From assembly GCF_001303895.1 (NCBI RefSeq), contig NZ_LJSD01000011.1, positions 248,001-312,000 on the forward strand: 64,000 bases of DNA. Reading direction: 5' to 3'. Source of the DNA: Mesorhizobium sp. 1M-11 (GTDB taxonomy: Bacteria; Pseudomonadota; Alphaproteobacteria; Rhizobiales; Rhizobiaceae). Of the stretch, positions 1-64,000 are shown piece by piece. Numbering within the stretch: position 1 is the stretch's first letter; every line of letters starts with the position of its first letter. The position numbers and the translations under genes are program-made. The notes under the pieces were generated by a model that saw only the letters and a program-made list of their open reading frames with translations, had not been told where the DNA came from and did not search any database.

Positions 1-946
1 TGTCGGCAATGGCGCCGATGTCATCGTTGATCAGCATGTTGCGGGAAACGCGCAACGCGATGGCATAGGAGAACGCCTGCACGGTTTCCTTGCCTTCCTT
101 GAAGGCGCCATACTTGATTTCGCCGGTTTCCAGCACGCGCTGGAGCAGCGGGAAATCACCGACCTTGACCACGGATGCCGGACGGAAGTCACGGAAGTTG
201 CGCTGCCGCGCAATGCGGCGGTAGGTCGGTTGCGCCAGAGCGTAACGGCCTTCGAGGGTGCGGTTGATGGCGCCTTCGAAGATGATGGGGAAGTCGGAAG
301 TCGACAGCGAGCCGGCACGCGAGAACAGATCGTCGACCTGGCGGGCATTGAGCATGCGGCCGCCACGGAAGTTGACCGCGTCGGCTGCGATATCGACCAG
401 ACCGCGTTCCATGTACTGGCGCGCCTGCTGGCTTGGACCGGCCTGCGGCAGCGGTGCGCCGAAACGATAGGCCAATGCCTCGATCTGGGCAGAACGACGC
501 GTTTCGGTTTCGTCCTGGCCGATCTGCGCGCCGGGGGTCGTCTGCGTCGAGCGGGAGCGTTCGGCCAAGCGATCGAACAGCTGTGCACGGAACGCCTGCG
601 GCGAAGTGCCGGAGCGGATTGCTGTCTGCTCTTCCTCGGTCGTCAGCTCCACGCCCTGGCGGCGGGCAAGTGCCGCGATACCGACGATGTCGGCAGCGCG
701 CGTGGAGAGGTCATCGGCGCCGCCAGTGCGCTGACGGTTGTTGTCTTCCTCTTCCGTGTCGTCTTCCTCGTCGACCTCGGCGAGGCGATCCATCGCACTG
801 CGCACAGCGCCGATCTGGTCGAGGATGGCTTTATGCTCATCTTCGATCGCGCGTGCGGCGTCGGCGCTCGTATCGTCCTTGATCTCGGCAAGCTTTGCGG
901 CGGCGCGCGCCTCCAGCCTGCGGAGTTTCTCCAGCAGCTTTCTCAT
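1..946 (-). CDS. Phage major capsid protein, 3' end outside window
   Basis: Main shell protein of the phage head. I translated it from the minus strand; the frame stays open from an ATG preceded by GGAGAC to the left edge, about 315 codons. The first 75 residues are charged and helical, with an acidic run of Glu and Asp near residues 60-70, which could be a scaffold-like delta region. From about residue 200 the sequence resembles Mu gpT-type capsid proteins (patterns such as FRDFRP, VGDFPLLQRVLETGE and SRNMLINDD). It follows the protease gene by 78 bases. In many relatives the protease and capsid are a single fusion protein; here they are two genes. Confidence 0.85.
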   Translation of the reverse strand, partial: MRKLLEKLRRLEARAAAKLAEIKDDTSADAARAIEDEHKAILDQIGAVRSAMDRLAEVDEEDDTEEEDNNRQRTGGADDLSTRAADIVGIAALARRQGVELTTEEEQTAIRSGTSPQAFRAQLFDRLAERSRSTQTTPGAQIGQDETETRRSAQIEALAYRFGAPLPQAGPSQQARQYMERGLVDIAADAVNFRGGRMLNARQVDDLFSRAGSLSTSDFPIIFEGAINRTLEGRYALAQPTYRRIARQRNFRDFRPASVVKVGDFPLLQRVLETGEIKYGAFKEGKETVQAFSYAIALRVSRNMLINDDIGAIAD

Positions 947-1024
947 GATGTGTCTCCAGAGTGCGCCTCGCCCGAGAAGGCAGATTGTCGGGCATCCGCC
1001 AAAAGGCGGCGATTGAGCAACCGG

Positions 1025-1657
1025 CTAGCGGTTGCCCATTCCATAAGAGCGCATGCGCATTTCGCGGCGCAGGCGCTGATTGGCATTGATCGTGTCAGGA
1101 TCGGCGTCGACCCTGCAGGCGAAGAGGCCTGTTTCAGCATCCGCGCTGCGGAACTGCGCGCCGGCATCGGCCGGGACCGGGACGGCGGACAATTCCCATG
1201 GCTCCCAATCGATCACCCGATGCACGGCGATCTGACCGGCGCGCTCCTTCTTCTCGACGGCATGGATGCGGTAGCCGACCGAGATATTTCGCACCACGCC
1301 TTCCTTGATCTTAGCTACGCGGTCGGCGGCGTCGGGCGAATTCGATAGCTGGACACGGGCAAAGCCCTTGCCGCCTTCGATGCGTGCAGAACCGGGAACG
1401 ACGGAGCCAAGCACATCGGCAAGGCTCCATTTGCTATGGGTGTCGAGCAGCGGCGCGCCGGCATTGAGGCGATCGAGGCGGACACTTTTCGCGTTGACGA
1501 TCAACTCCTCGTCGAACTCGCCGTCTTCCCAAGTCACACGGCGGAAGGTGGCACCTGTGGTCCAGATGACTTCCACGGTGGAAGCGACTTCGTCGAACGA
1601 TCCTGCGCGGACCTCGGCGTCGCGCATCATCTGCGGCAGTCGGATGATCGTGCTCAT
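1025..1657 (-). CDS. Phage prohead protease
   Basis: Maturation protease that would cleave capsid and scaffold parts during head assembly. The 210-residue protein matches the N-terminal protease half of the prohead protease/major capsid fusion family: a WTTGATFRRVTW strand, a LNAGAPLLDTHSKWSL segment with the candidate catalytic His, RNISVGYRIH with the candidate catalytic Ser, and WELSAVPVPADAG near the end. The frame is open further upstream, but the ATG before STIIRLPQ overlaps the portal stop as ATGA, which fixes the start. It lies between portal and capsid, the usual place. Confidence 0.88.
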   Translation of the reverse strand: MSTIIRLPQMMRDAEVRAGSFDEVASTVEVIWTTGATFRRVTWEDGEFDEELIVNAKSVRLDRLNAGAPLLDTHSKWSLADVLGSVVPGSARIEGGKGFARVQLSNSPDAADRVAKIKEGVVRNISVGYRIHAVEKKERAGQIAVHRVIDWEPWELSAVPVPADAGAQFRSADAETGLFACRVDADPDTINANQRLRREMRMRSYGMGNR

Positions 1658-3129
1658 GGCTGTTGCTCCATTTCCACGCGTTGCGGGCCACCCTGCGCCG
1701 GCCGGCGCGGATCGATATCCAGTGTGACCTTGGCTTTGTCGGCCGCGGCGAAAAAGGCCGCCGCGTCTTCGAGGCTCTTGCGCCAGTCGACACCCCAGGA
1801 AGACATGAATTCCTGCGGCGACATGCGCCCGCTTCGGACTGCCAGGATGTCGGCTTCCATGTCCTTCTTCGGATCGATCGGCTCGTTCGCCGGCATGATG
1901 AGATCGACAGGATAGCCGCCCCTGCGCTGCGGCAGCATGCCGGCCAGCAGGGCGCGGCCTGTGAAGCGGCGGACGGTCGGCATGACCATGCGCGGCGCCA
2001 GGATGCCCCACTGCAATTGCTCGACGAGGCGGCGGAATTCGATCTTGCCGGCCCGCAATGACGAATAGTTGGCGCGTGTCAGGTCGCCGGTCAGCTGGTC
2101 GTAAGTCATCCAGGCGCCGGCCGCCATGCCCTGCATGGCCGCGACGTGGATTTCCTGAAACGACGACTGCGATGACGGATTGGCAAAAGCGATGTCGGAA
2201 TCGCCGATGTCGGCAATAGTGCCCGGCTCGATCTTGGTGATCTTCTTGCCGTCTTCATCCTTTTTGGCAGCCAGTACGTTCACGCCGCCGGGCTGCCGCT
2301 TCAGGAAACCGGCGAAGCTTGCCTGCGTGCGCGCCTGGACGATGGCTGCCTCGATCAGATCCTGATCTTCCTTGCCGGTGAGAAGGATGGCGGAAAACCA
2401 CGAGACCCCCCTTATCTGTCCCCACCGCAACGGGCGATAGAGGTGGCAGAGATCGTTCCACGGCACGCGCGTGGAATTGCGGGCGCCGGCAAGCGTCATG
2501 TCGCCGGGATGCTCGGGATGCAGCCACAAGGCCTGCCGCCTGTGATAGTCGCCAAGCTCGACGCCAAGCCTGAAGTTGTCGCCCGACAGGCCGCGATCCT
2601 TGGTGCTGTCGATCTGGTCTCCTTCCAGGCCCTGGAGCCAGAGCGGCACAAGGCCGCCAGCTTGATCGATGTTGGGATCGATGAAGCGCAGCACGGATTC
2701 GCCACCTTCGATCATGGAGCGAACGGCAAGCGCCTGCATGGCTCCGAAGTCCATGACGCCTTCCGCATCGGCGCCGCCGAGCCAGTCTTGCCACAGCATG
2801 CGGAAGCGGTTGTCTGCACGGTCGGAGCCGGTGTTCGGTACAACCGTGATGCCGGTGCCGACGGCGTGCGAGACCAGCACATCAAGAATGCGCTGCCCCT
2901 GCCAGCTATCGCGAACGAATTCGCGGGCACGATCGCGCAGCGACGAAAGCGCCCCGGCGATCTCGACATTCGCCGAGGTCGAGCGGGAGCGCCAGCCGCG
3001 ATTGCGACGACCATTGCGGGCTGCCGCATAGTCGCGCTCGCGGTATTGATCCAGCATCGCTCTGGCATTGGCGCGCTTCAGGCCCATCCCAGGCGCGAAG
3101 ACCGCGATGGTCTTGTCGAGGATGTTCAT
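1654..3129 (-). CDS. Phage portal protein (lambda GpB family)
   Basis: Forms the ring at the head vertex through which DNA enters and leaves. The 491-residue length is typical of lambda-type portals. The N-terminus MNILDKTIAVFAPGMGLKRANAR, the Arg- and Tyr-rich stretch to about residue 45 and the VRDSWQGQRILDVLVSHAVGTGI segment are characteristic, as is WSRGVSW-like context around GVSWFSAILL near the middle. Start and stop both overlap neighbours by one to four bases (gpW-like gene before, protease after), showing translational coupling in the head operon. Confidence 0.92.
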   Translation of the reverse strand: MNILDKTIAVFAPGMGLKRANARAMLDQYRERDYAAARNGRRNRGWRSRSTSANVEIAGALSSLRDRAREFVRDSWQGQRILDVLVSHAVGTGITVVPNTGSDRADNRFRMLWQDWLGGADAEGVMDFGAMQALAVRSMIEGGESVLRFIDPNIDQAGGLVPLWLQGLEGDQIDSTKDRGLSGDNFRLGVELGDYHRRQALWLHPEHPGDMTLAGARNSTRVPWNDLCHLYRPLRWGQIRGVSWFSAILLTGKEDQDLIEAAIVQARTQASFAGFLKRQPGGVNVLAAKKDEDGKKITKIEPGTIADIGDSDIAFANPSSQSSFQEIHVAAMQGMAAGAWMTYDQLTGDLTRANYSSLRAGKIEFRRLVEQLQWGILAPRMVMPTVRRFTGRALLAGMLPQRRGGYPVDLIMPANEPIDPKKDMEADILAVRSGRMSPQEFMSSWGVDWRKSLEDAAAFFAAADKAKVTLDIDPRRPAQGGPQRVEMEQQP

Positions 3130-3326
3130 CAGGTACCGCTCTGGTATTCGACGACGATCAGGCCGCCGGTCGTGGTGCCGTCGATTTCCGCCTTGATCTG
3201 GTCGCGGATGCGCAGCATCTCATCGAGCGAACGGAATTCCGTCTCGTGTGTCTGGAAGCGCACCTTGCGCGCGCCTGTGGCGATGGCGGCGCTGATCGCT
3301 GTGAGATCGTCTTGTGTCCAGGCCAT
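3129..3326 (-). CDS. gpW-like head-tail joining protein
   Basis: Small connector protein that would bind below the portal and complete the head before tail attachment. The 65-residue product begins MAWTQDDLTAISAAIATGARKVRF and continues FRSLDEMLRIRDQIKAEI, the usual pattern of lambda gpW relatives. An ATG five codons further upstream exists, but the chosen one overlaps the terminase stop (TGATG). The order terminase, gpW, portal matches lambda. Confidence 0.85.
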   Translation of the reverse strand: MAWTQDDLTAISAAIATGARKVRFQTHETEFRSLDEMLRIRDQIKAEIDGTTTGGLIVVEYQSGT

Positions 3327-5308
3327 CAGTCGTTGTTCCACCAGCTATCCGCGACGCCGTCGCCGCTATCGTGTGCCCGTTCGCTCTTCATTGTGTCCGC
3401 CGGCTGCGCGCTGGTCTGCGCCTTCATTGGCGCCGGAGCGAACATGTCAGGCAGCTTCACTTCGTCCGGCACACCGCGATCGGCGATCAGCGTGCGCCAC
3501 TGCTCTTCCGTCATGCGCGAGATGCCCAGGTAATCGGCCAGTGCCGCACCGTAGATTTCGCAATCGAGCAGGTGGTTTTCCTCGCCACTCCGGACCAACC
3601 AGACGCGACGGATGCGACCGCGATAGTTCTCGTTGCCGAGATATTCGGACGTGATCTGGCGGAAGTAGACTTCATCCATCCAGCCCCCGAAGTGGCAATA
3701 GCCTGCAGGGAATGTCAGCTGCATGCCATCGGCGCCGCCTTGCTTCGCGAGGTCGGCATAGAATGCCGCCTTCAGCGACCATGTGCCGACGCCCCAGACC
3801 ATGGCACCGCTACGGATGCGCTTGCCGTTGAAGTCGATATCGACCGGCGTCGGCTGCCCGAGCGCAGGCCGCGACCAGCCGTCGAGACCCTTCAGGGCGA
3901 AAGTCGCCGCCTTGCCGCGAACCCATGTGTAGACGACATGGCTGCGATAGCCGCTGTCCACGCCGAAGGCATCGACCTGCCGCGTTCCGCCGAAGGCGTC
4001 GGGCCAGCGGCGCTGGCGTATTTCCTCCAGCGCAGAGAACGCACCCGAAAAGGGATCGTCGGTCGCGCCGGCAATGTAACCAGCATCGACGCGCCATGAC
4101 TGGCGGTCCGGCCCATAGGCTTTGATGACATACCAGATGCCATTCATCTGCACGTCGGCGGAACCGACCAGCACCAGCCCGAGCGGCGGGATGTGGCCCT
4201 TCTTCAGCTCCGGCGAGCGGCGGGCCATCAGCTGCACATGATCGGGTGCATCGCCCTTCACGTCGAAGGCTAGACCGAGCGTCAGGTTATAGAACGCCTT
4301 CAGCTTCTTCGGATCGCCGGATGCCTCGACGAAGCGCTGCGCGATCTTTTCCCAAGGCACGAACGGCGATGTCAGAGCATCGAAATGATAGCTCGGATAG
4401 GCGCCGGGACGCGCGGCGGTGGCGATCCACCGCCCCTTCTTCATCAGGGCGACCTTCTCGTGGCTTTCCACGATCGAGCCGCAGCACGGCGTTACGTAGT
4501 GCGCCTTGAACGGGTAGACCTCTTCGAACTTGAAATGCTTGCGGTCGAAGACGAAGTGGAACTGCTCGCCGCAACCGGGGCAAGGCATGAACCAGTATCG
4601 CTGATCGCCAGCTTCGAAGGCCTGATCGATCTTGGAATCGCCCTTGATCGTCGGCGTCGAGACCTTGGCGCGCTTCCAGTCGCCCGACATCAGGAACGAC
4701 TCCTGACGGGCCTCGACCATGACGAGCGGGTCGCCCTGATTGTCGAGATCGTCCGGGTATTCGTCGATCTCGTCGAGCAGCGCGACCTTGATCGTCTTAC
4801 TGCGCAGGTCCGCCGCCGAGGTGGCGATGGCCAGCGTCAGCGAGCCGCCGGGGTAGACCTTCGACGTTCCGGTCGAAGCGCCGGCCTGCCGCGATGTCTG
4901 GCTGTGAACCTTGCTCTTGAGCGGTTCCGACTTCTCGATGACCAGCGAGAGTTTCTCGCGGTTGAAGTCAGCCAGTGCGCCGCTGGTAGGCTGGACGATC
5001 ATGATCCGACAAGGATCTTGATCGATGTAGTGCGCCGTCGATGCCAGCAGCATCATGGTGAAGCCGGTCTGCGCCGACTTCCTCACCGCGATCTCGTTGA
5101 CGCCGCTGTCCATGCCGAGCATGTCAAGCGGTTCAAGGATGTAAGGCGTGAGGCCCGCATCCCAGATTTCACCGGCCTTCGGGCCGTCCGGAACAACCAG
5201 ATGTTCCTGCGCCCAAGCCGAAGGAGCAAGACGCTCCGAAGGCGAGATGACGGCGGCAAGCGCACCGGCCACGATAGCCAGAGCGGATCGCGGGAAACGC
5301 ACGCGCAT
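3326..5308 (-). CDS. Terminase large subunit, GpA family
   Basis: ATP-driven motor and endonuclease that cuts concatemeric phage DNA and pumps it into the prohead. At 660 residues it has normal length for the lambda GpA family. A Walker A variant RKSAQTGFT lies at residues 76-84 and Walker B VALLDEIDEYPDD at 175-187. A zinc-ribbon pattern with CPGCG followed by a CC pair lies around residues 240-275. It ends on the gpW-like start and follows the small terminase gene by three bases. Confidence 0.95.
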   Translation of the reverse strand: MRVRFPRSALAIVAGALAAVISPSERLAPSAWAQEHLVVPDGPKAGEIWDAGLTPYILEPLDMLGMDSGVNEIAVRKSAQTGFTMMLLASTAHYIDQDPCRIMIVQPTSGALADFNREKLSLVIEKSEPLKSKVHSQTSRQAGASTGTSKVYPGGSLTLAIATSAADLRSKTIKVALLDEIDEYPDDLDNQGDPLVMVEARQESFLMSGDWKRAKVSTPTIKGDSKIDQAFEAGDQRYWFMPCPGCGEQFHFVFDRKHFKFEEVYPFKAHYVTPCCGSIVESHEKVALMKKGRWIATAARPGAYPSYHFDALTSPFVPWEKIAQRFVEASGDPKKLKAFYNLTLGLAFDVKGDAPDHVQLMARRSPELKKGHIPPLGLVLVGSADVQMNGIWYVIKAYGPDRQSWRVDAGYIAGATDDPFSGAFSALEEIRQRRWPDAFGGTRQVDAFGVDSGYRSHVVYTWVRGKAATFALKGLDGWSRPALGQPTPVDIDFNGKRIRSGAMVWGVGTWSLKAAFYADLAKQGGADGMQLTFPAGYCHFGGWMDEVYFRQITSEYLGNENYRGRIRRVWLVRSGEENHLLDCEIYGAALADYLGISRMTEEQWRTLIADRGVPDEVKLPDMFAPAPMKAQTSAQPADTMKSERAHDSGDGVADSWWNND

Positions 5309-5311
5309 CGG

Positions 5312-5941
5312 CTATTCCTCGAACAGCTCTGTTTCAGTGCCGCCTTCGGCCTCTTCGAGCTTGCCGGCCTCAACCAGGTCTGCGAGTGCCTTGGCAACGG
5401 CTTGCCGCTGCGCTTGACCCTTTTGCCGCAGCACCCGGCTGACCGCAGGCTGTCCGCCGTTCGCCGCAGCTTCGGCGAGGTCCGAACTCCAGCTGAGCGA
5501 CTGATCCAGAACCCGCGTGATGGCCGTGGCCGCGCGGACCAAGGCACGATCGAGGTCCTTGATCGGCACAAGCTCGCCTTGGCGTTCAGCCAGGTCGAGG
5601 GCCTTTAGCCGGGCCTCGTATTGGGCGCGCTCGGTTTGGGCGTCGCGCAGACGCGGCGGCGTCTCTTCGATGTTGATCTGCCGCTTCGTCTCCTCGGCCT
5701 GCTCTTTGGCGCTGTCGCCGACCTGCCCGACTGCACGGTCGAAAGCAGCGAGATCGACCATGCGCGAACGGCCCTGGAAACGCGTTTCCAGCACGCCGCG
5801 CTCGACGAGGCGATCGACCCTCTCCTTGGCGGACTGGCGATGGATGCCCTTGCGCTTGGCAAGGTCCGAGATCGAAATCCACACGCCGCCGCCAGCCGGC
5901 GGCAGCGATCCATCGCTTCCGGCTGGTTGTAAGGTCGTCAT
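5312..5941 (-). CDS. Probable terminase small subunit
   Basis: Would recognise the packaging site and recruit the large subunit. The 209-residue protein has an N-terminal winged helix-turn-helix region (about residues 20-65, ISISDLAKRKGIHRQSAKERVDRL), then charged helices likely to form coiled coil (80-130) and an acidic C-terminus ending LFEE. This layout fits Nu1-like small terminases, and it sits three bases before the large subunit. The assignment rests mainly on layout and position, since small terminases diverge strongly. Confidence 0.7.
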   Translation of the reverse strand: MTTLQPAGSDGSLPPAGGGVWISISDLAKRKGIHRQSAKERVDRLVERGVLETRFQGRSRMVDLAAFDRAVGQVGDSAKEQAEETKRQINIEETPPRLRDAQTERAQYEARLKALDLAERQGELVPIKDLDRALVRAATAITRVLDQSLSWSSDLAEAAANGGQPAVSRVLRQKGQAQRQAVAKALADLVEAGKLEEAEGGTETELFEE

Positions 5942-6057
5942 GGTCTTCCGTCAGGTTTGTCAGGTCAGCTTTTTGAGGGGGCTGACTAGCGAGATTTCGG
6001 GGTCGCCCCGGCCCGTAAGGGGGCGGTGGCGGGGAAGGACCCGTTGGGTCGGGCGGT

Positions 6058-6588
6058 CTAGGCCGAGGGCAGAAGGCGCCCAAGCTCATGAAGGAAGCGA
6101 GGCATCAAGGTCTCCTCGATCACCTCGGCCAACAGCTTGAGATAGACGCTCTCGTTGTTGGTGATGTCGTGAGCCGGGTTCGGTCCGAACAACTCGCGGA
6201 TCGGTAGGCGCTCGCTGCCTTCCCGCATCATGACGCCTGCATGTCCGCTGGCCATCTTGGCGATGAAGGCGTGGCGGTACGAACCGCGTGCACGAACCGC
6301 AACGCCCTTGGCATTCTGCCGTGCACCCAGCTTGTAAAGGCTGATCCAGTTCGATCTCTGGACCACCTCGGCGGTGTTGCCACCAGCGTTGAATTTCGCG
6401 GTGGTCCGCTCACGGATCAGATGCTGCGGCAACTTCAGCCGGGGCGCCTGCCGTTTGATCAACCGCGAACGGGCAGTCTCCGATACGCGGGATGCGGCAC
6501 GGGCAAAGGCCTTGGCCTTGATCTCATCCGGCAGCTTGGCGATTGCCCTGCTCAGATGCAGGAAGTCGGAAGCATCAGCCTGAAACAT
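6058..6588 (-). CDS. Minor tail protein Z-like protein
   Basis: Resembles the phage minor tail protein Z (GPZ) family: an N-terminal helical stretch with AIAKLPDEIKAKAFARAASRVSETARSRLIKR, the basic PRLKLPQHLIRER segment, and a late GHAGVMMREGSERLPIRELFGPNP motif. Product is 176 residues. A very strong ribosome site AGGAGGT precedes the ATG. It stands first after a terminator and ahead of the terminase genes, not in the tail gene block where such genes usually are. About 115 non-coding bases separate it from the small terminase gene. Confidence 0.72.
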   Translation of the reverse strand: MFQADASDFLHLSRAIAKLPDEIKAKAFARAASRVSETARSRLIKRQAPRLKLPQHLIRERTTAKFNAGGNTAEVVQRSNWISLYKLGARQNAKGVAVRARGSYRHAFIAKMASGHAGVMMREGSERLPIRELFGPNPAHDITNNESVYLKLLAEVIEETLMPRFLHELGRLLPSA

Positions 6589-6606
6589 CGCCGTACCTCC
6601 TGAAAT

Positions 6607-6635
6607 GAAAAACCCGCCTCGTTGCCGAAGCGGGT
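6607..6635 (-). terminator. Rho-independent terminator between replication and packaging modules
   Basis: On the minus strand a hairpin with arms ACCCGC and GCGGGT and a twelve-base loop is followed directly by TTTTT. It lies after the 333-residue hypothetical gene and before the tail Z-like gene, so it separates early from late transcripts or requires antitermination to pass. Confidence 0.75.
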
Positions 6636-6684
6636 GATCAATCTTTTTATCCGTGACAAGTGATCCTCCAAATCTCGGTCGCAG

Positions 6685-7686
6685 TCAAGCGGGCGCAGGG
6701 GTGATTTTTTGAAGCCGCCGAAACCAGCGTGGAAAGCGCGCCGCAAGAGCGGCTTCGTGGCGCTCACGCTCCTCCTGCTCCAGGCGTGCAGCCGTCACCA
6801 GATCGGGAAGCGAGCGTGCCTTGTTCACAACCAGCCACGGCGCTGCGGGTACGGCAGTTGACATCATCACCACATCGCTAAGTTGCCGCGCGATGTCATC
6901 GACTACCAGCGATAGTGCCGATAGCCAGATTTCGTGTTCGGCACGAGCGATGATCGCGGCAACCGGCTCGGGATCGAGGTATGGCTTACGGTATGCACCG
7001 GGAAGAGGACGGCGCGTCCGGCTGCTCCATCCGTCCACCTCGACGTTTACGATCTTCGTCCGCTCGGTGCCATCGGCATTGACGCCATCGAGAACAGTCT
7101 GATGCCTGCGGACAAACCACTTGTCCTGACCGCTGCCAAACGCCTCGTGCCGCTTTTCGACATCGTCGATCTTCATGGCCTCGGTGTCGTAGCCCATGAT
7201 CGCGCGGCGGATGATCAATTCCGATGGCTTCAGCCGCAGCGCCATTGCGCCGCCTTCGCGCTCGACGGTCATCTTTCGCCATGCATCGGATACCGCCTTG
7301 GCACCAAGGCCGCCGAACGCGTCCAGTTCCGGAGCGGGGCGCCAATCCTCGGGAAGCTCCAGCACCAGTTCATCCAGCGCCATGACAGCACCGCCGATCA
7401 GCACCGCGTCGTGGTGTGGCCACTCCCCTGCCGAGAAATCGGGAACGATGCCGTAGCTGTCAACGAGCGTGAGATATTCGGCAAAGCGGTCGGTCTTCGC
7501 CCAACTGGAACCGTAGGGCATGGGGCCGTTCAGATGCGGTCCGGTCTTCGGCAGCTCCTCGCGCCATGCCCAGGCAATCACATCCTCGACCGGGCCATAG
7601 CGTTTTCCTGCCGCATTGCGCGGCAGAAACGGCAATTTGCTCCTCACAAAACCGGGTTCTGCACTATCTGCACTGTTTTTTGACAT
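6685..7686 (-). CDS. Hypothetical phage protein, 333 residues
   Basis: I do not recognise a family. The product begins MSKNSADSAEPGFVRSKLPF and is soluble, without membrane segments. Features seen are a Trp-rich early part (VEDVIAWAWREELP), a mid part with MKIDDVEKRHEAFGSGQDKWFVRRHQ, and a C-terminal helical region with a Glu/Arg run (EQEERERHEAALAARFPRWFRRL). The frame is open upstream, but that part overlaps repeats and reads unlike protein; the ATG chosen has AAGGAC about ten bases before it. It is the last gene before the terminator and the first after the GCACT repeat cluster, so a role in replication or the switch to late genes is possible, but unproven. Confidence 0.7.
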   Translation of the reverse strand: MSKNSADSAEPGFVRSKLPFLPRNAAGKRYGPVEDVIAWAWREELPKTGPHLNGPMPYGSSWAKTDRFAEYLTLVDSYGIVPDFSAGEWPHHDAVLIGGAVMALDELVLELPEDWRPAPELDAFGGLGAKAVSDAWRKMTVEREGGAMALRLKPSELIIRRAIMGYDTEAMKIDDVEKRHEAFGSGQDKWFVRRHQTVLDGVNADGTERTKIVNVEVDGWSSRTRRPLPGAYRKPYLDPEPVAAIIARAEHEIWLSALSLVVDDIARQLSDVVMMSTAVPAAPWLVVNKARSLPDLVTAARLEQEERERHEAALAARFPRWFRRLQKITPAPA

Positions 7687-7960
7687 CTGCACTGTCCTTT
7701 CAGAATTTAACTGCTTGCTTTCGCAAGCAAAAAAGAAGGGATAGGGCCGCAAGTGCCGATAGTGCGGATGACCAACGGCAACGCACATGAAGGCATGCAG
7801 TCCCCTATCCCCTGTTCACATCACGCGCACATGTGAGGCGCAGTCATCGGCACTATCGGCACTAACGGCACAAACCATTGATTTCCCAACCCTTTTGAAG
7901 TGCACATCCGAAAGCAGGTAAGCGGCATCGGCACTTGCTGCCCTGCCAAAAAGTGCAGGA
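7655..7960. repeat. Cluster of short GCACT repeats, iteron-like, in a non-coding gap
   Basis: About nine copies of a short unit around ATCGGCACT or ATCTGCACT occur within 300 bases, in both orientations: pairs at 7658-7675, 7846-7871 (three in a row) and the reverse pair at 7751-7767, plus singles near 7685, 7900, 7927 and 7949. A perfect dyad GCTTGC-TTTC-GCAAGC lies near 7712-7727. The stretch 7687-8025 has no convincing gene on either strand. Repeated units next to replication genes suggest an origin or a regulator binding region; this is inference. Confidence 0.55.
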
Positions 7961-8025
7961 AAGCGCGATCCAGGCACGCCAGCCTGAAAATGGGGAGAGG
8001 GAAACCGAGGTGATAAGGTCGCCGT

Positions 8026-8316
8026 TCATGCGCTGGCATCCTCACGGCCGCGCCGAATGCGGCTCTCACGTTCCCACCGCTTGTAAGGACGACCGCCTTC
8101 GGCCGCCTCGGCCGAGCGGTCGAGATGCCAGATATGAAAAATCTCGTTTGCGGCTTCGCGCTCCTGATCGGTAATGAGTGCATGCTCACCCCTATGAAGC
8201 TTGCGGCTGTAATGATTGCTCAGCTTGCGAAGCTGGCACTGCGCTGAAGCAGCGTCACATTCCGGCAGAGTACAACGAAAGCAGGGATCGTCTCTCACAG
8301 CAGCGCCTCCATGCAT
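8026..8316 (-). CDS. Small Cys-motif phage protein
   Basis: A 96-residue basic protein, MHGGAAVRDDPCFRCTLPECD onward. Four Cys in CFRCTLPECD...QCQLRKL suggest a small zinc-binding knuckle at about residues 12-28. The C-terminus is rich in Arg (RPYKRWERESRIRRGRED), as in DNA-binding proteins. The frame could start earlier at TTG (8391), but that codon has no proper ribosome site spacing. Function unknown; it continues the replication operon after the methylase-like gene. Confidence 0.65.
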   Translation of the reverse strand: MHGGAAVRDDPCFRCTLPECDAASAQCQLRKLSNHYSRKLHRGEHALITDQEREAANEIFHIWHLDRSAEAAEGGRPYKRWERESRIRRGREDASA

Positions 8317-8416
8317 TGCGATATCTTCAGCACGCGCGAATGGGAGTGAATGCAGAGCGAGCGTAGTTTGGCACCCGATACTGCTCCCCAATCCCTACCG
8401 GAGCGCCGCTTTCTCA

Positions 8417-9133
8417 TCATCCGCCCCACTGAATTGCAGCGGCAGCCATCATCCCCGGAAAGGATCGGCTGCGCAGGCGTGCGCGTTCTGGACCTGGCGA
8501 CATTCGGTGGACGCGGTTCCACTGTCGCCACTCGGCAGTGTCCCGTTCCGGCTTCTCCAGCATCTCAGTCGGTCGCAACTCGCGAAGATTGCGCAGATAC
8601 CAGCCCGTCGCCTTGAATTCGGGATGACCGAACCAATAGGGTTGCACGATATGCGCGGCGGGCAGGTCATCCGGCATGCGCGCGCGTGCCAGATCGTTCA
8701 TCTCCGGATTTTCAAGGGCAATTCGCTCGATTGGAGCTTCCCAGCACGTCGTGAAGATGGAAACGCCTTCCTCGAATTCTTCCTTCATGCTTTCCCATGT
8801 GCGGCCGGACGGCAGACGTTTTGGGGGCGTCCATGCCCCCGGCCCACTCATCCATCGGCGACCAGACCGACAAAGCCGGGTGCAGGGCGGATGCATCACC
8901 GCAAGCAAGTCCCATCCTTCGTTCAGAATTCCATCGCGGATGTCGCAAATGATGTGTCGGTTGCTTCCGTCTTCGGCGCGTTCGATGTCGCAGGACCAAA
9001 CATCATGGCCGCGCGCGGCGAAGGCGCGTCGAGCGATACCGCTCGTTTCGCAGCCGATGAGAATTCTAAGCCGCTGCGCCGCAACTGGCTGACCAGCAAT
9101 CGGGTAGCCAGCGGGCGGAACTAGATGACGCAT
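8417..9133 (-). CDS. DNA methylase-like protein with HPPC motif
   Basis: Resembles phage DNA cytosine methylase-like proteins. Residues 24-50 (ILIGCETSGIARRAFAARGHDVWSCDI) look like the S-adenosylmethionine-binding loop, MHPPCTRLC at about 80-88 like the catalytic Pro-Cys motif, and ALENPEM near 148 like the ENV motif of C5 methyltransferases. At 238 residues it is shorter than true C5 enzymes and the target recognition domain is reduced, so activity is uncertain. The start overlaps the stop of the helicase-primase gene (TGATG). It could protect phage DNA from host restriction. Confidence 0.75.
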   Translation of the reverse strand: MRHLVPPAGYPIAGQPVAAQRLRILIGCETSGIARRAFAARGHDVWSCDIERAEDGSNRHIICDIRDGILNEGWDLLAVMHPPCTRLCRSGRRWMSGPGAWTPPKRLPSGRTWESMKEEFEEGVSIFTTCWEAPIERIALENPEMNDLARARMPDDLPAAHIVQPYWFGHPEFKATGWYLRNLRELRPTEMLEKPERDTAEWRQWNRVHRMSPGPERARLRSRSFPGMMAAAAIQWGG

Positions 9134-10905
9134 CAACGCTCATCCTCATGCGGATGATGATGCGAGCCATCCCCTGCCCCAGGTCGCCAATCGGGATGGA
9201 TGGTGATCCCCTGATAGACGGTCTTGCCGTTCGAGCGGTGCCGCTTGAATTGCCGCATCTGGCCGTCCGGCCCTTCGAAGGCGCGCTCGGTCGCCTTTGA
9301 AAAGCGCTTCTCGAAGGTCGAGCGCGTCACCTTGAACACGCCTTCCCTGTCGGCGAAATTCTCGAAGGCGACGTAGAGATCGAACGGCTCTTCGTGGTCC
9401 TTGGTGTCACCGGTCACCACGCAGGCGAGACGGATGAACGTGCCGATGCCGTCACTCTCCTGCCGGTATTCCTCGCTGGCGGCCGTCACCTGCTTCGGCG
9501 TGTTCAGACCGTGGTTGAGGTATTCCAGCGCCCCTTCGACCATCCAGGCGAAGACGCCGGCAGCCTCCTTGCGCAGCTTGGAAGACAGCATCTTGTCGAC
9601 CGCCGCCTTGTCGATCTGGATCAGCCACGGCACCAAAAGCAGGCGGCGCCAGATGCCGTCCGAATCGTCGTCGACGCGCGGCTTGTGGTTGCCGGACAGG
9701 ATGATCTTGAAGTGCGGCTCGACCTCGAAGAAGTCCTTGTGCAGGCGCCGGACGGGGATCTTCTCGCCACCGGTCAGCGTCTTGATCAGGGCATCCTTCA
9801 GCTTGACGTTGGCTTCCGGCTCAGAAGCCGACACAAGGCGCGCGCCAGGCAGGCGGGCAAGGTCTGGCGTCGCCTCGCCGCCGCCGCGCTTGTTGTCACC
9901 GCTGAAGCTTTCGATCGACAGCGTGACGGCATAGTCGCCGAGGATGAAGCACAGCAGGTCGAGGAAGGTCGACTTGCCGTTGCGACCGGCGCCGTAGAAG
10001 AACAGCATCACCTGCTCGACGGTCAGGCCGGTCAACAGGTATCCGGCGAAGCGCTGGAGGAAGTGCCGTATTTCCGCGTCCGGCTGCACTTTCATCAGGA
10101 ACTTGTCGAATTCCTCCGTCGACGGCCGCACACCGTCCTGCCACTCGGCCTCGATCAGCTTCGTGATCATGTCTTCCTGGCGGTGTTCGCGCAGGAAGGC
10201 CTTCCAGACCGTGATCATGCGCGGATCGTCCGGCTCGCTTTCCTGATCCTCGACCTCGACCTGGCGAAACTCGATAGTGCCGTTGCGGCAGTTGACGAAA
10301 AGGGGATCGGGGTTCAGGTCGCTGACCAGACGCGATACATAGGGCTGCGCCTCCGACATCATGTTGGTGAGCTTCGACGAGCCTGCAGTCGACTTCGCGT
10401 GCCGGCGCCGCGCCGACCGGCGATCTTCGATCAGGCCATAGACGGCCTCGGCCGCCTTGATCGCCTCTTGCTGATCCTTAACGAAGCGCTGATCGTCCGG
10501 CGTCGGAAGCTTCTTTTTCTTGCCCTTCGACAGGAAGCTTTCAAGCGCCTCGGATGCCACTTCGCCGGCACTGATGACGGCAAGCTCTTCCTCGGTCGCC
10601 TCGATCAGCTCGGCTTCCTTGCGGATCGCCTCGGCCGCGCGATGCACCAGCCGGCGCACCAGCGATTCGTCGACATCCTCTTTCCAGCGGCTTCCGTCAT
10701 AGATGTGCCAGCCGATATTGGCGACATGGATGGCGATATGGCTGGCGGCACCGAGATGCTGCTCGGCAAGGTCGCCGAAGCGACGCCGCAGCCGGCGACC
10801 GTTGCCGATGTCGGTCTCCGGTTCTTTGGAGCAGGCCAAGAGCAGTTGCTGTTTCGCTTCCTCGGGATCGGGCTCGATGTCAGCCGGAGAGCTGTAACCG
10901 TCCAT
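9133..10905 (-). CDS. P4-type phage DNA primase/helicase
   Basis: Replicative helicase of the P4/D5 type, expected to unwind the phage origin. The 590-residue protein has a D5 N-terminal region (about 180-280), then an SF3 ATPase: Walker A GAGRNGKST at 305-313, followed by the arginine-finger region ending GIWRRLLLVPWLIQ, and a C-terminal winged-helix-like part. No N-terminal primase domain is evident; a separate CHC2/Toprim primase gene lies upstream in the same operon and may supply that function. It is coupled to the methylase-like gene downstream. Confidence 0.92.
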   Translation of the reverse strand: MDGYSSPADIEPDPEEAKQQLLLACSKEPETDIGNGRRLRRRFGDLAEQHLGAASHIAIHVANIGWHIYDGSRWKEDVDESLVRRLVHRAAEAIRKEAELIEATEEELAVISAGEVASEALESFLSKGKKKKLPTPDDQRFVKDQQEAIKAAEAVYGLIEDRRSARRRHAKSTAGSSKLTNMMSEAQPYVSRLVSDLNPDPLFVNCRNGTIEFRQVEVEDQESEPDDPRMITVWKAFLREHRQEDMITKLIEAEWQDGVRPSTEEFDKFLMKVQPDAEIRHFLQRFAGYLLTGLTVEQVMLFFYGAGRNGKSTFLDLLCFILGDYAVTLSIESFSGDNKRGGGEATPDLARLPGARLVSASEPEANVKLKDALIKTLTGGEKIPVRRLHKDFFEVEPHFKIILSGNHKPRVDDDSDGIWRRLLLVPWLIQIDKAAVDKMLSSKLRKEAAGVFAWMVEGALEYLNHGLNTPKQVTAASEEYRQESDGIGTFIRLACVVTGDTKDHEEPFDLYVAFENFADREGVFKVTRSTFEKRFSKATERAFEGPDGQMRQFKRHRSNGKTVYQGITIHPDWRPGAGDGSHHHPHEDER

Positions 10906-11259
10906 TTACCTGATCTCCTGAATTGGGATACCGGCCGCTTTCGCGCGCTCAACCATGTCGGCCGTGCCATTGCCGCCCGGAAAAGCGATGACCAGTTCCG
11001 GTCGATGCTCGTCGATCATGCGTTGATTGCGGATCGGGCCAGCGGCGCGGCCGCGACGCCGCCAATCGGCCGGTTCATTGATCATCAGCACGGAGTGCGC
11101 TTTGCGATAACACCAATGACGCGCAAGCTGGTCGGCGCCCGACGCACCACCCTGAATGATCGTCAGGCGCCCGTGGATCGCCTGAAGACCGTCGAGCGTA
11201 CGCCACACCAGAATGCGGTTTGTATAATCTCGGCCGCCGCAAACGAGGACGCGCATCAT
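10906..11259 (-). CDS. DUF2493 (SLOG-superfamily) protein
   Basis: Small Rossmann-like protein of 117 residues. The opening MRVLVCGGRDY, then TIIQGGASGADQLARHWC and VIAFPGGNGTADMVERAKAAGI are the three signature blocks of DUF2493, a member of the SLOG nucleotide-ligand-binding superfamily. The start chosen is the ATG overlapping the preceding stop as ATGA. Its ligand is not known. It lies between the zinc-finger gene and the helicase gene in the replication operon. Confidence 0.88.
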   Translation of the reverse strand: MMRVLVCGGRDYTNRILVWRTLDGLQAIHGRLTIIQGGASGADQLARHWCYRKAHSVLMINEPADWRRRGRAAGPIRNQRMIDEHRPELVIAFPGGNGTADMVERAKAAGIPIQEIR

Positions 11260-11597
11260 CGTGCCGCCCCCGGTCTGCCGATACGAACATGGGTGACGAC
11301 GGCGCGCAGATAGGGCCGCTCCTCGATCACCGCCTGCGTCTTGCGCCATGAGCGCCGGCCGTCACGCTCGGCCTTGTCTTCCTGCCGGAAGTTCGAAGCC
11401 ATGCGGTTGATCAGCTGGAAGACACCGAGACGCTTTGCCTCGTCGCGCTCGAAGCGAAGTGCCATGTAGAGGTCATAAAGCTCGGCACCGCGCAGCTTGC
11501 GCCGGTTGTTGAACTTCTGGCGGCAGCGCGTCGAACAGAATTCGCTGCGTTCCGGCCGGGGGTTGGCGCATTCAAGGCAAGCGTGTACACGGGCCAT
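11256..11597 (-). CDS. Small zinc-finger phage protein
   Basis: A 113-residue protein with an N-terminal treble-clef-like pattern CLECANPRPERSEFCSTRCRQKF (Cys pairs at about 7, 10, 21 and 25), followed by NNRRKLRG and a long basic helical region. Similar short zinc proteins are common in phage replication blocks and are presumed nucleic-acid binding. Both ends overlap neighbours by one to four bases. Exact role unknown. Confidence 0.8.
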   Translation of the reverse strand: MARVHACLECANPRPERSEFCSTRCRQKFNNRRKLRGAELYDLYMALRFERDEAKRLGVFQLINRMASNFRQEDKAERDGRRSWRKTQAVIEERPYLRAVVTHVRIGRPGAAR

Positions 11598-12619
11598 CAG
11601 GAAGCGGCCTCCACGTCATTGCCGGCGTCGTCCGGCTGCTCGGCATCCGATGTCGCGCCTATCGACGCCAGCGCGTCGGCCTCGACCTTCTCGGGATCGC
11701 GCCGCATGTTCACGCGCGCCTGCCGGAAATACTTGTCCTTCAGCTCGAAGCCGATGCCGCGCCGGCCGGACTGGACCGCCGCCCACACTTCGGAACCGAT
11801 GCCGAGGAACGGCGTGAACACGATGTCGCCAGGGTTAGACCAGAGATCGATGCAACGCTCGATCACGTCGAGCTGGAGCGGCGAGATATGCGCCTCGTCG
11901 TTGCCGTCACGCGCCGTCAGGTACTGAAGCGTGCGCTGCTGGCGGATGTCCATCCACACGGTTTCGGCATAGCGCTGCCAGACCTCGATCGAATACCAGT
12001 TCCGGTTGTCATGATCGGTGGTGTACTTGGCCTGATCCGGGCCGGTACCGGCGCCGACATAACGCTTCAGGCAGCCGGCGACCGGCTCGGGATTTACGCC
12101 CGGCTTGCGGAAGGCAACGATGTAGTCGGCCAGCGTCGAGCCGACGATCGTCGAATCCTTCACCAACTGCTTGTGCAGGAGGCGGTGTGACTTCGAGCGA
12201 TGCTGTGCCGCAACCGGGTCTTTGCGGATCATCGTTTCGGAATGGAAGACCCATCCGGCATCCTGCCATGCCCGGATGACCTCGCCGCGAAAATCCTTCA
12301 TGCCGATATGGCCATCGCGGATTTTAGAGGCCGGCAATTGCATGACATGCACGGCCTGGATGCGACCGGGCATGGTGATGCGCAGCATCTCGGCGATCAG
12401 GAAGTGATAATGCGTCCAGAAGTCGCCGCCTTCCGAGTTGGAAAGATCGCGCTCGGAGCCGCTGAATTTGTACAGGCCTTCGAAGGGCGGCGAGTGCACG
12501 CCGAACTGGACACTGTCGTCGGGAATGGCCCGGATCAGCTCGCATGAATCGCCATGATAGATCGCGTAGCGGTCCGTCACGTCCTGGTCGACGGCGTTGA
12601 TGGTGGGAAGTGTGCGCAT
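11597..12619 (-). CDS. Site-specific DNA methyltransferase (N4-cytosine or N6-adenine)
   Basis: Amino-methyltransferase of the class with catalytic motif IV before motif I. SPPF lies at residues 43-46 and the AdoMet motif FTPFLGIGSEVWAA near 280, with VIERCIDLWSNPGD leading into it. The 340-residue protein has a large middle part as target recognition region. SPPF is compatible with either N4-cytosine or N6-adenine activity. The start overlaps the previous stop as TGATG. No partner endonuclease is next to it, so it looks like an orphan phage methylase. Confidence 0.87.
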   Translation of the reverse strand: MRTLPTINAVDQDVTDRYAIYHGDSCELIRAIPDDSVQFGVHSPPFEGLYKFSGSERDLSNSEGGDFWTHYHFLIAEMLRITMPGRIQAVHVMQLPASKIRDGHIGMKDFRGEVIRAWQDAGWVFHSETMIRKDPVAAQHRSKSHRLLHKQLVKDSTIVGSTLADYIVAFRKPGVNPEPVAGCLKRYVGAGTGPDQAKYTTDHDNRNWYSIEVWQRYAETVWMDIRQQRTLQYLTARDGNDEAHISPLQLDVIERCIDLWSNPGDIVFTPFLGIGSEVWAAVQSGRRGIGFELKDKYFRQARVNMRRDPEKVEADALASIGATSDAEQPDDAGNDVEAAS

Positions 12620-12984
12620 CAGCCTGCGCTCCCGATGACGGCGGTGAAATCGGCAGGCAGCACCACATTGGACGGCGCGTCGTCGAACATCGGGGCAATG
12701 TCGGCCGGCCTGTATCCCGCCAAACCGCACCCGATAGGCGTCAGCCGAAACACCAGTTCCGGGTTCTCGCGTGCGAAGCGCTTGAACCGGTGGACATGGT
12801 TGCGGATGCGAAACAAAGGGAGCGTTGCAAGCCGCTCGTCCTTCGTCGGAATGGCGTAGCTGTCACCCTGAAGGCCCTCGGCTTGTCCGTAGACTGCGCC
12901 GCAGTTATCCCTTGCCCACAGGGCCGCGCCCTTGCCGTGTCGGCCCGCCAGATTGGAGCCGAAAACAAAAATATCGCGCCCCAT
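12619..12984 (-). CDS. A1S_2505-type phage non-structural protein, macro-like
   Basis: A 121-residue protein starting MGRDIFVFGSNLAGRHGKGAALWA, then GDSYAIPTKDERLATLPL and VFRLTPIGCGLAGYRPADIAPMF. These blocks define the A1S_2505 family of phage non-structural proteins, whose glycine-rich loops recall macro domains that bind ADP-ribose derivatives; that link is my inference. The ATG overlaps the previous stop. A much longer open frame upstream is an artefact of high GC content. Confidence 0.8.
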   Translation of the reverse strand: MGRDIFVFGSNLAGRHGKGAALWARDNCGAVYGQAEGLQGDSYAIPTKDERLATLPLFRIRNHVHRFKRFARENPELVFRLTPIGCGLAGYRPADIAPMFDDAPSNVVLPADFTAVIGSAG

Positions 12985-13160
12985 CAGATCCTCCGCATCC
13001 AGGCGATGCATGGCCAAAGCACTGGCCAGAGCGCCGACACAAAGCAGAGCGCGCCGACTTCGATCGAGTTGACCGGCTTGCCCGCAAACCGCATCAGGTA
13101 GCGCGCGAACAGGACGGCTCCGGCCATCCAGCCCGCAATCAGGATTAAAGGGGTGATCAC
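12984..13160 (-). CDS. Small membrane protein
   Basis: A 58-residue product with two hydrophobic segments (ITPLILIAGWMAGAVLFARYL and ALCFVSALWPVLWPCIAW), so a small inner-membrane protein. The start is taken as GTG: it overlaps the helicase stop as GTGA and has GGGAGGAA at proper distance, whereas the ATG five codons upstream lies inside that ribosome site. Function unknown. Confidence 0.7.
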   Translation of the reverse strand: MITPLILIAGWMAGAVLFARYLMRFAGKPVNSIEVGALCFVSALWPVLWPCIAWMRRI

Positions 13161-14554
13161 GCGAATTCCTCCCATGCCGGCAGGATGAGTTTCTGTTTCG
13201 GTTGATAGTCGTGACGCTCCAGGGCAGCGCCGCGCACGGCGAGGCTGGAGAGATCGGCCATGTGCCGGACCATGGCTTCTGCCATGCGGTCGGCGTCACG
13301 TTCCTTGCGGTCGTGGTTGGCGATCACCGCGCCCTCGGTGTCGGCGGCGATGAAGTCGGCCGTCACCGGTAGCCGCTGGCCGAAACGCCAGAAACGGCGG
13401 ATGATCTGATAGACCTGCTCCCAGCTGTCGTTCATGCCGATCAGGCCGGTGCGGCGGCAGTGTTGCCAGTTCATGCCGAAACCGCAGATCGAGGCCTTGG
13501 TCACCAGCACGCGGATCTTGCCGGCCTTGAAGTCCCTAAGCTTCTCTTCCTTCCAGTCGTCATGGTCGGTGCCGCGCACTTCGACAGCGCCTGGAATGGC
13601 TTTGGCTACCCCTTCGGTCTCCGCATTGAGATTGCCCCACCAGACGTAAGGTTCATCGGGCGGCGTGAGCGCCACCGCCTTGGCGATGCGCGCTTCGAGC
13701 GAAGAGCGGCGGGCATGGCCGCGTTCGGCAAGGGTCTTGGCCTGTACCGGCAGCATGGAGAACTGACCGTCAGGCGTCCAATGGCTGCCTTCGGTCGGCA
13801 CCACATGCAGCCGCTTGATCAGCGGCGGCAGGTCATAGCCGTCGTCGGGATAACCGAGATCGCTCGGCTTGCGCAGCATCACCGCCCATGACGCCATCCA
13901 GCGCCAGAAGTCGTCTTCCGCGTGTCCCTTCAGCCGCCACGCCTTGGTGTCGGACCCGTCATGCGTGAAGAAGGTCGCCAGCATGGCGAAATGCGACATG
14001 ATGCCGAGGAATTCGGCGTGATTGCCAAGCTCCATGAAATCGTTCGGCGCAGGCGTTGCCGTCGCCGCCAGCCGGAAACGATGCCGCTGCACGCCGGCAA
14101 TCAATCGTGTCCGGTAGTGACCGTCATGGCTTTTGAGGATCGAGCTTTCGTCCAGCGCGACGCCACCGAACCGATCCAGTTCGAAATGGTCGAGCTTCTG
14201 ATAATTGGTGAGCTGCAAGACATCGTCGACGCCGGACTTCGTGACGATGGTTGCCTGGATGCCGCGTTCGGCTCCTTCGTCGACATGCTGCGGCGCGACG
14301 GCGAGCGGGGCGAAGATCAGGGACGGCTTGTCGGTGAAGTGCGCGACCTCCTGCCCCCACACCAGTTCCATCAATGTCTTGCCAAGGCCTGTGCCGGCGA
14401 AGATGGCGGCCCGGCCGCGGTGCAATGCCCACCGGGTGATGTCGCGCTGGTGCGGGAACAGGAAGTCGGGCAGGTCCCGCACCTTCTCCATACCGCTGTC
14501 GGGATCGACCTGGCGCTTGGCGTCGAGGAACTGGTGATAGGCGTGGATGGTCAA
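13157..14554 (-). CDS. SNF2-type DEAD/DEAH helicase
   Basis: Superfamily 2 ATPase of 465 residues. Walker A is FAGTGLGKT at 52-60 and the DEAD-box equivalent is DESS at 135-138, followed by RLAATATPAPNDFMELG (motif III) and, in the second domain, QVYQIIRRFWRFGQ (motif VI). Phages use such helicases for replication restart or recombination. The start is probably TTG overlapping the previous stop as TTGA; the open frame further upstream is rich in Arg and His and not protein-like. Confidence 0.88.
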   Translation of the reverse strand: MTIHAYHQFLDAKRQVDPDSGMEKVRDLPDFLFPHQRDITRWALHRGRAAIFAGTGLGKTLMELVWGQEVAHFTDKPSLIFAPLAVAPQHVDEGAERGIQATIVTKSGVDDVLQLTNYQKLDHFELDRFGGVALDESSILKSHDGHYRTRLIAGVQRHRFRLAATATPAPNDFMELGNHAEFLGIMSHFAMLATFFTHDGSDTKAWRLKGHAEDDFWRWMASWAVMLRKPSDLGYPDDGYDLPPLIKRLHVVPTEGSHWTPDGQFSMLPVQAKTLAERGHARRSSLEARIAKAVALTPPDEPYVWWGNLNAETEGVAKAIPGAVEVRGTDHDDWKEEKLRDFKAGKIRVLVTKASICGFGMNWQHCRRTGLIGMNDSWEQVYQIIRRFWRFGQRLPVTADFIAADTEGAVIANHDRKERDADRMAEAMVRHMADLSSLAVRGAALERHDYQPKQKLILPAWEEFA

Positions 14555-15012
14555 CGGTCGTCTCCCAGCGAAACGACGTGATAGGAAGAGACGGCGCCGC
14601 CAACGGCGCTTTTCAGGCGGCGCACCAGCCCGATCTTGATCAGTTTGTGCAACATCACCCGGATCGTCGGCACGGGGATGTTCGTGGCCTGATGGATGGC
14701 GGTGACGCCGCCGGAGAAGGTGCCGCGCGGGCTGGCCTGCGCCTTCATGGCCGTATGAACGCGCAGTTGCGTCACGGTGATGCCGACCGACCGGGCCAAC
14801 GCCAGTTCGGCCGCCGTATTGTCCGGCTCGGGCTGGACAGTGAGCGTCACCTCCAGAATGCCTTCGAAATGGCTTTGGACGAATTCGTTCGAGCTGATGC
14901 CGGCGACGCGCGCCGCACGCTCGATCGCCAGATTGGTCTCGCGGTCGCACTTGACCGAATATCGATAGACGGGTTCGAACGCGCTTGGTGTCTCAAAGCC
15001 GGAAATACTCAT
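14551..15012 (-). CDS. Hypothetical protein with C-terminal winged-helix-like region
   Basis: A 153-residue protein. The N-terminal half (YRYSVKCDRETNLAIERAARVAGISSNEFVQSHFEGIL) looks like a ribbon-helix-helix-like segment; the C-terminal half (GTFSGGVTAIHQATNIPVPTIRVMLHKLIKIGLVRRL) looks like a winged helix. It may be a transcription or replication regulator. It overlaps both neighbours in the replication operon. Confidence 0.72.
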   Translation of the reverse strand: MSISGFETPSAFEPVYRYSVKCDRETNLAIERAARVAGISSNEFVQSHFEGILEVTLTVQPEPDNTAAELALARSVGITVTQLRVHTAMKAQASPRGTFSGGVTAIHQATNIPVPTIRVMLHKLIKIGLVRRLKSAVGGAVSSYHVVSLGDDR

Positions 15013-16178
15013 CACGCCACCGCCCTATCCGGCCGGCGCTCACGCAACCGGCGCAACATGTCGTTGAAGTCCGCGCCGTCGTCGGCCCAATCGATCCGGC
15101 AATCCGGAACGGTGAGCGCATGGCGCTTTCGGGCGCGCAGCATCGCCGCCTGCGTTGAGAAGCGGTCGCTGTCGCCGTCGCCGATCAGCGTCAGGCGGCT
15201 GAATATGCCGGCCGGCAGTGTCAGGCATCGCGCGTCGGTCAGGTCGGGTTCATGGCTGCCGACTTTCGCCTTGCGCACCCGGCCAAGCGTGTCCTTGATG
15301 GTCAGCGAAGGGTGCGGGATCTGGCCCGTCGCCTTGCCGGAGATGTTGTCGAGGTTGATGCCGCACCACAGCGTCGAAGTCCGGTCGTCGCGCAGCTCGC
15401 GCCAGGAGAACACCGTTTCGATGCCCTCCCCCGTCGCCAGTCCGGTGCCGGGTTCGCCATCCCGCAGCACGATCTTGCCGCCCCGCTGCGTGCCTTTCAC
15501 TTTCTTCGCGTCCAGCACTTCGCCGGTATCCGGGTTGGCGATGACCGCCTTGCCATTCGGCCGAGAGAGGTCGAGCCAGGTGCGATGCACGCCGATGAAA
15601 TGGCCGTCCGGACCGGTGATCGCCGCCAGCATGGCGGGACCGCGATGGATGATCGTGCTGTGCTGGTCGCCTTTCCGCTTATGCCAATAGGCAAGGTTCT
15701 CGACTTCGCGCAGCGTCCTGATGTGCCAGTCCGGCATGGCGATGCCACGGATGGCCAGATAGCGAACGACGAGATGGCCGCCACGTGACGGATCATGTGA
15801 CCTTCCGGACCGCCAGATATCCCAGGCATCCCTGCGCGCCCGTTCGCGGAACTTGTTGTCTTCGTCCTTTGAAACCGGCGCATGCGTTGCCGCAGGCACC
15901 GGGCGCTCGCCGGTCAGCATCTCGACCGCCTCGGCGAAACTGCATCCATGCTTGTGGCGGATCAGCACGATAGCGTCGCCGGCCTCGCCTGAAGCGCGGC
16001 ACAAAAAGACATTCTCGGCTTCGTTCAGCCAGAACCGGTCGCGTCCGCCGCAGGCGGGGCAAGGGCCATTAAGTTCGCTGCCCTTGCGCTTCAGCGTCGT
16101 CGCCGAGGCGCCGCACAGATAGGCGGTAGCGAGGATCGAGGCAGAATGAGCTTGCGCGACGGTCTCGGCGGGGATCAT
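15012..16178 (-). CDS. CHC2 zinc-finger/Toprim primase
   Basis: Primase of 388 residues that would lay down RNA primers for phage replication. A zinc finger with CPACGGRDRFWL and a later Cys lies at residues 40-60. The Toprim part is marked by LATGEGIETVFSW near 245-257 and LIGDGDSD near 335. No helicase domain is present; the separate SF3 helicase gene in the same operon fits as partner. The start overlaps the stop of a 38-residue gene as ATGA. Confidence 0.9.
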   Translation of the reverse strand: MIPAETVAQAHSASILATAYLCGASATTLKRKGSELNGPCPACGGRDRFWLNEAENVFLCRASGEAGDAIVLIRHKHGCSFAEAVEMLTGERPVPAATHAPVSKDEDNKFRERARRDAWDIWRSGRSHDPSRGGHLVVRYLAIRGIAMPDWHIRTLREVENLAYWHKRKGDQHSTIIHRGPAMLAAITGPDGHFIGVHRTWLDLSRPNGKAVIANPDTGEVLDAKKVKGTQRGGKIVLRDGEPGTGLATGEGIETVFSWRELRDDRTSTLWCGINLDNISGKATGQIPHPSLTIKDTLGRVRKAKVGSHEPDLTDARCLTLPAGIFSRLTLIGDGDSDRFSTQAAMLRARKRHALTVPDCRIDWADDGADFNDMLRRLRERRPDRAVA

Positions 16179-16291
16179 GACACGTCCCCGTTGCGATGCG
16201 GCTCACAAGGAGCATGCTTACCACCGCCGAAGACGTATTCCTTCCATGGCGTCCAGCACCGGCTTTGCGATTTCTGAGGTTGATCTGACAT
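16175..16291 (-). CDS. Tiny phage protein, 38 residues
   Basis: Reads MSDQPQKSQSRCWTPWKEYV and ends HRNGDVS. The ATG has a strong ribosome site, AGGAGGGG, eight bases upstream, and the stop overlaps the primase start as ATGA, so translation is well supported. Two Trp and two Cys and a basic composition are the only notable points. Function unknown. Confidence 0.72.
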   Translation of the reverse strand: MSDQPQKSQSRCWTPWKEYVFGGGKHAPCEPHRNGDVS

Positions 16292-16340
16292 TTGGGGGTC
16301 CCCTCCTGCTTTCGTCTTCCGAGGTTGATACGGTCACTGT

Positions 16341-17186
16341 TCACTCCCTTGCTCCGTCGCTAGTCCGATCGATCCGTGGAGTGGACCCAATACTCGGAGC
16401 GGATCGATCGGACGGGCTGTGAGTCTCCCCTTCGGCTTTAGCTTTGAGGATGGCCATTCCGATCATTTGCGGGATGAACGGCACGACGGCGTTCCCGATC
16501 GCCTTCAATCGGGCAACGTCCAGTTTGCTCGGTACCCCATCAACCACTCGCTCCACGGCGGGTTCGGAACTCCACCAAGCCAACGATCCAGGGACACGCT
16601 CTTGTTGGTCTCGAAGTTCAGTGCCTCCGTCGATGTGCATGTTCGACGGATATGGTCTGAGGAAGTGGGTGTCGGGACCGAGTGCGTCGCTTTTCCGGTG
16701 AGCGATGATCCAGAGACGGTCACGACGGTGAGGCGCGCCAACATGGGCAGCGGGGATACAATGCCACTCCGCATCGTACCCGATCTCATCGAGTGCAATG
16801 AGCAGGTGCTCCAGTCCGCGAGACCGAATTTTTGAGACATTTTCGAGGATGAGGTATCGCGGATTGATCTCTTCAGCGAGCCTAATGACTTCCCGCCAGA
16901 GGCCTGTTCTGGAGCCGTCAATTCCGGCTCCTCGTCCTGCAATTGACACGTCTTGGCAGGGGAAGCCTCCGCAGATAACATCGACATTGATGTTGTCGCG
17001 TTCCAGGACGTCCGCGCTGATGGATCTGATGTCATGATAGCAAGGAACCTTTGGCCAGTGCCGCTGTAGGATGCTGCGCGGGAACGCGTCGATTTCACAG
17101 AAGGCGACGGTCTCGAAGCCTCCGGTTCGTTCCAGTCCAAGACTGAAGCCGCCAACGCCGCTGAAGAGGTCGAGAACCTTCATCAT
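16341..17186 (-). CDS. dcm: C5-cytosine DNA methyltransferase (Dcm type)
   Basis: Transfers a methyl group to C5 of cytosine. The 281-residue enzyme has motif I MKVLDLFSGVGGFSLGLE, the catalytic motif GGFPCQDVS (Cys about 77), ENV in LILENVSKIRSRG at about 115, RRDRLWIIAH (motif VIII) and a final LKAIGNAVVPFIPQMIG (motif X). The target recognition domain is short, so the site cannot be predicted. No restriction endonuclease adjoins it, so anti-restriction use by the phage is likely. Its 5' side now faces a divergent transposase gene. Confidence 0.93.
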   Translation of the reverse strand: MMKVLDLFSGVGGFSLGLERTGGFETVAFCEIDAFPRSILQRHWPKVPCYHDIRSISADVLERDNINVDVICGGFPCQDVSIAGRGAGIDGSRTGLWREVIRLAEEINPRYLILENVSKIRSRGLEHLLIALDEIGYDAEWHCIPAAHVGAPHRRDRLWIIAHRKSDALGPDTHFLRPYPSNMHIDGGTELRDQQERVPGSLAWWSSEPAVERVVDGVPSKLDVARLKAIGNAVVPFIPQMIGMAILKAKAEGETHSPSDRSAPSIGSTPRIDRTSDGARE

Positions 17187-17248
17187 GCCGCCACCATTAA
17201 TTGACTGGTGACGCGGTCCCGGTAATGTCCGGCCCGAAGGGGACGGGC

Positions 17249-18577
17249 ATGAAGGGTTTGATTAGTTTCGATCTTCTTCGACTGGACGGCTACATGGCCA
17301 TGGAAGTCGAAGAGCTTGAGGGGAAGTTGTACGTTGACACCCAGGCATTGAAGCCGGAGAAACCGCGGTGCGCCTGCGATGCTCCTGACGTGGTGAAGCA
17401 TGGGAAGCGCGTCGTTCACTTCCGTGACTTCCCGATCCAGCGGCAGGAAACGTACCTGCGCATCACGCGCCAGCGCTATCGATGCCGAAGCTGTGCTTCC
17501 ATCCTCCTTGAGCGCCTGCCGTTCATCGACGACGACAAGAGGATGACCGCCCGATTTCGAGACCAACTCTTCAAGGATGGCATCGAGATGAAGTTCAGGT
17601 TGGGCGGCGACATCAACGGGGTGAAAGAAAGCCTGGTGCGTCGGACGTTCAAGGAAGAGGCCCGGAAGCGTTTTCAGACCTACACCTTCGATCTTCCCCG
17701 CATTCTCGGTATGGACGAGAAGGTGATTGGCGGCTCCCCTCGATTTGTCATCGGCGACGTTGAGAACCGCCTGCTGCTGGACATCACCGAGTCCCGCAAG
17801 AAGGAGGACTTGGTCCCCTACTTCAAGCAGTGGAGCCACGCCGACCGGATGAAGGTCGAGGTCATCACTCAGGACATGTACTGGGGCTACAAGACGCTCA
17901 ATGAGCAATACTTCAAGGCCTCGACGATCGTAATCGATCGCTTCCACGTTGTCCGATACGCCGACTGGGCGGTGAGCAAGGTCCGCCAGAAAATTCAGGA
18001 GGGCGCGATCAATGAGGACCGCATCGAGCTGAAGGACAAGATGGAGCTGTTCCAGACCCGCCCGCAGAAGCTCAAGGACGAAGAGAAGGCGGAGATGGAG
18101 CGGTTGTTCAAAAAGCATCCGAAGATCGAGGAAGCCTACACGCTCAAGGAATGGTTCTACAAAATCTACCACTGCAAAACGCGGGAAGAAGCTGAGAACG
18201 ATTATGAGGCGTGGCGACGACTGATCCCCGACGACATGAAGGGACCATTCAGCAAGATATTTTCCTTCATGCGGGAGAGCCGCTGGCGACGGTACATCTT
18301 CAACTACTTCGATCACCGCTACACGAACGGATACATCGAAGGCCTGAACGGGCTTCTGGACGAAATTAACCGAGGCGGTCGCGGCTACGATCTCGAAACG
18401 CTTCGATACAAGGCGCTTCTGAAGTACGGCGACGTGAAGCGGCTGATCGACATCTACACCTACGATCTGTGGAAGATCAGCCCGGAAGAACGGGAGGAAA
18501 TTTTGGGTACGTCGATTGGTCATGGGATCAGCCTGTCAACCTTTGAGCGCGATTTGAGAGCAGGTGCGTTCTGGTGA
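17249..18577 (+). CDS. ISL3-family transposase
   Basis: DDE transposase of 442 residues. A zinc-binding N-terminus has CAC at 41-43 and CRSC at 79-82. The catalytic triad is visible as D156 (LGMDEKVIGG), D209 (ITQDMYWGY, followed by VIDRFHVV) and E364 (TNGYIEGLNGLLDEINRGGRGY), as in ISL3 elements. The ATG has GAAGGGGA seven bases before it. It is on the opposite strand to the surrounding phage operon and its composition is less GC-rich in feel (many Lys, Glu, Ile codons), which suggests an insertion. I could not find matching terminal inverted repeats or a target duplication, so the ends of an element are not defined. Confidence 0.88.
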   Translation: MKGLISFDLLRLDGYMAMEVEELEGKLYVDTQALKPEKPRCACDAPDVVKHGKRVVHFRDFPIQRQETYLRITRQRYRCRSCASILLERLPFIDDDKRMTARFRDQLFKDGIEMKFRLGGDINGVKESLVRRTFKEEARKRFQTYTFDLPRILGMDEKVIGGSPRFVIGDVENRLLLDITESRKKEDLVPYFKQWSHADRMKVEVITQDMYWGYKTLNEQYFKASTIVIDRFHVVRYADWAVSKVRQKIQEGAINEDRIELKDKMELFQTRPQKLKDEEKAEMERLFKKHPKIEEAYTLKEWFYKIYHCKTREEAENDYEAWRRLIPDDMKGPFSKIFSFMRESRWRRYIFNYFDHRYTNGYIEGLNGLLDEINRGGRGYDLETLRYKALLKYGDVKRLIDIYTYDLWKISPEEREEILGTSIGHGISLSTFERDLRAGAFW

Positions 18578-19059
18578 GTTCCAACCGTGAAAGTCGGATA
18601 GCCCCAGCACCAGTTGCCGTCACGGTTGCGAAGGAAACCCCACCTGCGGTTTGAATTGCCGCGCCAAACCAGCGTGATGATTTTCCGGCTGTCGGCCTGC
18701 GGGATGTTGCCGACCACGTCGCCTGCATAACGACCGATGACCCGGTGGCAATGCGTTGCGGGCCGATAAGATAGACGGAAGGCGCGAACCACTTGGCGGT
18801 GAAGTTTGTATTTCTCCGGCCCGCAAAAAAGCGCCTCCATGTAGCAAAGGCCCTTGGTGTCAGGCGTGGCTACTTCCTCGACATACGAAGTCAGCGGAAA
18901 CGTCCAGAAATCCCAAGGGTGATCATGGCAATCCGGATCGATATCGCCACGATGAAAGACGTGAAGGCGAAGGCGCCCGAACCAAAACCGCGTGAGGTAA
19001 GGGCTCGTATGTTCGCCATGACCATATATCGTCTGCCGACCCAAGAGCCCCCAGCTCAT
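18520..19059 (-). CDS. Phage protein of unknown function, possibly with altered C-terminus
   Basis: A 179-residue protein. The His/Asp-rich segment LRLHVFHRGDIDPDCHDHPWDFWTF and later PATHCHRVIG look like a cupin-type metal site, known from phage hypothetical proteins of this type. After RWGFLRNRDGNWCW the tail reads GYPTFTVGTHQNAPALKS, which looks unlike the rest and overlaps the transposase 3' end on the other strand, so the C-terminus may have been replaced when the transposase gene arrived. It is coupled to the upstream gene by an ATGA overlap. Confidence 0.68.
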   Translation of the reverse strand: MSWGLLGRQTIYGHGEHTSPYLTRFWFGRLRLHVFHRGDIDPDCHDHPWDFWTFPLTSYVEEVATPDTKGLCYMEALFCGPEKYKLHRQVVRAFRLSYRPATHCHRVIGRYAGDVVGNIPQADSRKIITLVWRGNSNRRWGFLRNRDGNWCWGYPTFTVGTHQNAPALKSRSKVDRLIP

Positions 19060-19553
19060 GCCGCGCCCCCGTTCACAACCGTGAACCCGCCAACGGCCTT
19101 CACCTGGGCGAGCGACTTGCGGTGATCGCTGAGAACGCGCTCGAGATGCGCCATCAGCTTGTCCTGCTCGTTCGCCTCGGCGGGCGTGATCTGGCCATCG
19201 GAGAGATGCAGGGCGGCGGCGGTCATCACTTCGCCGACCTGGCGAACGACATCGGCATAGGAGCGCATGACGCCGTTTGCCGCCTCGACCGCGCCGTCAG
19301 GATCGGCCAGCCGGCGATTGTTCAGCGACGCCATCGCGGAGGTGACGAGCGGCATGCCGCACTCGCCTTCGAGCGCCAGCGCCACATGCACCGGCATCAT
19401 GTCGGGCTGCGCGCCATTGTTCCACCGGCCGACCTGTGCGTCGGAGAAATCGACGATTACAGCGGCACGCTGGATGCCGCCGCACGCAGCGATCAGGTCA
19501 CGCTGCGCGGCCTTGATGCGGTAGTGTCGCTGGTCTGCATTGGCGACGGTCAT
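19056..19553 (-). CDS. Putative phage transcriptional regulator (CII-like layout)
   Basis: A 165-residue protein with an N-terminal helix-turn-helix-like region, YRIKAAQRDLIAACGGIQRAAVIVDFSDAQVGRWNN, followed by helices and an end VKAVGGFTVVNGGAA. Proteins of this shape at the head of phage early operons are often regulators. It is the first gene of the minus-strand replication operon, directly downstream of an operator-like pair. Function is not proven. Confidence 0.65.
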   Translation of the reverse strand: MTVANADQRHYRIKAAQRDLIAACGGIQRAAVIVDFSDAQVGRWNNGAQPDMMPVHVALALEGECGMPLVTSAMASLNNRRLADPDGAVEAANGVMRSYADVVRQVGEVMTAAALHLSDGQITPAEANEQDKLMAHLERVLSDHRKSLAQVKAVGGFTVVNGGAA

Positions 19554-19581
19554 GGGCGAAAGCTCCCAAAGGGCAAAAGCT

Positions 19582-19624
19582 TTCTCCTCACGAGAAAAGC
19601 GGACGCTTTTTCTCGTGGTGAGAA
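19582..19624. promoter_or_regulatory. Pair of inverted operator-like sites between divergent genes
   Basis: Two 15-base sites, TTCTCCTCACGAGAA (19582) and TTCTCGTGGTGAGAA (19610), are each near-palindromic and are inverted copies of each other, 28 bases apart. Together they form a larger dyad with arms CACGAGAAAAGCG and CGCTTTTTCTCGTG. They lie between the minus replication operon and a plus-strand gene, so they probably bind a regulator that controls one or both. The sequence differs from the ACGGAA operators of the repressor. Confidence 0.6.
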
Positions 19625-19749
19625 CGGTTCGAAAGGTGTGTTGTCGTCAGGTCAGAACGTTACGGAGGTCCGCATGCAGTTCCTTTCAAATCTCGTTGCA
19701 AGCCTTCGTCGGACTTGCTCGAATGGTCGGGTCCATCGGGAGGAAACAG

Positions 19750-20058
19750 ATGAAAGCCGAAGAACGGATCGAACTCGAAGCGTTGACGGAAGAGCTGCTC
19801 GCACGGAATGGGGTACTGGAAGCCATGCAGTCGCAGGTTGTCCGTCTCCTTGCCAGCCTTACCGACGATCCGGATGCCAGCGTCCGGCTGACGATGGCCG
19901 ATGTTCGAACCAATCTTCATCTTGGCCTGGAGAAAGCGAACAAGACCGGCGATCCGTCGCAACAGCGCATTGCGCGACGATCTCTGGAACATGTGAACGA
20001 CGTCGAAGCTCGTCTGCTGGAGATGAGACGGCACGAAGGTGGTGGCGGGACGCAATAG
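19750..20058 (+). CDS. Hypothetical coiled-coil phage protein
   Basis: A 102-residue, Glu/Leu-rich helical protein (MKAEERIELEALTEELLARN onward), predicted largely as coiled coil. The ATG is preceded by GGGAGG at good spacing. It is divergent from the minus replication operon. Function unknown. Confidence 0.62.
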   Translation: MKAEERIELEALTEELLARNGVLEAMQSQVVRLLASLTDDPDASVRLTMADVRTNLHLGLEKANKTGDPSQQRIARRSLEHVNDVEARLLEMRRHEGGGGTQ

Positions 20059-20165
20059 GCCTGCCCGATCTTCCGGTTTCCGTCCGAGGATTGGACGAAA
20101 ATCCACATCGATCTCATACCGATACCGGTGGAGCACAGCCACCGGAATGGGGAACTGACGGCCAG

Positions 20166-20468
20166 TCATTCCGCCGCCTCCTGCGCAGGAAGCCGCAAGG
20201 CGGCGACGTGGTGATGGTCAAGGGTGGCGGACCGCTTAGGCTCGGGCCGCGTGATGGTGTCGGGCCACGCCAAGAGTGCGGGCCAATTATCGGAGAACCA
20301 CTGCATGGCAGCTTCGAAAGTCGAGGTTGTTACATCGGCGCGACCTTCTGCAATTGCACCCAATGTTGCACCGCGATTGAGAACGATTGTTGAGATACGC
20401 GCACGGCTGAGGCCGACCGCGTCGGCATAGACGTCACCCACCACGACAAGCTGCTGTTTCAGGTTCAT
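20166..20468 (-). CDS. Probable Cro-like regulator
   Basis: A 100-residue product starting MNLKQQLVVVGDVYADAVGLSRARISTIV, a helix-turn-helix-like pattern, with TSTFEAAMQWFSDNWP behind it. It is divergent from the repressor gene with only 86 bases between starts, the usual repressor/Cro arrangement, and the gap contains three operator copies. There is no ribosome site before the ATG; a promoter predicted in the gap would give a nearly leaderless message. Confidence 0.65.
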   Translation of the reverse strand: MNLKQQLVVVGDVYADAVGLSRARISTIVLNRGATLGAIAEGRADVTTSTFEAAMQWFSDNWPALLAWPDTITRPEPKRSATLDHHHVAALRLPAQEAAE

Positions 20469-20554
20469 GCGACATGGATACGGAACTTTTTCCTTATCGT
20501 CAACGGATTGTTTTCCGCGATACAGAAAGTCGATTTGCGGATAAAATTCCTCAC
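20469..20554. promoter_or_regulatory. Divergent repressor/Cro promoters with three operators
   Basis: Three related 16-base sites: ACGGAACTTTTTCCTT (20480), ACGGATTGTTTTCCGC (20503) and GCGGATAAAATTCCTC (20537). On the minus strand TTGACG (20498-20503) and TATCCA (20475-20480) are 17 bases apart and enclose the first operator, giving a Cro-side promoter. On the plus strand TAAAAT at 20542-20547 could be the -10 for the repressor, with transcription starting close to its ATG. Confidence 0.65.
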
Positions 20555-21217
20555 ATGCCAACAGATTTCCAAATGCGCGTGCGAATCCGCATGGCTGAGC
20601 TAAATTTGTCCGCAAGGGCAACTTCCCTGGCGGCCGACCTATCCGCCGACGCGGTGGGCAAGATGCTCAAGGACGGCGCAGGCCTTCCACGTGGCGACAG
20701 CCTAACGGGGCTGGCGCGGGCTCTAAAGACTACGGAGCAATGGCTGATATCAGGCCCGGATGAAAAACAGGCATCCCGAAGCGCGGAAGGCAGCGAGGAA
20801 ACTCTTTCGCCGCCGCATGTTGAAGAGGTTGAGATTAAGGCCACAGCAGCAGGATCGCATGACCACGGGGCGATCCAGCTGTTTGACAATGCTATTGGTT
20901 ACGCTCCCCTACCCCGAGGACTGAAAAAACAAACAGGTGTTTATGCACTGGTTGTGATCAACGATTCGATGTGGCCGGAACATAAGCCAGGCGCAATCCG
21001 TTTTGTGACCCCCGGCATTCCACCTCGCGTCGGCGACAGTGTAGTGATCGAGTTCATCAAAGATCCTGAGATCGGCCCCGAAGCCATGATCGGACACCTC
21101 AACACTCGCGGCGAAACAATCAAACTCGGCAAACTCAATCCGCCTGCGGAGATCGAAATACCCGCAAAGTCGATACTCAAACTGCACCGAATCGCCACAG
21201 ACGCCGAAACGGCATGA
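20555..21217 (+). CDS. Phage repressor, LexA/CI type (S24 peptidase)
   Basis: Keeps the prophage silent by binding the ACGGAA operators. The 220-residue protein has an N-terminal helix-turn-helix region (about residues 8-65) and a C-terminal S24 peptidase domain with the nucleophile in VVINDSMWPEHKPG (S138) and a candidate catalytic Lys around 190. An Ala-Gly pair at about 99-100 in the linker is a plausible self-cleavage site, so the repressor may be inactivated by RecA in the SOS response. The earlier possible start overlaps the operators; no ribosome site precedes the chosen ATG. Confidence 0.88.
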   Translation: MPTDFQMRVRIRMAELNLSARATSLAADLSADAVGKMLKDGAGLPRGDSLTGLARALKTTEQWLISGPDEKQASRSAEGSEETLSPPHVEEVEIKATAAGSHDHGAIQLFDNAIGYAPLPRGLKKQTGVYALVVINDSMWPEHKPGAIRFVTPGIPPRVGDSVVIEFIKDPEIGPEAMIGHLNTRGETIKLGKLNPPAEIEIPAKSILKLHRIATDAETA

Positions 21218-21269
21218 CGGAATAATTTCCGTACTCCGTATTGACACGGAATAATTTCCGTACTTAATT
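21217..21269 (+). promoter_or_regulatory. Early rightward promoter with two identical operators
   Basis: Two copies of ACGGAATAATTTCCGTACT begin at 21217 and 21246, each with perfect arms ACGGAA and TTCCGT. TTGACA (21241-21246) and TTAATT (21264-21269) are 17 bases apart, so the second operator fills the spacer of a sigma-70-type promoter. Repressor bound there would block the plus-strand early operon. The first copy starts in the stop codon of the repressor gene. Confidence 0.7.
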
Positions 21270-21315
21270 CCGCTCCATCGCCCTTGAACCGGTGGAGCTT
21301 CCGAATTTGTCCCGC

Positions 21316-21651
21316 TTACAATTTATTGACATCCTCGTCCGTGACAAATCCGCGACAACCAGCGGACGTTCCGTCGACGACGACTATCGTGTGGGACGCC
21401 ACGCCTCGTTCCACAATAACGGCATGATCGCCCGGCTTGGCTGTGCAGGCGAGAAGCCTGGAAACCAAACTGGGATTGGTTTCGTTGACCTTGGCTTCGA
21501 TAAGTTTGACAGCCTCACGAAAAGCGGCGTGATCACGCCAAACATAAACTGTGCTCATCTCGGCACGGCCAAGTATCACCTGCTCTTCAGCGGCAATAGC
21601 ATTGGACACCCAAGCGACCAATACGATCGCAACGGCTATCGCTCGACGCAT
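21316..21651 (-). CDS. Exported protein in the immunity region
   Basis: A 111-residue protein with a clear signal peptide, MRRAIAVAIVLVAWVSNAIA, cleaved after AIA. The mature part has two Cys (LLACTAKPG and SAGCRGFV) that may form a disulfide. The start has GGGAGGGG just upstream. It lies between repressor and early genes on the strand opposite to the early transcript, like lysogenic-conversion or exclusion genes in other phages. I do not recognise the family. Confidence 0.72.
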   Translation of the reverse strand: MRRAIAVAIVLVAWVSNAIAAEEQVILGRAEMSTVYVWRDHAAFREAVKLIEAKVNETNPSLVSRLLACTAKPGDHAVIVERGVASHTIVVVDGTSAGCRGFVTDEDVNKL

Positions 21652-21666
21652 AAACCCCTCCCACCG

Positions 21667-21816
21667 ATGACCAGCCATCTTGGCACGTTCGAAGGCGAAC
21701 GCAAGCGGAACACGCGCGGCTTCGACGAGGACTGCAGCACGGCGCGCGCCCTTTGCTCGCTGCTGGCCATCACCGTCTTTCTCTACGCCGTATCCCTCTT
21801 CACGAGGGTCTACTGA
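21667..21816 (+). CDS. Possible small membrane protein
   Basis: A 49-residue frame with a charged N-terminal half and a hydrophobic segment ALCSLLAITVFLYAVSLF. Its stop overlaps the next start (TGATG), which suggests coupled translation, but no ribosome site is visible before the ATG. It would be the first gene of the early operon. Confidence 0.4.
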   Translation: MTSHLGTFEGERKRNTRGFDEDCSTARALCSLLAITVFLYAVSLFTRVY

Positions 21817-22054
21817 TGCGCGTGAAAATGTTCGAATGTTCCGCCAGTTCCGGTTCGAGGAACTTCGTCGGCATCTTCCCTCTGGAAGATATCCTATCCG
21901 CAAATGCCAACGCGTTCTCCACCGAAGAACTTGACGAATTCGCTGGTGAGCTGAAGCGAACCGGGCAGGCAAGATTGCCCGGCTTTGTCGGTGCCTATGC
22001 CGAATTCGAGCGGATCGCCCCTTCCACTACACTTTCCACGAGGGTCTACTGATG
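21801..22054 (+). repeat. Duplicated ribosome-site leader
   Basis: CACGAGGGTCTACTGATG occurs at 21801-21818 and again at 22037-22054, both times ending in the start codon of the next gene and containing its GAGGG ribosome site; similarity extends a few bases upstream. Because the copies lie in the 3' ends of two genes, both encoded proteins end in TRVY. This suggests a local duplication or strong selection for the same coupling signal. Confidence 0.75.
21816..22052 (+). CDS. Hypothetical phage early protein, 78 residues
   Basis: Begins MRVKMFECSASSGSRNFVGI; the middle FSTEELDEFAGELKRTGQARLPG is helical and charged. No family recognised. The start has GAGGG eight bases upstream and overlaps the previous stop; its own stop overlaps the following start in the same way. 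Confidence 0.62.
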   Translation: MRVKMFECSASSGSRNFVGIFPLEDILSANANAFSTEELDEFAGELKRTGQARLPGFVGAYAEFERIAPSTTLSTRVY

Positions 22055-22642
22055 CTGACAGAAGTCCGCAGCGGCGGTGCCATGTCGCACCCCATCGCCT
22101 CCAGCCTCGCCGGCAAGCCCGGCCAGCGCGCATCCAATCAGGTCCGGTCCGATCATCCTGCCGGCGAACAGAAGCTGCACCATCGTGCGGTCGAACTCGC
22201 CGACATGCTGCGCGAACTGGCCGGCGTCGACGGCAGCGCCAGCGAAGCCGAGCTGCGCGGCCGCGGCTTCACCATGGCCGAGATCGTCGAGCACCTGCCG
22301 ACCGCCACGCTGATCGTGTCGGAAAGCTGGGTGCGCCGCGTCGATCCGCCCGGCGACCGCGTGCCCGACATCATCACCAAGGCGCTGGCGGCAGCCTCGC
22401 ACAACATGCCGAAGACCGCCGGCCTCGAACCGGAATTCGAGGAGGATGCCGGCATCGCTTGGCGCCGCTATTGCACGGCACGTGCAGCCTGGAAGCTCGA
22501 TCCATGGGTCAGCCAGGGCGAGCGGTGCCTGAAGCTGCTGGAAGCCTTCCTCGTGCGCCTGCCTTTGCTGGAGCGTGAACGCAACCGCGTCGTCTACGCA
22601 CTCGCCGCCAAGCAGAAGACAGAAGGGAGGCCGGTACGATGA
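22052..22642 (+). CDS. Hypothetical phage protein, 196 residues
   Basis: Helical soluble protein. Features seen are AGEQKLHHRAVELADMLRELAG near residues 38-58, a GRGFTMAEIVEHLPTA segment at 70-85 that resembles a small helix-turn-helix, and a C-terminal RCLKLLEAFLVRLPLLERERNR helix. Placed second to third in the early operon with ATGA coupling to the HD hydrolase gene. Function unknown. Confidence 0.72.
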   Translation: MLTEVRSGGAMSHPIASSLAGKPGQRASNQVRSDHPAGEQKLHHRAVELADMLRELAGVDGSASEAELRGRGFTMAEIVEHLPTATLIVSESWVRRVDPPGDRVPDIITKALAAASHNMPKTAGLEPEFEEDAGIAWRRYCTARAAWKLDPWVSQGERCLKLLEAFLVRLPLLERERNRVVYALAAKQKTEGRPVR

Positions 22643-23295
22643 CCGTCCATCCCTCCGGCTTCGTCATCGACGCCAGCAAGCCCTGGCAGCAGACCATCAG
22701 CGGTCGCGCCTTCCCGCTCACCGCCTTCTCGGCGCTCGACATCGACCTCTATGGCGATGTCGCCGAAAGCCTGGCGCGCGTCTGCCGCTTCGGCGGCCAT
22801 GTGCCGGGCAACGCCTATTCGGTTCTCCAGCACAGCGTCGTCGGCGCCGACGCCGCTCTTGAAGAAACCGGCGACGCCCTGCTGGCGGCTTACTTCCTTG
22901 CGCACGATCTGCACGAACACATCATCGGCGACCAGACCACGCCTGTGGTGAACTGGCTTGCCGGCATCGAACTGGAGACGTTCGGCTCGCGCGATATCGT
23001 TCGCACCGTCCTGGCTATCGCCAAATCAAAACTGGACTGGGCGATCTGGCGCGCTGCCGGCTTGCCGCAGCCCGGAAAGACCTACTGGGAGCGCGTCAAG
23101 GAATTTGATGTGCGCATGCTCGCCACCGAGCGGCGCCACCTGTTGATGCAGCCGCCCGCCAGCTGGGGCGACGATGTCGAGAACGCCAAGCCGATCCGGC
23201 TGCGCGGCAAGCTGACGGCATGGCCGGTCGCCAAGGCCGTCGAGGAATTCCGCATCCGGCTTGACCGCCTTTGCCCAAACGCCAGGAGGATGTGA
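22639..23295 (+). CDS. HD-domain phosphohydrolase
   Basis: Metal-dependent hydrolase, probably acting on nucleotides. The HD pattern is clear: His in VLQHSVVGAD (65), His-Asp in YFLAHDLHEHIIGD (89-90) with Glu 93, and a conserved GDQTTPVVNW after it. The 218-residue length and phage context match the YfbR-like proteins annotated in many phages, which cleave 5'-deoxynucleotides. With MazG downstream it suggests control of the nucleotide pool. Confidence 0.85.
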   Translation: MTVHPSGFVIDASKPWQQTISGRAFPLTAFSALDIDLYGDVAESLARVCRFGGHVPGNAYSVLQHSVVGADAALEETGDALLAAYFLAHDLHEHIIGDQTTPVVNWLAGIELETFGSRDIVRTVLAIAKSKLDWAIWRAAGLPQPGKTYWERVKEFDVRMLATERRHLLMQPPASWGDDVENAKPIRLRGKLTAWPVAKAVEEFRIRLDRLCPNARRM

Positions 23296-23708
23296 TGGGT
23301 CAGAACATTGCCCATATCGCCAGGGTTCTCGATGACGAATCGCGCAGGCGTCTGTTTGCGCCGCTGGTCGAGCAATCGGCTGCCGACGATCTGATCGATG
23401 CGCTTGCCGACAAGAAGCTGCCCGAGATTCATGGCAAGGCTCAACTGACGGACAGCGGCACCAAGTTCATGGATATCATGGCCGCGCGCGCTCATGCCCT
23501 CGGTCGTCTGCCGGAGGAGTTTGAACCGGAGTGGGTCAGCAACTTCCGCACCGAGGCCGAACATCTGCAACGCCTCATCGCGGAATGCCGTGTGGATGAA
23601 GCGCTGGCGCAACTGCACGAGATGGTGCCGGGTCCGGATGTCCTGTCGCCGGCCGCAGCCAAGATGCTGGCACAGCTGCATTCCGGGCAGCGGAGCCTGT
23701 CGCTATGA
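23295..23708 (+). CDS. Hypothetical phage protein, 137 residues
   Basis: MGQNIAHIARVLDDESRRRL onward, helical and acidic, without recognised domain. AGGAGG six bases before the ATG fixes the start, which overlaps the previous stop. It is coupled to the beta-clamp gene by an ATGA overlap, so it may belong to the replication set. Confidence 0.72.
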   Translation: MGQNIAHIARVLDDESRRRLFAPLVEQSAADDLIDALADKKLPEIHGKAQLTDSGTKFMDIMAARAHALGRLPEEFEPEWVSNFRTEAEHLQRLIAECRVDEALAQLHEMVPGPDVLSPAAAKMLAQLHSGQRSLSL

Positions 23709-24856
23709 TCAGCTTCAACGTCTCCGCCTTCGCCGAAGCGGCCAAGGCCATCCGCAACGTGCCGGCAGGATCGCGCGACTTCGAGATCCTCGACCACGCC
23801 CTGCTCGACGCCGACAGGACATCGCTGAAGCTGACCATGTCCGATATGGATGTCGAAGCCCGCGTCATCGTCGAGTGCAAGGCGGACGCCGAAGTCAGCA
23901 CCGCGATCCCGCGATCGATCCTCGAATTCTTCATCCTGCACGCCGGCAAGGGCGACGAAACCGGCACGCTGGAATTCGACGAGGATCTGCGCAACGTCAC
24001 CGCCCGCCACGGCAAGGCGCGCCTCACGCAGGCCATCCTGCCGGCCGATATGTTCCCGCATTTGCATGGCAGCGAGGCCAGCTGGTCGATCAAGCTGCTG
24101 GCGCACGAGCTGTGCGACGTGCTGTCCCGCACCGAACGGGCGGTCAGCACCGACCTGAACCGCATCATGCTGCATGGCCCGTTCCTGCACCAGTTCGACG
24201 GCCAGCTGCGCGTCATCGCGGCGGATGGATACCACATCCACATCGTCGACATGGACGATCCCGAGATGACCGGCGAGCTTCCGACACGCGACGGCACGAG
24301 CCTGCCAGGCGTGATCATCCCGCCGAAGACGGTCAAGGAAGTGCTGCGCATCTTTGGCGGCGACGAAAGTGCCATTACCCTTTCCGGCAACGAAAACACG
24401 ATCACGATCGATGCCGAGCGCATCCGCATCGTCTCGAAGCTGATCGACGCCACCTTCTTCGACTATCCCGACAAGCTGCCGGAGCTGAGCGACCTCGTCG
24501 TGCGCGTCTCGGCCGAGGCCATGCAGCGCGCGATCGACGGCCTGCTGGTCGCACCGAAGACGGACGGCAAGGGCAAGCGCGAAGCCATCCGCACCATCAG
24601 GATGACGGTGCGCGACGGCGCCATCGAACTCTTCGGGCGCGGCGACAACGGCGACGCCGAAGACCTGGTGGACGCCGACACCGGCAGCACGCCGGCCGGC
24701 TCGGAGGTCGCCTTTGCCGCCCACTACCTGCGCGACGCGATCGACGCCGCGAGGTCCAAGGAAATCGCCATCCACATGCCGCCCGAAATCGGCCGGTTCT
24801 TCCACGTCGTCGGCAGCGAAGGCGCGACCTTCCTGATCGGCCCACGTCGCTTCTAG
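23705..24856 (+). CDS. dnaN: DNA polymerase III beta sliding clamp homologue
   Basis: Ring-shaped processivity factor that would load the polymerase on phage DNA. At 383 residues it has the three-domain size of bacterial DnaN. Recognisable strands are LSRTERAVSTDLNRIMLHGPFLH, LRVIAADGYHIHIVD, GVIIPPKTVKEVLRIF and SKLIDATFFDYPD, each matching a conserved block of beta clamps. Sequence is divergent from host clamps, so it is phage-borne rather than a recent host copy. No phage polymerase is seen in the window, so the clamp probably works with the host polymerase. Confidence 0.87.
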   Translation: MISFNVSAFAEAAKAIRNVPAGSRDFEILDHALLDADRTSLKLTMSDMDVEARVIVECKADAEVSTAIPRSILEFFILHAGKGDETGTLEFDEDLRNVTARHGKARLTQAILPADMFPHLHGSEASWSIKLLAHELCDVLSRTERAVSTDLNRIMLHGPFLHQFDGQLRVIAADGYHIHIVDMDDPEMTGELPTRDGTSLPGVIIPPKTVKEVLRIFGGDESAITLSGNENTITIDAERIRIVSKLIDATFFDYPDKLPELSDLVVRVSAEAMQRAIDGLLVAPKTDGKGKREAIRTIRMTVRDGAIELFGRGDNGDAEDLVDADTGSTPAGSEVAFAAHYLRDAIDAARSKEIAIHMPPEIGRFFHVVGSEGATFLIGPRRF

Positions 24857-24868
24857 AGGAGTTTTTCC

Positions 24869-25129
24869 ATGTTCGACGAAATCACCGAAACCAGCCAGAC
24901 CGTCGCCGCCGGCCAGCTGCGCAGCCTGATCGAGCGCATCGAGCGGCTGGAGGAAGAAAAGAAGACGATCGGCGACGACATCAAGGATGTCTATGCCGAG
25001 GCCAAGGGCACCGGCTTCGACACCAAGGCTATCCGCGCCATTGTCGCCTTGCGCAAGCAGGATCAGGCCGAACGCCAGGAAGCGGAATCGATCCTCGACC
25101 TCTACAAGGCCGCGATGGGGATGGCCTGA
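24869..25129 (+). CDS. GapR-like DNA-binding protein (DUF2312)
   Basis: An 86-residue homologue of the alphaproteobacterial GapR family, which binds overtwisted DNA ahead of replication. The typical pattern is [22 protein letters not shown] then [29 protein letters not shown], ending in a short helix. GAGGAG stands seven bases before the ATG. In the phage it would help replication of positively supercoiled DNA; that is inferred from the family. Confidence 0.9.
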
Positions 25130-25374
25130 TGCTGAACCATCAGGACCTCAACCGCGCGCTGAAGCTGTTCGAGGAGCGCAAGACCGCCATGGCGATGCGC
25201 TCCCGCCTCGACAGCGAGCCGGTGCGCCTGATGGTCGGCGACGGCGCCACGGCCGGCACTGTCGCGCTTTCTCCCTCCTATCTCGGCGGCATCGTCGGCG
25301 ACGTGAAAGCTTCGCTCGACCAGCAGATCGCCGTCATCAATTCCACCCTGACCGCAATGGGGATCGAACCGTAA
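25129..25374 (+). CDS. Hypothetical phage protein, 81 residues
   Basis: [20 protein letters not shown] onward; a helical N-terminus, a short GDGATAGTVALSPSYLG strand region and a final helix. It overlaps the GapR-like stop and the ssb start (TAATG), so it is translated as part of the replication run. No family recognised. Confidence 0.72.
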   Translation: MLNHQDLNRALKLFEERKTAMAMRSRLDSEPVRLMVGDGATAGTVALSPSYLGGIVGDVKASLDQQIAVINSTLTAMGIEP

Positions 25375-25913
25375 TGGCTGGCTCCGTCAACAAAGTCATT
25401 CTCGTCGGCAACCTCGGCGCCGAGCCGGACATCCGCCGCACCCAACGGACCGATCAGCTCGTCGTGTCGTTCCGCCTCACCACCTCTGAGACCTGGCGCG
25501 ACAAGGAAAGCGGCGAGCGCAAGGAAAAGACCGAGTGGCATACGGTGGTCGTGTTCAACGAGCAGATCGCCAAGGTCGCCGAGCAGTACCTGAAGAAGGG
25601 CATGAAGGTCTATGTCGAGGGCCAGCAGCAGACCCGCAAGTGGACCGGCAACGACGGGATCGAGCGCTACACGACCGAGACCGTCCTGAACCGCTTCCGT
25701 GGCGAATTGCAGATCCTCGACAAGTTGCCGTCGAACCGACCGCCGGAATCCGACAGTCCCGAAAGCTACGGTACGACGCGCGACGCCGATCAACGCCGTC
25801 AGGTCGAGGAGCGCACCCGCAACCAGCAGACCCGTTTCGGTGGCGGCGGCGGCACCTTCGGTAGCCGTGAACTGGATGACGAAATCCCCTTCGCGCCGGA
25901 ATGGAGGGGATGA
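25374..25913 (+). CDS. ssb: Single-stranded DNA-binding protein
   Basis: Protects single-stranded DNA during replication. The 179-residue protein has the OB-fold start SVNKVILVGNLGAEPDIRRT, the WRDKESGERKEKTEWHTVVVF block, a Gly/Gln-rich linker and an acidic tip DDEIPFAPEWRG that binds partner proteins. The start overlaps the previous stop. It belongs to the same operon as the beta clamp and GapR-like genes. Confidence 0.95.
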   Translation: MAGSVNKVILVGNLGAEPDIRRTQRTDQLVVSFRLTTSETWRDKESGERKEKTEWHTVVVFNEQIAKVAEQYLKKGMKVYVEGQQQTRKWTGNDGIERYTTETVLNRFRGELQILDKLPSNRPPESDSPESYGTTRDADQRRQVEERTRNQQTRFGGGGGTFGSRELDDEIPFAPEWRG

Positions 25914-26275
25914 TGAACAACCTTTCCTGGCTCATCTATGCCGCCGAGGTTTCGGAGCGCATTCAAGAGGCCTGCGTTTTCATCACGTTCGTCATAGGCA
26001 TCATTGGCGGTGCGGCGCTTCTGGTCGCTTTTATAGGAACCCTCGCCGAGGGCGGCAAACTTCGATATCCAGTCGTCGCCTTCTTATTCTGGCTGCCGAT
26101 CACGATCCTATCGTTGGGTGGTGCATGGCTCCTGCCATCGTCGAAGACCATCTACATGATCGCCGCATCCGAGGCCGGCGCCCAGGTCGTCACCTCTCCC
26201 GACGCCGTCGAAATGATGGGCGATCTCAAAGCCATCATCAAAAAGCGCCTGAAGGCCGAACTGGAGGGCAAGTGA
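25913..26275 (+). CDS. Membrane protein of unknown function
   Basis: A 120-residue protein with two membrane segments (about 22-45 and 57-78) and a charged cytoplasmic tail MMGDLKAIIKKRLKAELEGK. GGAGGGG lies just upstream, and the start overlaps the ssb stop. Two-segment topology would permit a holin, but the position in the early operon argues against it. Confidence 0.68.
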   Translation: MNNLSWLIYAAEVSERIQEACVFITFVIGIIGGAALLVAFIGTLAEGGKLRYPVVAFLFWLPITILSLGGAWLLPSSKTIYMIAASEAGAQVVTSPDAVEMMGDLKAIIKKRLKAELEGK

Positions 26276-26276
26276 A

Positions 26277-27155
26277 ATGTCTAACGCCCTCACACTGCAC
26301 GCTTTGCAGCAAGCCCATATCGAGCGCCAGAAGGAATGGTGCCCCGATCAGGTTCCAGACCTGTCTTTCCGTGGCAATGAGATGGCCGGCGAGACCGGCG
26401 AAGCTTGCAACGTCATCAAGAAGCTGGAGCGGGAACGCCACGGCTGGCGAGGTTCACGCGCTACCAAGGAGCAGCTGGCCGAGGAATTGGCTGACGTGAT
26501 CCACACGGCCGTCCTTTGCGCGATCACGGCCGGCATCGACATTGAGCCGGCAACAATCGCCAAGTTCAATTCCACTTCCGAGAAAAACGGCCTTTCCTTC
26601 CGCCTCTCGGCACTGGAGCCGATAGAGCCGGAAACCAGCCTGGACGAGCGCATGAAGGCGGCAGGGATGATCCCGCTGTCCGATCTTCTCGCCGGCAAGA
26701 CGCCTCTCGCAAGGTGGATGGCGCACACTGGCGTCCGCGACATGGACAGCTTCGAAGAATGGGTAGCGATGAAGCATCGCGAATTCTTGAGGATGCGTGT
26801 CGAGTACGAACTTGGCGACAAGGACCAGAAAGACGAGCTTTACGAATGGGTGTTCGCCCATGCCGCTGTTTTCGGTGAGGTCGCCGCGAACTTCCGGCAG
26901 GCGCAAGCCTCGGTTCAAACGCCGACGCATCGCCATGTGAAGCGCGGCACGAAATACGTGCTGCTTGGCATCGGTAAGATGCAGGCCGAGCACTGGCGCG
27001 ATATCTCCGTTGACGAAGACGAGACGGCCTTGGTCGATCTGCGTGAAGTCGCCATCTATCGCAGCGTCGATGACGACTCGCTGTGGGCACGTCCTCGCGA
27101 AGAATTCGAGGATGGCCGCTTTGAAGTCCTCTCCCAGCAGGGAGAGCAGAAATGA
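26277..27155 (+). CDS. MazG-like nucleotide pyrophosphohydrolase fused to a DUF1653-like domain
   Basis: The N-terminal 100 residues match all-alpha NTP pyrophosphatases: EMAGETGEACNVIKKLERE (metal-binding Glu 35, 39, 42) and QLAEELADVIHTAVLC (Glu 69, 70, Asp 73). The C-terminal 70 residues (HVKRGTKYVLLGIGKMQAEHW, then DLREVAIYRSVDDDSLWARPREEFEDGRFEVL) look like the small beta domain of DUF1653-type proteins. The middle 110 residues are unassigned. It would break down NTPs or ppGpp-like signals; the attached domain may give specificity. Confidence 0.82.
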   Translation: MSNALTLHALQQAHIERQKEWCPDQVPDLSFRGNEMAGETGEACNVIKKLERERHGWRGSRATKEQLAEELADVIHTAVLCAITAGIDIEPATIAKFNSTSEKNGLSFRLSALEPIEPETSLDERMKAAGMIPLSDLLAGKTPLARWMAHTGVRDMDSFEEWVAMKHREFLRMRVEYELGDKDQKDELYEWVFAHAAVFGEVAANFRQAQASVQTPTHRHVKRGTKYVLLGIGKMQAEHWRDISVDEDETALVDLREVAIYRSVDDDSLWARPREEFEDGRFEVLSQQGEQK

Positions 27156-27382
27156 ACGCCAGTGAGACACACAACCGCCTCGCCGGCATGTTCGTCGACA
27201 CGGTCGCAGGGCAAACCTCCGATCACTCGGAACTGATGGTCGTCATTGAGAGTACCATTCTCGCCACCATGCTTATTTCCCGGCGCGTATATGGCCTTTC
27301 TCCAGAGGGATGCGTCGAGATGGTAGAGATGGCCATCCAGCAAGCCACGGACCGATTCGCCGCGAACAAGGCGAAATCATGA
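27152..27382 (+). CDS. Hypothetical phage protein, 76 residues
   Basis: Acidic helical protein, MNASETHNRLAGMFVDTVAG onward, with ESTILATMLISRRVYGLSPEGCVEMVEMAIQQ in the middle. It overlaps both neighbours by four bases (ATGA). No family recognised. Confidence 0.68.
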   Translation: MNASETHNRLAGMFVDTVAGQTSDHSELMVVIESTILATMLISRRVYGLSPEGCVEMVEMAIQQATDRFAANKAKS

Positions 27383-27771
27383 AGCTCGATCGCCGCGCCG
27401 ACATCGAAGCCAAGATCATGGCCCGCGTCGAAATCGACCCGGTGACCGGTTGTTGGCTGTGGACCGGACCGACATCCGGCAGCACCGGACGCGGCAAGGA
27501 TTATCCGCGCATGTCCTTGGGGGGGCAGACGGTTGCGGTGCATCTCGTCATGTGGACCAACGTGCACGGTTACATCCCCGGCAAGAAGCAACTGGACCAC
27601 AAGTGCCGCAACCGCCGCTGCGTCAATCCGGACCCCGAGCATACCGAGCTTGTCACACAGAAGCGCAACGCCATACGCCGCGAGGAAGCCAATGGCCGGC
27701 GCCGGCCGCAAAAGCGGCGGCGCAAGGCAGGGAAGGCGCTGCGGGTACACGCGGACAAGGGGAATGACTGA
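27379..27771 (+). CDS. HNH endonuclease
   Basis: A 130-residue nuclease. The start of the domain is TGCWLWTGPTSGSTGRGKDYPRM; the metal-binding core is VHLVMWTNVHGYIPG, LDHKCRNRRCVNPDPEHTELVTQKRNA, with the HNH residues in that span, and a Lys/Arg-rich tail follows. Phage HNH proteins cut DNA in homing or in packaging; here it lies in the early operon far from terminase, so homing or defence use is more likely. Confidence 0.88.
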   Translation: MKLDRRADIEAKIMARVEIDPVTGCWLWTGPTSGSTGRGKDYPRMSLGGQTVAVHLVMWTNVHGYIPGKKQLDHKCRNRRCVNPDPEHTELVTQKRNAIRREEANGRRRPQKRRRKAGKALRVHADKGND

Positions 27772-28193
27772 TGCGCGTCCCCGACAACGTCACCGATGAC
27801 ATGCCCCTGCGACTGAGCGTCGCCGCTGCCCTCGCCTTTCCTGATGGAACCATGGGCGCGCACGGCCTTCGCAAGGAACGTGACGCCGGCAGGCTGGTGA
27901 CGGAGTTGATTGCCGGAAAGGAATACGTCACCTTGGCCGCGATCGCCGAGATGAGGAAACTATGCCAAGGACTTCGAAAGGTGCCCGCCTCGTCTGGCGC
28001 GACGAAAGCCGCAAGGCAGACGGATCGCTACGCAACCGCGCCGGCTGGTTCATCCGCGACGGCGCAACCTTCATCAGCGCTTGCGGCGGCACTGGCGACC
28101 GCGAACGCGCTGAAATCGCGCTCGCAGCCCATATCACCGAAAAATACCAGCCGTCGCGAGAGCGCGGCCGTGATCCCGCTTCCGTCAAGATAG
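27771..28193 (+). CDS. xis: Probable excisionase
   Basis: A 140-residue protein starting MRVPDNVTDDMPLRLSVAAA; LAFPDGTMGAHGLRKERDAGRLVTELIAGKEYVTLAAIAEMRKLC is a winged-helix-like recognition region as in rhizobial excisionases. The C-terminal part is Ser/Ala-rich and ends SPKNTSRRESAAVIPLPSR. It directs the integrase to excise the prophage. The last 232 bases overlap the integrase gene in another frame; the recognisable tail argues that the overlap is real and not an overrun. Confidence 0.72.
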   Translation: MRVPDNVTDDMPLRLSVAAALAFPDGTMGAHGLRKERDAGRLVTELIAGKEYVTLAAIAEMRKLCQGLRKVPASSGATKAARQTDRYATAPAGSSATAQPSSALAAALATANALKSRSQPISPKNTSRRESAAVIPLPSR

Positions 28194-29209
28194 CTGACGC
28201 CGTCAACGTCTATCTGACCGACAAAGCCCCAAACCACGAGAAGCCGAAGGAAACCGCCTCCCGTCTCGTGACGGTGCTGGAGTGGTGTGGCGAAAGCACT
28301 TTCGCCGATGTCACCGGAAAGTTCTGCCGTGACTATGCCAAGGCCCACGGCAACGGTGCCGCGGCGCGCCGCCAGCTGGAGGATCTTCGCGCGGCCGTGA
28401 ACTACTACTGGAAAGAAGGCTACGCCACTTCGGCGCCGGCCATCACCCTTCCCGAGAAGCCGGAAGCACGCCAGCGTTGGCTGGATCGCAGCGAGGCCGC
28501 GCGCCTGCTGTGGGCTGCATGGCGAATGCGCCAGACTTGGAAGGGTCAGCCAAGCGACCGCCGCACCGGCCGGCATATCGCCCGCTTCATTCTTGTCGCC
28601 CTGTACAGTGGAACGCGATCGGCCGCGATCTGCGGCGCTGCGATCCGCCCGACCGAGGGCCAGGGCCACGTCGACCTCGATCGCGGTATTTTCTATCGGC
28701 GGGCCGAAGGCGCCAGGCGCACCAAGAAGCGCCAGCCGCCCGTCAAGCTGCCCGATCGCCTGATCGCCCACCTGCGCCGTTGGGCCTCTACACCGCTCGA
28801 AATCAAGACCAAGGGGCGCGGCAAGAGCAAGAACATCGGCCGCATGATCTCGCAGGACTACGTTGTCGAGTGGAACGGCGCCCCCGTTACGTCCGTTAAG
28901 AAGGGTTTCCGCTCGGCCGTCGAGGCTGCCGGCCTCGGCTGGTATGAAGACGACAAGGACGGAAAGCCGGTCTTCAAGACCGATGTGACGCCTCACGTGT
29001 TCCGGCACACCGCCGCGACCTGGTTGATGCAACAGGGCGCCGACGTATGGGCGGCCGCAGGTTTCCTGGGCATGACCGTCGATGTGCTGATCGAGACATA
29101 CGGGCATCATCATCCCGACTTCCAGGCCGACGCTGCCGATGCCATCACGTCGAAAGCGCGCACTCGACGCCTGCCTAAAAACGTTGTGCAACTCAAACGG
29201 AGAGCATGA
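27962..29209 (+). CDS. int: Tyrosine-type phage integrase
   Basis: Catalyses site-specific integration at the proline tRNA gene. The 415-residue protein has an N-terminal arm-type region (residues 1-62), a core-binding domain (about 75-160) and the catalytic domain: Arg 219 in LYSGTRSAAI, His 345 and Arg 348 in HVFRHTAATW, and the nucleophile Tyr 380 in ETYGHHHPDF. It lies just before the attachment site, as expected. The following gene copies its N-terminal region. Confidence 0.95.
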   Translation: MPRTSKGARLVWRDESRKADGSLRNRAGWFIRDGATFISACGGTGDRERAEIALAAHITEKYQPSRERGRDPASVKIADAVNVYLTDKAPNHEKPKETASRLVTVLEWCGESTFADVTGKFCRDYAKAHGNGAAARRQLEDLRAAVNYYWKEGYATSAPAITLPEKPEARQRWLDRSEAARLLWAAWRMRQTWKGQPSDRRTGRHIARFILVALYSGTRSAAICGAAIRPTEGQGHVDLDRGIFYRRAEGARRTKKRQPPVKLPDRLIAHLRRWASTPLEIKTKGRGKSKNIGRMISQDYVVEWNGAPVTSVKKGFRSAVEAAGLGWYEDDKDGKPVFKTDVTPHVFRHTAATWLMQQGADVWAAAGFLGMTVDVLIETYGHHHPDFQADAADAITSKARTRRLPKNVVQLKRRA

Positions 29210-29676
29210 TGGGACGGAAATCACTAGGACCAAGACTGTGGTTTCGGCCTGAGAGAATTCACTCTACGCGAGGCAATCGCGAACCCGGCGTTTGGATTAT
29301 ACGCGACGGCTCGAAGATGATCAGTACCGGATTTGGCAAAGATGAAAGCGCGAAGGCTCAAACAGCGCTAACCGAATATTTGGCTGGTCGCCAGGAACAG
29401 AAATCCTTCTTCGTCTATTTCGTCACAGCGGAAGCCGCTGACTATCCGATTAAGATTGGCATATCCACAAATCGGACACTCAGGTTTCTGTCACTGCAAA
29501 ATGCACTACCCTACGAACTTAAGATCCTCGCCGTCATGCCTACAGATGATCCATTGCTGGAGCGACGCTTGCATCGTCAATTCGCGCATTTGAGGTTGCG
29601 CGGTGAATGGTTTCTGCGTGCGCCCGAACTGCTTGCCTACATTGATACGGCAGCATCTGAAGGACTGGCTGCCTGA
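29209..29676 (+). CDS. Integrase N-terminal-like domain fused to MUG113/GIY-YIG-type nuclease domain
   Basis: Residues 1-60 (GRKSLGPRLWFRPER, REPGVWIIRDGSKMISTGFG, ALTEYLAGR) align closely with the first 62 residues of the neighbouring integrase. Residues 66-148 match the MUG113/T5orf172 branch of GIY-YIG domains: FVYFVTAEAADYPIKIGIS, then RFLSLQNALPYELKIL, LERRLHRQFAHLR and GEWF. The ATG overlaps the integrase stop. It may cut or bind the same arm sites as the integrase. Role unknown; it is the last gene before the attachment site. Confidence 0.85.
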   Translation: MGRKSLGPRLWFRPERIHSTRGNREPGVWIIRDGSKMISTGFGKDESAKAQTALTEYLAGRQEQKSFFVYFVTAEAADYPIKIGISTNRTLRFLSLQNALPYELKILAVMPTDDPLLERRLHRQFAHLRLRGEWFLRAPELLAYIDTAASEGLAA

Positions 29677-29789
29677 CATATCCACGTACCCCACAACTCC
29701 CCACAGATACGGCGGAAATAAAGGTGAACATCAACCGACAGACGCGATAGAAAACCCCGGAAATCTGCGGCTTTCCTCGAACACTCGCC

Positions 29790-29836
29790 CGTTCGGGACG
29801 ATGGGGTCGCAGGTTCGAATCCTGCCACTCCGACCA
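29790..29836 (+). other. Prophage attachment site: 3' part of a tRNA-Pro gene
   Basis: The 47 bases run from the anticodon loop (TTCGGGA, anticodon CGG) through a perfect T-arm GCAGG-TTCGAAT-CCTGC to the acceptor strand CACTCCG, discriminator A and CCA. No 5' half precedes it, so it is not a functional tRNA but the duplicated core left by integration. The complete tRNA-Pro should flank the other prophage end. Confidence 0.88.
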
Positions 29837-30208
29837 GCCTCTCTCTTTCCCGCCTTCCCTGTTTTTCCAGCAAAGACAGCGGGTTAGGCTTTCCGGTAAA
29901 AAGAACGATACGGGAACGTGTGACGCTGGGCGTTCTGCCGTTGTTCACAACGCTCGACTCGGTAGATCCGAAATCTGCGCCGTCATCGCGTGCGGCTTGT
30001 CGCGGACTTGCCACAGTAGTTTCATCCTGGCGAAGATCAGCTTGCAGATCACCTTCGATGCGCGACGATATCCCCGGGATGCTCGACCTCGTCCGTTCGC
30101 AGCGAATCCGACATGTCAGTGCCGACCGCGAGAGCAACATTTCATTGTCGGCGCGGCCGATATCCGATTACCCTCGGCGCTCACAAAGCGGCATCGAGGA
30201 AATGACGC
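29837..30208. other. Non-coding stretch after the attachment site
   Basis: No convincing gene, RNA or repeat seen on either strand. Open frames here read as GC-rich noise. It is the first host DNA beyond the prophage and may hold the promoter of the next gene; no clear -35/-10 pair was found. Confidence 0.5.
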
Positions 30209-30565
30209 ATGAAAAGAACAGCATTGCTTCTGGCCGGACTCACCCTGTTCTTCAATCCACTTCCGGGCGCAGGCGTTCCGTCAGCGCATGCGCAGATGGA
30301 CTGGCTGACACCAAAACTCGAATCCCAGCGCTACGACAACACCCGGCGGCACCAACAGCGGCTCGGGACGTACCGGCAGCGGCCACAGTCTTCACGACCG
30401 GGCATTTCACCAGCACGCATGCGGCAATTGATGCGCCAGGTCGAACCGGAATATCGCAGACGGGTGCAGATCCACGGTAAAGCCAGGGCCGACGAATGGT
30501 TGAAGCGAACTGCATATCGTCTTGGTGTCGAAGAAGGACGACGCGCCAGACGCAATTTGAGATGA
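30209..30565 (+). CDS. Small exported basic protein
   Basis: A 118-residue protein with signal peptide MKRTALLLAGLTLFFNPLPG, probable cleavage after AHA. The mature part is rich in Arg and Gln and has no recognised domain; RMRQLMRQVEPEYRRRVQIHGKARADEWLKRTAYRLGVEEGRRARR is the most ordered part. GAGGA precedes the start. Confidence 0.65.
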   Translation: MKRTALLLAGLTLFFNPLPGAGVPSAHAQMDWLTPKLESQRYDNTRRHQQRLGTYRQRPQSSRPGISPARMRQLMRQVEPEYRRRVQIHGKARADEWLKRTAYRLGVEEGRRARRNLR

Positions 30566-30711
30566 TCGGAAGTCGAGGCCTCGGCCATTCAGAGCAAATT
30601 GCCGACTTCGATCACGTTCCATTGCCGCCGGTCACGACATGATTTTCTGCCCCTGTTCCGCCGCAATGGCCTATCAGGGCAACGGAGGGGCTTCACGGAG
30701 AGGATTTTTCG

Positions 30712-31026
30712 ATGCGACTTCATACATCCATCGCCGCCATTCTCATGGCAGTCGCGCTCGCAGGCTGCGAAACGTCTGAACAAGGCCAGCGAGCCGGAAC
30801 GGGCGCCCTTGTCGGCGGCGCCGGCGGTGCATTGGTTGGCCAGGCGATCGGCCGAGACACCAAGAGCACATTGATCGGTGCCGGCGCCGGTGCGCTGCTG
30901 GGCGCGGCCGTGGGCAGCGCGACGACGCCGAAGCGCCGCGGCCAGGAGATGTGCCGTTACCAGGATCGCTACGGCCGGGTCTACACTGCGCCTTGCGACG
31001 AGCGATATTACAACGGCGATTACTGA
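30712..31026 (+). CDS. Glycine-zipper outer-membrane lipoprotein
   Basis: A 104-residue lipoprotein; the lipobox LAGC puts the lipidated Cys at 19. GALVGGAGGALVGQAIG and LIGAGAGALLGAAVG form a double glycine zipper as in YMGG-like 17-kDa antigen-type proteins, followed by a short Cys- and Tyr-containing tail. It probably sits in the outer membrane and stabilises the envelope. Confidence 0.82.
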   Translation: MRLHTSIAAILMAVALAGCETSEQGQRAGTGALVGGAGGALVGQAIGRDTKSTLIGAGAGALLGAAVGSATTPKRRGQEMCRYQDRYGRVYTAPCDERYYNGDY

Positions 31027-31148
31027 GGCCGATCTTTCGAAGCCAGGCGGCGCCTGCATTGACTTGGCATGAGGCTACCCTCCGCAGCCTCAGCTGCACT
31101 TTGCAGTGCCGAGGTTCAATTCGGAAACTGAGCCTTATGCAACAACAG

Positions 31149-31182
31149 AAAAACCCCGGTTCCATCAGGGACCGGGGTTTTT
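31149..31182. terminator. Bidirectional Rho-independent terminator
   Basis: Arms AAAACCCCGGTTCC and GGGACCGGGGTTTT with the loop ATCA, A-rich on one side and T-rich on the other, so it works in both directions. It separates the lipoprotein gene from the convergent oligopeptide transporter operon. Confidence 0.9.
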
Positions 31183-31208
31183 CCTATCGGCTAGCCGCCA
31201 GGATTAGG

Positions 31209-32828
31209 TCAGGCACTTGCCCTGAAGCGGGTCGAGTCGATTGCCGCGGCCATCAGCGTCTGCGTATACTTCTCGCGTGGGTGATCGAAGATTGCATCCG
31301 TTGGCCCTTCCTCGACGATCTTGCCCTGTTTCATGACGATGATGTAGTCAGCCATCGCCCGCACCACCGCAAGGTCGTGGCTGATGAACAGGTAGGACAG
31401 GTCGTGACCGGCCTGCAGTTTGCGCAGCAATTCCACGATCTGCTTCTGCACCGAACGATCAAGCGCCGAGGTCGGCTCGTCCAGAACCACCACTTTGGGC
31501 TTCAGGATCATCGCGCGGGCGATTGCGATACGCTGGCGCTGGCCGCCTGAAAATTCATGCGGATAGCGGTTGCGCATCACCGGATCGAGACCCACCTCCT
31601 TCAACGCCTCTATCGCACGCTTGTCCCGTTCCTTGGAGGACAGTGCGGGTTCATGCACCAGAAGCCCCTCGGTGATGATCTGGCCGACAGTCATGCGCGG
31701 CGACAGCGAACCGAAGGGATCCTGGAACACCAGCTGCAATTCGCGGCGCAGCGGCCGCATCGCCCGTTTGTCGGCACGAGAAATATCGTTGTCGCCGAAG
31801 CGGATCTGTCCGTCGCTCGGCAAAAGCCGCAGCAGAGCACGTCCGAGCGTCGACTTGCCGGAACCGGATTCACCGACGATGCCGATGGTCTGGTTGCGTC
31901 TGAGACGAATGGAAATGTCGTCGACGGCACGCAGGATGACAGGATCGCCGGCAAGGAACCCGCCGCCGATCTTGAAGGTAACCTCGACCTTGCGCCCTTC
32001 CAGGAGAACCGGAGCATCGGGCGCCGGTGGCGCCTTGTGGCCTGTTGGCTCTGCCGCCAGCAGCATCTTGGTATAAGGGTGCTGAGGGTTGGCAAAGAGC
32101 GTCGTCGCCTCGCCTTCTTCCACCACCTCGCCGGAGCGCATCACATAGACGCGGTCGGCGAAGCGGCGCACGATGCCGAGATCATGGGTGATGAAGACGA
32201 TGGCCATGCCGAGCTTCTTCTGCAGTTCGGCCAGCAACACCAGGATCTGGGCCTGGATGGTGACATCCAGCGCCGTCGTCGGCTCGTCGGCAATCAGGAT
32301 ATCCGGATCGTTGGCGAGCGCCATTGCGATCATCACGCGTTGGCGCTGGCCGCCCGACATCTCGTGCGGATAGGACTTCAACCGCCGCTCGGGATCGGGA
32401 ATGTGAACGAGGCGCAAGAGCTTCAGCGCCTCCTCGCGCGCTGCCTCCGCGCTCAAACCTCGATGCCGTCGGATCGGCTCCATCAGTTGGTTGCCGATCG
32501 TGTAAAGCGGGTCGAGCGAGGTCATCGGCTCCTGGAAGATCATGCTGATCTTGCGGCCACGTATCTTGTTGAGTTCGCGCTTGCTCATGGCGAGCAAGTT
32601 CGAGCCTCGATAGTCGACAGCGCCAGTCGCTTCGCCATTGGAGGCAAGCAGTCCCATCGCAGCCATCATGGTCTGGCTTTTGCCGGAGCCCGATTCACCG
32701 ACGACGGCGACGGTCTCGCCAGCTTTCACGTTGATGTTGATGCCCTTCACGGCTTCCACCGCACCATCGAGCGTGCGGAAACGAACCTTGAGGTCGCGAA
32801 CATCGAGGACGGTTTCTGCAGCAGCCAT
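31209..32828 (-). CDS. Oligopeptide ABC transporter, fused ATP-binding protein (OppDF type)
   Basis: Double ATPase of 539 residues that powers peptide import. Each half has Walker A ([10 protein letters not shown] near 45, [10 protein letters not shown] near 330), a signature motif ([30 protein letters not shown]) and Walker B with [12 protein letters not shown] or [11 protein letters not shown]. The fusion replaces separate OppD and OppF. The ATG before AAAETVLDV lies one base after the OppC stop; the longer frame overlaps that gene. Last gene of the operon. Confidence 0.93.
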
Positions 32829-32829
32829 C

Positions 32830-33957
32830 TCAACGATCCTTCGGGTCGAGCGCATCGCGCAGGCCATCACCGACGAAGTTCAGAGCGAACAGCGTCGAGA
32901 CGAGAAAGAAGGCGGGGAACAAAAGCAGCCAGTTGGCGGTGCCGATGTTCTTGGCGCCCGCGGAGATCAGCACCCCCCAGCTGGTCATCGGCTCCTGCAC
33001 GCCCAGCCCCAGGAAAGACAGGAAGCTTTCCAGGATGATGACCTGCGGCACCAGCAGCGTCATATAGATGACCACGGGGCCAAGCAGATTGGGAATGACA
33101 TGACGCAGAAGAATGCCGCGCTGGCCAACACCCAGTGCCTCAGCCGCTTGCACATATTCCTGCCGGCGGATCGACAATGCCTGTCCGCGCACGATGCGAG
33201 CCATATCCAGCCACAGCACCGCGCCGACCGCCAGGAACATCAGTACGAAGTTTCGCCCGAAGAAAACCACCAGCATGATGACGAAGAAGATGAAGGGTAG
33301 CGAATAAAGCACATCGACAATGCGCATCATCACTTCGTCGACCTTGCCGCCGGCGAAACCTGCCGTGGCGCCATAGAGCACGCCGATGACAACGGCGACG
33401 ACGCCGGCGAGCAGGCCGATGGCCAGAGAAATGCGCCCTGCCACCAAGGTGCGGGACAAAAGATCACGGCCGATATTGTCCGTTCCGAAGAAGAAGTATG
33501 CCTGCCGCACCGTCGTGCCGATGACGAGTTCGTTGCCTTCCGGCGACTTGCTCAGGACCTGCGCACCGTCGAACGTATCGGAGCGGTCGAGATAGCGCAG
33601 ATACCGTTCATCGATCGGCTTGGACGACATCAGCGTGATGGTGAGGTTGCCACCATCCTGTTTCACGTCCTTGACGTCGACACGCATCCGCCGGACCACG
33701 TCGTCCAGCGCCGTCTTGATCATTTCCTCCTTGGGATAGGCGGAAAAGCTGGGCGGGGTGCGCACATAGTCGGAATAGATCGTTGTGTACTGGTGCGGTA
33801 CGAACCATGGACCGACGATGCAGACCAGTCCCATCAGGATGAGATAGCAGAGGCTGATCATGGCGGCACGGTTTGCTTTCAACCGTGCCCAGGCATCGCC
33901 CCAGAGCGAACGACCTGCGACCGTTGGGGGAGCGGAGGTGGCTGCGATCTCAGTCAT
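32830..33957 (-). CDS. oppC: Oligopeptide ABC transporter permease (OppC type)
   Basis: Inner-membrane permease of 375 residues. After the first membrane segment (about 35-55) there is a soluble insert of roughly 95 residues, then five more segments with the EAA loop SIRRQEYVQAAEALGVGQRGILLRHVIPN that contacts the ATPase. The insert makes it longer than Escherichia coli OppC (about 300). The start overlaps OppB by eight bases. Confidence 0.92.
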   Translation of the reverse strand: MTEIAATSAPPTVAGRSLWGDAWARLKANRAAMISLCYLILMGLVCIVGPWFVPHQYTTIYSDYVRTPPSFSAYPKEEMIKTALDDVVRRMRVDVKDVKQDGGNLTITLMSSKPIDERYLRYLDRSDTFDGAQVLSKSPEGNELVIGTTVRQAYFFFGTDNIGRDLLSRTLVAGRISLAIGLLAGVVAVVIGVLYGATAGFAGGKVDEVMMRIVDVLYSLPFIFFVIMLVVFFGRNFVLMFLAVGAVLWLDMARIVRGQALSIRRQEYVQAAEALGVGQRGILLRHVIPNLLGPVVIYMTLLVPQVIILESFLSFLGLGVQEPMTSWGVLISAGAKNIGTANWLLLFPAFFLVSTLFALNFVGDGLRDALDPKDR

Positions 33958-34873
33958 AGCGCACCCTTGGGTCAACCACGGCGTAGAGAATATCGACGAT
34001 CAAGTTGAAGAGGATGGTGAAGATGGCGATCACCACCACAGTGCCCATCACCAGCGTGTAGTCGCGGTTGAGTGCGGCATCGACGAAGTAGCGGCCTACA
34101 CCGGGGATCGAGAAGATCGTTTCCACGACAATGGAGCCGGTGAGCAACGCCGCCGCGGCAGGTCCAGCATACGAGACGATCGGCAAAAGCGCACCGCGCA
34201 AGGCGTGCTTGACCACCACCGACCAATCGGAAAGACCAAGCGCGCGTGCCGTTCGGATGTGATGCGATCGCAGGGATTCGATCATAGAGCCGCGCATCAG
34301 GCGCGCCACGATGGCGATCTGGGGCAAGGCCAGCGTGAGCACCGGGCCAATTTTGTTGATCAAGGCGCCATCACCCCAGCCCCCGATGGGTAGCAGCTTC
34401 CAGCTCAGCCCAAAGACAAGCTGGATCAAAGGCGCGATCACGAAGGTCGGAATGGTGGATCCGGCTGTTGCGACCGCGATGACGGCGTAGTCGCCAGCCT
34501 TGTTCTGGTTGAGCGCGGCCACCACACCGAGGATGGAGCCCAGGATCAGTGCCAAGATCAAAGCAGAAGCGCCGAGCTGAACCGAGATCGGCAGGCCCTT
34601 CCAGAACAGCTCGCCCACGGTGAAATCAGGCAGATTGTAGCTCGGGCCGAAACTGCCATGCAGCAAGTTGTTGAGATAGTTCAGATATTGTTTCCAGAGC
34701 GGATCATTGAGACCGAACTGGGCCTCAAGATTGGCCTTGATGACGGGGCTCAGCCCGCGCTCCTGGTTGAAGGGGCCTCCGGGTGCCACCCGGATCAGGA
34801 AGAACGCCAGCGTAACGATCACGAATAGCGTTGGGATGGCGGTCAAAAGCCGCCGGAAGACATAAATCAACAT
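33950..34873 (-). CDS. oppB: Oligopeptide ABC transporter permease (OppB type)
   Basis: Inner-membrane permease of 307 residues with about six membrane segments. The N-terminus MLIYVFRRLLTAIPTLFVIVTLAFFLIRVAPGGPF is typical of OppB, and the EAA loop is SHHIRTARALGLSDWSVVVKHALRGALLP. It pairs with OppC to form the channel. Placed between oppA and oppC. Confidence 0.94.
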   Translation of the reverse strand: MLIYVFRRLLTAIPTLFVIVTLAFFLIRVAPGGPFNQERGLSPVIKANLEAQFGLNDPLWKQYLNYLNNLLHGSFGPSYNLPDFTVGELFWKGLPISVQLGASALILALILGSILGVVAALNQNKAGDYAVIAVATAGSTIPTFVIAPLIQLVFGLSWKLLPIGGWGDGALINKIGPVLTLALPQIAIVARLMRGSMIESLRSHHIRTARALGLSDWSVVVKHALRGALLPIVSYAGPAAAALLTGSIVVETIFSIPGVGRYFVDAALNRDYTLVMGTVVVIAIFTILFNLIVDILYAVVDPRVRYD

Positions 34874-34889
34874 TGTCGCCAGACCTCAC

Positions 34890-34990
34890 TAGAGCGTTTC
34901 CGTTTTTCACGGAAACGCGGAAACGCTCTAACTCGTTGTTTTTTCGCAATTCCGGACGGAAAACCGCTACGCACTTTTCCTGGAATTGCT
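34890..34990. repeat. Palindromic intergenic repeat element
   Basis: Begins TAGAGCGTTTCCG, followed by inverted copies (ACGGAAACGC, GGAAACGCTCTA), and ends with a second hairpin whose arms are CAATTCC and GGAATTG. A related copy lies at 43603-43635. It sits between oppA and oppB in the operon, so it could also process or stabilise the message. Confidence 0.75.
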
Positions 34991-35000
34991 CCAGCGAGAG

Positions 35001-35030
35001 AAAACCGCCGCCTCCTGTCGGAGACGGCGG
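35001..35030 (-). terminator. Terminator or attenuator after oppA
   Basis: On the minus strand arms CCGCCGTCTCC and GGAGGCGGCGG with a four-base loop are followed by TTTTCTC. It lies just past the oppA stop and ahead of oppB, so partial termination would give more binding protein than permease, as usual for such operons. Confidence 0.7.
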
Positions 35031-35040
35031 CCCACTCAGA

Positions 35041-36636
35041 TTATTGGTCTTTGCTGATGAAGCGCGAAGGATGCACGTCCATGACGTTGTCTTCAAAACC
35101 GTGCAACTTCGGGGAGACGATGTTGTGGAAGCTGTAGTAGAGCAGCGGAATCTGACCAACTTCGTCGATCAGAACGCGCTCGGCTTCACTGAGCAGCTTC
35201 ATACGTTCTTCCGGATTGCCGCCAGCGGCGGCAGCCTTGTTCATGGCTTCTTCGAATTTCGGGCTGTTGTAGCTCGAATAGTTGTTGCCGCTGTCCTTGC
35301 GCGTGATGCCCAGGAAGGTTTCCGGATCCTGATAATCGGCGATCCAGGCGGCGCGGGCAACGTCGTAGTTGCCCTTCTGCTCGAGGAAGCCGTAGTGGGT
35401 CTTGGTGTCGGTGTTGAGCAGCGTCACCTCGATGCCCAGCGGTTTCAACTGTTCCTGGATGGCGACCGCCGTGTTCTTATGGTTCTCGGAGGTGTTGTAG
35501 CGGATTTCCATTTTCAACGGATTGCTCGGACCGTAGCCGAGCTTCTCCAGGACCTTCTTGGCTTCGTCCTCCCGGTCAATCTGCGACTTTTCCGCGAACG
35601 TGGCCATGGCTGGCGTGTAGCCCTTGATGCCAGGAGGCACCATCGAATAGCCGGGGAACATTGAATTGTTCCAGACCTTCTCAGCCAGGAAGTCGCGGTC
35701 GATGGCCTCGGAAACGGCGTTGCGCAGTTCCACATTGTCCCAAGGCTTCTTGTCGGTCTTGATCGCGTAATAATAGGTGCCGAGATAAGGCGCGACGCGG
35801 ATCTGATCGCCGAACTTCGCCTTGAGGTCAGGCAACTGCTCGGTCGGCAGATCGTCGTAGCTATCCATCTCGCCGGCTTCGAAGCGCTTCATCGCCGAGG
35901 AGCGGTCTTCGGTCGGGATGAAGTTGACCACGTCGATCTTGACGTTGGCGGCATCGTGGAATTTCGGGTTCTTGACCATCTTGATGTGGTCGTTCGGCAC
36001 CCATTCGGCCAGCGTGTAGGCGCCGTTGGAAACCAGCTTGCCCGGCTTGACCCACTCCGCACCCAGCTTTTCGATAGAGGCCTTGTTGACCGGATAGGCC
36101 GCCTGGTGTGTCAGCATTTCGAGGAAATAAGGCGTCGGCGCGTTGAGCTTGACCTCGAGGGTCTGCGGATCGACGGCCTTGATGCCCATCTCTTCGGGCT
36201 TGGCCTTGCCTTTGTTGACGTCTTCGGCCTTGACGACCGGATACAGCATCGAGGCGTATTCAGCACCAGTCGCCGGGTCTTCGAGACGGTGGAAGGCATA
36301 GACGAAATCATCCGCCGTCACTGGGCTACCGTCGGACCAGACGGCATCCTTGCGCAGCTTGAAAGTGTACGTCTTGCCGTCGTCGGAGATCGTCCAGCTT
36401 TCCGCGGCACCCGGGATGAGGTCGGCCTTGGCGTCCTGCATGACCAAGCCTTCGAACAGATCGCGCAGCACGTGGGCTTCATAGACCGTCGACGTCTTGT
36501 GCGGATCGACCGTTTCCGGCTCGGCGGCGCTGCCGCGATTATAGACCACTTCGGCGAAGGCCGCCGAATGGAAGGCGCCGCTCGCCAAGGCGAGCGTAGA
36601 GGCGAACACCGTCGCCTTCAGCATGGTTTTCAGCAT
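35041..36636 (-). CDS. oppA: Oligopeptide ABC transporter substrate-binding protein (OppA type)
   Basis: Periplasmic binding protein of 531 residues for peptides. The signal peptide is MLKTMLKATVFASTLALASG to AFA; the mature start EVVYNRGSAAEPETVDPHKT and RDLFEGLVMQDAK are typical of OppA/MppA proteins. GGGAGAA lies eight bases before the ATG; the longer frame upstream is not protein-like. First gene of the opp operon. Confidence 0.93.
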   Translation of the reverse strand: MLKTMLKATVFASTLALASGAFHSAAFAEVVYNRGSAAEPETVDPHKTSTVYEAHVLRDLFEGLVMQDAKADLIPGAAESWTISDDGKTYTFKLRKDAVWSDGSPVTADDFVYAFHRLEDPATGAEYASMLYPVVKAEDVNKGKAKPEEMGIKAVDPQTLEVKLNAPTPYFLEMLTHQAAYPVNKASIEKLGAEWVKPGKLVSNGAYTLAEWVPNDHIKMVKNPKFHDAANVKIDVVNFIPTEDRSSAMKRFEAGEMDSYDDLPTEQLPDLKAKFGDQIRVAPYLGTYYYAIKTDKKPWDNVELRNAVSEAIDRDFLAEKVWNNSMFPGYSMVPPGIKGYTPAMATFAEKSQIDREDEAKKVLEKLGYGPSNPLKMEIRYNTSENHKNTAVAIQEQLKPLGIEVTLLNTDTKTHYGFLEQKGNYDVARAAWIADYQDPETFLGITRKDSGNNYSSYNSPKFEEAMNKAAAAGGNPEERMKLLSEAERVLIDEVGQIPLLYYSFHNIVSPKLHGFEDNVMDVHPSRFISKDQ

Positions 36637-37014
36637 GGAATCAATTCTCCCTTTCTCATGCGGACCGGCTTTGCCTGGCCCGCGGGACGTTGACGCCCGC
36701 AGGCCGTTCACCGACCTCTCCTGGGGCGAGCCGCGGTTCCCTCTCCGCAGCAGATGGGGAGACACTAACGCCGCGAATTTTTATTTCAACACACCTTAAA
36801 CCTTCCCCAACGTCATCCGTCAGGGATAGTTGTGCAGATGTTTCGAAAGATTAATAAAATCAAATACGTAACCCATAGCTAACCATTATTTGGCTTATCG
36901 TTGCAAAAACCCAGCTTGTTTGACACTCGCCTAAAATATTAATGTGACATTAAGCAACCCCCGGTTACTTTCGAATGTACTTTTGTAGGCTTTTCTTTTT
37001 AGGCGGGAGAAAAC
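36637..37014. promoter_or_regulatory. Divergent upstream region of oppA and the TadE gene
   Basis: AT-rich compared with its flanks, especially 36830-36990. TTGACA at 36920-36925 followed by AT-rich bases is a likely -35 for the plus-strand TadE gene, though no good -10 at standard distance was found. GGGAG lies before the TadE start. No gene is seen on either strand. Confidence 0.45.
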
Positions 37015-37476
37015 ATGCATAGTATACGAGGAAGCTCAACTTTCCCTATCTGCTCGAAAATTTCGAGATGGAAAGATAATGACGACGGAACTTCGGCAAT
37101 TGAATTTGCTTTGCTTGCGCCGCTGTTCATTCTCTTTTTGCTCGGAATGGTTGCATACGGCATTTATTTTGGTGCCAGCCATTCCGTCCAGCAGATCGCG
37201 GCGGATGCAGCCCGTACCGCGGTCGCCGGGCTGAACCAGACCGAGCGTCAGTCGCTCGTTACCACGTTCCTGGCCAACAACGCGGCCGGCTATCCGTTTG
37301 TCGATGCCAGCAAACTTACGGTGGTCGCCAAGGACAGCACAGCCGATGGTAGCCAGTTCGTGGTCTCCGTCACCTATGATGCGCGCAACCTGCCGATCTG
37401 GAATCTCCTGTCCGGCCTGCCGTTGCCGGGCACCAACATCGCGCGCCAATCCACGATCCGCGTCGGGGGCATATGA
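37015..37476 (+). CDS. TadE-like pilus-assembly protein
   Basis: A 153-residue membrane protein with the TadE signature DDGTSAIEFALLAPLFILFLLGMVAYGIYFGASHSVQQIAADAARTAVAG; the Glu in AIEF marks the prepilin-peptidase type cleavage region. The remaining part would be extracytoplasmic. It is coupled to the TadG-like gene by an ATGA overlap. No other tad genes are seen nearby. Confidence 0.88.
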   Translation: MHSIRGSSTFPICSKISRWKDNDDGTSAIEFALLAPLFILFLLGMVAYGIYFGASHSVQQIAADAARTAVAGLNQTERQSLVTTFLANNAAGYPFVDASKLTVVAKDSTADGSQFVVSVTYDARNLPIWNLLSGLPLPGTNIARQSTIRVGGI

Positions 37477-39254
37477 TGCGCATCCTTTCCAGCTTGATCG
37501 CTGTGAGCCGGCGTTTCCTGCCGGACCGCAGCGCGAACTTTGCTGTCATGACGGCATTGTGCACGCCGGTAGCGCTGGCGCTCATGGCAGTCGCGATCGA
37601 TGAGGGCTCGCTTTATACCGAGCGGCGCGAAACACAATCGATCACCGACCTTGCCGCGATTGCTGCCGGCTCCAATATCGCCAAGGCCGAGCAGGCTGTG
37701 CTGAATACGTTGAACGACAATGGATTGACTGGCTCCACTGTCGGCACCGGAGCGCCGACGCCCGGCAAGCCGGTGGCGAATGTCGTACGCGGTCGCTACA
37801 CGCCGACGGCGGCCGTCGGCCAGCGCTTTCAGGCTGGCGAGCAACCCTACAACGCGGTTTCCGTTTCGGTGCGCAGGATCGGAACGATGTATTTCGGCAC
37901 TGCCTTTATGAGCGCCCCCACAATCGGGACCACCGCAATTGCGTCCACTACGCCACAAGCCGCATTTTCGATCGGCTCGAGGCTGGCTTCTGTGGACACC
38001 AGCAAGAGCCCGTTGCTCAACACGTTGCTCGGCAAGCTGCTTGGCACCAATGTTGCGCTGAATGCAATGGATTACAATTCGCTGCTTGCCGCCGACGTGA
38101 ATGTTCTGTCGTTTCTCGACCAACTCGCTATCAAGCTCAACCTCACCGGCGTCAGCTATTCGGACGTTCTGAGCACCAAAGTCACCATCGGACAGATCCT
38201 TGGTGCGTTGGCCAGCGTACCGGGGCTGGATTCGCGCAGTCAGCTTGCGCTGAAAACGCTTGCGGCGGGCGCAACCAATTCAATCGAGATACCGCTCAAG
38301 ACGCTTGTCGACCTCGGCAATGTCGGGCGCCTCGGCGTCGGCCAACGCCCCGCGGGCCTGACCGTCGATGCCGGCGTGTTCGACCTGATCTCGGCCGCGG
38401 CCGAATTGGCAAACGGCGGCAAACAGATCGATCTCGCTACGCTCGTCAATATTCCCAACGTGTTGAGCATCTCTGTTCTTCTTGCAGTCGGTGAACCCCC
38501 TCAATCGAGCCCCTGGTTCAGAGTTGGACAAAAGGGCTCAGTGGTACGCACCGCCCAGACGCGGCTTAAACTGGTCGTCAAGCTTCTTCCGCCCTCTAAC
38601 GAGATCGACACGGGTGTTACCCTTGTGGGAAGCAGCAAGTCGGTGATCACCCTGCCTGTCCATGTCGAACTTGCCTATGCCGAGGCAACCCTTACCGACA
38701 TCAACTGCCCCACGGGACAGCCATCAAGCCGCACAGTCGCGATCGCAGCGCGGCCCGGTATTGGTAAAGTTAAGATCGCTGAGACCGATGGAACGGGGTT
38801 CGCCGACTTTACAAAGCCGCAGAGCTTCACCCCCACTCCGCTTGTCGACCTCAGCATCAAACTGTTGTTCATCCAGCTCGGCGTTTTAAAGGTAAATGCT
38901 TACGCGAATATCGATATAGGAAACACAATAACAACACCGCTAAGCTTCAACAACAACGATATAACCCTGAAGATAGCAAAGAATGTAAAATCCACAAATT
39001 TCACGAATTCAGCAACCTCTTCACTGCTTGGAAATCTGAGTCTTAGTGCAAGTGCCCTAGGGCTTGATCTGGGAGCGATAACAAACCTCCTTACCGGAAC
39101 AGTTCTCCCGGCACTTGTTCCTGTATTGCAGTTGGTAACCACGCCACTGGACAACCTACTCGCAGGATTGCTCTCGTCCCTCGGCATAGGTCTCGGCGAA
39201 GCCGATGTCCGCGTCACCGGTGCCAGTTGCGGACAATCGGTTCTTGTGCAGTAG
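37473..39254 (+). CDS. TadG-like pilus-associated protein
   Basis: A 593-residue protein with an N-terminal TadG-like membrane anchor (FAVMTALCTPVALALMAVAIDEGSLYTERRETQSITDLAAIAAGS), then a long extracytoplasmic region rich in Ser, Thr, Asn and Leu. No von Willebrand A domain is visible, unlike many TadG proteins. The last 150 codons look more AT-rich than the rest. It partners the TadE-like gene. Confidence 0.82.
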   Translation: MMRILSSLIAVSRRFLPDRSANFAVMTALCTPVALALMAVAIDEGSLYTERRETQSITDLAAIAAGSNIAKAEQAVLNTLNDNGLTGSTVGTGAPTPGKPVANVVRGRYTPTAAVGQRFQAGEQPYNAVSVSVRRIGTMYFGTAFMSAPTIGTTAIASTTPQAAFSIGSRLASVDTSKSPLLNTLLGKLLGTNVALNAMDYNSLLAADVNVLSFLDQLAIKLNLTGVSYSDVLSTKVTIGQILGALASVPGLDSRSQLALKTLAAGATNSIEIPLKTLVDLGNVGRLGVGQRPAGLTVDAGVFDLISAAAELANGGKQIDLATLVNIPNVLSISVLLAVGEPPQSSPWFRVGQKGSVVRTAQTRLKLVVKLLPPSNEIDTGVTLVGSSKSVITLPVHVELAYAEATLTDINCPTGQPSSRTVAIAARPGIGKVKIAETDGTGFADFTKPQSFTPTPLVDLSIKLLFIQLGVLKVNAYANIDIGNTITTPLSFNNNDITLKIAKNVKSTNFTNSATSSLLGNLSLSASALGLDLGAITNLLTGTVLPALVPVLQLVTTPLDNLLAGLLSSLGIGLGEADVRVTGASCGQSVLVQ

Positions 39255-39277
39255 ACGCGCTTCTTCGCCGACACGCG

Positions 39278-39320
39278 ACAACAGGCGGAAGACCTGAAGA
39301 AGTTTTCCGCCTGTTGTTTT
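39278..39320. terminator. Bidirectional Rho-independent terminator
   Basis: Arms ACAACAGGCGGAA and TTCCGCCTGTTGT flank a 13-base loop, followed by TTTT on the plus strand and preceded by a short A-poor run. It separates the TadG-like gene from the convergent alpha-glucosidase gene. Confidence 0.82.
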
Positions 39321-39322
39321 GA

Positions 39323-40951
39323 TCAGGCCAGCTTACCGAGAAACGCACCTAACGGCGTCAGCGACATGCCCCCCTCGACGAGCACCAGCGGCGCTCCCGC
39401 AAAATTTAGCACCTCGCCGATTTCGATTCCGCTCGGCAACGGCCAGACAGTGCTCGCATGAGCAAAGTTGAAGACACATAACAGCGTCTCGCCTGCCACT
39501 TCTCTCACGAAGGCGAGCACATCGCCCTCCGTATCAAGGAAACGGATCGAGCCTGTCGCTAGTACCGGATGCTCTCGCCGCAACGCCAACACCGCGCGAT
39601 ACACGGCAAGCACGCTGGCATCGCTGCCGTTCTGGACATCAACGGCGCGAGCGCTGTGCTCATCCGGCACGGGGAGCCACGGCTTTGCTGTTGAAAAGCC
39701 TGCATTCTCGGAACCAGCCTCCCAAGGCATCGGCGTACGGCAGCCGTCGCGTCCCTTGAAACCTGGCCAGAAGCGGATGCCGTAGGGATCGCGCAGATCC
39801 TCGAAGGCAAGCTCAGTCTCGGTCAGTCCAAGCTCCTCGCCCTGGTAGAGACAGATTGAGCCGCGCAGGCAGGCGATCAATCGGAAGGCGAATTTCGCCA
39901 CCGCGTCGGCGTCTCCGCCGGGAGGCGTCCAGCGGCTGACATGACGAACGACATCGTGGTTCGAAAAAGCCCAGCAGGCCCACCCCTCCGGTGCGGCGGC
40001 CTCAAACGCTTCAACGCAGCCGCGCACATGCGCAGCCGAAAAGCCCTGTCCGAGGAGGTCGAAGGTGTAGCACATGTTGAGGCGGTCGTTGCCCGACGTA
40101 TAGGCCGCCATGGTCTGCAGCGAGCGGCCCTCATCACCCACTTCGCCGACCACGGCGCGGTCGCCATATTCATCGATCAAGCCTCGGAAACGCTTCAGGA
40201 ATTCGAGATTTTCCGGCCGCGTCTTGTCGAACAGATGCTCCTGGAAAAGATAGGGATTGGTTTCGGTCAGCGTGCCGGCAAGGCTCGCTGGCAAGGGCGG
40301 ATTGGAACGAAGCCAACGATCGTGAACATAGTAGTTCACCGTATCGAGGCGAAAACCGTCGACGCCGCGCTCCAGCCAGAATCGTACGCTGTCCAGAAGC
40401 GCATCCTGCACCGCCGGGTTGTGAAAGTTGAGATCTGGCTGCGCGGCGAGGAAATTGTGCATGTAGTACTGCCGCCGCGTCGCGTCCCATTCCCAGGCCG
40501 GGCCACCAAACACCGACAGCCAGTTGTTGGGAGGCGAGCCATCCGGCTTTGCATCGGCCCAGACGTACCAGTCCGCCTTTTCGTTATCGCGGCTGGAACG
40601 GCTTTCCCGAAACCAATCATGCTGATCGGAAGTATGCGACAGCACCTGATCGATGATCACCTTCAATCCCAGCCGGTGCGCTTCGGCCAGCAGCGCGTCG
40701 AAATCGTCCAATGAGCCGAAGATGGGATCAACGGCTCGATAATCGGAGACATCGTAGCCCATATCGGCCATCGGCGACTTGAAGAACGGTGAGAGCCAGA
40801 TTGCATCGACGCCGAGCGAGGCGACATGGGCAAGCCGCGCCGTAACGCCCCTGAGGTCGCCGCTGCCATCACCGGTCGTATCCTGAAAGGATCGAGGATA
40901 GATCTGGTAAATAACGCAGCCGCGCCACCATTCGGTTCCGGGATTGGTCAT
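39323..40951 (-). CDS. Alpha-glucosidase, GH13 family
   Basis: Hydrolyses alpha-glucosidic bonds in oligosaccharides. The 542-residue enzyme has the GH13 motifs: GVDGFRLDTVN with nucleophile Asp 203, VVGEVGDEG with acid/base Glu 270, and FSNHDVVRH with Asp 333; the N-terminus WWRGCVIYQIYPRSFQDTTGDGSGDL is typical of oligo-1,6-glucosidases. No signal peptide, so cytoplasmic. The start overlaps the glgX stop as ATGA, giving a coupled pair. Confidence 0.92.
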   Translation of the reverse strand: MTNPGTEWWRGCVIYQIYPRSFQDTTGDGSGDLRGVTARLAHVASLGVDAIWLSPFFKSPMADMGYDVSDYRAVDPIFGSLDDFDALLAEAHRLGLKVIIDQVLSHTSDQHDWFRESRSSRDNEKADWYVWADAKPDGSPPNNWLSVFGGPAWEWDATRRQYYMHNFLAAQPDLNFHNPAVQDALLDSVRFWLERGVDGFRLDTVNYYVHDRWLRSNPPLPASLAGTLTETNPYLFQEHLFDKTRPENLEFLKRFRGLIDEYGDRAVVGEVGDEGRSLQTMAAYTSGNDRLNMCYTFDLLGQGFSAAHVRGCVEAFEAAAPEGWACWAFSNHDVVRHVSRWTPPGGDADAVAKFAFRLIACLRGSICLYQGEELGLTETELAFEDLRDPYGIRFWPGFKGRDGCRTPMPWEAGSENAGFSTAKPWLPVPDEHSARAVDVQNGSDASVLAVYRAVLALRREHPVLATGSIRFLDTEGDVLAFVREVAGETLLCVFNFAHASTVWPLPSGIEIGEVLNFAGAPLVLVEGGMSLTPLGAFLGKLA

Positions 40952-42942
40952 CTCGCCTCTCCTGCGTCCGCCTCGCGTTCGATCATGAACGCCACTGCCC
41001 TGCCCTCGACCAGGCGCCAGCCCTCGGCAGATGCGTCCTGATCAAGGGCATCGAACCAACGATAGCCGTCGCGCAGCGGCAACACGAATGTCGACGAGCG
41101 CCGGTCGCCATTGACCAGAACGGCGATCCGGCCGACACCAGCCATGCTGGCCAAAACCATCGTTAAACGGCGCCGGTCGGGATCATTCCAGGCCGTTTCG
41201 TCCATAGGCAGCCCGGTTTCCATCATCCAGGCGACGTCGGCCGAGCCGTCGCCATCGCGCGGCTGTCCGGTCAGGAACGTCGTATCACGCAGCGCAGACG
41301 AGTTGCGGCGCAAGGCCGACAGCGCGGCGACATAGTTTTCCAGAGTCTCGTCGCGTTCGTCCCAATCCAGCCAAGTGAGCTCGTTATCCTGCGCATAGGC
41401 GTTGTTGTTGCCACATTGGCTGCGGCCGAATTCGTCGCCGGCGGTCAACATGATGGCGCCGCGTGAGGCAAACAGCGTTGCCAGCAACGCCCGCTGATCG
41501 CCCACGCGTTCACCCACGATACGAGGTTCGGCGCTTTCGCCCTCGACACCGTGGTTCCACGACAGATTCTCGTCGTGGCCATCACGGTTACGCTCGCCGT
41601 TCGCTTCGTTGTGTTTTTTCTCGTACCGCACAACGTCGGCGAGCGTCATGCCGTCGTGGGCGGCGATAAAGTTGACGCTGCGGCTTTGCTGTTCATCTGC
41701 GAAGATATCCGAAGAACCGGCCAGACGCGTTGCCAACCGCCCGACCATACCGCTATCGCCGCGCCAGAACCGGCGGACGTCGTCGCGATATTTGTCGTTC
41801 CATTCGAGAAACGGGGAACCGAACCGTCCGAGTTGATAGCCTCCCGGACCGATGTCCCACGGCTCGGCAATCAGGATCCGGCTTGAGAGAACCGGATCGA
41901 TGCGCATGGCGGCGAGCAGTTGCGCGTTTGCGTCGAAACCTTCGCCGTCACGCCCCAGCACTGGGGCAAGGTCGAAACGGAAGCCGTCGACGCCCGCTTG
42001 ACGCACGAAGTGACGCAAGCTGGCTAGCACCAGATCGCGCACTGCCGGATGGTCGCAGGCAAGCGTGTTGCCGGTGCCGGTGTCGTTGACCAGCCGACCG
42101 TCGGGTTCGTGGCGGTAGTAGGCAAGGTTGTCCAGGCCGCGCAATGACAGCGTCGGGCCGTGTTCGTCGCTCTCGCCGGTATGATTGAAGACCAGATCGA
42201 GGATCACGCCGATGCCTGCCTTGCGCAAGGCATCGGTGGCCGCGCGCAGATCGGCGATGCCTCCAGGTGCCAAATATGGGTCCAGCGCCATGAAGGTGAC
42301 AGGGTTGTAGCCCCAGGCGTTGGTCAGACCAAGCGGCGGCAAATGGCGTTCATCGATCTTGGCAGTAACCGGCATCAGTTCGACAGCAGAAACGCCGATT
42401 TTCCTCAGGTGATCTATGACGGCAGGATGGGAGAGCGCGCGCAGGGTACCGCGATCCTTCTTCGGCACATCGGGGTGGCGCATGGAGAAGGCCCGCACAG
42501 GCAGCTCGTAGATCGATCCGCCCGGCTGGAACAGCAGCGGCGCTATCGGCAACGCTTCGGACAAGGCAGTAACAACCGCCTTGGGCATCAACGACGCTGT
42601 ATCGCCGCCCTCGCCGCGTCGCGTGACAAGCCTGGCATCATAGATGTAAGGGCGATCGATCGCGACGGCATATGGATCGACCAGGAGCTTATCCGGATCG
42701 AACCAAAGGCCTCGTGCAGGATCGTAGTCGCCATCGGCCCGGTAGCCATAGCGCATGCTCGCCCTGACGTCCTTCACATGCAGCTGGAAAACGCCGCCCT
42801 CTCCGCGCGCCATCGGCAGGCGCGTGATCTCGCGATCATTGGCATCGAAGAGGCAGAGTTCGATCTTGCCGGCACGGCTGGACCAGACCGCAAATTCGGT
42901 GCCTGATTTGTCGGGCCATGCTCCGAGTGTGGCGGGGGCCAT
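40948..42942 (-). CDS. glgX: Glycogen debranching enzyme GlgX
   Basis: Cuts alpha-1,6 branches of phosphorylase-limited glycogen. The 664-residue protein has an N-terminal CBM48 domain (TEFAVWSSRAGKIELCLFD), then GH13 with VDGFRFDLAPVLGRD (nucleophile) and ILIAEPWDIGPGGYQLG (acid/base), and NFIAAHDGMTLADVV. GTG at 43008 would extend it by 22 residues, but the chosen ATG gives typical length and has AGGAG close upstream. Confidence 0.94.
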   Translation of the reverse strand: MAPATLGAWPDKSGTEFAVWSSRAGKIELCLFDANDREITRLPMARGEGGVFQLHVKDVRASMRYGYRADGDYDPARGLWFDPDKLLVDPYAVAIDRPYIYDARLVTRRGEGGDTASLMPKAVVTALSEALPIAPLLFQPGGSIYELPVRAFSMRHPDVPKKDRGTLRALSHPAVIDHLRKIGVSAVELMPVTAKIDERHLPPLGLTNAWGYNPVTFMALDPYLAPGGIADLRAATDALRKAGIGVILDLVFNHTGESDEHGPTLSLRGLDNLAYYRHEPDGRLVNDTGTGNTLACDHPAVRDLVLASLRHFVRQAGVDGFRFDLAPVLGRDGEGFDANAQLLAAMRIDPVLSSRILIAEPWDIGPGGYQLGRFGSPFLEWNDKYRDDVRRFWRGDSGMVGRLATRLAGSSDIFADEQQSRSVNFIAAHDGMTLADVVRYEKKHNEANGERNRDGHDENLSWNHGVEGESAEPRIVGERVGDQRALLATLFASRGAIMLTAGDEFGRSQCGNNNAYAQDNELTWLDWDERDETLENYVAALSALRRNSSALRDTTFLTGQPRDGDGSADVAWMMETGLPMDETAWNDPDRRRLTMVLASMAGVGRIAVLVNGDRRSSTFVLPLRDGYRWFDALDQDASAEGWRLVEGRAVAFMIEREADAGEAR

Positions 42943-43101
42943 GCGCTCCTGCAATGAATCCGGTGTTGTCTGCGACTCTCTGGCAGGCAACAATAGCAAG
43001 CTTGCCACAAGGCGAAACCGTGCGTTTGATCACCCTACTTCAGAAAGTCGATACCAGCAGTTCACCAGAATTTCCTACCGGCAACCGATGAGGAGTAAGT
43101 C

Positions 43102-43542
43102 GTGCCCTACACCATCCGCTTGCACCGTGTCCTGAAAGCTCCGCCTGAAAAAGTCTATCGCGCCTTCCTCGATGCCAATGCCTTGTGCCGTTGGCTTCCG
43201 CCTTACGGTTTCCTATGCAGCGTCGAACATATTGACGCCAAGGTTGGTGGAACATTCCACATGGCGTTCAAGAACTATACGACCGGCAACACACATTCTT
43301 TCGGCGGCGAATTTCTGGAACTCGAGCCCAATCGCAAACTCGTCTACACTGACCGCTTCGACGATCCGAACCTTGCCGGAGAGATCACGGTTACGGTCGA
43401 ACTCACCGAAGTATTTTGCGGCACCGATCTCAAGATCGTGCAAGCCGGTGTGCCGGATGTGATCCCGGAAGCCGGCTGCTATCTCGGCTGGCAGGATTCG
43501 CTACTGCAGCTCGCCAACCTGGTCGAGCCCAACATTCCCTAG
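43102..43542 (+). CDS. SRPBCC-domain protein (AHSA1 type)
   Basis: A 146-residue lipid-binding-fold protein. The start PYTIRLHRVLKAPPEKVYRAFLDANALCRWLPPYGF is the AHSA1 pattern, followed by VGGTFHMAFKN and GGEFLELEPNRKLVYTDRFD. Start codon is GTG with AGGAG eight bases before it. Function in detail is unknown; it stands alone between two glycogen gene groups on the opposite strand. Confidence 0.88.
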   Translation: MPYTIRLHRVLKAPPEKVYRAFLDANALCRWLPPYGFLCSVEHIDAKVGGTFHMAFKNYTTGNTHSFGGEFLELEPNRKLVYTDRFDDPNLAGEITVTVELTEVFCGTDLKIVQAGVPDVIPEAGCYLGWQDSLLQLANLVEPNIP

Positions 43543-43590
43543 AGCATTTTGTAGCCAAGTGGGATCACTTGGCGTTACAAAAATGCAGCG
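43540..43590. repeat. Palindromic intergenic repeat, first type
   Basis: An inverted repeat pairs GCATTTTGTA with TTACAAAAATGC and, inside it, CCAAGTG with CACTTGG. It begins right in the stop codon of the SRPBCC gene. This is the kind of repeated palindrome common in rhizobial genomes; only one copy is in the window. Confidence 0.6.
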
Positions 43591-43602
43591 AAAACAAAAA
43601 CT

Positions 43603-43635
43603 TAGAGCGTTTCCGTGAAAAACGGAAACGCTCTA
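43603..43635. repeat. Palindromic repeat TAGAGCGTTTCCG type
   Basis: Perfect 14-base arms TAGAGCGTTTCCGT and ACGGAAACGCTCTA with a GAAAA loop. It shares its outer 13 bases with the element at 34890. It lies between convergent genes (SRPBCC and pgm), so it may also end transcription, although no T-run follows. Confidence 0.78.
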
Positions 43636-43689
43636 GCCACAACTCCGCCCTGTGGGATTGAGAATACCGCTCCCGCAGGGCGAGAAGGC

Positions 43690-45321
<1,632 letters not shown>

Positions 45322-46767
45322 TCAGGCAACCTTCCTTGCAAGCAGCGAGCGATAGAGCTCGACATATTTCCCGGCACTGCGGTCCCAGGACACATCAGCC
45401 TTCATGCCTTGTCGCTGGATCGAGGTCCAGACGCCGGCGTTACCGTGCGCCTGCATCAACCGATGAACAGCGTGCAGCAACGCGTCGCCGCTGTTGGCGG
45501 CGAACTGGAACCCCGTGGCTACGCCGGCGGCCACCGCCGCCTCATTGGCGTCGATGATCGTGTCGGCCAGTCCGCCGGTGCGCGCCACCATCGGAACGCA
45601 GCCGTAACGCAGACCATAGAGCTGGGTCAGGCCGCACGGCTCGAAGCGCGAAGGAATGATGATGGCATCACAGCCGCCTTGCATGGTGTGCGACAGTGCC
45701 TCGTCATAGCCGATCACTGTACCGATGCGGCCACGATGGCGAGCGGCGGCGGCCAGCAACGCGCCTTCGAGGCCCGGGTCGCCGGAGCCCAGTACGGCGA
45801 GCCTTGCACCGGCGGCGACAATGCCGTCGGCCATGGCAGCGAGAATGTCGATACCCTTTTGCCAGGTGAGGCGGCTGACCACACAGATGATCGGGCTATC
45901 GTCCTTGGCGAGATTGAAGCGCTCTTCAACCGCGGCGCGGTTTGCTGCGCGCTTGTCTAGGGTCTCCGCCGCATAGGTCGACACCAGATGTTTGTCGGTA
46001 GCGGGATTCCAGATGTCGACATCGATGCCGTTGACGATGCCATGGAGATCGGCCGCCCGCAGATTGATCAGCCCGTCCAATCCCATGCCGAATTCAGGGA
46101 CACGGATTTCCTGTGCGTAGGTCGGGCTGACGGTGGTGATCGCCCAGGCGGCCTGCAGGCCAGCTTTCAGGTAGCCGACACCGCCATAATATTCGACGCC
46201 GTCCAGGCTCATGGCTTCCGCCGGCAATCCAAGCTCGCCGAAGACGCCCGCGCCGAACTGGCCCTGAAAGGCGAGATTGTGCACGGTTATCAGCGATGGC
46301 GTACGGGCCGCCTTGCCGTAGCGCATATAGGCCAACGTCATCGCAGCCTGCCAGTCATGCGCATGCACGATATCCGGTTCGTAGCCGTTGATGACACCGC
46401 CGGCGATGTCACCACCGACACGGCTCAACGCGGCGAAGCGGCGCCAGTTGTCCTGCCAGTCACGACCATTGCTGTCGCCATAGGGCCCGCCAATCCGATC
46501 GAAAAGGTGTGGGGCATCGAGCACAAGGAGATCGAGCCCGTCGACTTGCGCTGCCTGGACAGTGGCCTTGCCGCCATACAGCGCCTGATAGGTTGCCGCC
46601 GTCTTTTTTTTCTTCAGCGTGTCCATCACCACCGGATAGCCCGGCACGAGGGAGCGCATGGCCACCCCCTTGCCGGCCAGCGCAACCGGCAGGGCGCCGG
46701 CGACGTCGGCCAGCCCGCCGGTCTTGACCAGCGGGAAAATCTCCGGCGTGACGGACAGAACCTGCAT
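45322..46767 (-). CDS. glgA: Glycogen synthase
   Basis: Adds glucose from ADP-glucose to the growing chain. The 481-residue GT5 enzyme begins [27 protein letters not shown] with the KTGGLADV substrate motif, and has [10 protein letters not shown] and [33 protein letters not shown] in the second domain. It is preceded by glgC with three bases between them. Confidence 0.96.
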
Positions 46768-46770
46768 GCG

Positions 46771-48036
46771 TTACGTTCCCAACCTGTCGATCATGTCCTG
46801 CGTTATCAGAACAATGCCCCGTTCCGAAACCCGGAAGCGCTTGCGATCGAGGTCCTGGTCCTCGCCGACAATGAGGCCCTCAGGAATGTGCACACCATGG
46901 TCGATGACGACATTGGTCAGTCGCGCATTGCGACCGACGTGACAGTCCGGCAGCATGACGACGTGGTCGAGGCTGGAATAGGAATTGATGCGCGCGCCGG
47001 TGAAGATCAGGCTGCGCTTGAGCGAAGCGCCCGACACGATGCAGTCACCCGATACCAGAGACGAAACCGCCATGCCGCGCCGTCCCTCGTCGTCGTGCAC
47101 GAACTTCGCCGGCGGCTTCAGTTCCGCATAGGTCCAGATCGGCCAGTCGCGATCGTAAAGGTCGAGCTCGGGCGTGATGTCGGTCAGATCGATATTGGCT
47201 TCCCAATACGCGTCGATGGTGCCGACATCGCGCCAATAAGGTCCAGCCTCCGCCGTTGAACGCACGCATGACTTGGCGAAGCGGTGCGCCACGGCCTTTC
47301 CGTGCTGGACGATGTAGGGGATGATGTCCTTGCCGAAATCGCGGCTGGACTCCGGCTCGGCGGCGTCGCGGCGCAGCTGTTCCATCAGGAACTTGGTTTT
47401 GAAGACATAGATGCCCATCGAGGCCAGCGCGTAGTCCGGCTTGTCGGGGATGCCGGGCGGGTCGGCCGGTTTCTCGATGAAGGAGATGATGTTGTCCTTG
47501 GTGTCGACATGCATGACCCCAAAGCCGGTCGCTTCCATGCGGGGCACTTCGAGACACCCCACCGTGACGTCGGCACCGGCATCGACATGCTGGCGCAGCA
47601 TCAGTTCGTAGTCCATCTTGTAGATGTGGTCGCCAGCCAGGATCACCATGTATTCCGGCCCATAGGCCTCGATGATGTCGATATTCTGGTAGACGGCGTC
47701 GGCCGTGCCTTCATACCACTGCGTTTCCGAAACGCGCTGGCTGGCTGGCAGGATATCGAAACTCTCGTTTCGCTCCGGCCTCAGGAAGTTCCAGCCGCGC
47801 TGCAGGTGGCGGATCAGCGAGTGAGCCTTGTATTGGGTGGCCACGCCCAGGCGGCGGATGCCGGAGTTCAAGGCGTTGGAGAGTGCGAAGTCTATGATGC
47901 GGGTCTTGCCGCCGAAATAGACTGCGGGTTTGGCACGCCTGTCGGTCAACTCCTTGAGGCGACTGCCACGTCCGCCGGCCAGTACATAGGCCATCGCGTC
48001 GCGTGCCAGCGGTTGCGTCCGTTTGAAGTCCGCCAT
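46771..48036 (-). CDS. glgC: Glucose-1-phosphate adenylyltransferase
   Basis: Makes ADP-glucose, the committed and allosterically controlled step. The 421-residue protein starts [31 protein letters not shown] (nucleotide-binding loop), has the [10 protein letters not shown] and GHIYKMDYE-like [12 protein letters not shown] motifs, and a C-terminal left-handed beta-helix ([40 protein letters not shown]). Two bases after glgB. Confidence 0.96.
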
Positions 48037-48038
48037 TC

Positions 48039-50342
48039 TCAGCCTCCCAGCTTTGTCTTTCGAGCCGCGGTTTTCCCCGTACGCGGCCCTGCAACTGATC
48101 TTGTGCGTCCCACGACCTTGTTGCCTTCAGTCGCCGGCACGAATTCCAGCATCACCGTCGCCAACGGCGGCAGCACCATCAGCACGGAAGCGCGATCGCC
48201 CTCCGTGCGCGCTTCCACAACGCCGCCATTGCCCTTGCCCGAGCCGCCATAGACGACGGCATCCGTGTTGATGATCTCGCGCCACGTGCCCGCCTCGGGC
48301 AACGGAACACGATAATTTTCGCGGGGAACCGGCGTGAAATTGGAAATGACGGCGACCGGATTGGCACCCGGCGCGCGGCGCAGCCAGGCAAATACCGAAT
48401 TCTCTGCGTCGTCGACGATCAGCCATTCGAAACCTTCCGGCTCGCAGTCGCGTGCATGCAGCGCCGGCTTCTCGCGATAAAGGCGGTTCAAATCGCATAC
48501 GACGTCGCGCACGCCGCGATGCGGAGCGTGCTGCAGCAAATCCCAGTCGAGCGCGCGCGCCTCGTTCCATTCGCGGCGCTGGGCGAACTCCTGTCCCATG
48601 AACAACAGTTTCTTGCCGGGGTAACCCCACATGAACGCGTAGTACGCGCGCAGCGTTGCGAATTTCTGCCAGTCATCGCCGGCCATCTTGCCGATCAGCG
48701 TCGACTTTCCGTGCACCACCTCGTCATGCGAGAGCGGCAGCACGAAATTCTCGGTGAAGGCGTATGTCAGCCCGAAGGTGATCTGGTTGTGATGGTGTTT
48801 GCGGAAGATCGGCTCGCGGGCAAGGTACTCCAGCGTGTCGTGCATGAAACCCATGTTCCACTTGAAGCCGAAACCCAGCCCCCCCTCGTGCACAGGATGC
48901 GAAACCTTCGGCCAGGATGTGGACTCCTCGGCAATGGTCATGATGCCGGGATGGATGCCATAGAGTTCCTTGTTCATGCGCTGCAGGAAGGCGACAGCCT
49001 CGAGATTCTCGCGCCCGCCCTTCTCGTTGGGGATCCATTCGCCGGCCTTGCGTGAATAGTCGAGGTAGAGCATCGAAGCGACCGCATCCACGCGCAACCC
49101 GTCGAGATGGTATTTCTCGGCCCAATAAAGGGCGTTGTTGACGAGGAAGGACAGCACCTCGCGTCGACCGAAATTGTAGACGAGCGTGTTCCAGTCGGGC
49201 TGATAACCTTTGCGTGGGTCCGCATGCTCATAAAGTGCGGTGCCGTCAAACTTGGCGAGCCCGAACTCGTCGGTCGGAAAATGCGCCGGCACCCAGTCGA
49301 GGATGACGCCGATACCCGCCCTGTGGGCGCCGTCAACGAAGCGGGCGAAACCTTCGGGGTCGCCGAAACGAGCGGTCGGTGCGTAGAGCCCTGTGGTCTG
49401 ATACCCCCAGGAAGGATCGTAGGGATGCTCGGAGATCGGCAACAGCTCAATATGAGTGAAGCCGGTATCGACGACATAGGGGATCAATCGCTCCGCCAGT
49501 TCGTCCCAGGTTAGGAAAGTCCCATCCTCGTTGCGCTGCCAGGATCCGGCATGGACTTCGTAGATGGAAATGGGCTGACGGCGCGCTTCCGCCTCGCGCC
49601 AGAACTTGCGGTGCGCGGCATCGCCCCATTCATGCCCCGAAGGAGCGACCGTCACCGAGGCCGTCGCAGGACGCAATTCCGAGCGGAAAGCAAAGGGATC
49701 GGCCTTGAGCGGCAGGCGAACGCCCTTGGCACCGACGATCTCATATTTGTAGGGCCGTCCCTCGCCAAGGTCGGGAATGAATATCTCCCAGATACCGCTG
49801 TCTCGCCGCAGCCGCATGGAATGGCGGCGGCCGTCCCATGCGTTGAAATCGCCAACGACGGAAACGCGTTTGGCGTTGGGGGCCCAGACGGCGAAATGCA
49901 CGCCGCTCGCCCCCTCATGATCGATGAGATGCGCGCCCAGCTTGTCGAAAAGGCGCAGATGCGAGCCTTCGGCCATGTAGTAATCGTCGATCGGCCCGAG
50001 AACCGGCCCGAAGGAATAAGGATCGGTGATCCACCAGTCGCCACCTGCATTGCGTGCATGGTATTTCACAGGCTGGCGTTTGGTGACCCCGATCGGCCCC
50101 TCGAAGAAGCCGGCCTCGCCGCGACGGGAAAGCTCGCCAACTGCCTTGCCGGCCAGCGTGGAGACCGCAACGGTTTGGGCACCGGGAATGAAGCACCGTG
50201 CGACGAAGCCTTTTCCGTCTTCCTGGACGCCCAGGATTGAAAAGGGATTGCCATGCGTACCCGCCACGATCGCCTTGACGTCGCTGGCTGAAGCCAACCC
50301 GTCAGCTTCGCTCGTCGCGGTCGCGCGCGGCTTTTTTGTCAA
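48039..50342 (-). CDS. glgB: 1,4-alpha-glucan branching enzyme
   Basis: Forms alpha-1,6 branches. Two N-terminal beta domains precede GH13: [19 protein letters not shown] (nucleophile), [12 protein letters not shown] (acid/base) and [16 protein letters not shown] take TTG as start because GGGAGGGG lies seven bases upstream and the product then begins [10 protein letters not shown]; an in-frame ATG 51 bases further up (50393) has no ribosome site. 767 residues. Confidence 0.92.
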
Positions 50343-50398
50343 GCGGTACCCCTCCCTGGGTCCACGGCCACGGTCGTCGTGGCCTTCATGCAATCACA

Positions 50399-52867
50399 TC
50401 ACACAGGTACGTTCCAGATTTCTTTCGCATATTGACGGATCGTCCGGTCCGACGAGAACCAGCCCATGCGCGCAACATTGCGGATAGCCCGGGCGTTCCA
50501 GTCCGCGCTGTCCTTCCAAACCGCATCCACCTCGCGCTGCTTGGCGGCGTAGGCGTCAAAATCGGCGGCGACCATGAACCAGTCGCTGTCGTAGAGACCG
50601 TTCATCAAATCGCGATAGCGATCCGGGTCATGCGGTGAGAACACACCGGACGAGATCGCCGAAATGGCCTGCGCCAGTTCCGGCGAACCTTCGATGACGG
50701 CACGTGGCTGGTAACCGTTGCGGCGACGTTCGGCGACCTCATCGGCTTTCAAGCCGAATATGAAGATGTTGTCGTCACCGACATGTTCCTTCATTTCGAC
50801 ATTGGCGCCGTCGAGCGTGCCGATGGTCAGCGCCCCGTTCAGCCCGAACTTCATGTTTCCCGTACCCGACGCTTCCATACCGGCAGTCGAGATCTGCTCC
50901 GACAGATCGGCGGCCGGCATCATGATTTCGGCAGCGCTGACATTGTAGTTGGGGACGAACACGACCTTGAGCAGACCGCGCACGGCGGGATCGCCATTGA
51001 TGACCTTGGCGACGTCATTGGCCAGTTTGATGATCAGCTTGGCGTTGTGGTAGCTGGGCGCCGCCTTGCCGCCGAAGAACTTCACACGCGGTGTCCAGTC
51101 CTTCTCCGGATGCGAGCGGATCTGGTCGTAGAGCGCCACCGCCTCCAGGATGTTGAGCAACTGGCGCTTGTATTCGTGAATACGCTTGATCTGGATGTCG
51201 AACAATGCGGACGGATCGACCCGGATGCCCAGCCGGTCGGCAACCAGATTCGCCAGCCGCACCTTGTTGGCGCGTTTGACGGCGGCGAACTTCTTGCGGA
51301 ATGCCGCATCTTCCGCGAAGCGATCCAAATCCTTGATGGCCTCGATGTCGTCGAGGAAACGATCGCCGATCGCTTCGCGTGTCAGGGCCGTCAGGCCAGG
51401 GTTACACTGGATCAACCAACGCCGTGGCGTGATACCGTTGGTCTTGTTGTTGATCCGATCCGGATAGAGCTGATGCAGGTCGGCGAACACTGTCTGCTTC
51501 ATCAACTCGGTGTGCAGCGCCGACACGCCGTTGATCGAATGCGAACCGACGAAGGCGAGATTGCCCATGCGCACGCGGCGGTCGCCGTTTTCCTGGATCA
51601 ATGAGATAGAAGCGATCTGGTCGCCGGAAAAGCGGCCTGTCGAACGCGCTTCCTGCAACACCTCGGCATTGATGGCGTAGACGATCTGCATGTGCCGCGG
51701 CAGCAACCGCTCGAACAGCGGCACCGGCCAGCTTTCCAGCGCCTCCGGCAGAAGTGTGTGGTTGGTGTAAGCGAAGGTTCGCCTGGTAATGTCCCAGGCC
51801 CTGGCGAAATCCATGCCGTGGACGTCCATCAGCAGCCGCATCAATTCCGGCACGGCAACAGCCGGATGGGTGTCGTTGAGATGGATGGCGGCCTTGTCCG
51901 GCAAGGATTCCAGCTCGCCATACTGGCTGAGATGACGCTGCAGGATGTCCTGCAACGAAGCGGTCGAAAAGAAATATTCCTGCCGCAGCCGCAGCTCCTG
52001 ACCGGCCTTGTGCGAGTCCGCGGGATAGAGCACGCGCGACAGCGCATCCGCCTTGTTGCTCTCGGCCAGCGCGCCGATGTGGTCGCCGGCATTGAACTTG
52101 TCGAGCAGGATCGGGTCGACAGGCATACCGGACCAGAGCCGCAGCGTGTTGACGCGCTTGGCCTTCCAGCCGACCACGGGCGTGTCGTAGGCAACCGCCA
52201 GCACATGCTCCATCGGCTTCCAGACATGCCGCTCAAGCCGCCCGTCGTTGGCGGTGACGGATTCCACCGAACCACCGAAACCGACTTCGAAGGAACGCTC
52301 ACGACGCTCGAACTCCCATGAATTGCCATGATCGAGCCAAGTCTCGGGCAGTTCCACCTGCCAGCCGTCCTGGATTTCCTGGCGGAACATGCCGTTGGCG
52401 TAGCGGATGCCGTAGCCGTGGGCCGGCACATCGACGGTCGCCATCGATTCCATGAAACAGGCGGCGAGCCGGCCCAAGCCACCATTGCCGAGGGCTGCAT
52501 CCGGCTCCAGCGTGGCGATCTCGTCGAGGTCGACACCCAGCGAAGACAGTGCCTCGCGCATCGCCTCCATGATGTCGAGATTGGAAAAGGCGTCGCGCAT
52601 CAGCCGGCCGATGAGGAACTCAAGCGACAGATAATAGACACGCTTTTCCTGCTGCTCGTATGTCTCCTTGGTGGCGCTGATCCAGTGATCGATGATGCGG
52701 TCGCGCACCACCTTGATCGAGGCGGTCAGCCAATCGTAGGGCGTTGCGACCGTCACGTCCTTGCCGACCCGATATTTAAGGGCCATCAGGACCTCGGACG
52801 CGAGCGTCTGCGGGTCGGGATGATCGAGATCGGGCAGCGAAGCACTAGGCGTCTTGGTGCGTGTCAT
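50399..52867 (-). CDS. glgP: Glycogen phosphorylase
   Basis: Releases glucose 1-phosphate from chain ends. The 822-residue enzyme has EFLIGRLMRDAFSNL, the NGGLGRLAACFMES substrate region, and the pyridoxal-phosphate motif EASGTGNMKFGLNGALTIGTLDGANVEM with the binding Lys. AGAGG five bases before the ATG fixes the start. First gene of the glgP-glgB-glgC-glgA-pgm operon. Confidence 0.95.
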   Translation of the reverse strand: MTRTKTPSASLPDLDHPDPQTLASEVLMALKYRVGKDVTVATPYDWLTASIKVVRDRIIDHWISATKETYEQQEKRVYYLSLEFLIGRLMRDAFSNLDIMEAMREALSSLGVDLDEIATLEPDAALGNGGLGRLAACFMESMATVDVPAHGYGIRYANGMFRQEIQDGWQVELPETWLDHGNSWEFERRERSFEVGFGGSVESVTANDGRLERHVWKPMEHVLAVAYDTPVVGWKAKRVNTLRLWSGMPVDPILLDKFNAGDHIGALAESNKADALSRVLYPADSHKAGQELRLRQEYFFSTASLQDILQRHLSQYGELESLPDKAAIHLNDTHPAVAVPELMRLLMDVHGMDFARAWDITRRTFAYTNHTLLPEALESWPVPLFERLLPRHMQIVYAINAEVLQEARSTGRFSGDQIASISLIQENGDRRVRMGNLAFVGSHSINGVSALHTELMKQTVFADLHQLYPDRINNKTNGITPRRWLIQCNPGLTALTREAIGDRFLDDIEAIKDLDRFAEDAAFRKKFAAVKRANKVRLANLVADRLGIRVDPSALFDIQIKRIHEYKRQLLNILEAVALYDQIRSHPEKDWTPRVKFFGGKAAPSYHNAKLIIKLANDVAKVINGDPAVRGLLKVVFVPNYNVSAAEIMMPAADLSEQISTAGMEASGTGNMKFGLNGALTIGTLDGANVEMKEHVGDDNIFIFGLKADEVAERRRNGYQPRAVIEGSPELAQAISAISSGVFSPHDPDRYRDLMNGLYDSDWFMVAADFDAYAAKQREVDAVWKDSADWNARAIRNVARMGWFSSDRTIRQYAKEIWNVPV

Positions 52868-53018
52868 CTTGCCTCTCGCACGACCGGCAATCAGGCCTAT
52901 CCATCTCGCCGGGAAACCGATTTTGCCTTTCAAAAGGCATGCATAGCAGGACGTTCCAACCCAAGCTAGACAGCCGACCAGAAATTTTCAATCGATTTAA
53001 TATCGCTAATATTCCGCA

Positions 53019-53058
53019 TTGCACCCAGAGTTTATCGCAACGCACTCCGGGTGCAATC
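53019..53058. other. Inverted repeat upstream of glgP
   Basis: Arms ATTGCACCCAGAGT and ACTCCGGGTGCAAT pair with one mismatch around a 12-base loop. It lies seven bases past the frcA stop and about 150 bases before glgP, so it may end frc transcription, although no T-run follows, or act as a binding site for the glg promoter. Confidence 0.55.
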
Positions 53059-53064
53059 ACCAGA

Positions 53065-53850
53065 TCAGGCGGCGACCGCGGCAGCCTCTGGTGGAGCCTT
53101 TGCCCCAGTCATGAAGGCGACCGCGTCCGACATCGAATACTCCTTCGGATCGATGACAGTGAGACGTCGGCCAAGCCGGTGGATATGGATGCGGTCCGCC
53201 ACCTCGAAGACATGCGGCATGTTGTGGGAAATGAGCACGATCGGCAGCCCGCGCCGCTTCACATCGAGAATCAATTCCAGCACACGGCGGCTTTCCTTGA
53301 CCCCGAGTGCCGCTGTCGGCTCGTCCATGATAACGACGCGGCTGCCAAAAGCTGCCGCACGTGCAACGGCCACGCCCTGGCGCTGGCCACCCGACAATGT
53401 CTCGACGGCCTGGCCGATATTCTGGATTGTCATCAGGCCGAGTTCAGTGAGTTTCTCGCGCGCCCGCTTTTCCATAGCCGTGCGGTCGAGCATACGGAAC
53501 CAGGAGCCAAGAATGCCGGGTTTGCGGATTTCGCGGCCGAGAAACATGTTGTCGGCGATCGATAGTGCCGGCGACAAAGCAAGGTTCTGATACACGGTCT
53601 CAATACCGGCGGCGCGTGCCTCCATCGGAGACTTGAACAACACCGGGCTGCCCTGAAGGCGGATTTCGCCCTCGTCCGGTGTGACGGCGCCGGAAATCGC
53701 CTTGATCAGCGAAGACTTGCCGGCGCCGTTGTCGCCGATAACCGCCAGGATCTCGCCCGGATAGAGGTCGAAATCGGCGTTGTTGAGTGCCGTGACACGG
53801 CCATAACGTTTGACGAGCCCGCGCGCGGTGAGAATGGGTTCCGTGGTCAT
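53065..53850 (-). CDS. frcA: Fructose-type ABC transporter ATP-binding protein
   Basis: ATPase of 261 residues for sugar import. Walker A GDNGAGKSSLIKAI, signature TLSGGQRQGVAVARA and Walker B VVIMDEPTAALG are clear; it is a single ATPase domain, as in FrcA, not the double one of ribose importers. The start overlaps the permease stop as ATGA. Confidence 0.92.
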   Translation of the reverse strand: MTTEPILTARGLVKRYGRVTALNNADFDLYPGEILAVIGDNGAGKSSLIKAISGAVTPDEGEIRLQGSPVLFKSPMEARAAGIETVYQNLALSPALSIADNMFLGREIRKPGILGSWFRMLDRTAMEKRAREKLTELGLMTIQNIGQAVETLSGGQRQGVAVARAAAFGSRVVIMDEPTAALGVKESRRVLELILDVKRRGLPIVLISHNMPHVFEVADRIHIHRLGRRLTVIDPKEYSMSDAVAFMTGAKAPPEAAAVAA

Positions 53851-54929
53851 CCTGCGACCTTCCTGATCCATTGGTCGATGGCGACGGCGCTGATGATCAG
53901 CACGCCAATCAACAGATAGGTCCATTGCGGGTCCGTGCCGATGAGGCGCAGCCCGAGCGAAAAGACGCCAACGATCAGCGCCCCGAAAAGCATGCCAAGG
54001 ATGGATCCACGCCCGCCGAACAAAGAGATGCCGCCAATCACCACCGCGGTGATGGATTCGATGTTGGCGAATTGACCGGCGGTCGGCGAAACCGAACCGA
54101 TGCGGCCGATGAGCAGCCAGCCGCCCAGTGCACAGATCAGCCCCGACAACACATAGACCGACAGCAGCATGCGGGTGACACGTACGCCCGACAGCTCAGC
54201 TGCGTCCGGATCGTCGCCGATCGCGTAGACGTGACGGCCCCAGGCGGTGTGGTTCAACACGTACCAGAGAATGGCCACCAGCAGCACCATGGCGACGACG
54301 CCATAGGTGAAGACAGCGTTGCCCATGCGAAAATTGTTGCCGAAGAACTGCAGGATCGGCGCCTGTGTTTCAATGTCTTGGGCGCGGATAGTCTCATTGG
54401 CCGAATAGAGGAAATTCGAGGCCAGAACGATCTGCCACATGCCAAGCGTTACGATGAAGGGCGGCAGCTTCATATAGGCAACGAGCGCGCCGTTGATCCA
54501 GCCGCACAGCGCCCCGACGGCGAAGCCGCAAAGAATAGCGATTGAGGGCGGCAAGCCATAGCGGAAGGTGAACTGGCCCATCACCACCGATGACAGCACC
54601 ATGATGGCGCCTACCGAAAGGTCGATGCCGGCGGTGAGGATGACGAGCGTCTGCGCAGCGCCGATCACGCCGGTGATGGCGACCTGTTGCAGGATCAACG
54701 TCATCGAGAAGGCGGAGAAGAACTTGCCGCCGATGATCAGGCCGAACACCAGCACTGAAACCACCAGCACGATCAATGGCACGGCGGCGGGGTTGGAATG
54801 CAGGAAATGCTGTATCTTTTCCAGGGTCGAACGCGTGTGCGTGTCGAAGTCCGCCACCGCCGTGTCGGCTCCAGTCAGCACTTTCTCGAATTCCTGCGGT
54901 CGCCTGGCATCCGCCGAAGCGTCGGTCAT
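53847..54929 (-). CDS. frcC: Fructose-type ABC transporter permease
   Basis: Inner-membrane permease of 360 residues with eight or more membrane segments, of the ribose/xylose family (GAAQTLVILTAGIDLSVGAIMVLSSVVMG, then GGISLFGGRGSILGMLFGALIVGV). The long soluble N-terminus of about 45 residues is typical of FrcC. Middle gene of frcBCA. Confidence 0.92.
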   Translation of the reverse strand: MTDASADARRPQEFEKVLTGADTAVADFDTHTRSTLEKIQHFLHSNPAAVPLIVLVVSVLVFGLIIGGKFFSAFSMTLILQQVAITGVIGAAQTLVILTAGIDLSVGAIMVLSSVVMGQFTFRYGLPPSIAILCGFAVGALCGWINGALVAYMKLPPFIVTLGMWQIVLASNFLYSANETIRAQDIETQAPILQFFGNNFRMGNAVFTYGVVAMVLLVAILWYVLNHTAWGRHVYAIGDDPDAAELSGVRVTRMLLSVYVLSGLICALGGWLLIGRIGSVSPTAGQFANIESITAVVIGGISLFGGRGSILGMLFGALIVGVFSLGLRLIGTDPQWTYLLIGVLIISAVAIDQWIRKVAG

Positions 54930-55035
54930 GTCGGCTCCTCCCGATCGGGGAATTGACGCCCCGTCATACGCCCAAGGTGATGTCTCGCCGGCGCGCCGAT
55001 GCCCCCTCCCCAGCCGAATGACTGCCGGAAGAGAA

Positions 55036-55057
55036 GGTGCTCCGCCAAGAGAGCACC
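55036..55057 (-). terminator. Hairpin between frcB and frcC
   Basis: Arms GGTGCTC and GAGCACC with an eight-base loop. No T-run follows on the minus strand, so it is more likely a message-stabilising or attenuating hairpin that raises frcB over frcC expression. Confidence 0.5.
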
Positions 55058-55091
55058 CACTCGGTGAATGTCACGCCGTTACGGGTTCAGA

Positions 55092-56123
55092 TCAACCCCA
55101 GCACTTGGAAAGGCCGGTCTTGACGTCGATGGATTCGACGCCGTTGGCCGGCTTGTCGGTGACCAGCGCCACGCCGGTGTCGACGAAGCTCTTGCCTTCC
55201 GTCGGCTTCGGCTTCTCGCCGCTGTCAGCGAACTTCTTGATCGCCTCGACGCCGAGCGACGCCATCAACAGTGGATATTGCTGCGACGTGGCGCCAATAA
55301 CGCCACCTTCGACATTCTTCACGCCCGGGCAGCCACCATCGACCGATACGATCAGCACGTTCTTTTCCATGCCGACGGCTTTCAGCGCCTCATAGGCACC
55401 CGCCGCGGCCGGCTCATTGATGGTGTGCACAACGTTGATGGAAGGATCCTTTTGCAAGAGGTTCTCCATCGCCTTGCGGCCACCTTCCTCATTGCCGTTG
55501 GTGATGTCATGACCAACAATGCGCGGATCGTCCTCGTCGCCGATCTTGTTGGCGTCCTTCGGATCGATACCGAAGCCGATCATGAAACCCTGGTCCCGCA
55601 ACACATCGACGGTTGGCTGCGAAGGGGTAAGGTCGAGGAAAGCAATCTTGGCGTCCTTCGCCTTGTCACCCAGCGTGGCAGCGGCCCACTGGCCGATCAG
55701 CTTGCCAGCCAGCAGATTGTCGGTGGCGAAGGTGGCATCCGCAGCGTCGGCCGGCTCCAGCGGCGTGTCGAGCGCGATCACCAGGATGCCGGCATCGCGC
55801 GCCTTCTTGATGGTCGGCACGATACCCTTGGTGTCCGAAGCCGTGATCAGGATGCCTTTGGCGCCGTCGGCAATGCAGCTCTCGATCGCCGCGACCTGGC
55901 TTTCGGTGTCGCCGTCGATCTTGCCGGCGTAAGTCTTCAGGCTGACGCCGAGTTCCTTCGCCTTGGCGGTGGCACCTTCCTTCATCTTGACGAAGAACGG
56001 ATTGGTATCGGTCTTGGTGATCAGGCATGCGCCGACGTCGGCTGCCGAAGCAGGCGCGGCAAAGCTTGCGAGTGCCGCGACAGCAGCACCGAATACGGAC
56101 GTCTTGAGAACAGAAAATCGCAT
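55092..56123 (-). CDS. frcB: Fructose-type ABC transporter substrate-binding protein
   Basis: Periplasmic sugar-binding protein of 343 residues. Signal peptide [20 protein letters not shown] to ASA; the mature part [24 protein letters not shown] and [32 protein letters not shown] are the typical periplasmic-binding fold type I. GGAGGAG lies about nine bases before the ATG. First gene of frcBCA. Confidence 0.92.
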
Positions 56124-56238
56124 CGAGGTACTCCTCCCAGAACCAAAGATCGCGGCCGGCCAGCTTGCCTTCCGCCGAAGTGCCCGTCTGCTTTTCCCGG
56201 TGAGCACCTCGGCACAAACGAAACACCAATCGCAATCT

Positions 56239-56278
56239 TGTGTCAATAATTAAATCACTCTTATTTATTATTGACACA
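56239..56278. promoter_or_regulatory. Large dyad operator between frcB and the ROK regulator gene
   Basis: Perfect 12-base arms TGTGTCAATAAT and ATTATTGACACA are 16 bases apart, with an AT-rich centre. Each arm contains TTGACA reading away from the centre, one towards frcB and one towards the regulator, as divergent -35 boxes would. Probably the binding site of the ROK regulator. Confidence 0.72.
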
Positions 56279-56341
56279 CTTGCGGAGCCGGCTCATTCTC
56301 GGCCAAAAGTCAGACAAGAAATCATGGGAGGGAGGAAGCTG

Positions 56342-57568
56342 TTGGACGACGGCGTTCAAAAGCACGGTTCGGGCGAGCCGGCGGCCAGCCGTCTCCACCG
56401 TGGCACGAACCAGAGTGGCATGCGCGACCACAATGAGCGGCTCGTGCTTTCGCTCGTGCGCCAGCATGGCGGCCTTGCGAAATCGGACATTGCCCGCATG
56501 ACCGGCCTTTCGGCACAGACCGTCTCCGTCATCATGCGCGAACTGGAAGACGAGGGCCTTCTGCTCAGGCGTGAGCCGCTGCGTGGACGCATCGGCCAGC
56601 CTTCCATTCCCATGGCGCTCAACCCGGAGGGAGCATTCTTCATCGGCCTCAAGATCGGCCGCCGCAGTGCCGAACTGGTGCTTATCGACTTCCTCGGCAA
56701 GGTGCGGGCGATGCTGCACCATTCCTATCGCTATCCAGCGCCATCGGAGACGGTGGATTTTGTCGCTGCCGGCGTCGCCAAGCTGAGATCAGAGCTGACG
56801 CCTGCGCAAGACCGACGCGTCGCCGGTCTCGGCATCGCCGTGCCATTCGAGTTGTGGAGCTGGGCCGACGCCGCAGGCGCACCGCGCTCGATCATGGAGG
56901 AATGGCGCCACCGCGACATCCGCGCCGACATCCAGGCACTGTGTGATTTCCCTGTCTATCTGCAAAATGACGCGACCGCGGCCTGCGGTGCCGAGCTTGT
57001 CTTCGGCAATGCGCTGGACGTGCGCGACTTCGTCTATTTCTACATCGGCGCCTTTGCCGGTGGCGGCATCGTGCTCAACGGCCGCATCTACAGCGGGCCG
57101 ACCGGCAATGCCGGCGCGCTCGGTTCGATGCCCGTGCCCGGACCGGACGGCAGGCCAATCCAGCTCATCGACGTCGCCTCGATCGCTGCGCTGGAAAAGG
57201 CGCTGGCCGAACGCGGCGTCGACGCGCAACATCTTTGGACTTCACCCGAGGAGTGGGGCGACATCGGACCGGAGCTCGACCGCTGGATCACGAACGCGGC
57301 GAACGCACTGGCCTACGCCATCGTCGCGGCATCGTCAGTAATCGATTTCCAAGATGCGGTGATCGACGGCTGGATGCCCATCGCGATCCGCGCCCGCCTC
57401 GTGAAAGCAGTCGCCAACGCTCTGGATGAGGTCGACGCCGAAGGGCTCAAACTACCCGCCGTGCGCGAAGGCACGGTCGGCATCCACGCCCGTGCTCTTG
57501 GCGGCGCCAGCCTGCCACTCTCCGACCGCTTCCTCGTCGGCCCCACGTCCGCATCCGGAACGCTCTGA
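56342..57568 (+). CDS. frcR: ROK-family transcriptional regulator
   Basis: Likely repressor of the frc genes. N-terminal winged helix (LVRQHGGLAKSDIARMTGLSAQTVSVIMRELEDEGLL) and a ROK sugar-sensing domain with GLGIAVPFELW and GAFAGGGIVLNGRIYSGPTGNAGALGSMP. The usual zinc-binding Cys cluster of ROK proteins is absent. TTG is preferred as start because GGAGGAAG lies five bases before it; an in-frame ATG lies 18 bases earlier (56324). Confidence 0.88.
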   Translation: MDDGVQKHGSGEPAASRLHRGTNQSGMRDHNERLVLSLVRQHGGLAKSDIARMTGLSAQTVSVIMRELEDEGLLLRREPLRGRIGQPSIPMALNPEGAFFIGLKIGRRSAELVLIDFLGKVRAMLHHSYRYPAPSETVDFVAAGVAKLRSELTPAQDRRVAGLGIAVPFELWSWADAAGAPRSIMEEWRHRDIRADIQALCDFPVYLQNDATAACGAELVFGNALDVRDFVYFYIGAFAGGGIVLNGRIYSGPTGNAGALGSMPVPGPDGRPIQLIDVASIAALEKALAERGVDAQHLWTSPEEWGDIGPELDRWITNAANALAYAIVAASSVIDFQDAVIDGWMPIAIRARLVKAVANALDEVDAEGLKLPAVREGTVGIHARALGGASLPLSDRFLVGPTSASGTL

Positions 57569-57570
57569 CC

Positions 57571-58008
57571 ATGCTGATCGGCATTTCTCCCCTGCTTGGA
57601 CCTGAACTTCTCGCCGTGCTGCGCGCCATGGGTCATGGCGACGAAATCGCCATCGTCGACGGCAACTATCCCGCGGAAGAACAGGCCAAACGTCTGATCC
57701 GTGCCGACGGTGTCGACCTGGTACCGATGCTGGATGCTGTCCTTTCGGTTCTCCCGGTGGACGATTTTGTCGACGAAGCGCTGTTCCGTTCCTCGAAAAA
57801 GGGCGACCCAAGACTGGTTGACCCCGTACATGGAGAGATCGAGGCGATCTGCGTCAAGCGCGCACCTGGCCGCAAGGTGGTTGCCCTGCCCGGCGCTGAC
57901 TTCTACGCCAAGGTGAAGGCCGCCCACGCCATCGTGCAAACATCCGAACCCCGGCTCTATGCCAACATCATCGTCCGCAAGGGCGTCATCTATCCGGCAG
58001 GAGCCTGA
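57571..58008 (+). CDS. RbsD/FucU-type sugar mutarotase
   Basis: Converts sugar anomers to the form used by kinases. The 145-residue protein starts MLIGISPLLGPELLAVLRAMGHGDEIAIVDGNYPAE with the catalytic His in MGHGDEI, and ends with LYANIIVRKGVIYP. It is two bases after frcR and four before the kinase gene, which supports a joint role with sugar import. Confidence 0.92.
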   Translation: MLIGISPLLGPELLAVLRAMGHGDEIAIVDGNYPAEEQAKRLIRADGVDLVPMLDAVLSVLPVDDFVDEALFRSSKKGDPRLVDPVHGEIEAICVKRAPGRKVVALPGADFYAKVKAAHAIVQTSEPRLYANIIVRKGVIYPAGA

Positions 58009-58012
58009 AACC

Positions 58013-58957
58013 ATGATCCTGTGCTGCGGCGAAGCCCTGATCGACATGTTGCCGCGCGAGACAACCGCAGGCGAGGCCGCGTTTGCCCCCTATGTTGGCG
58101 GCGCGGTGTTCAACACAGCCGTAGCGCTCGGGCGGCTCAACCTTCCTGTAAGTTTTTTCACGGGCCTGTCGACGGATTTTTTCGGCGGTATGCTGAGCGC
58201 GGCGCTGACAGACAGCAACGTCAAACTGGACCTCATCAAATTTTCACCGCTGCCGACAACGCTGGCGTTGGTGCGCCTGGTCGAGGGTCATGCCAGCTAT
58301 CTGTTCTATGATGAAAACACTGCCGGACGCATGCTCTACGAGACGGATCACCCCGCTGTCGGAGATGATGTCGAAGCGATGCATTTCTCCTGCATGAGCC
58401 TCGTGCCCGAACCTTGCGGTTCGACATACGAAGCGCTGATGCGCCGCGAACACGGCAAACGGGTGATGATGTTCGACCCCAACATCCGCAAGAATTTCAT
58501 CGCAGACAAGTCAAAGCACCTTGCCCGCATGAAGCGCATGCTGGCGCTCGCAGACATCGTAAAGTTGTCGGATGAGGATCTGGATTGGTTCGGCGAAACG
58601 GGTTCCCTGCACGACATAGCAGAACGGTGGCTCGATCTCGGCCCGAGCCTGATGGTGGTGACGCAGGGCGCCAAGGGCCTGGTGGCCCTCTCCAGGAAAC
58701 ATACGGTTTCTGTGCCAGCCCCACCAGTGAAGGTTGTCGATACCGTTGGTGCCGGCGACACGATCAACGCCGGGATCCTTGCCTCGCTGCGCGACCAGGG
58801 GCTGCTCTCGAAGCAGGCGATTGCCGGCCTTTCCGAAAGTCAGATCCGCGCGGTGCTCGCCTTCAGCGCCGAGGCCGCCGCCATCACCGTTTCCCGCGCA
58901 GGCGCCAATCCACCCTGGCGAAGTGAGCTGGCTGGGACAGCCGCCATTGCCGGCTAA
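58013..58957 (+). CDS. frcK: PfkB-family fructokinase
   Basis: Phosphorylates the imported sugar. The 314-residue kinase has the first PfkB motif GGAVFNTAVALGRLNLPVSFFTG and the second DTVGAGDTINAGILASL with the catalytic Asp. It resembles FrcK of rhizobia. It is transcribed with frcR rather than with frcBCA. Confidence 0.9.
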   Translation: MILCCGEALIDMLPRETTAGEAAFAPYVGGAVFNTAVALGRLNLPVSFFTGLSTDFFGGMLSAALTDSNVKLDLIKFSPLPTTLALVRLVEGHASYLFYDENTAGRMLYETDHPAVGDDVEAMHFSCMSLVPEPCGSTYEALMRREHGKRVMMFDPNIRKNFIADKSKHLARMKRMLALADIVKLSDEDLDWFGETGSLHDIAERWLDLGPSLMVVTQGAKGLVALSRKHTVSVPAPPVKVVDTVGAGDTINAGILASLRDQGLLSKQAIAGLSESQIRAVLAFSAEAAAITVSRAGANPPWRSELAGTAAIAG

Positions 58958-59185
58958 CGGGCACCATCACGATCACATTATGTTTCGCCGGTTGCGACGT
59001 CGGCGCGGCCAACAGCAGAAAAAACACAGCAAAAGCTTGGCTTTGCGGCTTTTCCTGCAAGCCAATCGATAGTTGTCGGTAACGAGGATCTCCGCTGCCT
59101 AAGGCCGCAGTCTGGCTGCAAATCTTTCGCCTGCCTTGCAACTCTGGTACCAGCGGCGCGTTATCAGGCAAAATTCGGGGCCGAC

Positions 59186-60325
59186 ATGCAGTTCATCGAT
59201 CTAGGCGCGCAACGCGCACGCATCCACGACAGGTTGAAAGCGGCCATGGACCGCGTCGTCGAGGAAGGCCGCTATATCCTGGGACCGCAGGTGGCCGAAT
59301 TCGAAGCCAAGCTGGCCGACTATGTCGGTGTCAAACATGTCGTGGCTTGCGCCAACGGTACCGATGCGCTGCTGCTGCCGCTCTATGCTTCCGGCATCGG
59401 GCCCGGTGATGCAGTGTTCGTACCAAGCTTCACGTTCGCCGCCACCGCAGAAGTTGTAGCCTTGGCCAAGGCCGAGCCGATCTTCGTCGACGTCGATGCC
59501 AAGACCTACAACATCGATATCGACAGCCTTGAAGCGGCCATCGCCATGGTCAAGGCCGAGGGTCGCCTGAAGCCGAGGGCGATCATCCCTGTCGATCTGT
59601 TCGGCCTTGCCGCCGACTACGACGCCATCATGGCGATCGCCAAGCGCGAGAACCTGCTGGTTATCGAGGACGCGGCCCAATCAATCGGCGGCACCACCAA
59701 CGACGCCAAATGCGGCGCTTTCGGCCATGTAGCCGGCACCTCGTTCTACCCGGCGAAGCCGCTGGGCTGCTATGGTGACGGTGGCGCGATGTTCACCAAT
59801 GATGCGGCGCTTGCGGAAAAGCTGCGTTCCTTCGCCTTCCATGGCAAGGGCGAGACGCAGTACGACAACGTCCATGTCGGCATCAATTCGCGCCTCGACA
59901 CGCTGCAGGCAGCGATCCTGATCGAGAAGCTGGCGATCCTGGAAGATGAGATGGTTGCCCGCCAGAAGGTGGCTGCGCGTTATGCCGACGGCCTTGGCGA
60001 CATTGTCACCGCAGCACGCAACCTCGACGGTACCCGTTCGGCGTGGGCGCAGTACGCCATCGAGACGCCGAAACGCGATGGACTGAAGGCGCATCTGCAG
60101 GAAAAGGGCATTCCATCCGTCATCTACTACGTCAAGCCACTGCACGGGCAGGTTGCCTATCGCCATTTCCCGCGCACACCCACGGGTCTGGCAGTGTCGG
60201 AAGGCCTGCCCAATCGGATCCTGTGCCTGCCGATGCACCCCTATCTCAGCGAAGAAGACCAGGATCGCGTGATTGAGACGATCCGCAATTACATCGGCTC
60301 GAACTCGGCCCAGGCGGCGGAGTAA
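59186..60325 (+). CDS. DegT/DnrJ/EryC1/StrS-type sugar aminotransferase
   Basis: Pyridoxal-phosphate aminotransferase that makes amino sugars for surface glycans. The 379-residue enzyme has FVPSFTFAATAEVVALAKAEPIFVDVD, VIEDAAQSIGG with the Asp, and SFYPAKPLGCYGDGG, in which the Lys binds the cofactor. Similar to UDP-sugar aminotransferases such as WbpE, but the substrate cannot be deduced. No glycan genes adjoin it. Confidence 0.9.
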   Translation: MQFIDLGAQRARIHDRLKAAMDRVVEEGRYILGPQVAEFEAKLADYVGVKHVVACANGTDALLLPLYASGIGPGDAVFVPSFTFAATAEVVALAKAEPIFVDVDAKTYNIDIDSLEAAIAMVKAEGRLKPRAIIPVDLFGLAADYDAIMAIAKRENLLVIEDAAQSIGGTTNDAKCGAFGHVAGTSFYPAKPLGCYGDGGAMFTNDAALAEKLRSFAFHGKGETQYDNVHVGINSRLDTLQAAILIEKLAILEDEMVARQKVAARYADGLGDIVTAARNLDGTRSAWAQYAIETPKRDGLKAHLQEKGIPSVIYYVKPLHGQVAYRHFPRTPTGLAVSEGLPNRILCLPMHPYLSEEDQDRVIETIRNYIGSNSAQAAE

Positions 60326-60330
60326 GCCTA

Positions 60331-60449
60331 CCCTCGCCCCGCTTATACGGGGAAAGTGAGGCGTCACGGGCGGCGCGCCTTTATTTGCTATCGATTGGTC
60401 AGCCCCTCATCCGCCCTTCGGGCACCTTCTCCCCGTGAACGGGAGAAGG
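60331..60449. repeat. Repetitive palindromic stretch of rhizobial type
   Basis: Contains CCCCG-CTTATA-CGGGG and, further on, CTTCTCCCCGTGAACGGGAG preceded by the small palindrome CCGCCCTTCGGGC. Such GC-rich dyads are typical intergenic repeats of rhizobia. It lies between convergent genes and may terminate transcription on both sides. Confidence 0.6.
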
Positions 60450-60458
60450 AAAGCCCCC

Positions 60459-61277
60459 TCACCTGCCCTTGGCAATAAAGAACGGATTGGCGAAATCGGC
60501 GTCGTGCGCCTGGTTTCGCTTGCCATAGGTGAGCGGCGCACCATCAAGCGTCGAGGTGCTGCCGCCGGCGGCCCGCAACACAGCGTCGCCCGCCGCCGTA
60601 TCCCACTCCATGGTGCGGCCGAAACGCGGATAGATATCGGCTACGGCTTCCGCCAGCAGGCAGAACTTCAGCGACGAGCCAATCGAGACGATCTCCGTCT
60701 GACCGAGCGTCGCAATATAGTCGTCAGTTTCCACTGTACGGTGTGAACGGCTGGCGACGACGGCGAGTGGGGAAACGGCTATGCGTGTCGTAATCGCCCT
60801 GCGTGCAACCACGCCGAGACTGGCATCGACGTCTGCGGCTTCTGCCCTACCCGGCCACCCTGAATAGAGCTTCCCGGAGCATGGAGCAAAGACAACGCCG
60901 ACCTCCGGCACACCCTGGCGCACGAGCGCGATGTTGACGGTGAAGTCGTTACCACGTTTGACGAACTCTTTCGTGCCGTCGAGCGGATCTATCAGGAAGA
61001 AGGCTTCGCCCAGCGAGACCGGCAGGATGCCGGCACTGGCCTCCTCTTCGGCAACGCAAGGGATATGTGGATAGATTTCACGAAGGCCAGCCAGGATGAT
61101 CCGCTCAGCCTGCCGGTCGGCTTCCGTTACCGGCGAGGCATCCGCCTTGGCATCTACCGCACAGCCTTCGTGGAAGATGCGCATGATGGCGCTGCCGGCA
61201 GCCAATGACAGCTTTTCGAAAACGGCAACCATTGCAGCATCAGCGGCCATATCCGCCGGGATCTGGGCGACACTCAT
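60459..61277 (-). CDS. cysQ: 3'(2'),5'-bisphosphate nucleotidase CysQ
   Basis: Removes the toxic by-product PAP of sulfate activation. The 272-residue enzyme has DASPVTEADRQAERII, the metal motif FFLIDPLDGTKEFVKRGNDFTVNIAL and the C-terminal MEWDTAAGDAVLRAAGG. It starts right after the cysNC stop and so belongs to the sulfate-activation operon. Confidence 0.95.
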   Translation of the reverse strand: MSVAQIPADMAADAAMVAVFEKLSLAAGSAIMRIFHEGCAVDAKADASPVTEADRQAERIILAGLREIYPHIPCVAEEEASAGILPVSLGEAFFLIDPLDGTKEFVKRGNDFTVNIALVRQGVPEVGVVFAPCSGKLYSGWPGRAEAADVDASLGVVARRAITTRIAVSPLAVVASRSHRTVETDDYIATLGQTEIVSIGSSLKFCLLAEAVADIYPRFGRTMEWDTAAGDAVLRAAGGSTSTLDGAPLTYGKRNQAHDADFANPFFIAKGR

Positions 61278-63215
61278 CTAGATGCCGCCACCGCTTTCGT
61301 ACTGCGTCTCTGCCTTGTCGCGCTCGGCCAACCAGTCGTCCAGAATATCCACCATCTCTTCGACCGTTCTGCCGATCGTTTGGAGACGGATCTCCGGGTT
61401 CTCCGGCGGCTCGTAGGGGGAATCGACGCCGGTGAAATTCTTGATCTCGCCGCGCAATGCCCGTGCATAGAGGCCCTTCGGATCGCGGCGCGCGCACTCC
61501 TCGAACGGCGTATCCACGAACACTTCGACGAATTCACCACCGGCCATCAGCTCTCGCGCCAAACGCCGCTCTGCGCGGAAGGGTGAAATGAAGGAGACCA
61601 GCACGATCAGGCCGGCATCCGCCATCAGCTTGGCCACCTCGGCGACGCGGCGGATATTCTCAACGCGGTCGGCATCGGTGAAGCCGAGATCGCGGTTGAG
61701 GCCATGGCGCACATTGTCGCCGTCGAGCAGATAGGTGTGGCGACCGGTAGCGGCAAGCTTCTTTTCGAGCAGGTTGGCGATCGTCGACTTGCCCGAGCCT
61801 GAAAGGCCGGTGAACCAGAACACAGCCGGCCGCTGATGTTTCATGTCGGCACGCGCACGCTTGTCGACGTCGAGCGACTGCCAGTGGATGTTCTCGGCGC
61901 GGCGCAGCGCATGCTGGATCATGCCGGCACCAACCGTCGCATTGGTGATGCGATCGATCAGGATGAAGGCGCCGGTCGAACGGTTTTCAGCAAACCCATC
62001 GAAGGCGATCGGCGTTCGGGTCGAGATGTTGACGACACCAACCTCGTTCATCTCCAGCGACTTCGCCGCCTCCTCCGCGAAATCATTGATGTTGAGACGG
62101 TGCTTCAGTTCGGTGATGGTCGCGCTCGCCTCGTCCGTCTCCGTGCGCAGGATATAGGAGCGGCCTGGCAACAGCGCCTGCTCGTCGAACCACACCAGCT
62201 TGGCGGCGAACTGATCAGACACCTGCGGGCGGGCATCCGGCTGCACCAGCATATTGCCCCGCGAAACCTCGACTTCCTCGTCCAGCACAAGCGTTACAGC
62301 CTGGCCTGCAACGGCCGTCTGAAGATCGCCGCCATGGGAGACAATGCGTTTGACATGCGCGGAGCGGCCGGACTTCGCCACCACTACCTCGTCGCCACGC
62401 GACACCGACCCCGATGCGACAGTGCCGGCAAAGCCGCGGAAATCGAGGTTCGGCCGGTTCACATACTGCACGGGGAAACGGAATGGCCGTTCGACAGAGG
62501 CGCTGTCGATCGGAACGGTTTCCAGATGTTCGATCAGTGTCGGACCTTGATACCAGGCCAGGCGCTCCGAACGCACCGAGACATTGTCGCCGTAGCGCGC
62601 CGACATCGGGATCGGCACGACGCTTTCAAAGCCGAGATCACGCGCGAAATCCCGATACTCCGCAACGATGCGGTCGAAAGTAACCCGGTCGAAGCCAACC
62701 AGATCGATCTTGTTCACGGCCAGCGCGATGTGGCGGATGCCGAGAAGCGAAGCGATGATGGAATGGCGCCTTGTTTGACGCAGAACGCCCTGGCGCGCAT
62801 CTATCAGCACAATGGCAAGATCGGCGGTGGAAGCGCCGGTCGCCATGTTGCGGGTGTATTGCTCGTGGCCCGGCGTGTCTGCGACAATGAACTTGCGCTT
62901 CGGCGTGGCGAAGAAGCGATAGGCAACGTCGATGGTGATGCCCTGTTCGCGTTCAGCCTCGAGACCATCGACCAGCAACGCGAAATCGACGTCCTCGCCA
63001 GTCGTGCCGTGCTTGCGGGAATCGCGTTCGAGAGCTGCCAGCTGGTCCTCGAATATCTGCTTGGTATCGGACAGCAGCCGGCCGATCAGCGTCGACTTGC
63101 CGTCGTCGACCGAACCGCAGGTGAGGAAGCGCAGCAGCGACTTCTTCTCCTGCGCGGCCAGATAGTCGCGCACCTCGTTGCTCGGCTCGAGGGTCTTTGC
63201 CGGAACATGGCGCAT
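61278..63215 (-). CDS. cysNC: Fused sulfate adenylyltransferase subunit 1/adenylylsulfate kinase
   Basis: Makes APS with CysD and then phosphorylates it to PAPS. The N-terminal GTPase part (to about 440) has [15 protein letters not shown] and [17 protein letters not shown]; the C-terminal APS kinase has [14 protein letters not shown] and [27 protein letters not shown]. The fusion is the NodQ-type form of rhizobia. ATG is chosen; a TTG six bases earlier overlaps the cysD stop and has better ribosome-site spacing. Confidence 0.95.
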
Positions 63216-63217
63216 TC

Positions 63218-64000
63218 TCAAAAATATCCCTCGCGCTTCTTCTTTTCCATCGAACCGGCTTCGTCGCGATCGATCAGCCGACCTTGCCGCTCTGACGTGC
63301 GCGCTGTCAGCATTTCGCCGACGATAGCCTCCAGCGTGTCGGCGCTGGACTCGATGGCACCGGTGAGCGGGTAGCAGCCCAACGTGCGGAAGCGCACCAG
63401 CCGGTTTTCGACCACCTCATCGGAGCGCAATTTCATGCGGTCGTCGTCCTTCAGGATCAGCATGCCGTCGCGCTCGACCACCGGTCGCTCCTTGGCGAAG
63501 TAGAGCGGCACGATCGGGATGTCTTCCTGCAAAATGTACTGCCAGATATCGAGCTCGGTCCAGTTGGAGAGCGGAAAGACGCGAATCGATTCACCGGCGG
63601 CGATGCGGGTATTGTAGATATTCCACATCTCGGGCCGCTGGTTCTTCGGATCCCAGGCATGGCTCGCATTGCGGAAGGAGAAGATGCGTTCCTTGGCGCG
63701 CGACTTCTCCTCATCGCGACGGGCACCACCGAAAGCGGCATCGAAACCATATTTGTCGAGCGCCTGGCGCAGACCCACCGTCTTCATGACATGGGTGTGC
63801 ACATTCGAGCCGTGGTCGAATGGGTTGATGTTGTCGCGCACGCCGTCCTCGTTGACGTGCACCAAAAGGTCGAAGCCCAGCTTCTCCGCCATCTGATCAC
63901 GAAACGCGATCATCTCGCGGAACTTCCAGGTGGTGTCGACATGCAGGAACGGAAACGGCGGCTTGGCCGGATAGAAGGCCTTCATCGCCAGATGCATCAG
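63218..64000 (-). CDS. cysD: Sulfate adenylyltransferase subunit 2, 5' end outside window
   Basis: Catalytic subunit of ATP sulfurylase. The visible 260 residues contain [41 protein letters not shown] and [15 protein letters not shown], all typical of CysD. About 40 N-terminal residues are missing at the right edge. It is coupled to cysNC. Confidence 0.94.

Follow-up and report, generated by a model that had tools for sequence, protein, structure and literature searches.

Sequence analysis confirmed the original observation that a gene at the right end of a prophage in Mesorhizobium sp. 1M-11 is predicted to encode an integrase-type N-terminal domain joined to a GIY-YIG-type domain. The gene occupies nucleotides 29206..29676 (+ strand) of the window, the whole 64,000-nucleotide stretch of DNA that was analyzed, and its product has 155 amino acids counted from the second ATG (29209). 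The open reading frame begins with ATGATG (29206/29209) and overlaps the stop codon, at 29209, of the gene for the prophage tyrosine integrase (27962..29209, + strand, 415 amino acids; Phage_integrase, 1.2e-6; phrog_1 integrase, 9.5e-31), which has its own N-terminal domain (27962-28159, + strand). The architecture recurs at the att sites of other elements: the distinct fusions number at least nine, counting this one, and involve three families of integrase N-termini (two on family A, one on family B, and at least six on family C). Tentatively, we propose that the fusion may be an att-directed nuclease whose targets would likely be the attP arms of rival elements that use the same tRNA, a reading drawn from the sequences and from analogy to a known phage nuclease.

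The right part of a 46.6-kb tailed-phage prophage, recognized by its phage genes (terminase, portal, tape measure, and baseplate hub) and its att ends, lies at nucleotides 1..29837 of the window, and the remainder precedes the window (locus L084). The attR repeat is 48 bp long and corresponds to the 3′ end of tRNA-Pro(cgg) (29790..29837, + strand). An identical copy, also at a tRNA-Pro(cgg) 3′ end, is located 46.6 kb upstream (G000:C1 231213-231260), and the inner 31 bases of the repeat are also present in the tRNA-Pro(tgg) of the same genome. The fusion gene is, as had been claimed, the last one before att, with 113 bp between its end and the repeat. A pair of CCCCACA direct repeats is found inside each prophage end, CCCCACAGTTATCCCCACAG at attL (copies at L084 3297 and 3309) and CCCCACAACTCCCCACAG at attR (29689..29706, + strand), and a related element in another genome, G777, has CCCCACAGCTATCCCCACAG at the corresponding place. 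The spacing of the repeats is 10 bp at attR (29689-29706) and 12 bp at attL (L084 3297-3316) and in G777. We infer that these short repeats may be arm-type sites; CCCCAC as an arm motif across family A found no support, its copies being scattered in 46 loci.

Several other genes of the prophage were noted. The first gene inside attL (L084 3274-3825, G000:C1) encodes an SNase domain (Pfam, 3.4e-11), and nuclease-type genes are therefore found at both prophage ends. An HNH_3 endonuclease domain (2.3e-12) is encoded two genes upstream of the integrase (27379-27771), a GapR-like DNA-binding protein (2.9e-35) at 24869-25129, and a transposase-type gene (phrog_5749, 6.5e-89) at 17201-18577 adjoins a DNA methyltransferase gene (16341-17186).

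The integrase-type, or arm-binding-type, N-terminal domain of the fusion comprises residues 1-63 (29209..29397, + strand) and was identified by a profile, conserved residues, and a structural model. When the N-terminus was searched alone with a profile of 10 integrase N-termini, from which the window fusion, its neighbor, and the fusion and integrase of Stappia were excluded, the similarity did not fall to chance, the outcome that the earlier note had named as refuting it (E = 3.6e-20; among 10,000 shuffled versions of the N-terminus the lowest value was 0.12). Direct alignment to the N-terminus of the neighboring integrase gave a score of 77, while 2,000 shuffles had a mean of 24 and a maximum of 46. 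The neighboring integrase N-terminus was also the sole other match in the same genome (33% identity across residues 2-62, E = 0.018), and in 297 genomes of the order other integrase-sized open reading frames matched more closely at their N-termini, with E reaching 7.7e-11 in a single genome. Among 57 N-terminal domain sequences, the window protein included, W29 and A50 are invariant, and R9, L10, I31, D33, T40, G41, and L54, all kept by the window protein, are at least 90% conserved. The two domains were modeled separately because an alignment of the whole protein put the first strand of the nuclease domain in the wrong place. The N-terminal domain model has a beta-beta-beta-alpha arrangement (pLDDT 78).

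This domain was also compared with known families. At a threshold of E = 1, residues 1-64 had no match in Pfam or PHROGs, Arm-DNA-bind_4 matched one of the 57 members, at 0.012, and a search of solved structures by sequence yielded nothing convincing. The structure search returned weak rows of unrelated names, with no integrase among the matches listed. The profile was placed by hhalign on the N-terminus of lambda Int with a probability of 1%, so that arm binding is deduced from the position of the gene and its family. No known arm domain was convincingly matched by the model, which counts against the att-directed nuclease.

The second domain, at residues 68-139 (29410..29625, + strand), was identified by Pfam as MUG113 (4.7e-11, 43.6 bits, cut-off 22.3) and T5orf172 (2.8e-5, 25 bits, cut-off 20), and together with the profile result this established that the pairing of the two domains proposed in the earlier note is real. 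G84, R92, E118, and F135 are invariant across 50 nuclease-domain sequences, and Y70, K82, H122, E133, and W134 are conserved in at least 90% of them. The domain was modeled with a pLDDT of 93. The best Foldseek rows for this model were UPF0213 and Slx1, the strongest having E = 0.056, with none at E = 0.001 or below; we take both proteins to have GIY-YIG folds. The PADLOC family PDC-S57 also matches the nuclease part (residues 68-129, E = 2.4e-5). A second MUG113 domain of the same genome (L094, G000:C23 477586-477852) lies in a 406-amino acid open frame, a size common to many matches in the order.

The second family A fusion, in genome G217, is identical to the protein of Stappia albiluteola F7233. 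The family B fusion (G225), a copy of which is present in another viral contig, shares 24 of 48 N-terminal residues with the adjacent upstream integrase (alignment score 118, against at most 49 in 2,000 shuffles). In family C, the fusion of genome G683 adjoins its integrase, and its protein identified two more full-length relatives, in G1022 and G736 (48-49% identity), among 297 genomes of the family. A scan of viral contigs (at least 80 loci) added the fusion proteins L281, L283, and L284 and a copy identical to that of G1022. The family C members are 37-70% identical to L281 over both domains. Pfam, applied to seven of the nine fusions, detected MUG113 in six (window, G225, G683, G1022, L281, and L283); it found none in L284, whose nuclease domain was matched by an in-house profile only (7e-12), and the nuclease domains of the Stappia and G736 proteins were assigned with the in-house profile.

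Other searches delimited this set. Single-protein scans found no relative of the window protein in genomes and viral contigs, and none of the G683 protein in viral contigs. When viral contigs were scanned with the family A alignment, the match at each of the 11 loci obtained was confined to the N-terminal part. The genome scan with the nuclease alignment gave four loci, one being the Stappia fusion and the other three cyanobacterial, where MUG113 is joined to different N-termini. The G683 fusion had no tblastn match at 1e-3 in phages and plasmids. For the window protein, 100 phage records were obtained, none covering 80% of it (best 40 of 100), and 42 plasmid records, one of which covered 80%; this was a gene on a Nostoc plasmid, located next to a replication gene. 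No integrase was annotated within 4 kb of the Nostoc match or near a Streptomyces plasmid match. Regarding the second refuting condition of the earlier note, MUG113 proteins with no integrase nearby are common, but all nine fusions with an integrase N-terminus are linked to an integrase and an att site.

MUG113 proteins with other N-terminal domains were also observed near integrases. In L067 (7385-7843, − strand, G747:C42), a 152-amino acid protein with an HTH_17-like N-terminus (4.3e-5, below the Pfam cut-off) and MUG113 is encoded directly upstream of a different integrase, and is perhaps an excisionase-side counterpart of the same idea. In L140 (5169-5603, − strand, G683:C26), a MUG113 protein is next to an integrase, with a small protein encoded between them that the small N-terminal domain of the MUG113 protein weakly resembles (13 of 5,000 shuffles reached the score). 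In L145 (5109-5705, − strand, G804:C21), a MUG113 protein whose N-terminus has no assigned family is followed by a small gene, HTH_17-like by eye, and then by the integrase. The L067 and L140 proteins make a wider theme possible.

Eight of the nine fusions lie between an upstream integrase and a tRNA-derived att, from which their ends are 6-140 bp away (window, 113 bp; Stappia, 116; G225, 34; G683, 95; G736, 6; L281, 140; L283, 77; L284, 111), and the ninth, G1022, is just across att. Seven of the eight have their integrase on the same strand as the fusion, with 0-0.7 kb between the two. The integrase of L281, which is known in part, starts near the opposite end of the 39.8-kb contig, and its integrase-fusion order therefore assumes a circular genome. 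One att copy of G1022 lies 1.1 kb beyond the end of the integrase, and the fusion begins 0.7 kb inward of the other copy; on the circle, the two genes would therefore be neighbors across attP. The att sites used are tRNA-Pro, tRNA-Gly, and tRNA-Lys or Lys-like, that of L284 being a tRNA end; matches to a tRNA-Lys probe were 38/46 for G736 and L281, 35/46 for L283, and 31/46 for L284, compared with 22-23 on the other strand.

The integrase that accompanies each fusion was ranked among the integrases of its family by N-terminal similarity to the fusion. The ranks were 66/70 for the window and 8/70 for Stappia in family A, and 7/78 (G683), 42/78 (G1022), 34/78 (L283), 15/78 (L284), 6/79 (G736), and 7/79 (L281) in family C; in the single family B case, G225, the own integrase ranked 1/8. 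The family A and C ranks do not stand out clearly against the rank of a randomly chosen family member; they therefore count against a tight pairing with the own integrase, without proving that rivals are targeted. The N-terminal domain of the window protein is identical to that of its neighbor at 20/63 positions and to those of the three best family A integrases at 29-31 of 62-63. The earlier note had described the fusion N-terminus as a copy of that of the adjacent integrase; membership in the same family was upheld, while a copy was ruled out by the rank of 66/70. Its suggestion that both proteins bind the same sites was weakened, as the fused domain in families A and C is never closest to the own integrase.

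The three integrases closest to the window domain (G945, G956, and G166) each have the same att copy downstream, and tRNA-Pro is a crowded site. Within the 1.2 kb downstream of the integrase at 17 of 46 other family A loci there is a match to at least 25 of 31 bases of the tRNA-Pro 3′ end (two of the 17 at 25 bases and one 1 kb away), and seven more of the 46 carry a whole tRNA-Pro(cgg).

According to the reading that we favor, which takes up the exclusion of rivals at the same att named among the options of the earlier note, the integrase-type domain would bring the protein to arm-type sites beside attP, where the GIY-YIG-type domain would cut. The targets would be rival elements using the same tRNA-Pro site rather than the element itself, because the fused domain is nearer to the integrases of other elements, the best of which are found beside that site. 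The sequences establish the two domains, the residues conserved in the nuclease, the order of integrase, fusion, and att, and the recurrence on three families; DNA binding by the N-terminal domain, nuclease activity, arm sites as targets, and the choice of rivals over self are predictions. Odn, as described in the passages of PMC8263062 that concern it, may be regarded as a tested precedent of the same design. Rival targeting is not proven, since the ranks are not clearly distinct from random ones and the own integrase ranks first in family B. Rivals with related arms may be targets merely through family-wide shared ancestry and a shared site, and the attP of the element itself could be cut too.

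An alternative that we consider unlikely is that the gene encodes a free-standing homing endonuclease and lies next to the recognition site, which the protein would cut in relatives lacking the gene, so that the gene is copied into the integrase-att interval during repair, the exclusion of relatives being a by-product. Phage T5orf172 proteins are described as homing endonucleases with exchangeable domains in the passages of PMC10448857 that deal with them, and the prophage also has the HNH_3 and SNase genes near its ends. The G777 element (L195, G777:C1:1722000-1731500) bears on this alternative in both directions. The fusion gene is absent from this close relative, whose integrase type and arm region are those of the window prophage; a 1.4-kb stretch around the integrase gene, which in G777 is split across two reading frames, has 71% DNA identity, and the arm and att region has 78%. 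However, the slot between integrase and arm/att region is occupied by a different gene, presumably NTN-hydrolase-like, instead of being a bare intact site. The single-protein scans, moreover, gave no close copies, and homing alone leaves unexplained why the fused domain is integrase-derived in several lineages. The G777 arrangement indicates that the fusion is accessory and exchangeable; the placement as accessory cargo proposed in the earlier note thus stands as part of the picture, a close relative having an unrelated gene in the same slot.

The protein could instead control the recombination of its own element, by competing with the integrase at the arms or binding beside it and so setting the balance between integration and excision, its nuclease domain being a regulatory or structural leftover or nicking att DNA. 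The overlap with the integrase gene, the shared domain family, the position at att, and the first rank among eight of the own integrase in family B are consistent with this role. We nonetheless judge it improbable, since in families A and C other integrases match better than the own one and the nuclease residues are conserved. In addition, downstream of the 46 other family A integrases there is no second open reading frame with an integrase N-terminus except integrase fragments, so that those integrases do without such a gene; the G683-type integrase was not among the queries of one integrase-downstream survey.

The fusion gene is rare. It was found in 2/297 genomes of the order with the family A query (the window genome and G217), in 3/297 genomes of the family with the family C query, in 1/28 and 1/87 genomes of the families of G225 and G217, respectively, each the already-known genome, and only in its own genome among 385 of the class. 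In a poorly resolved tree of 51 MUG113 domains (85 columns), the family A pair groups (88/85), family C falls among unfused relatives, and family B is elsewhere. A single origin of all nine nuclease parts was rejected (p-AU 0.0008), which indicates at least two assemblies, or one with domain exchange; grouping A with C (0.16) and C alone (0.35) were both compatible with the data, and the values for B with C and A with B were 0.069 and 0.039. The pN/pS ratios of four pairs, for whole proteins and for each domain, were 0.24-0.69 with synonymous sites near saturation, and therefore showed no sign of decay. That the gene is a neutral remnant, a chance fusion from tandem integration and deletion at the same tRNA carried as functionless cargo at att, is very improbable despite its rarity and the exchangeable slot seen in G777, given these ratios, the conservation of family C over both domains, and the appearance of the layout on several N-terminal families.

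Returning to the att-directed nuclease, a broader claim, which we regard as rather doubtful, is that these proteins are recurrent prophage weapons, assembled at least twice, in which a nuclease equipped with the DNA-binding domain of an integrase destroys the att DNA of elements competing for one tRNA. If a complete attP carrying both arms is required for cutting, the structure of the resident prophage would protect it, its arms being divided between attL and attR, and the state of the att site would then distinguish self from non-self. Temperate phages contest attachment sites by repression or prior occupancy. If the claim is true, this conflict is also fought with a sequence-guided nuclease bearing the recognition domain of the integrase itself. 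The candidate fusions are small, are located by coordinates, and are open to testing with purified protein and att plasmids.

The fusion can be compared with several known systems. It resembles PDC-S57, a PADLOC candidate anti-phage family, in its nuclease part, while its N-terminal domain is outside the match. It resembles tyrosine integrases such as lambda Int in that its N-terminal domain is homologous to 70 family A integrase N-termini, and differs in that a nuclease replaces the catalytic integrase domain. The portions of PMC10448857 on phage T5orf172 proteins describe homing endonucleases with exchangeable DNA-binding domains at the boundaries of genetic exchange, a modular design like that of the window fusion; the domains named there (CapR, DUF723, DUF4397, and RepA_N) are not integrase-type, and the mentions of integrase in those portions concern satellites. 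No description of integrase-domain/T5orf172 fusions was found in the titles and abstract openings of open-licence papers; chimeric T5orf172 nucleases as such are known.

A close parallel is Odn (ICP1 gp88), the Vibrio phage protein in which, according to the same passages of PMC8263062, a T5orf172 nuclease is combined with a RepA_N domain, 42% identical to that of PLE1, and cuts the origin of the satellite; E180 is needed for cutting, which the E180A substitution abolishes. As far as Odn is described in these passages, both proteins combine a T5orf172-type nuclease with a DNA-binding-type domain akin to one by which a mobile element acts on its own DNA. The domain of Odn comes from a replication initiator and that of the window fusion from integrases, and the window fusion, known from sequence alone, is carried by an element with an adjoining integrase of the same family. 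The window fusion has no RepA_N domain (no Pfam family in residues 1-64) and an integrase-type domain instead, and therefore may work like Odn but is not an Odn member. If the proposed function is correct, the principle of Odn, by which the DNA-binding domain of a rival is turned against that rival, would be extended from replication origins to integration sites.
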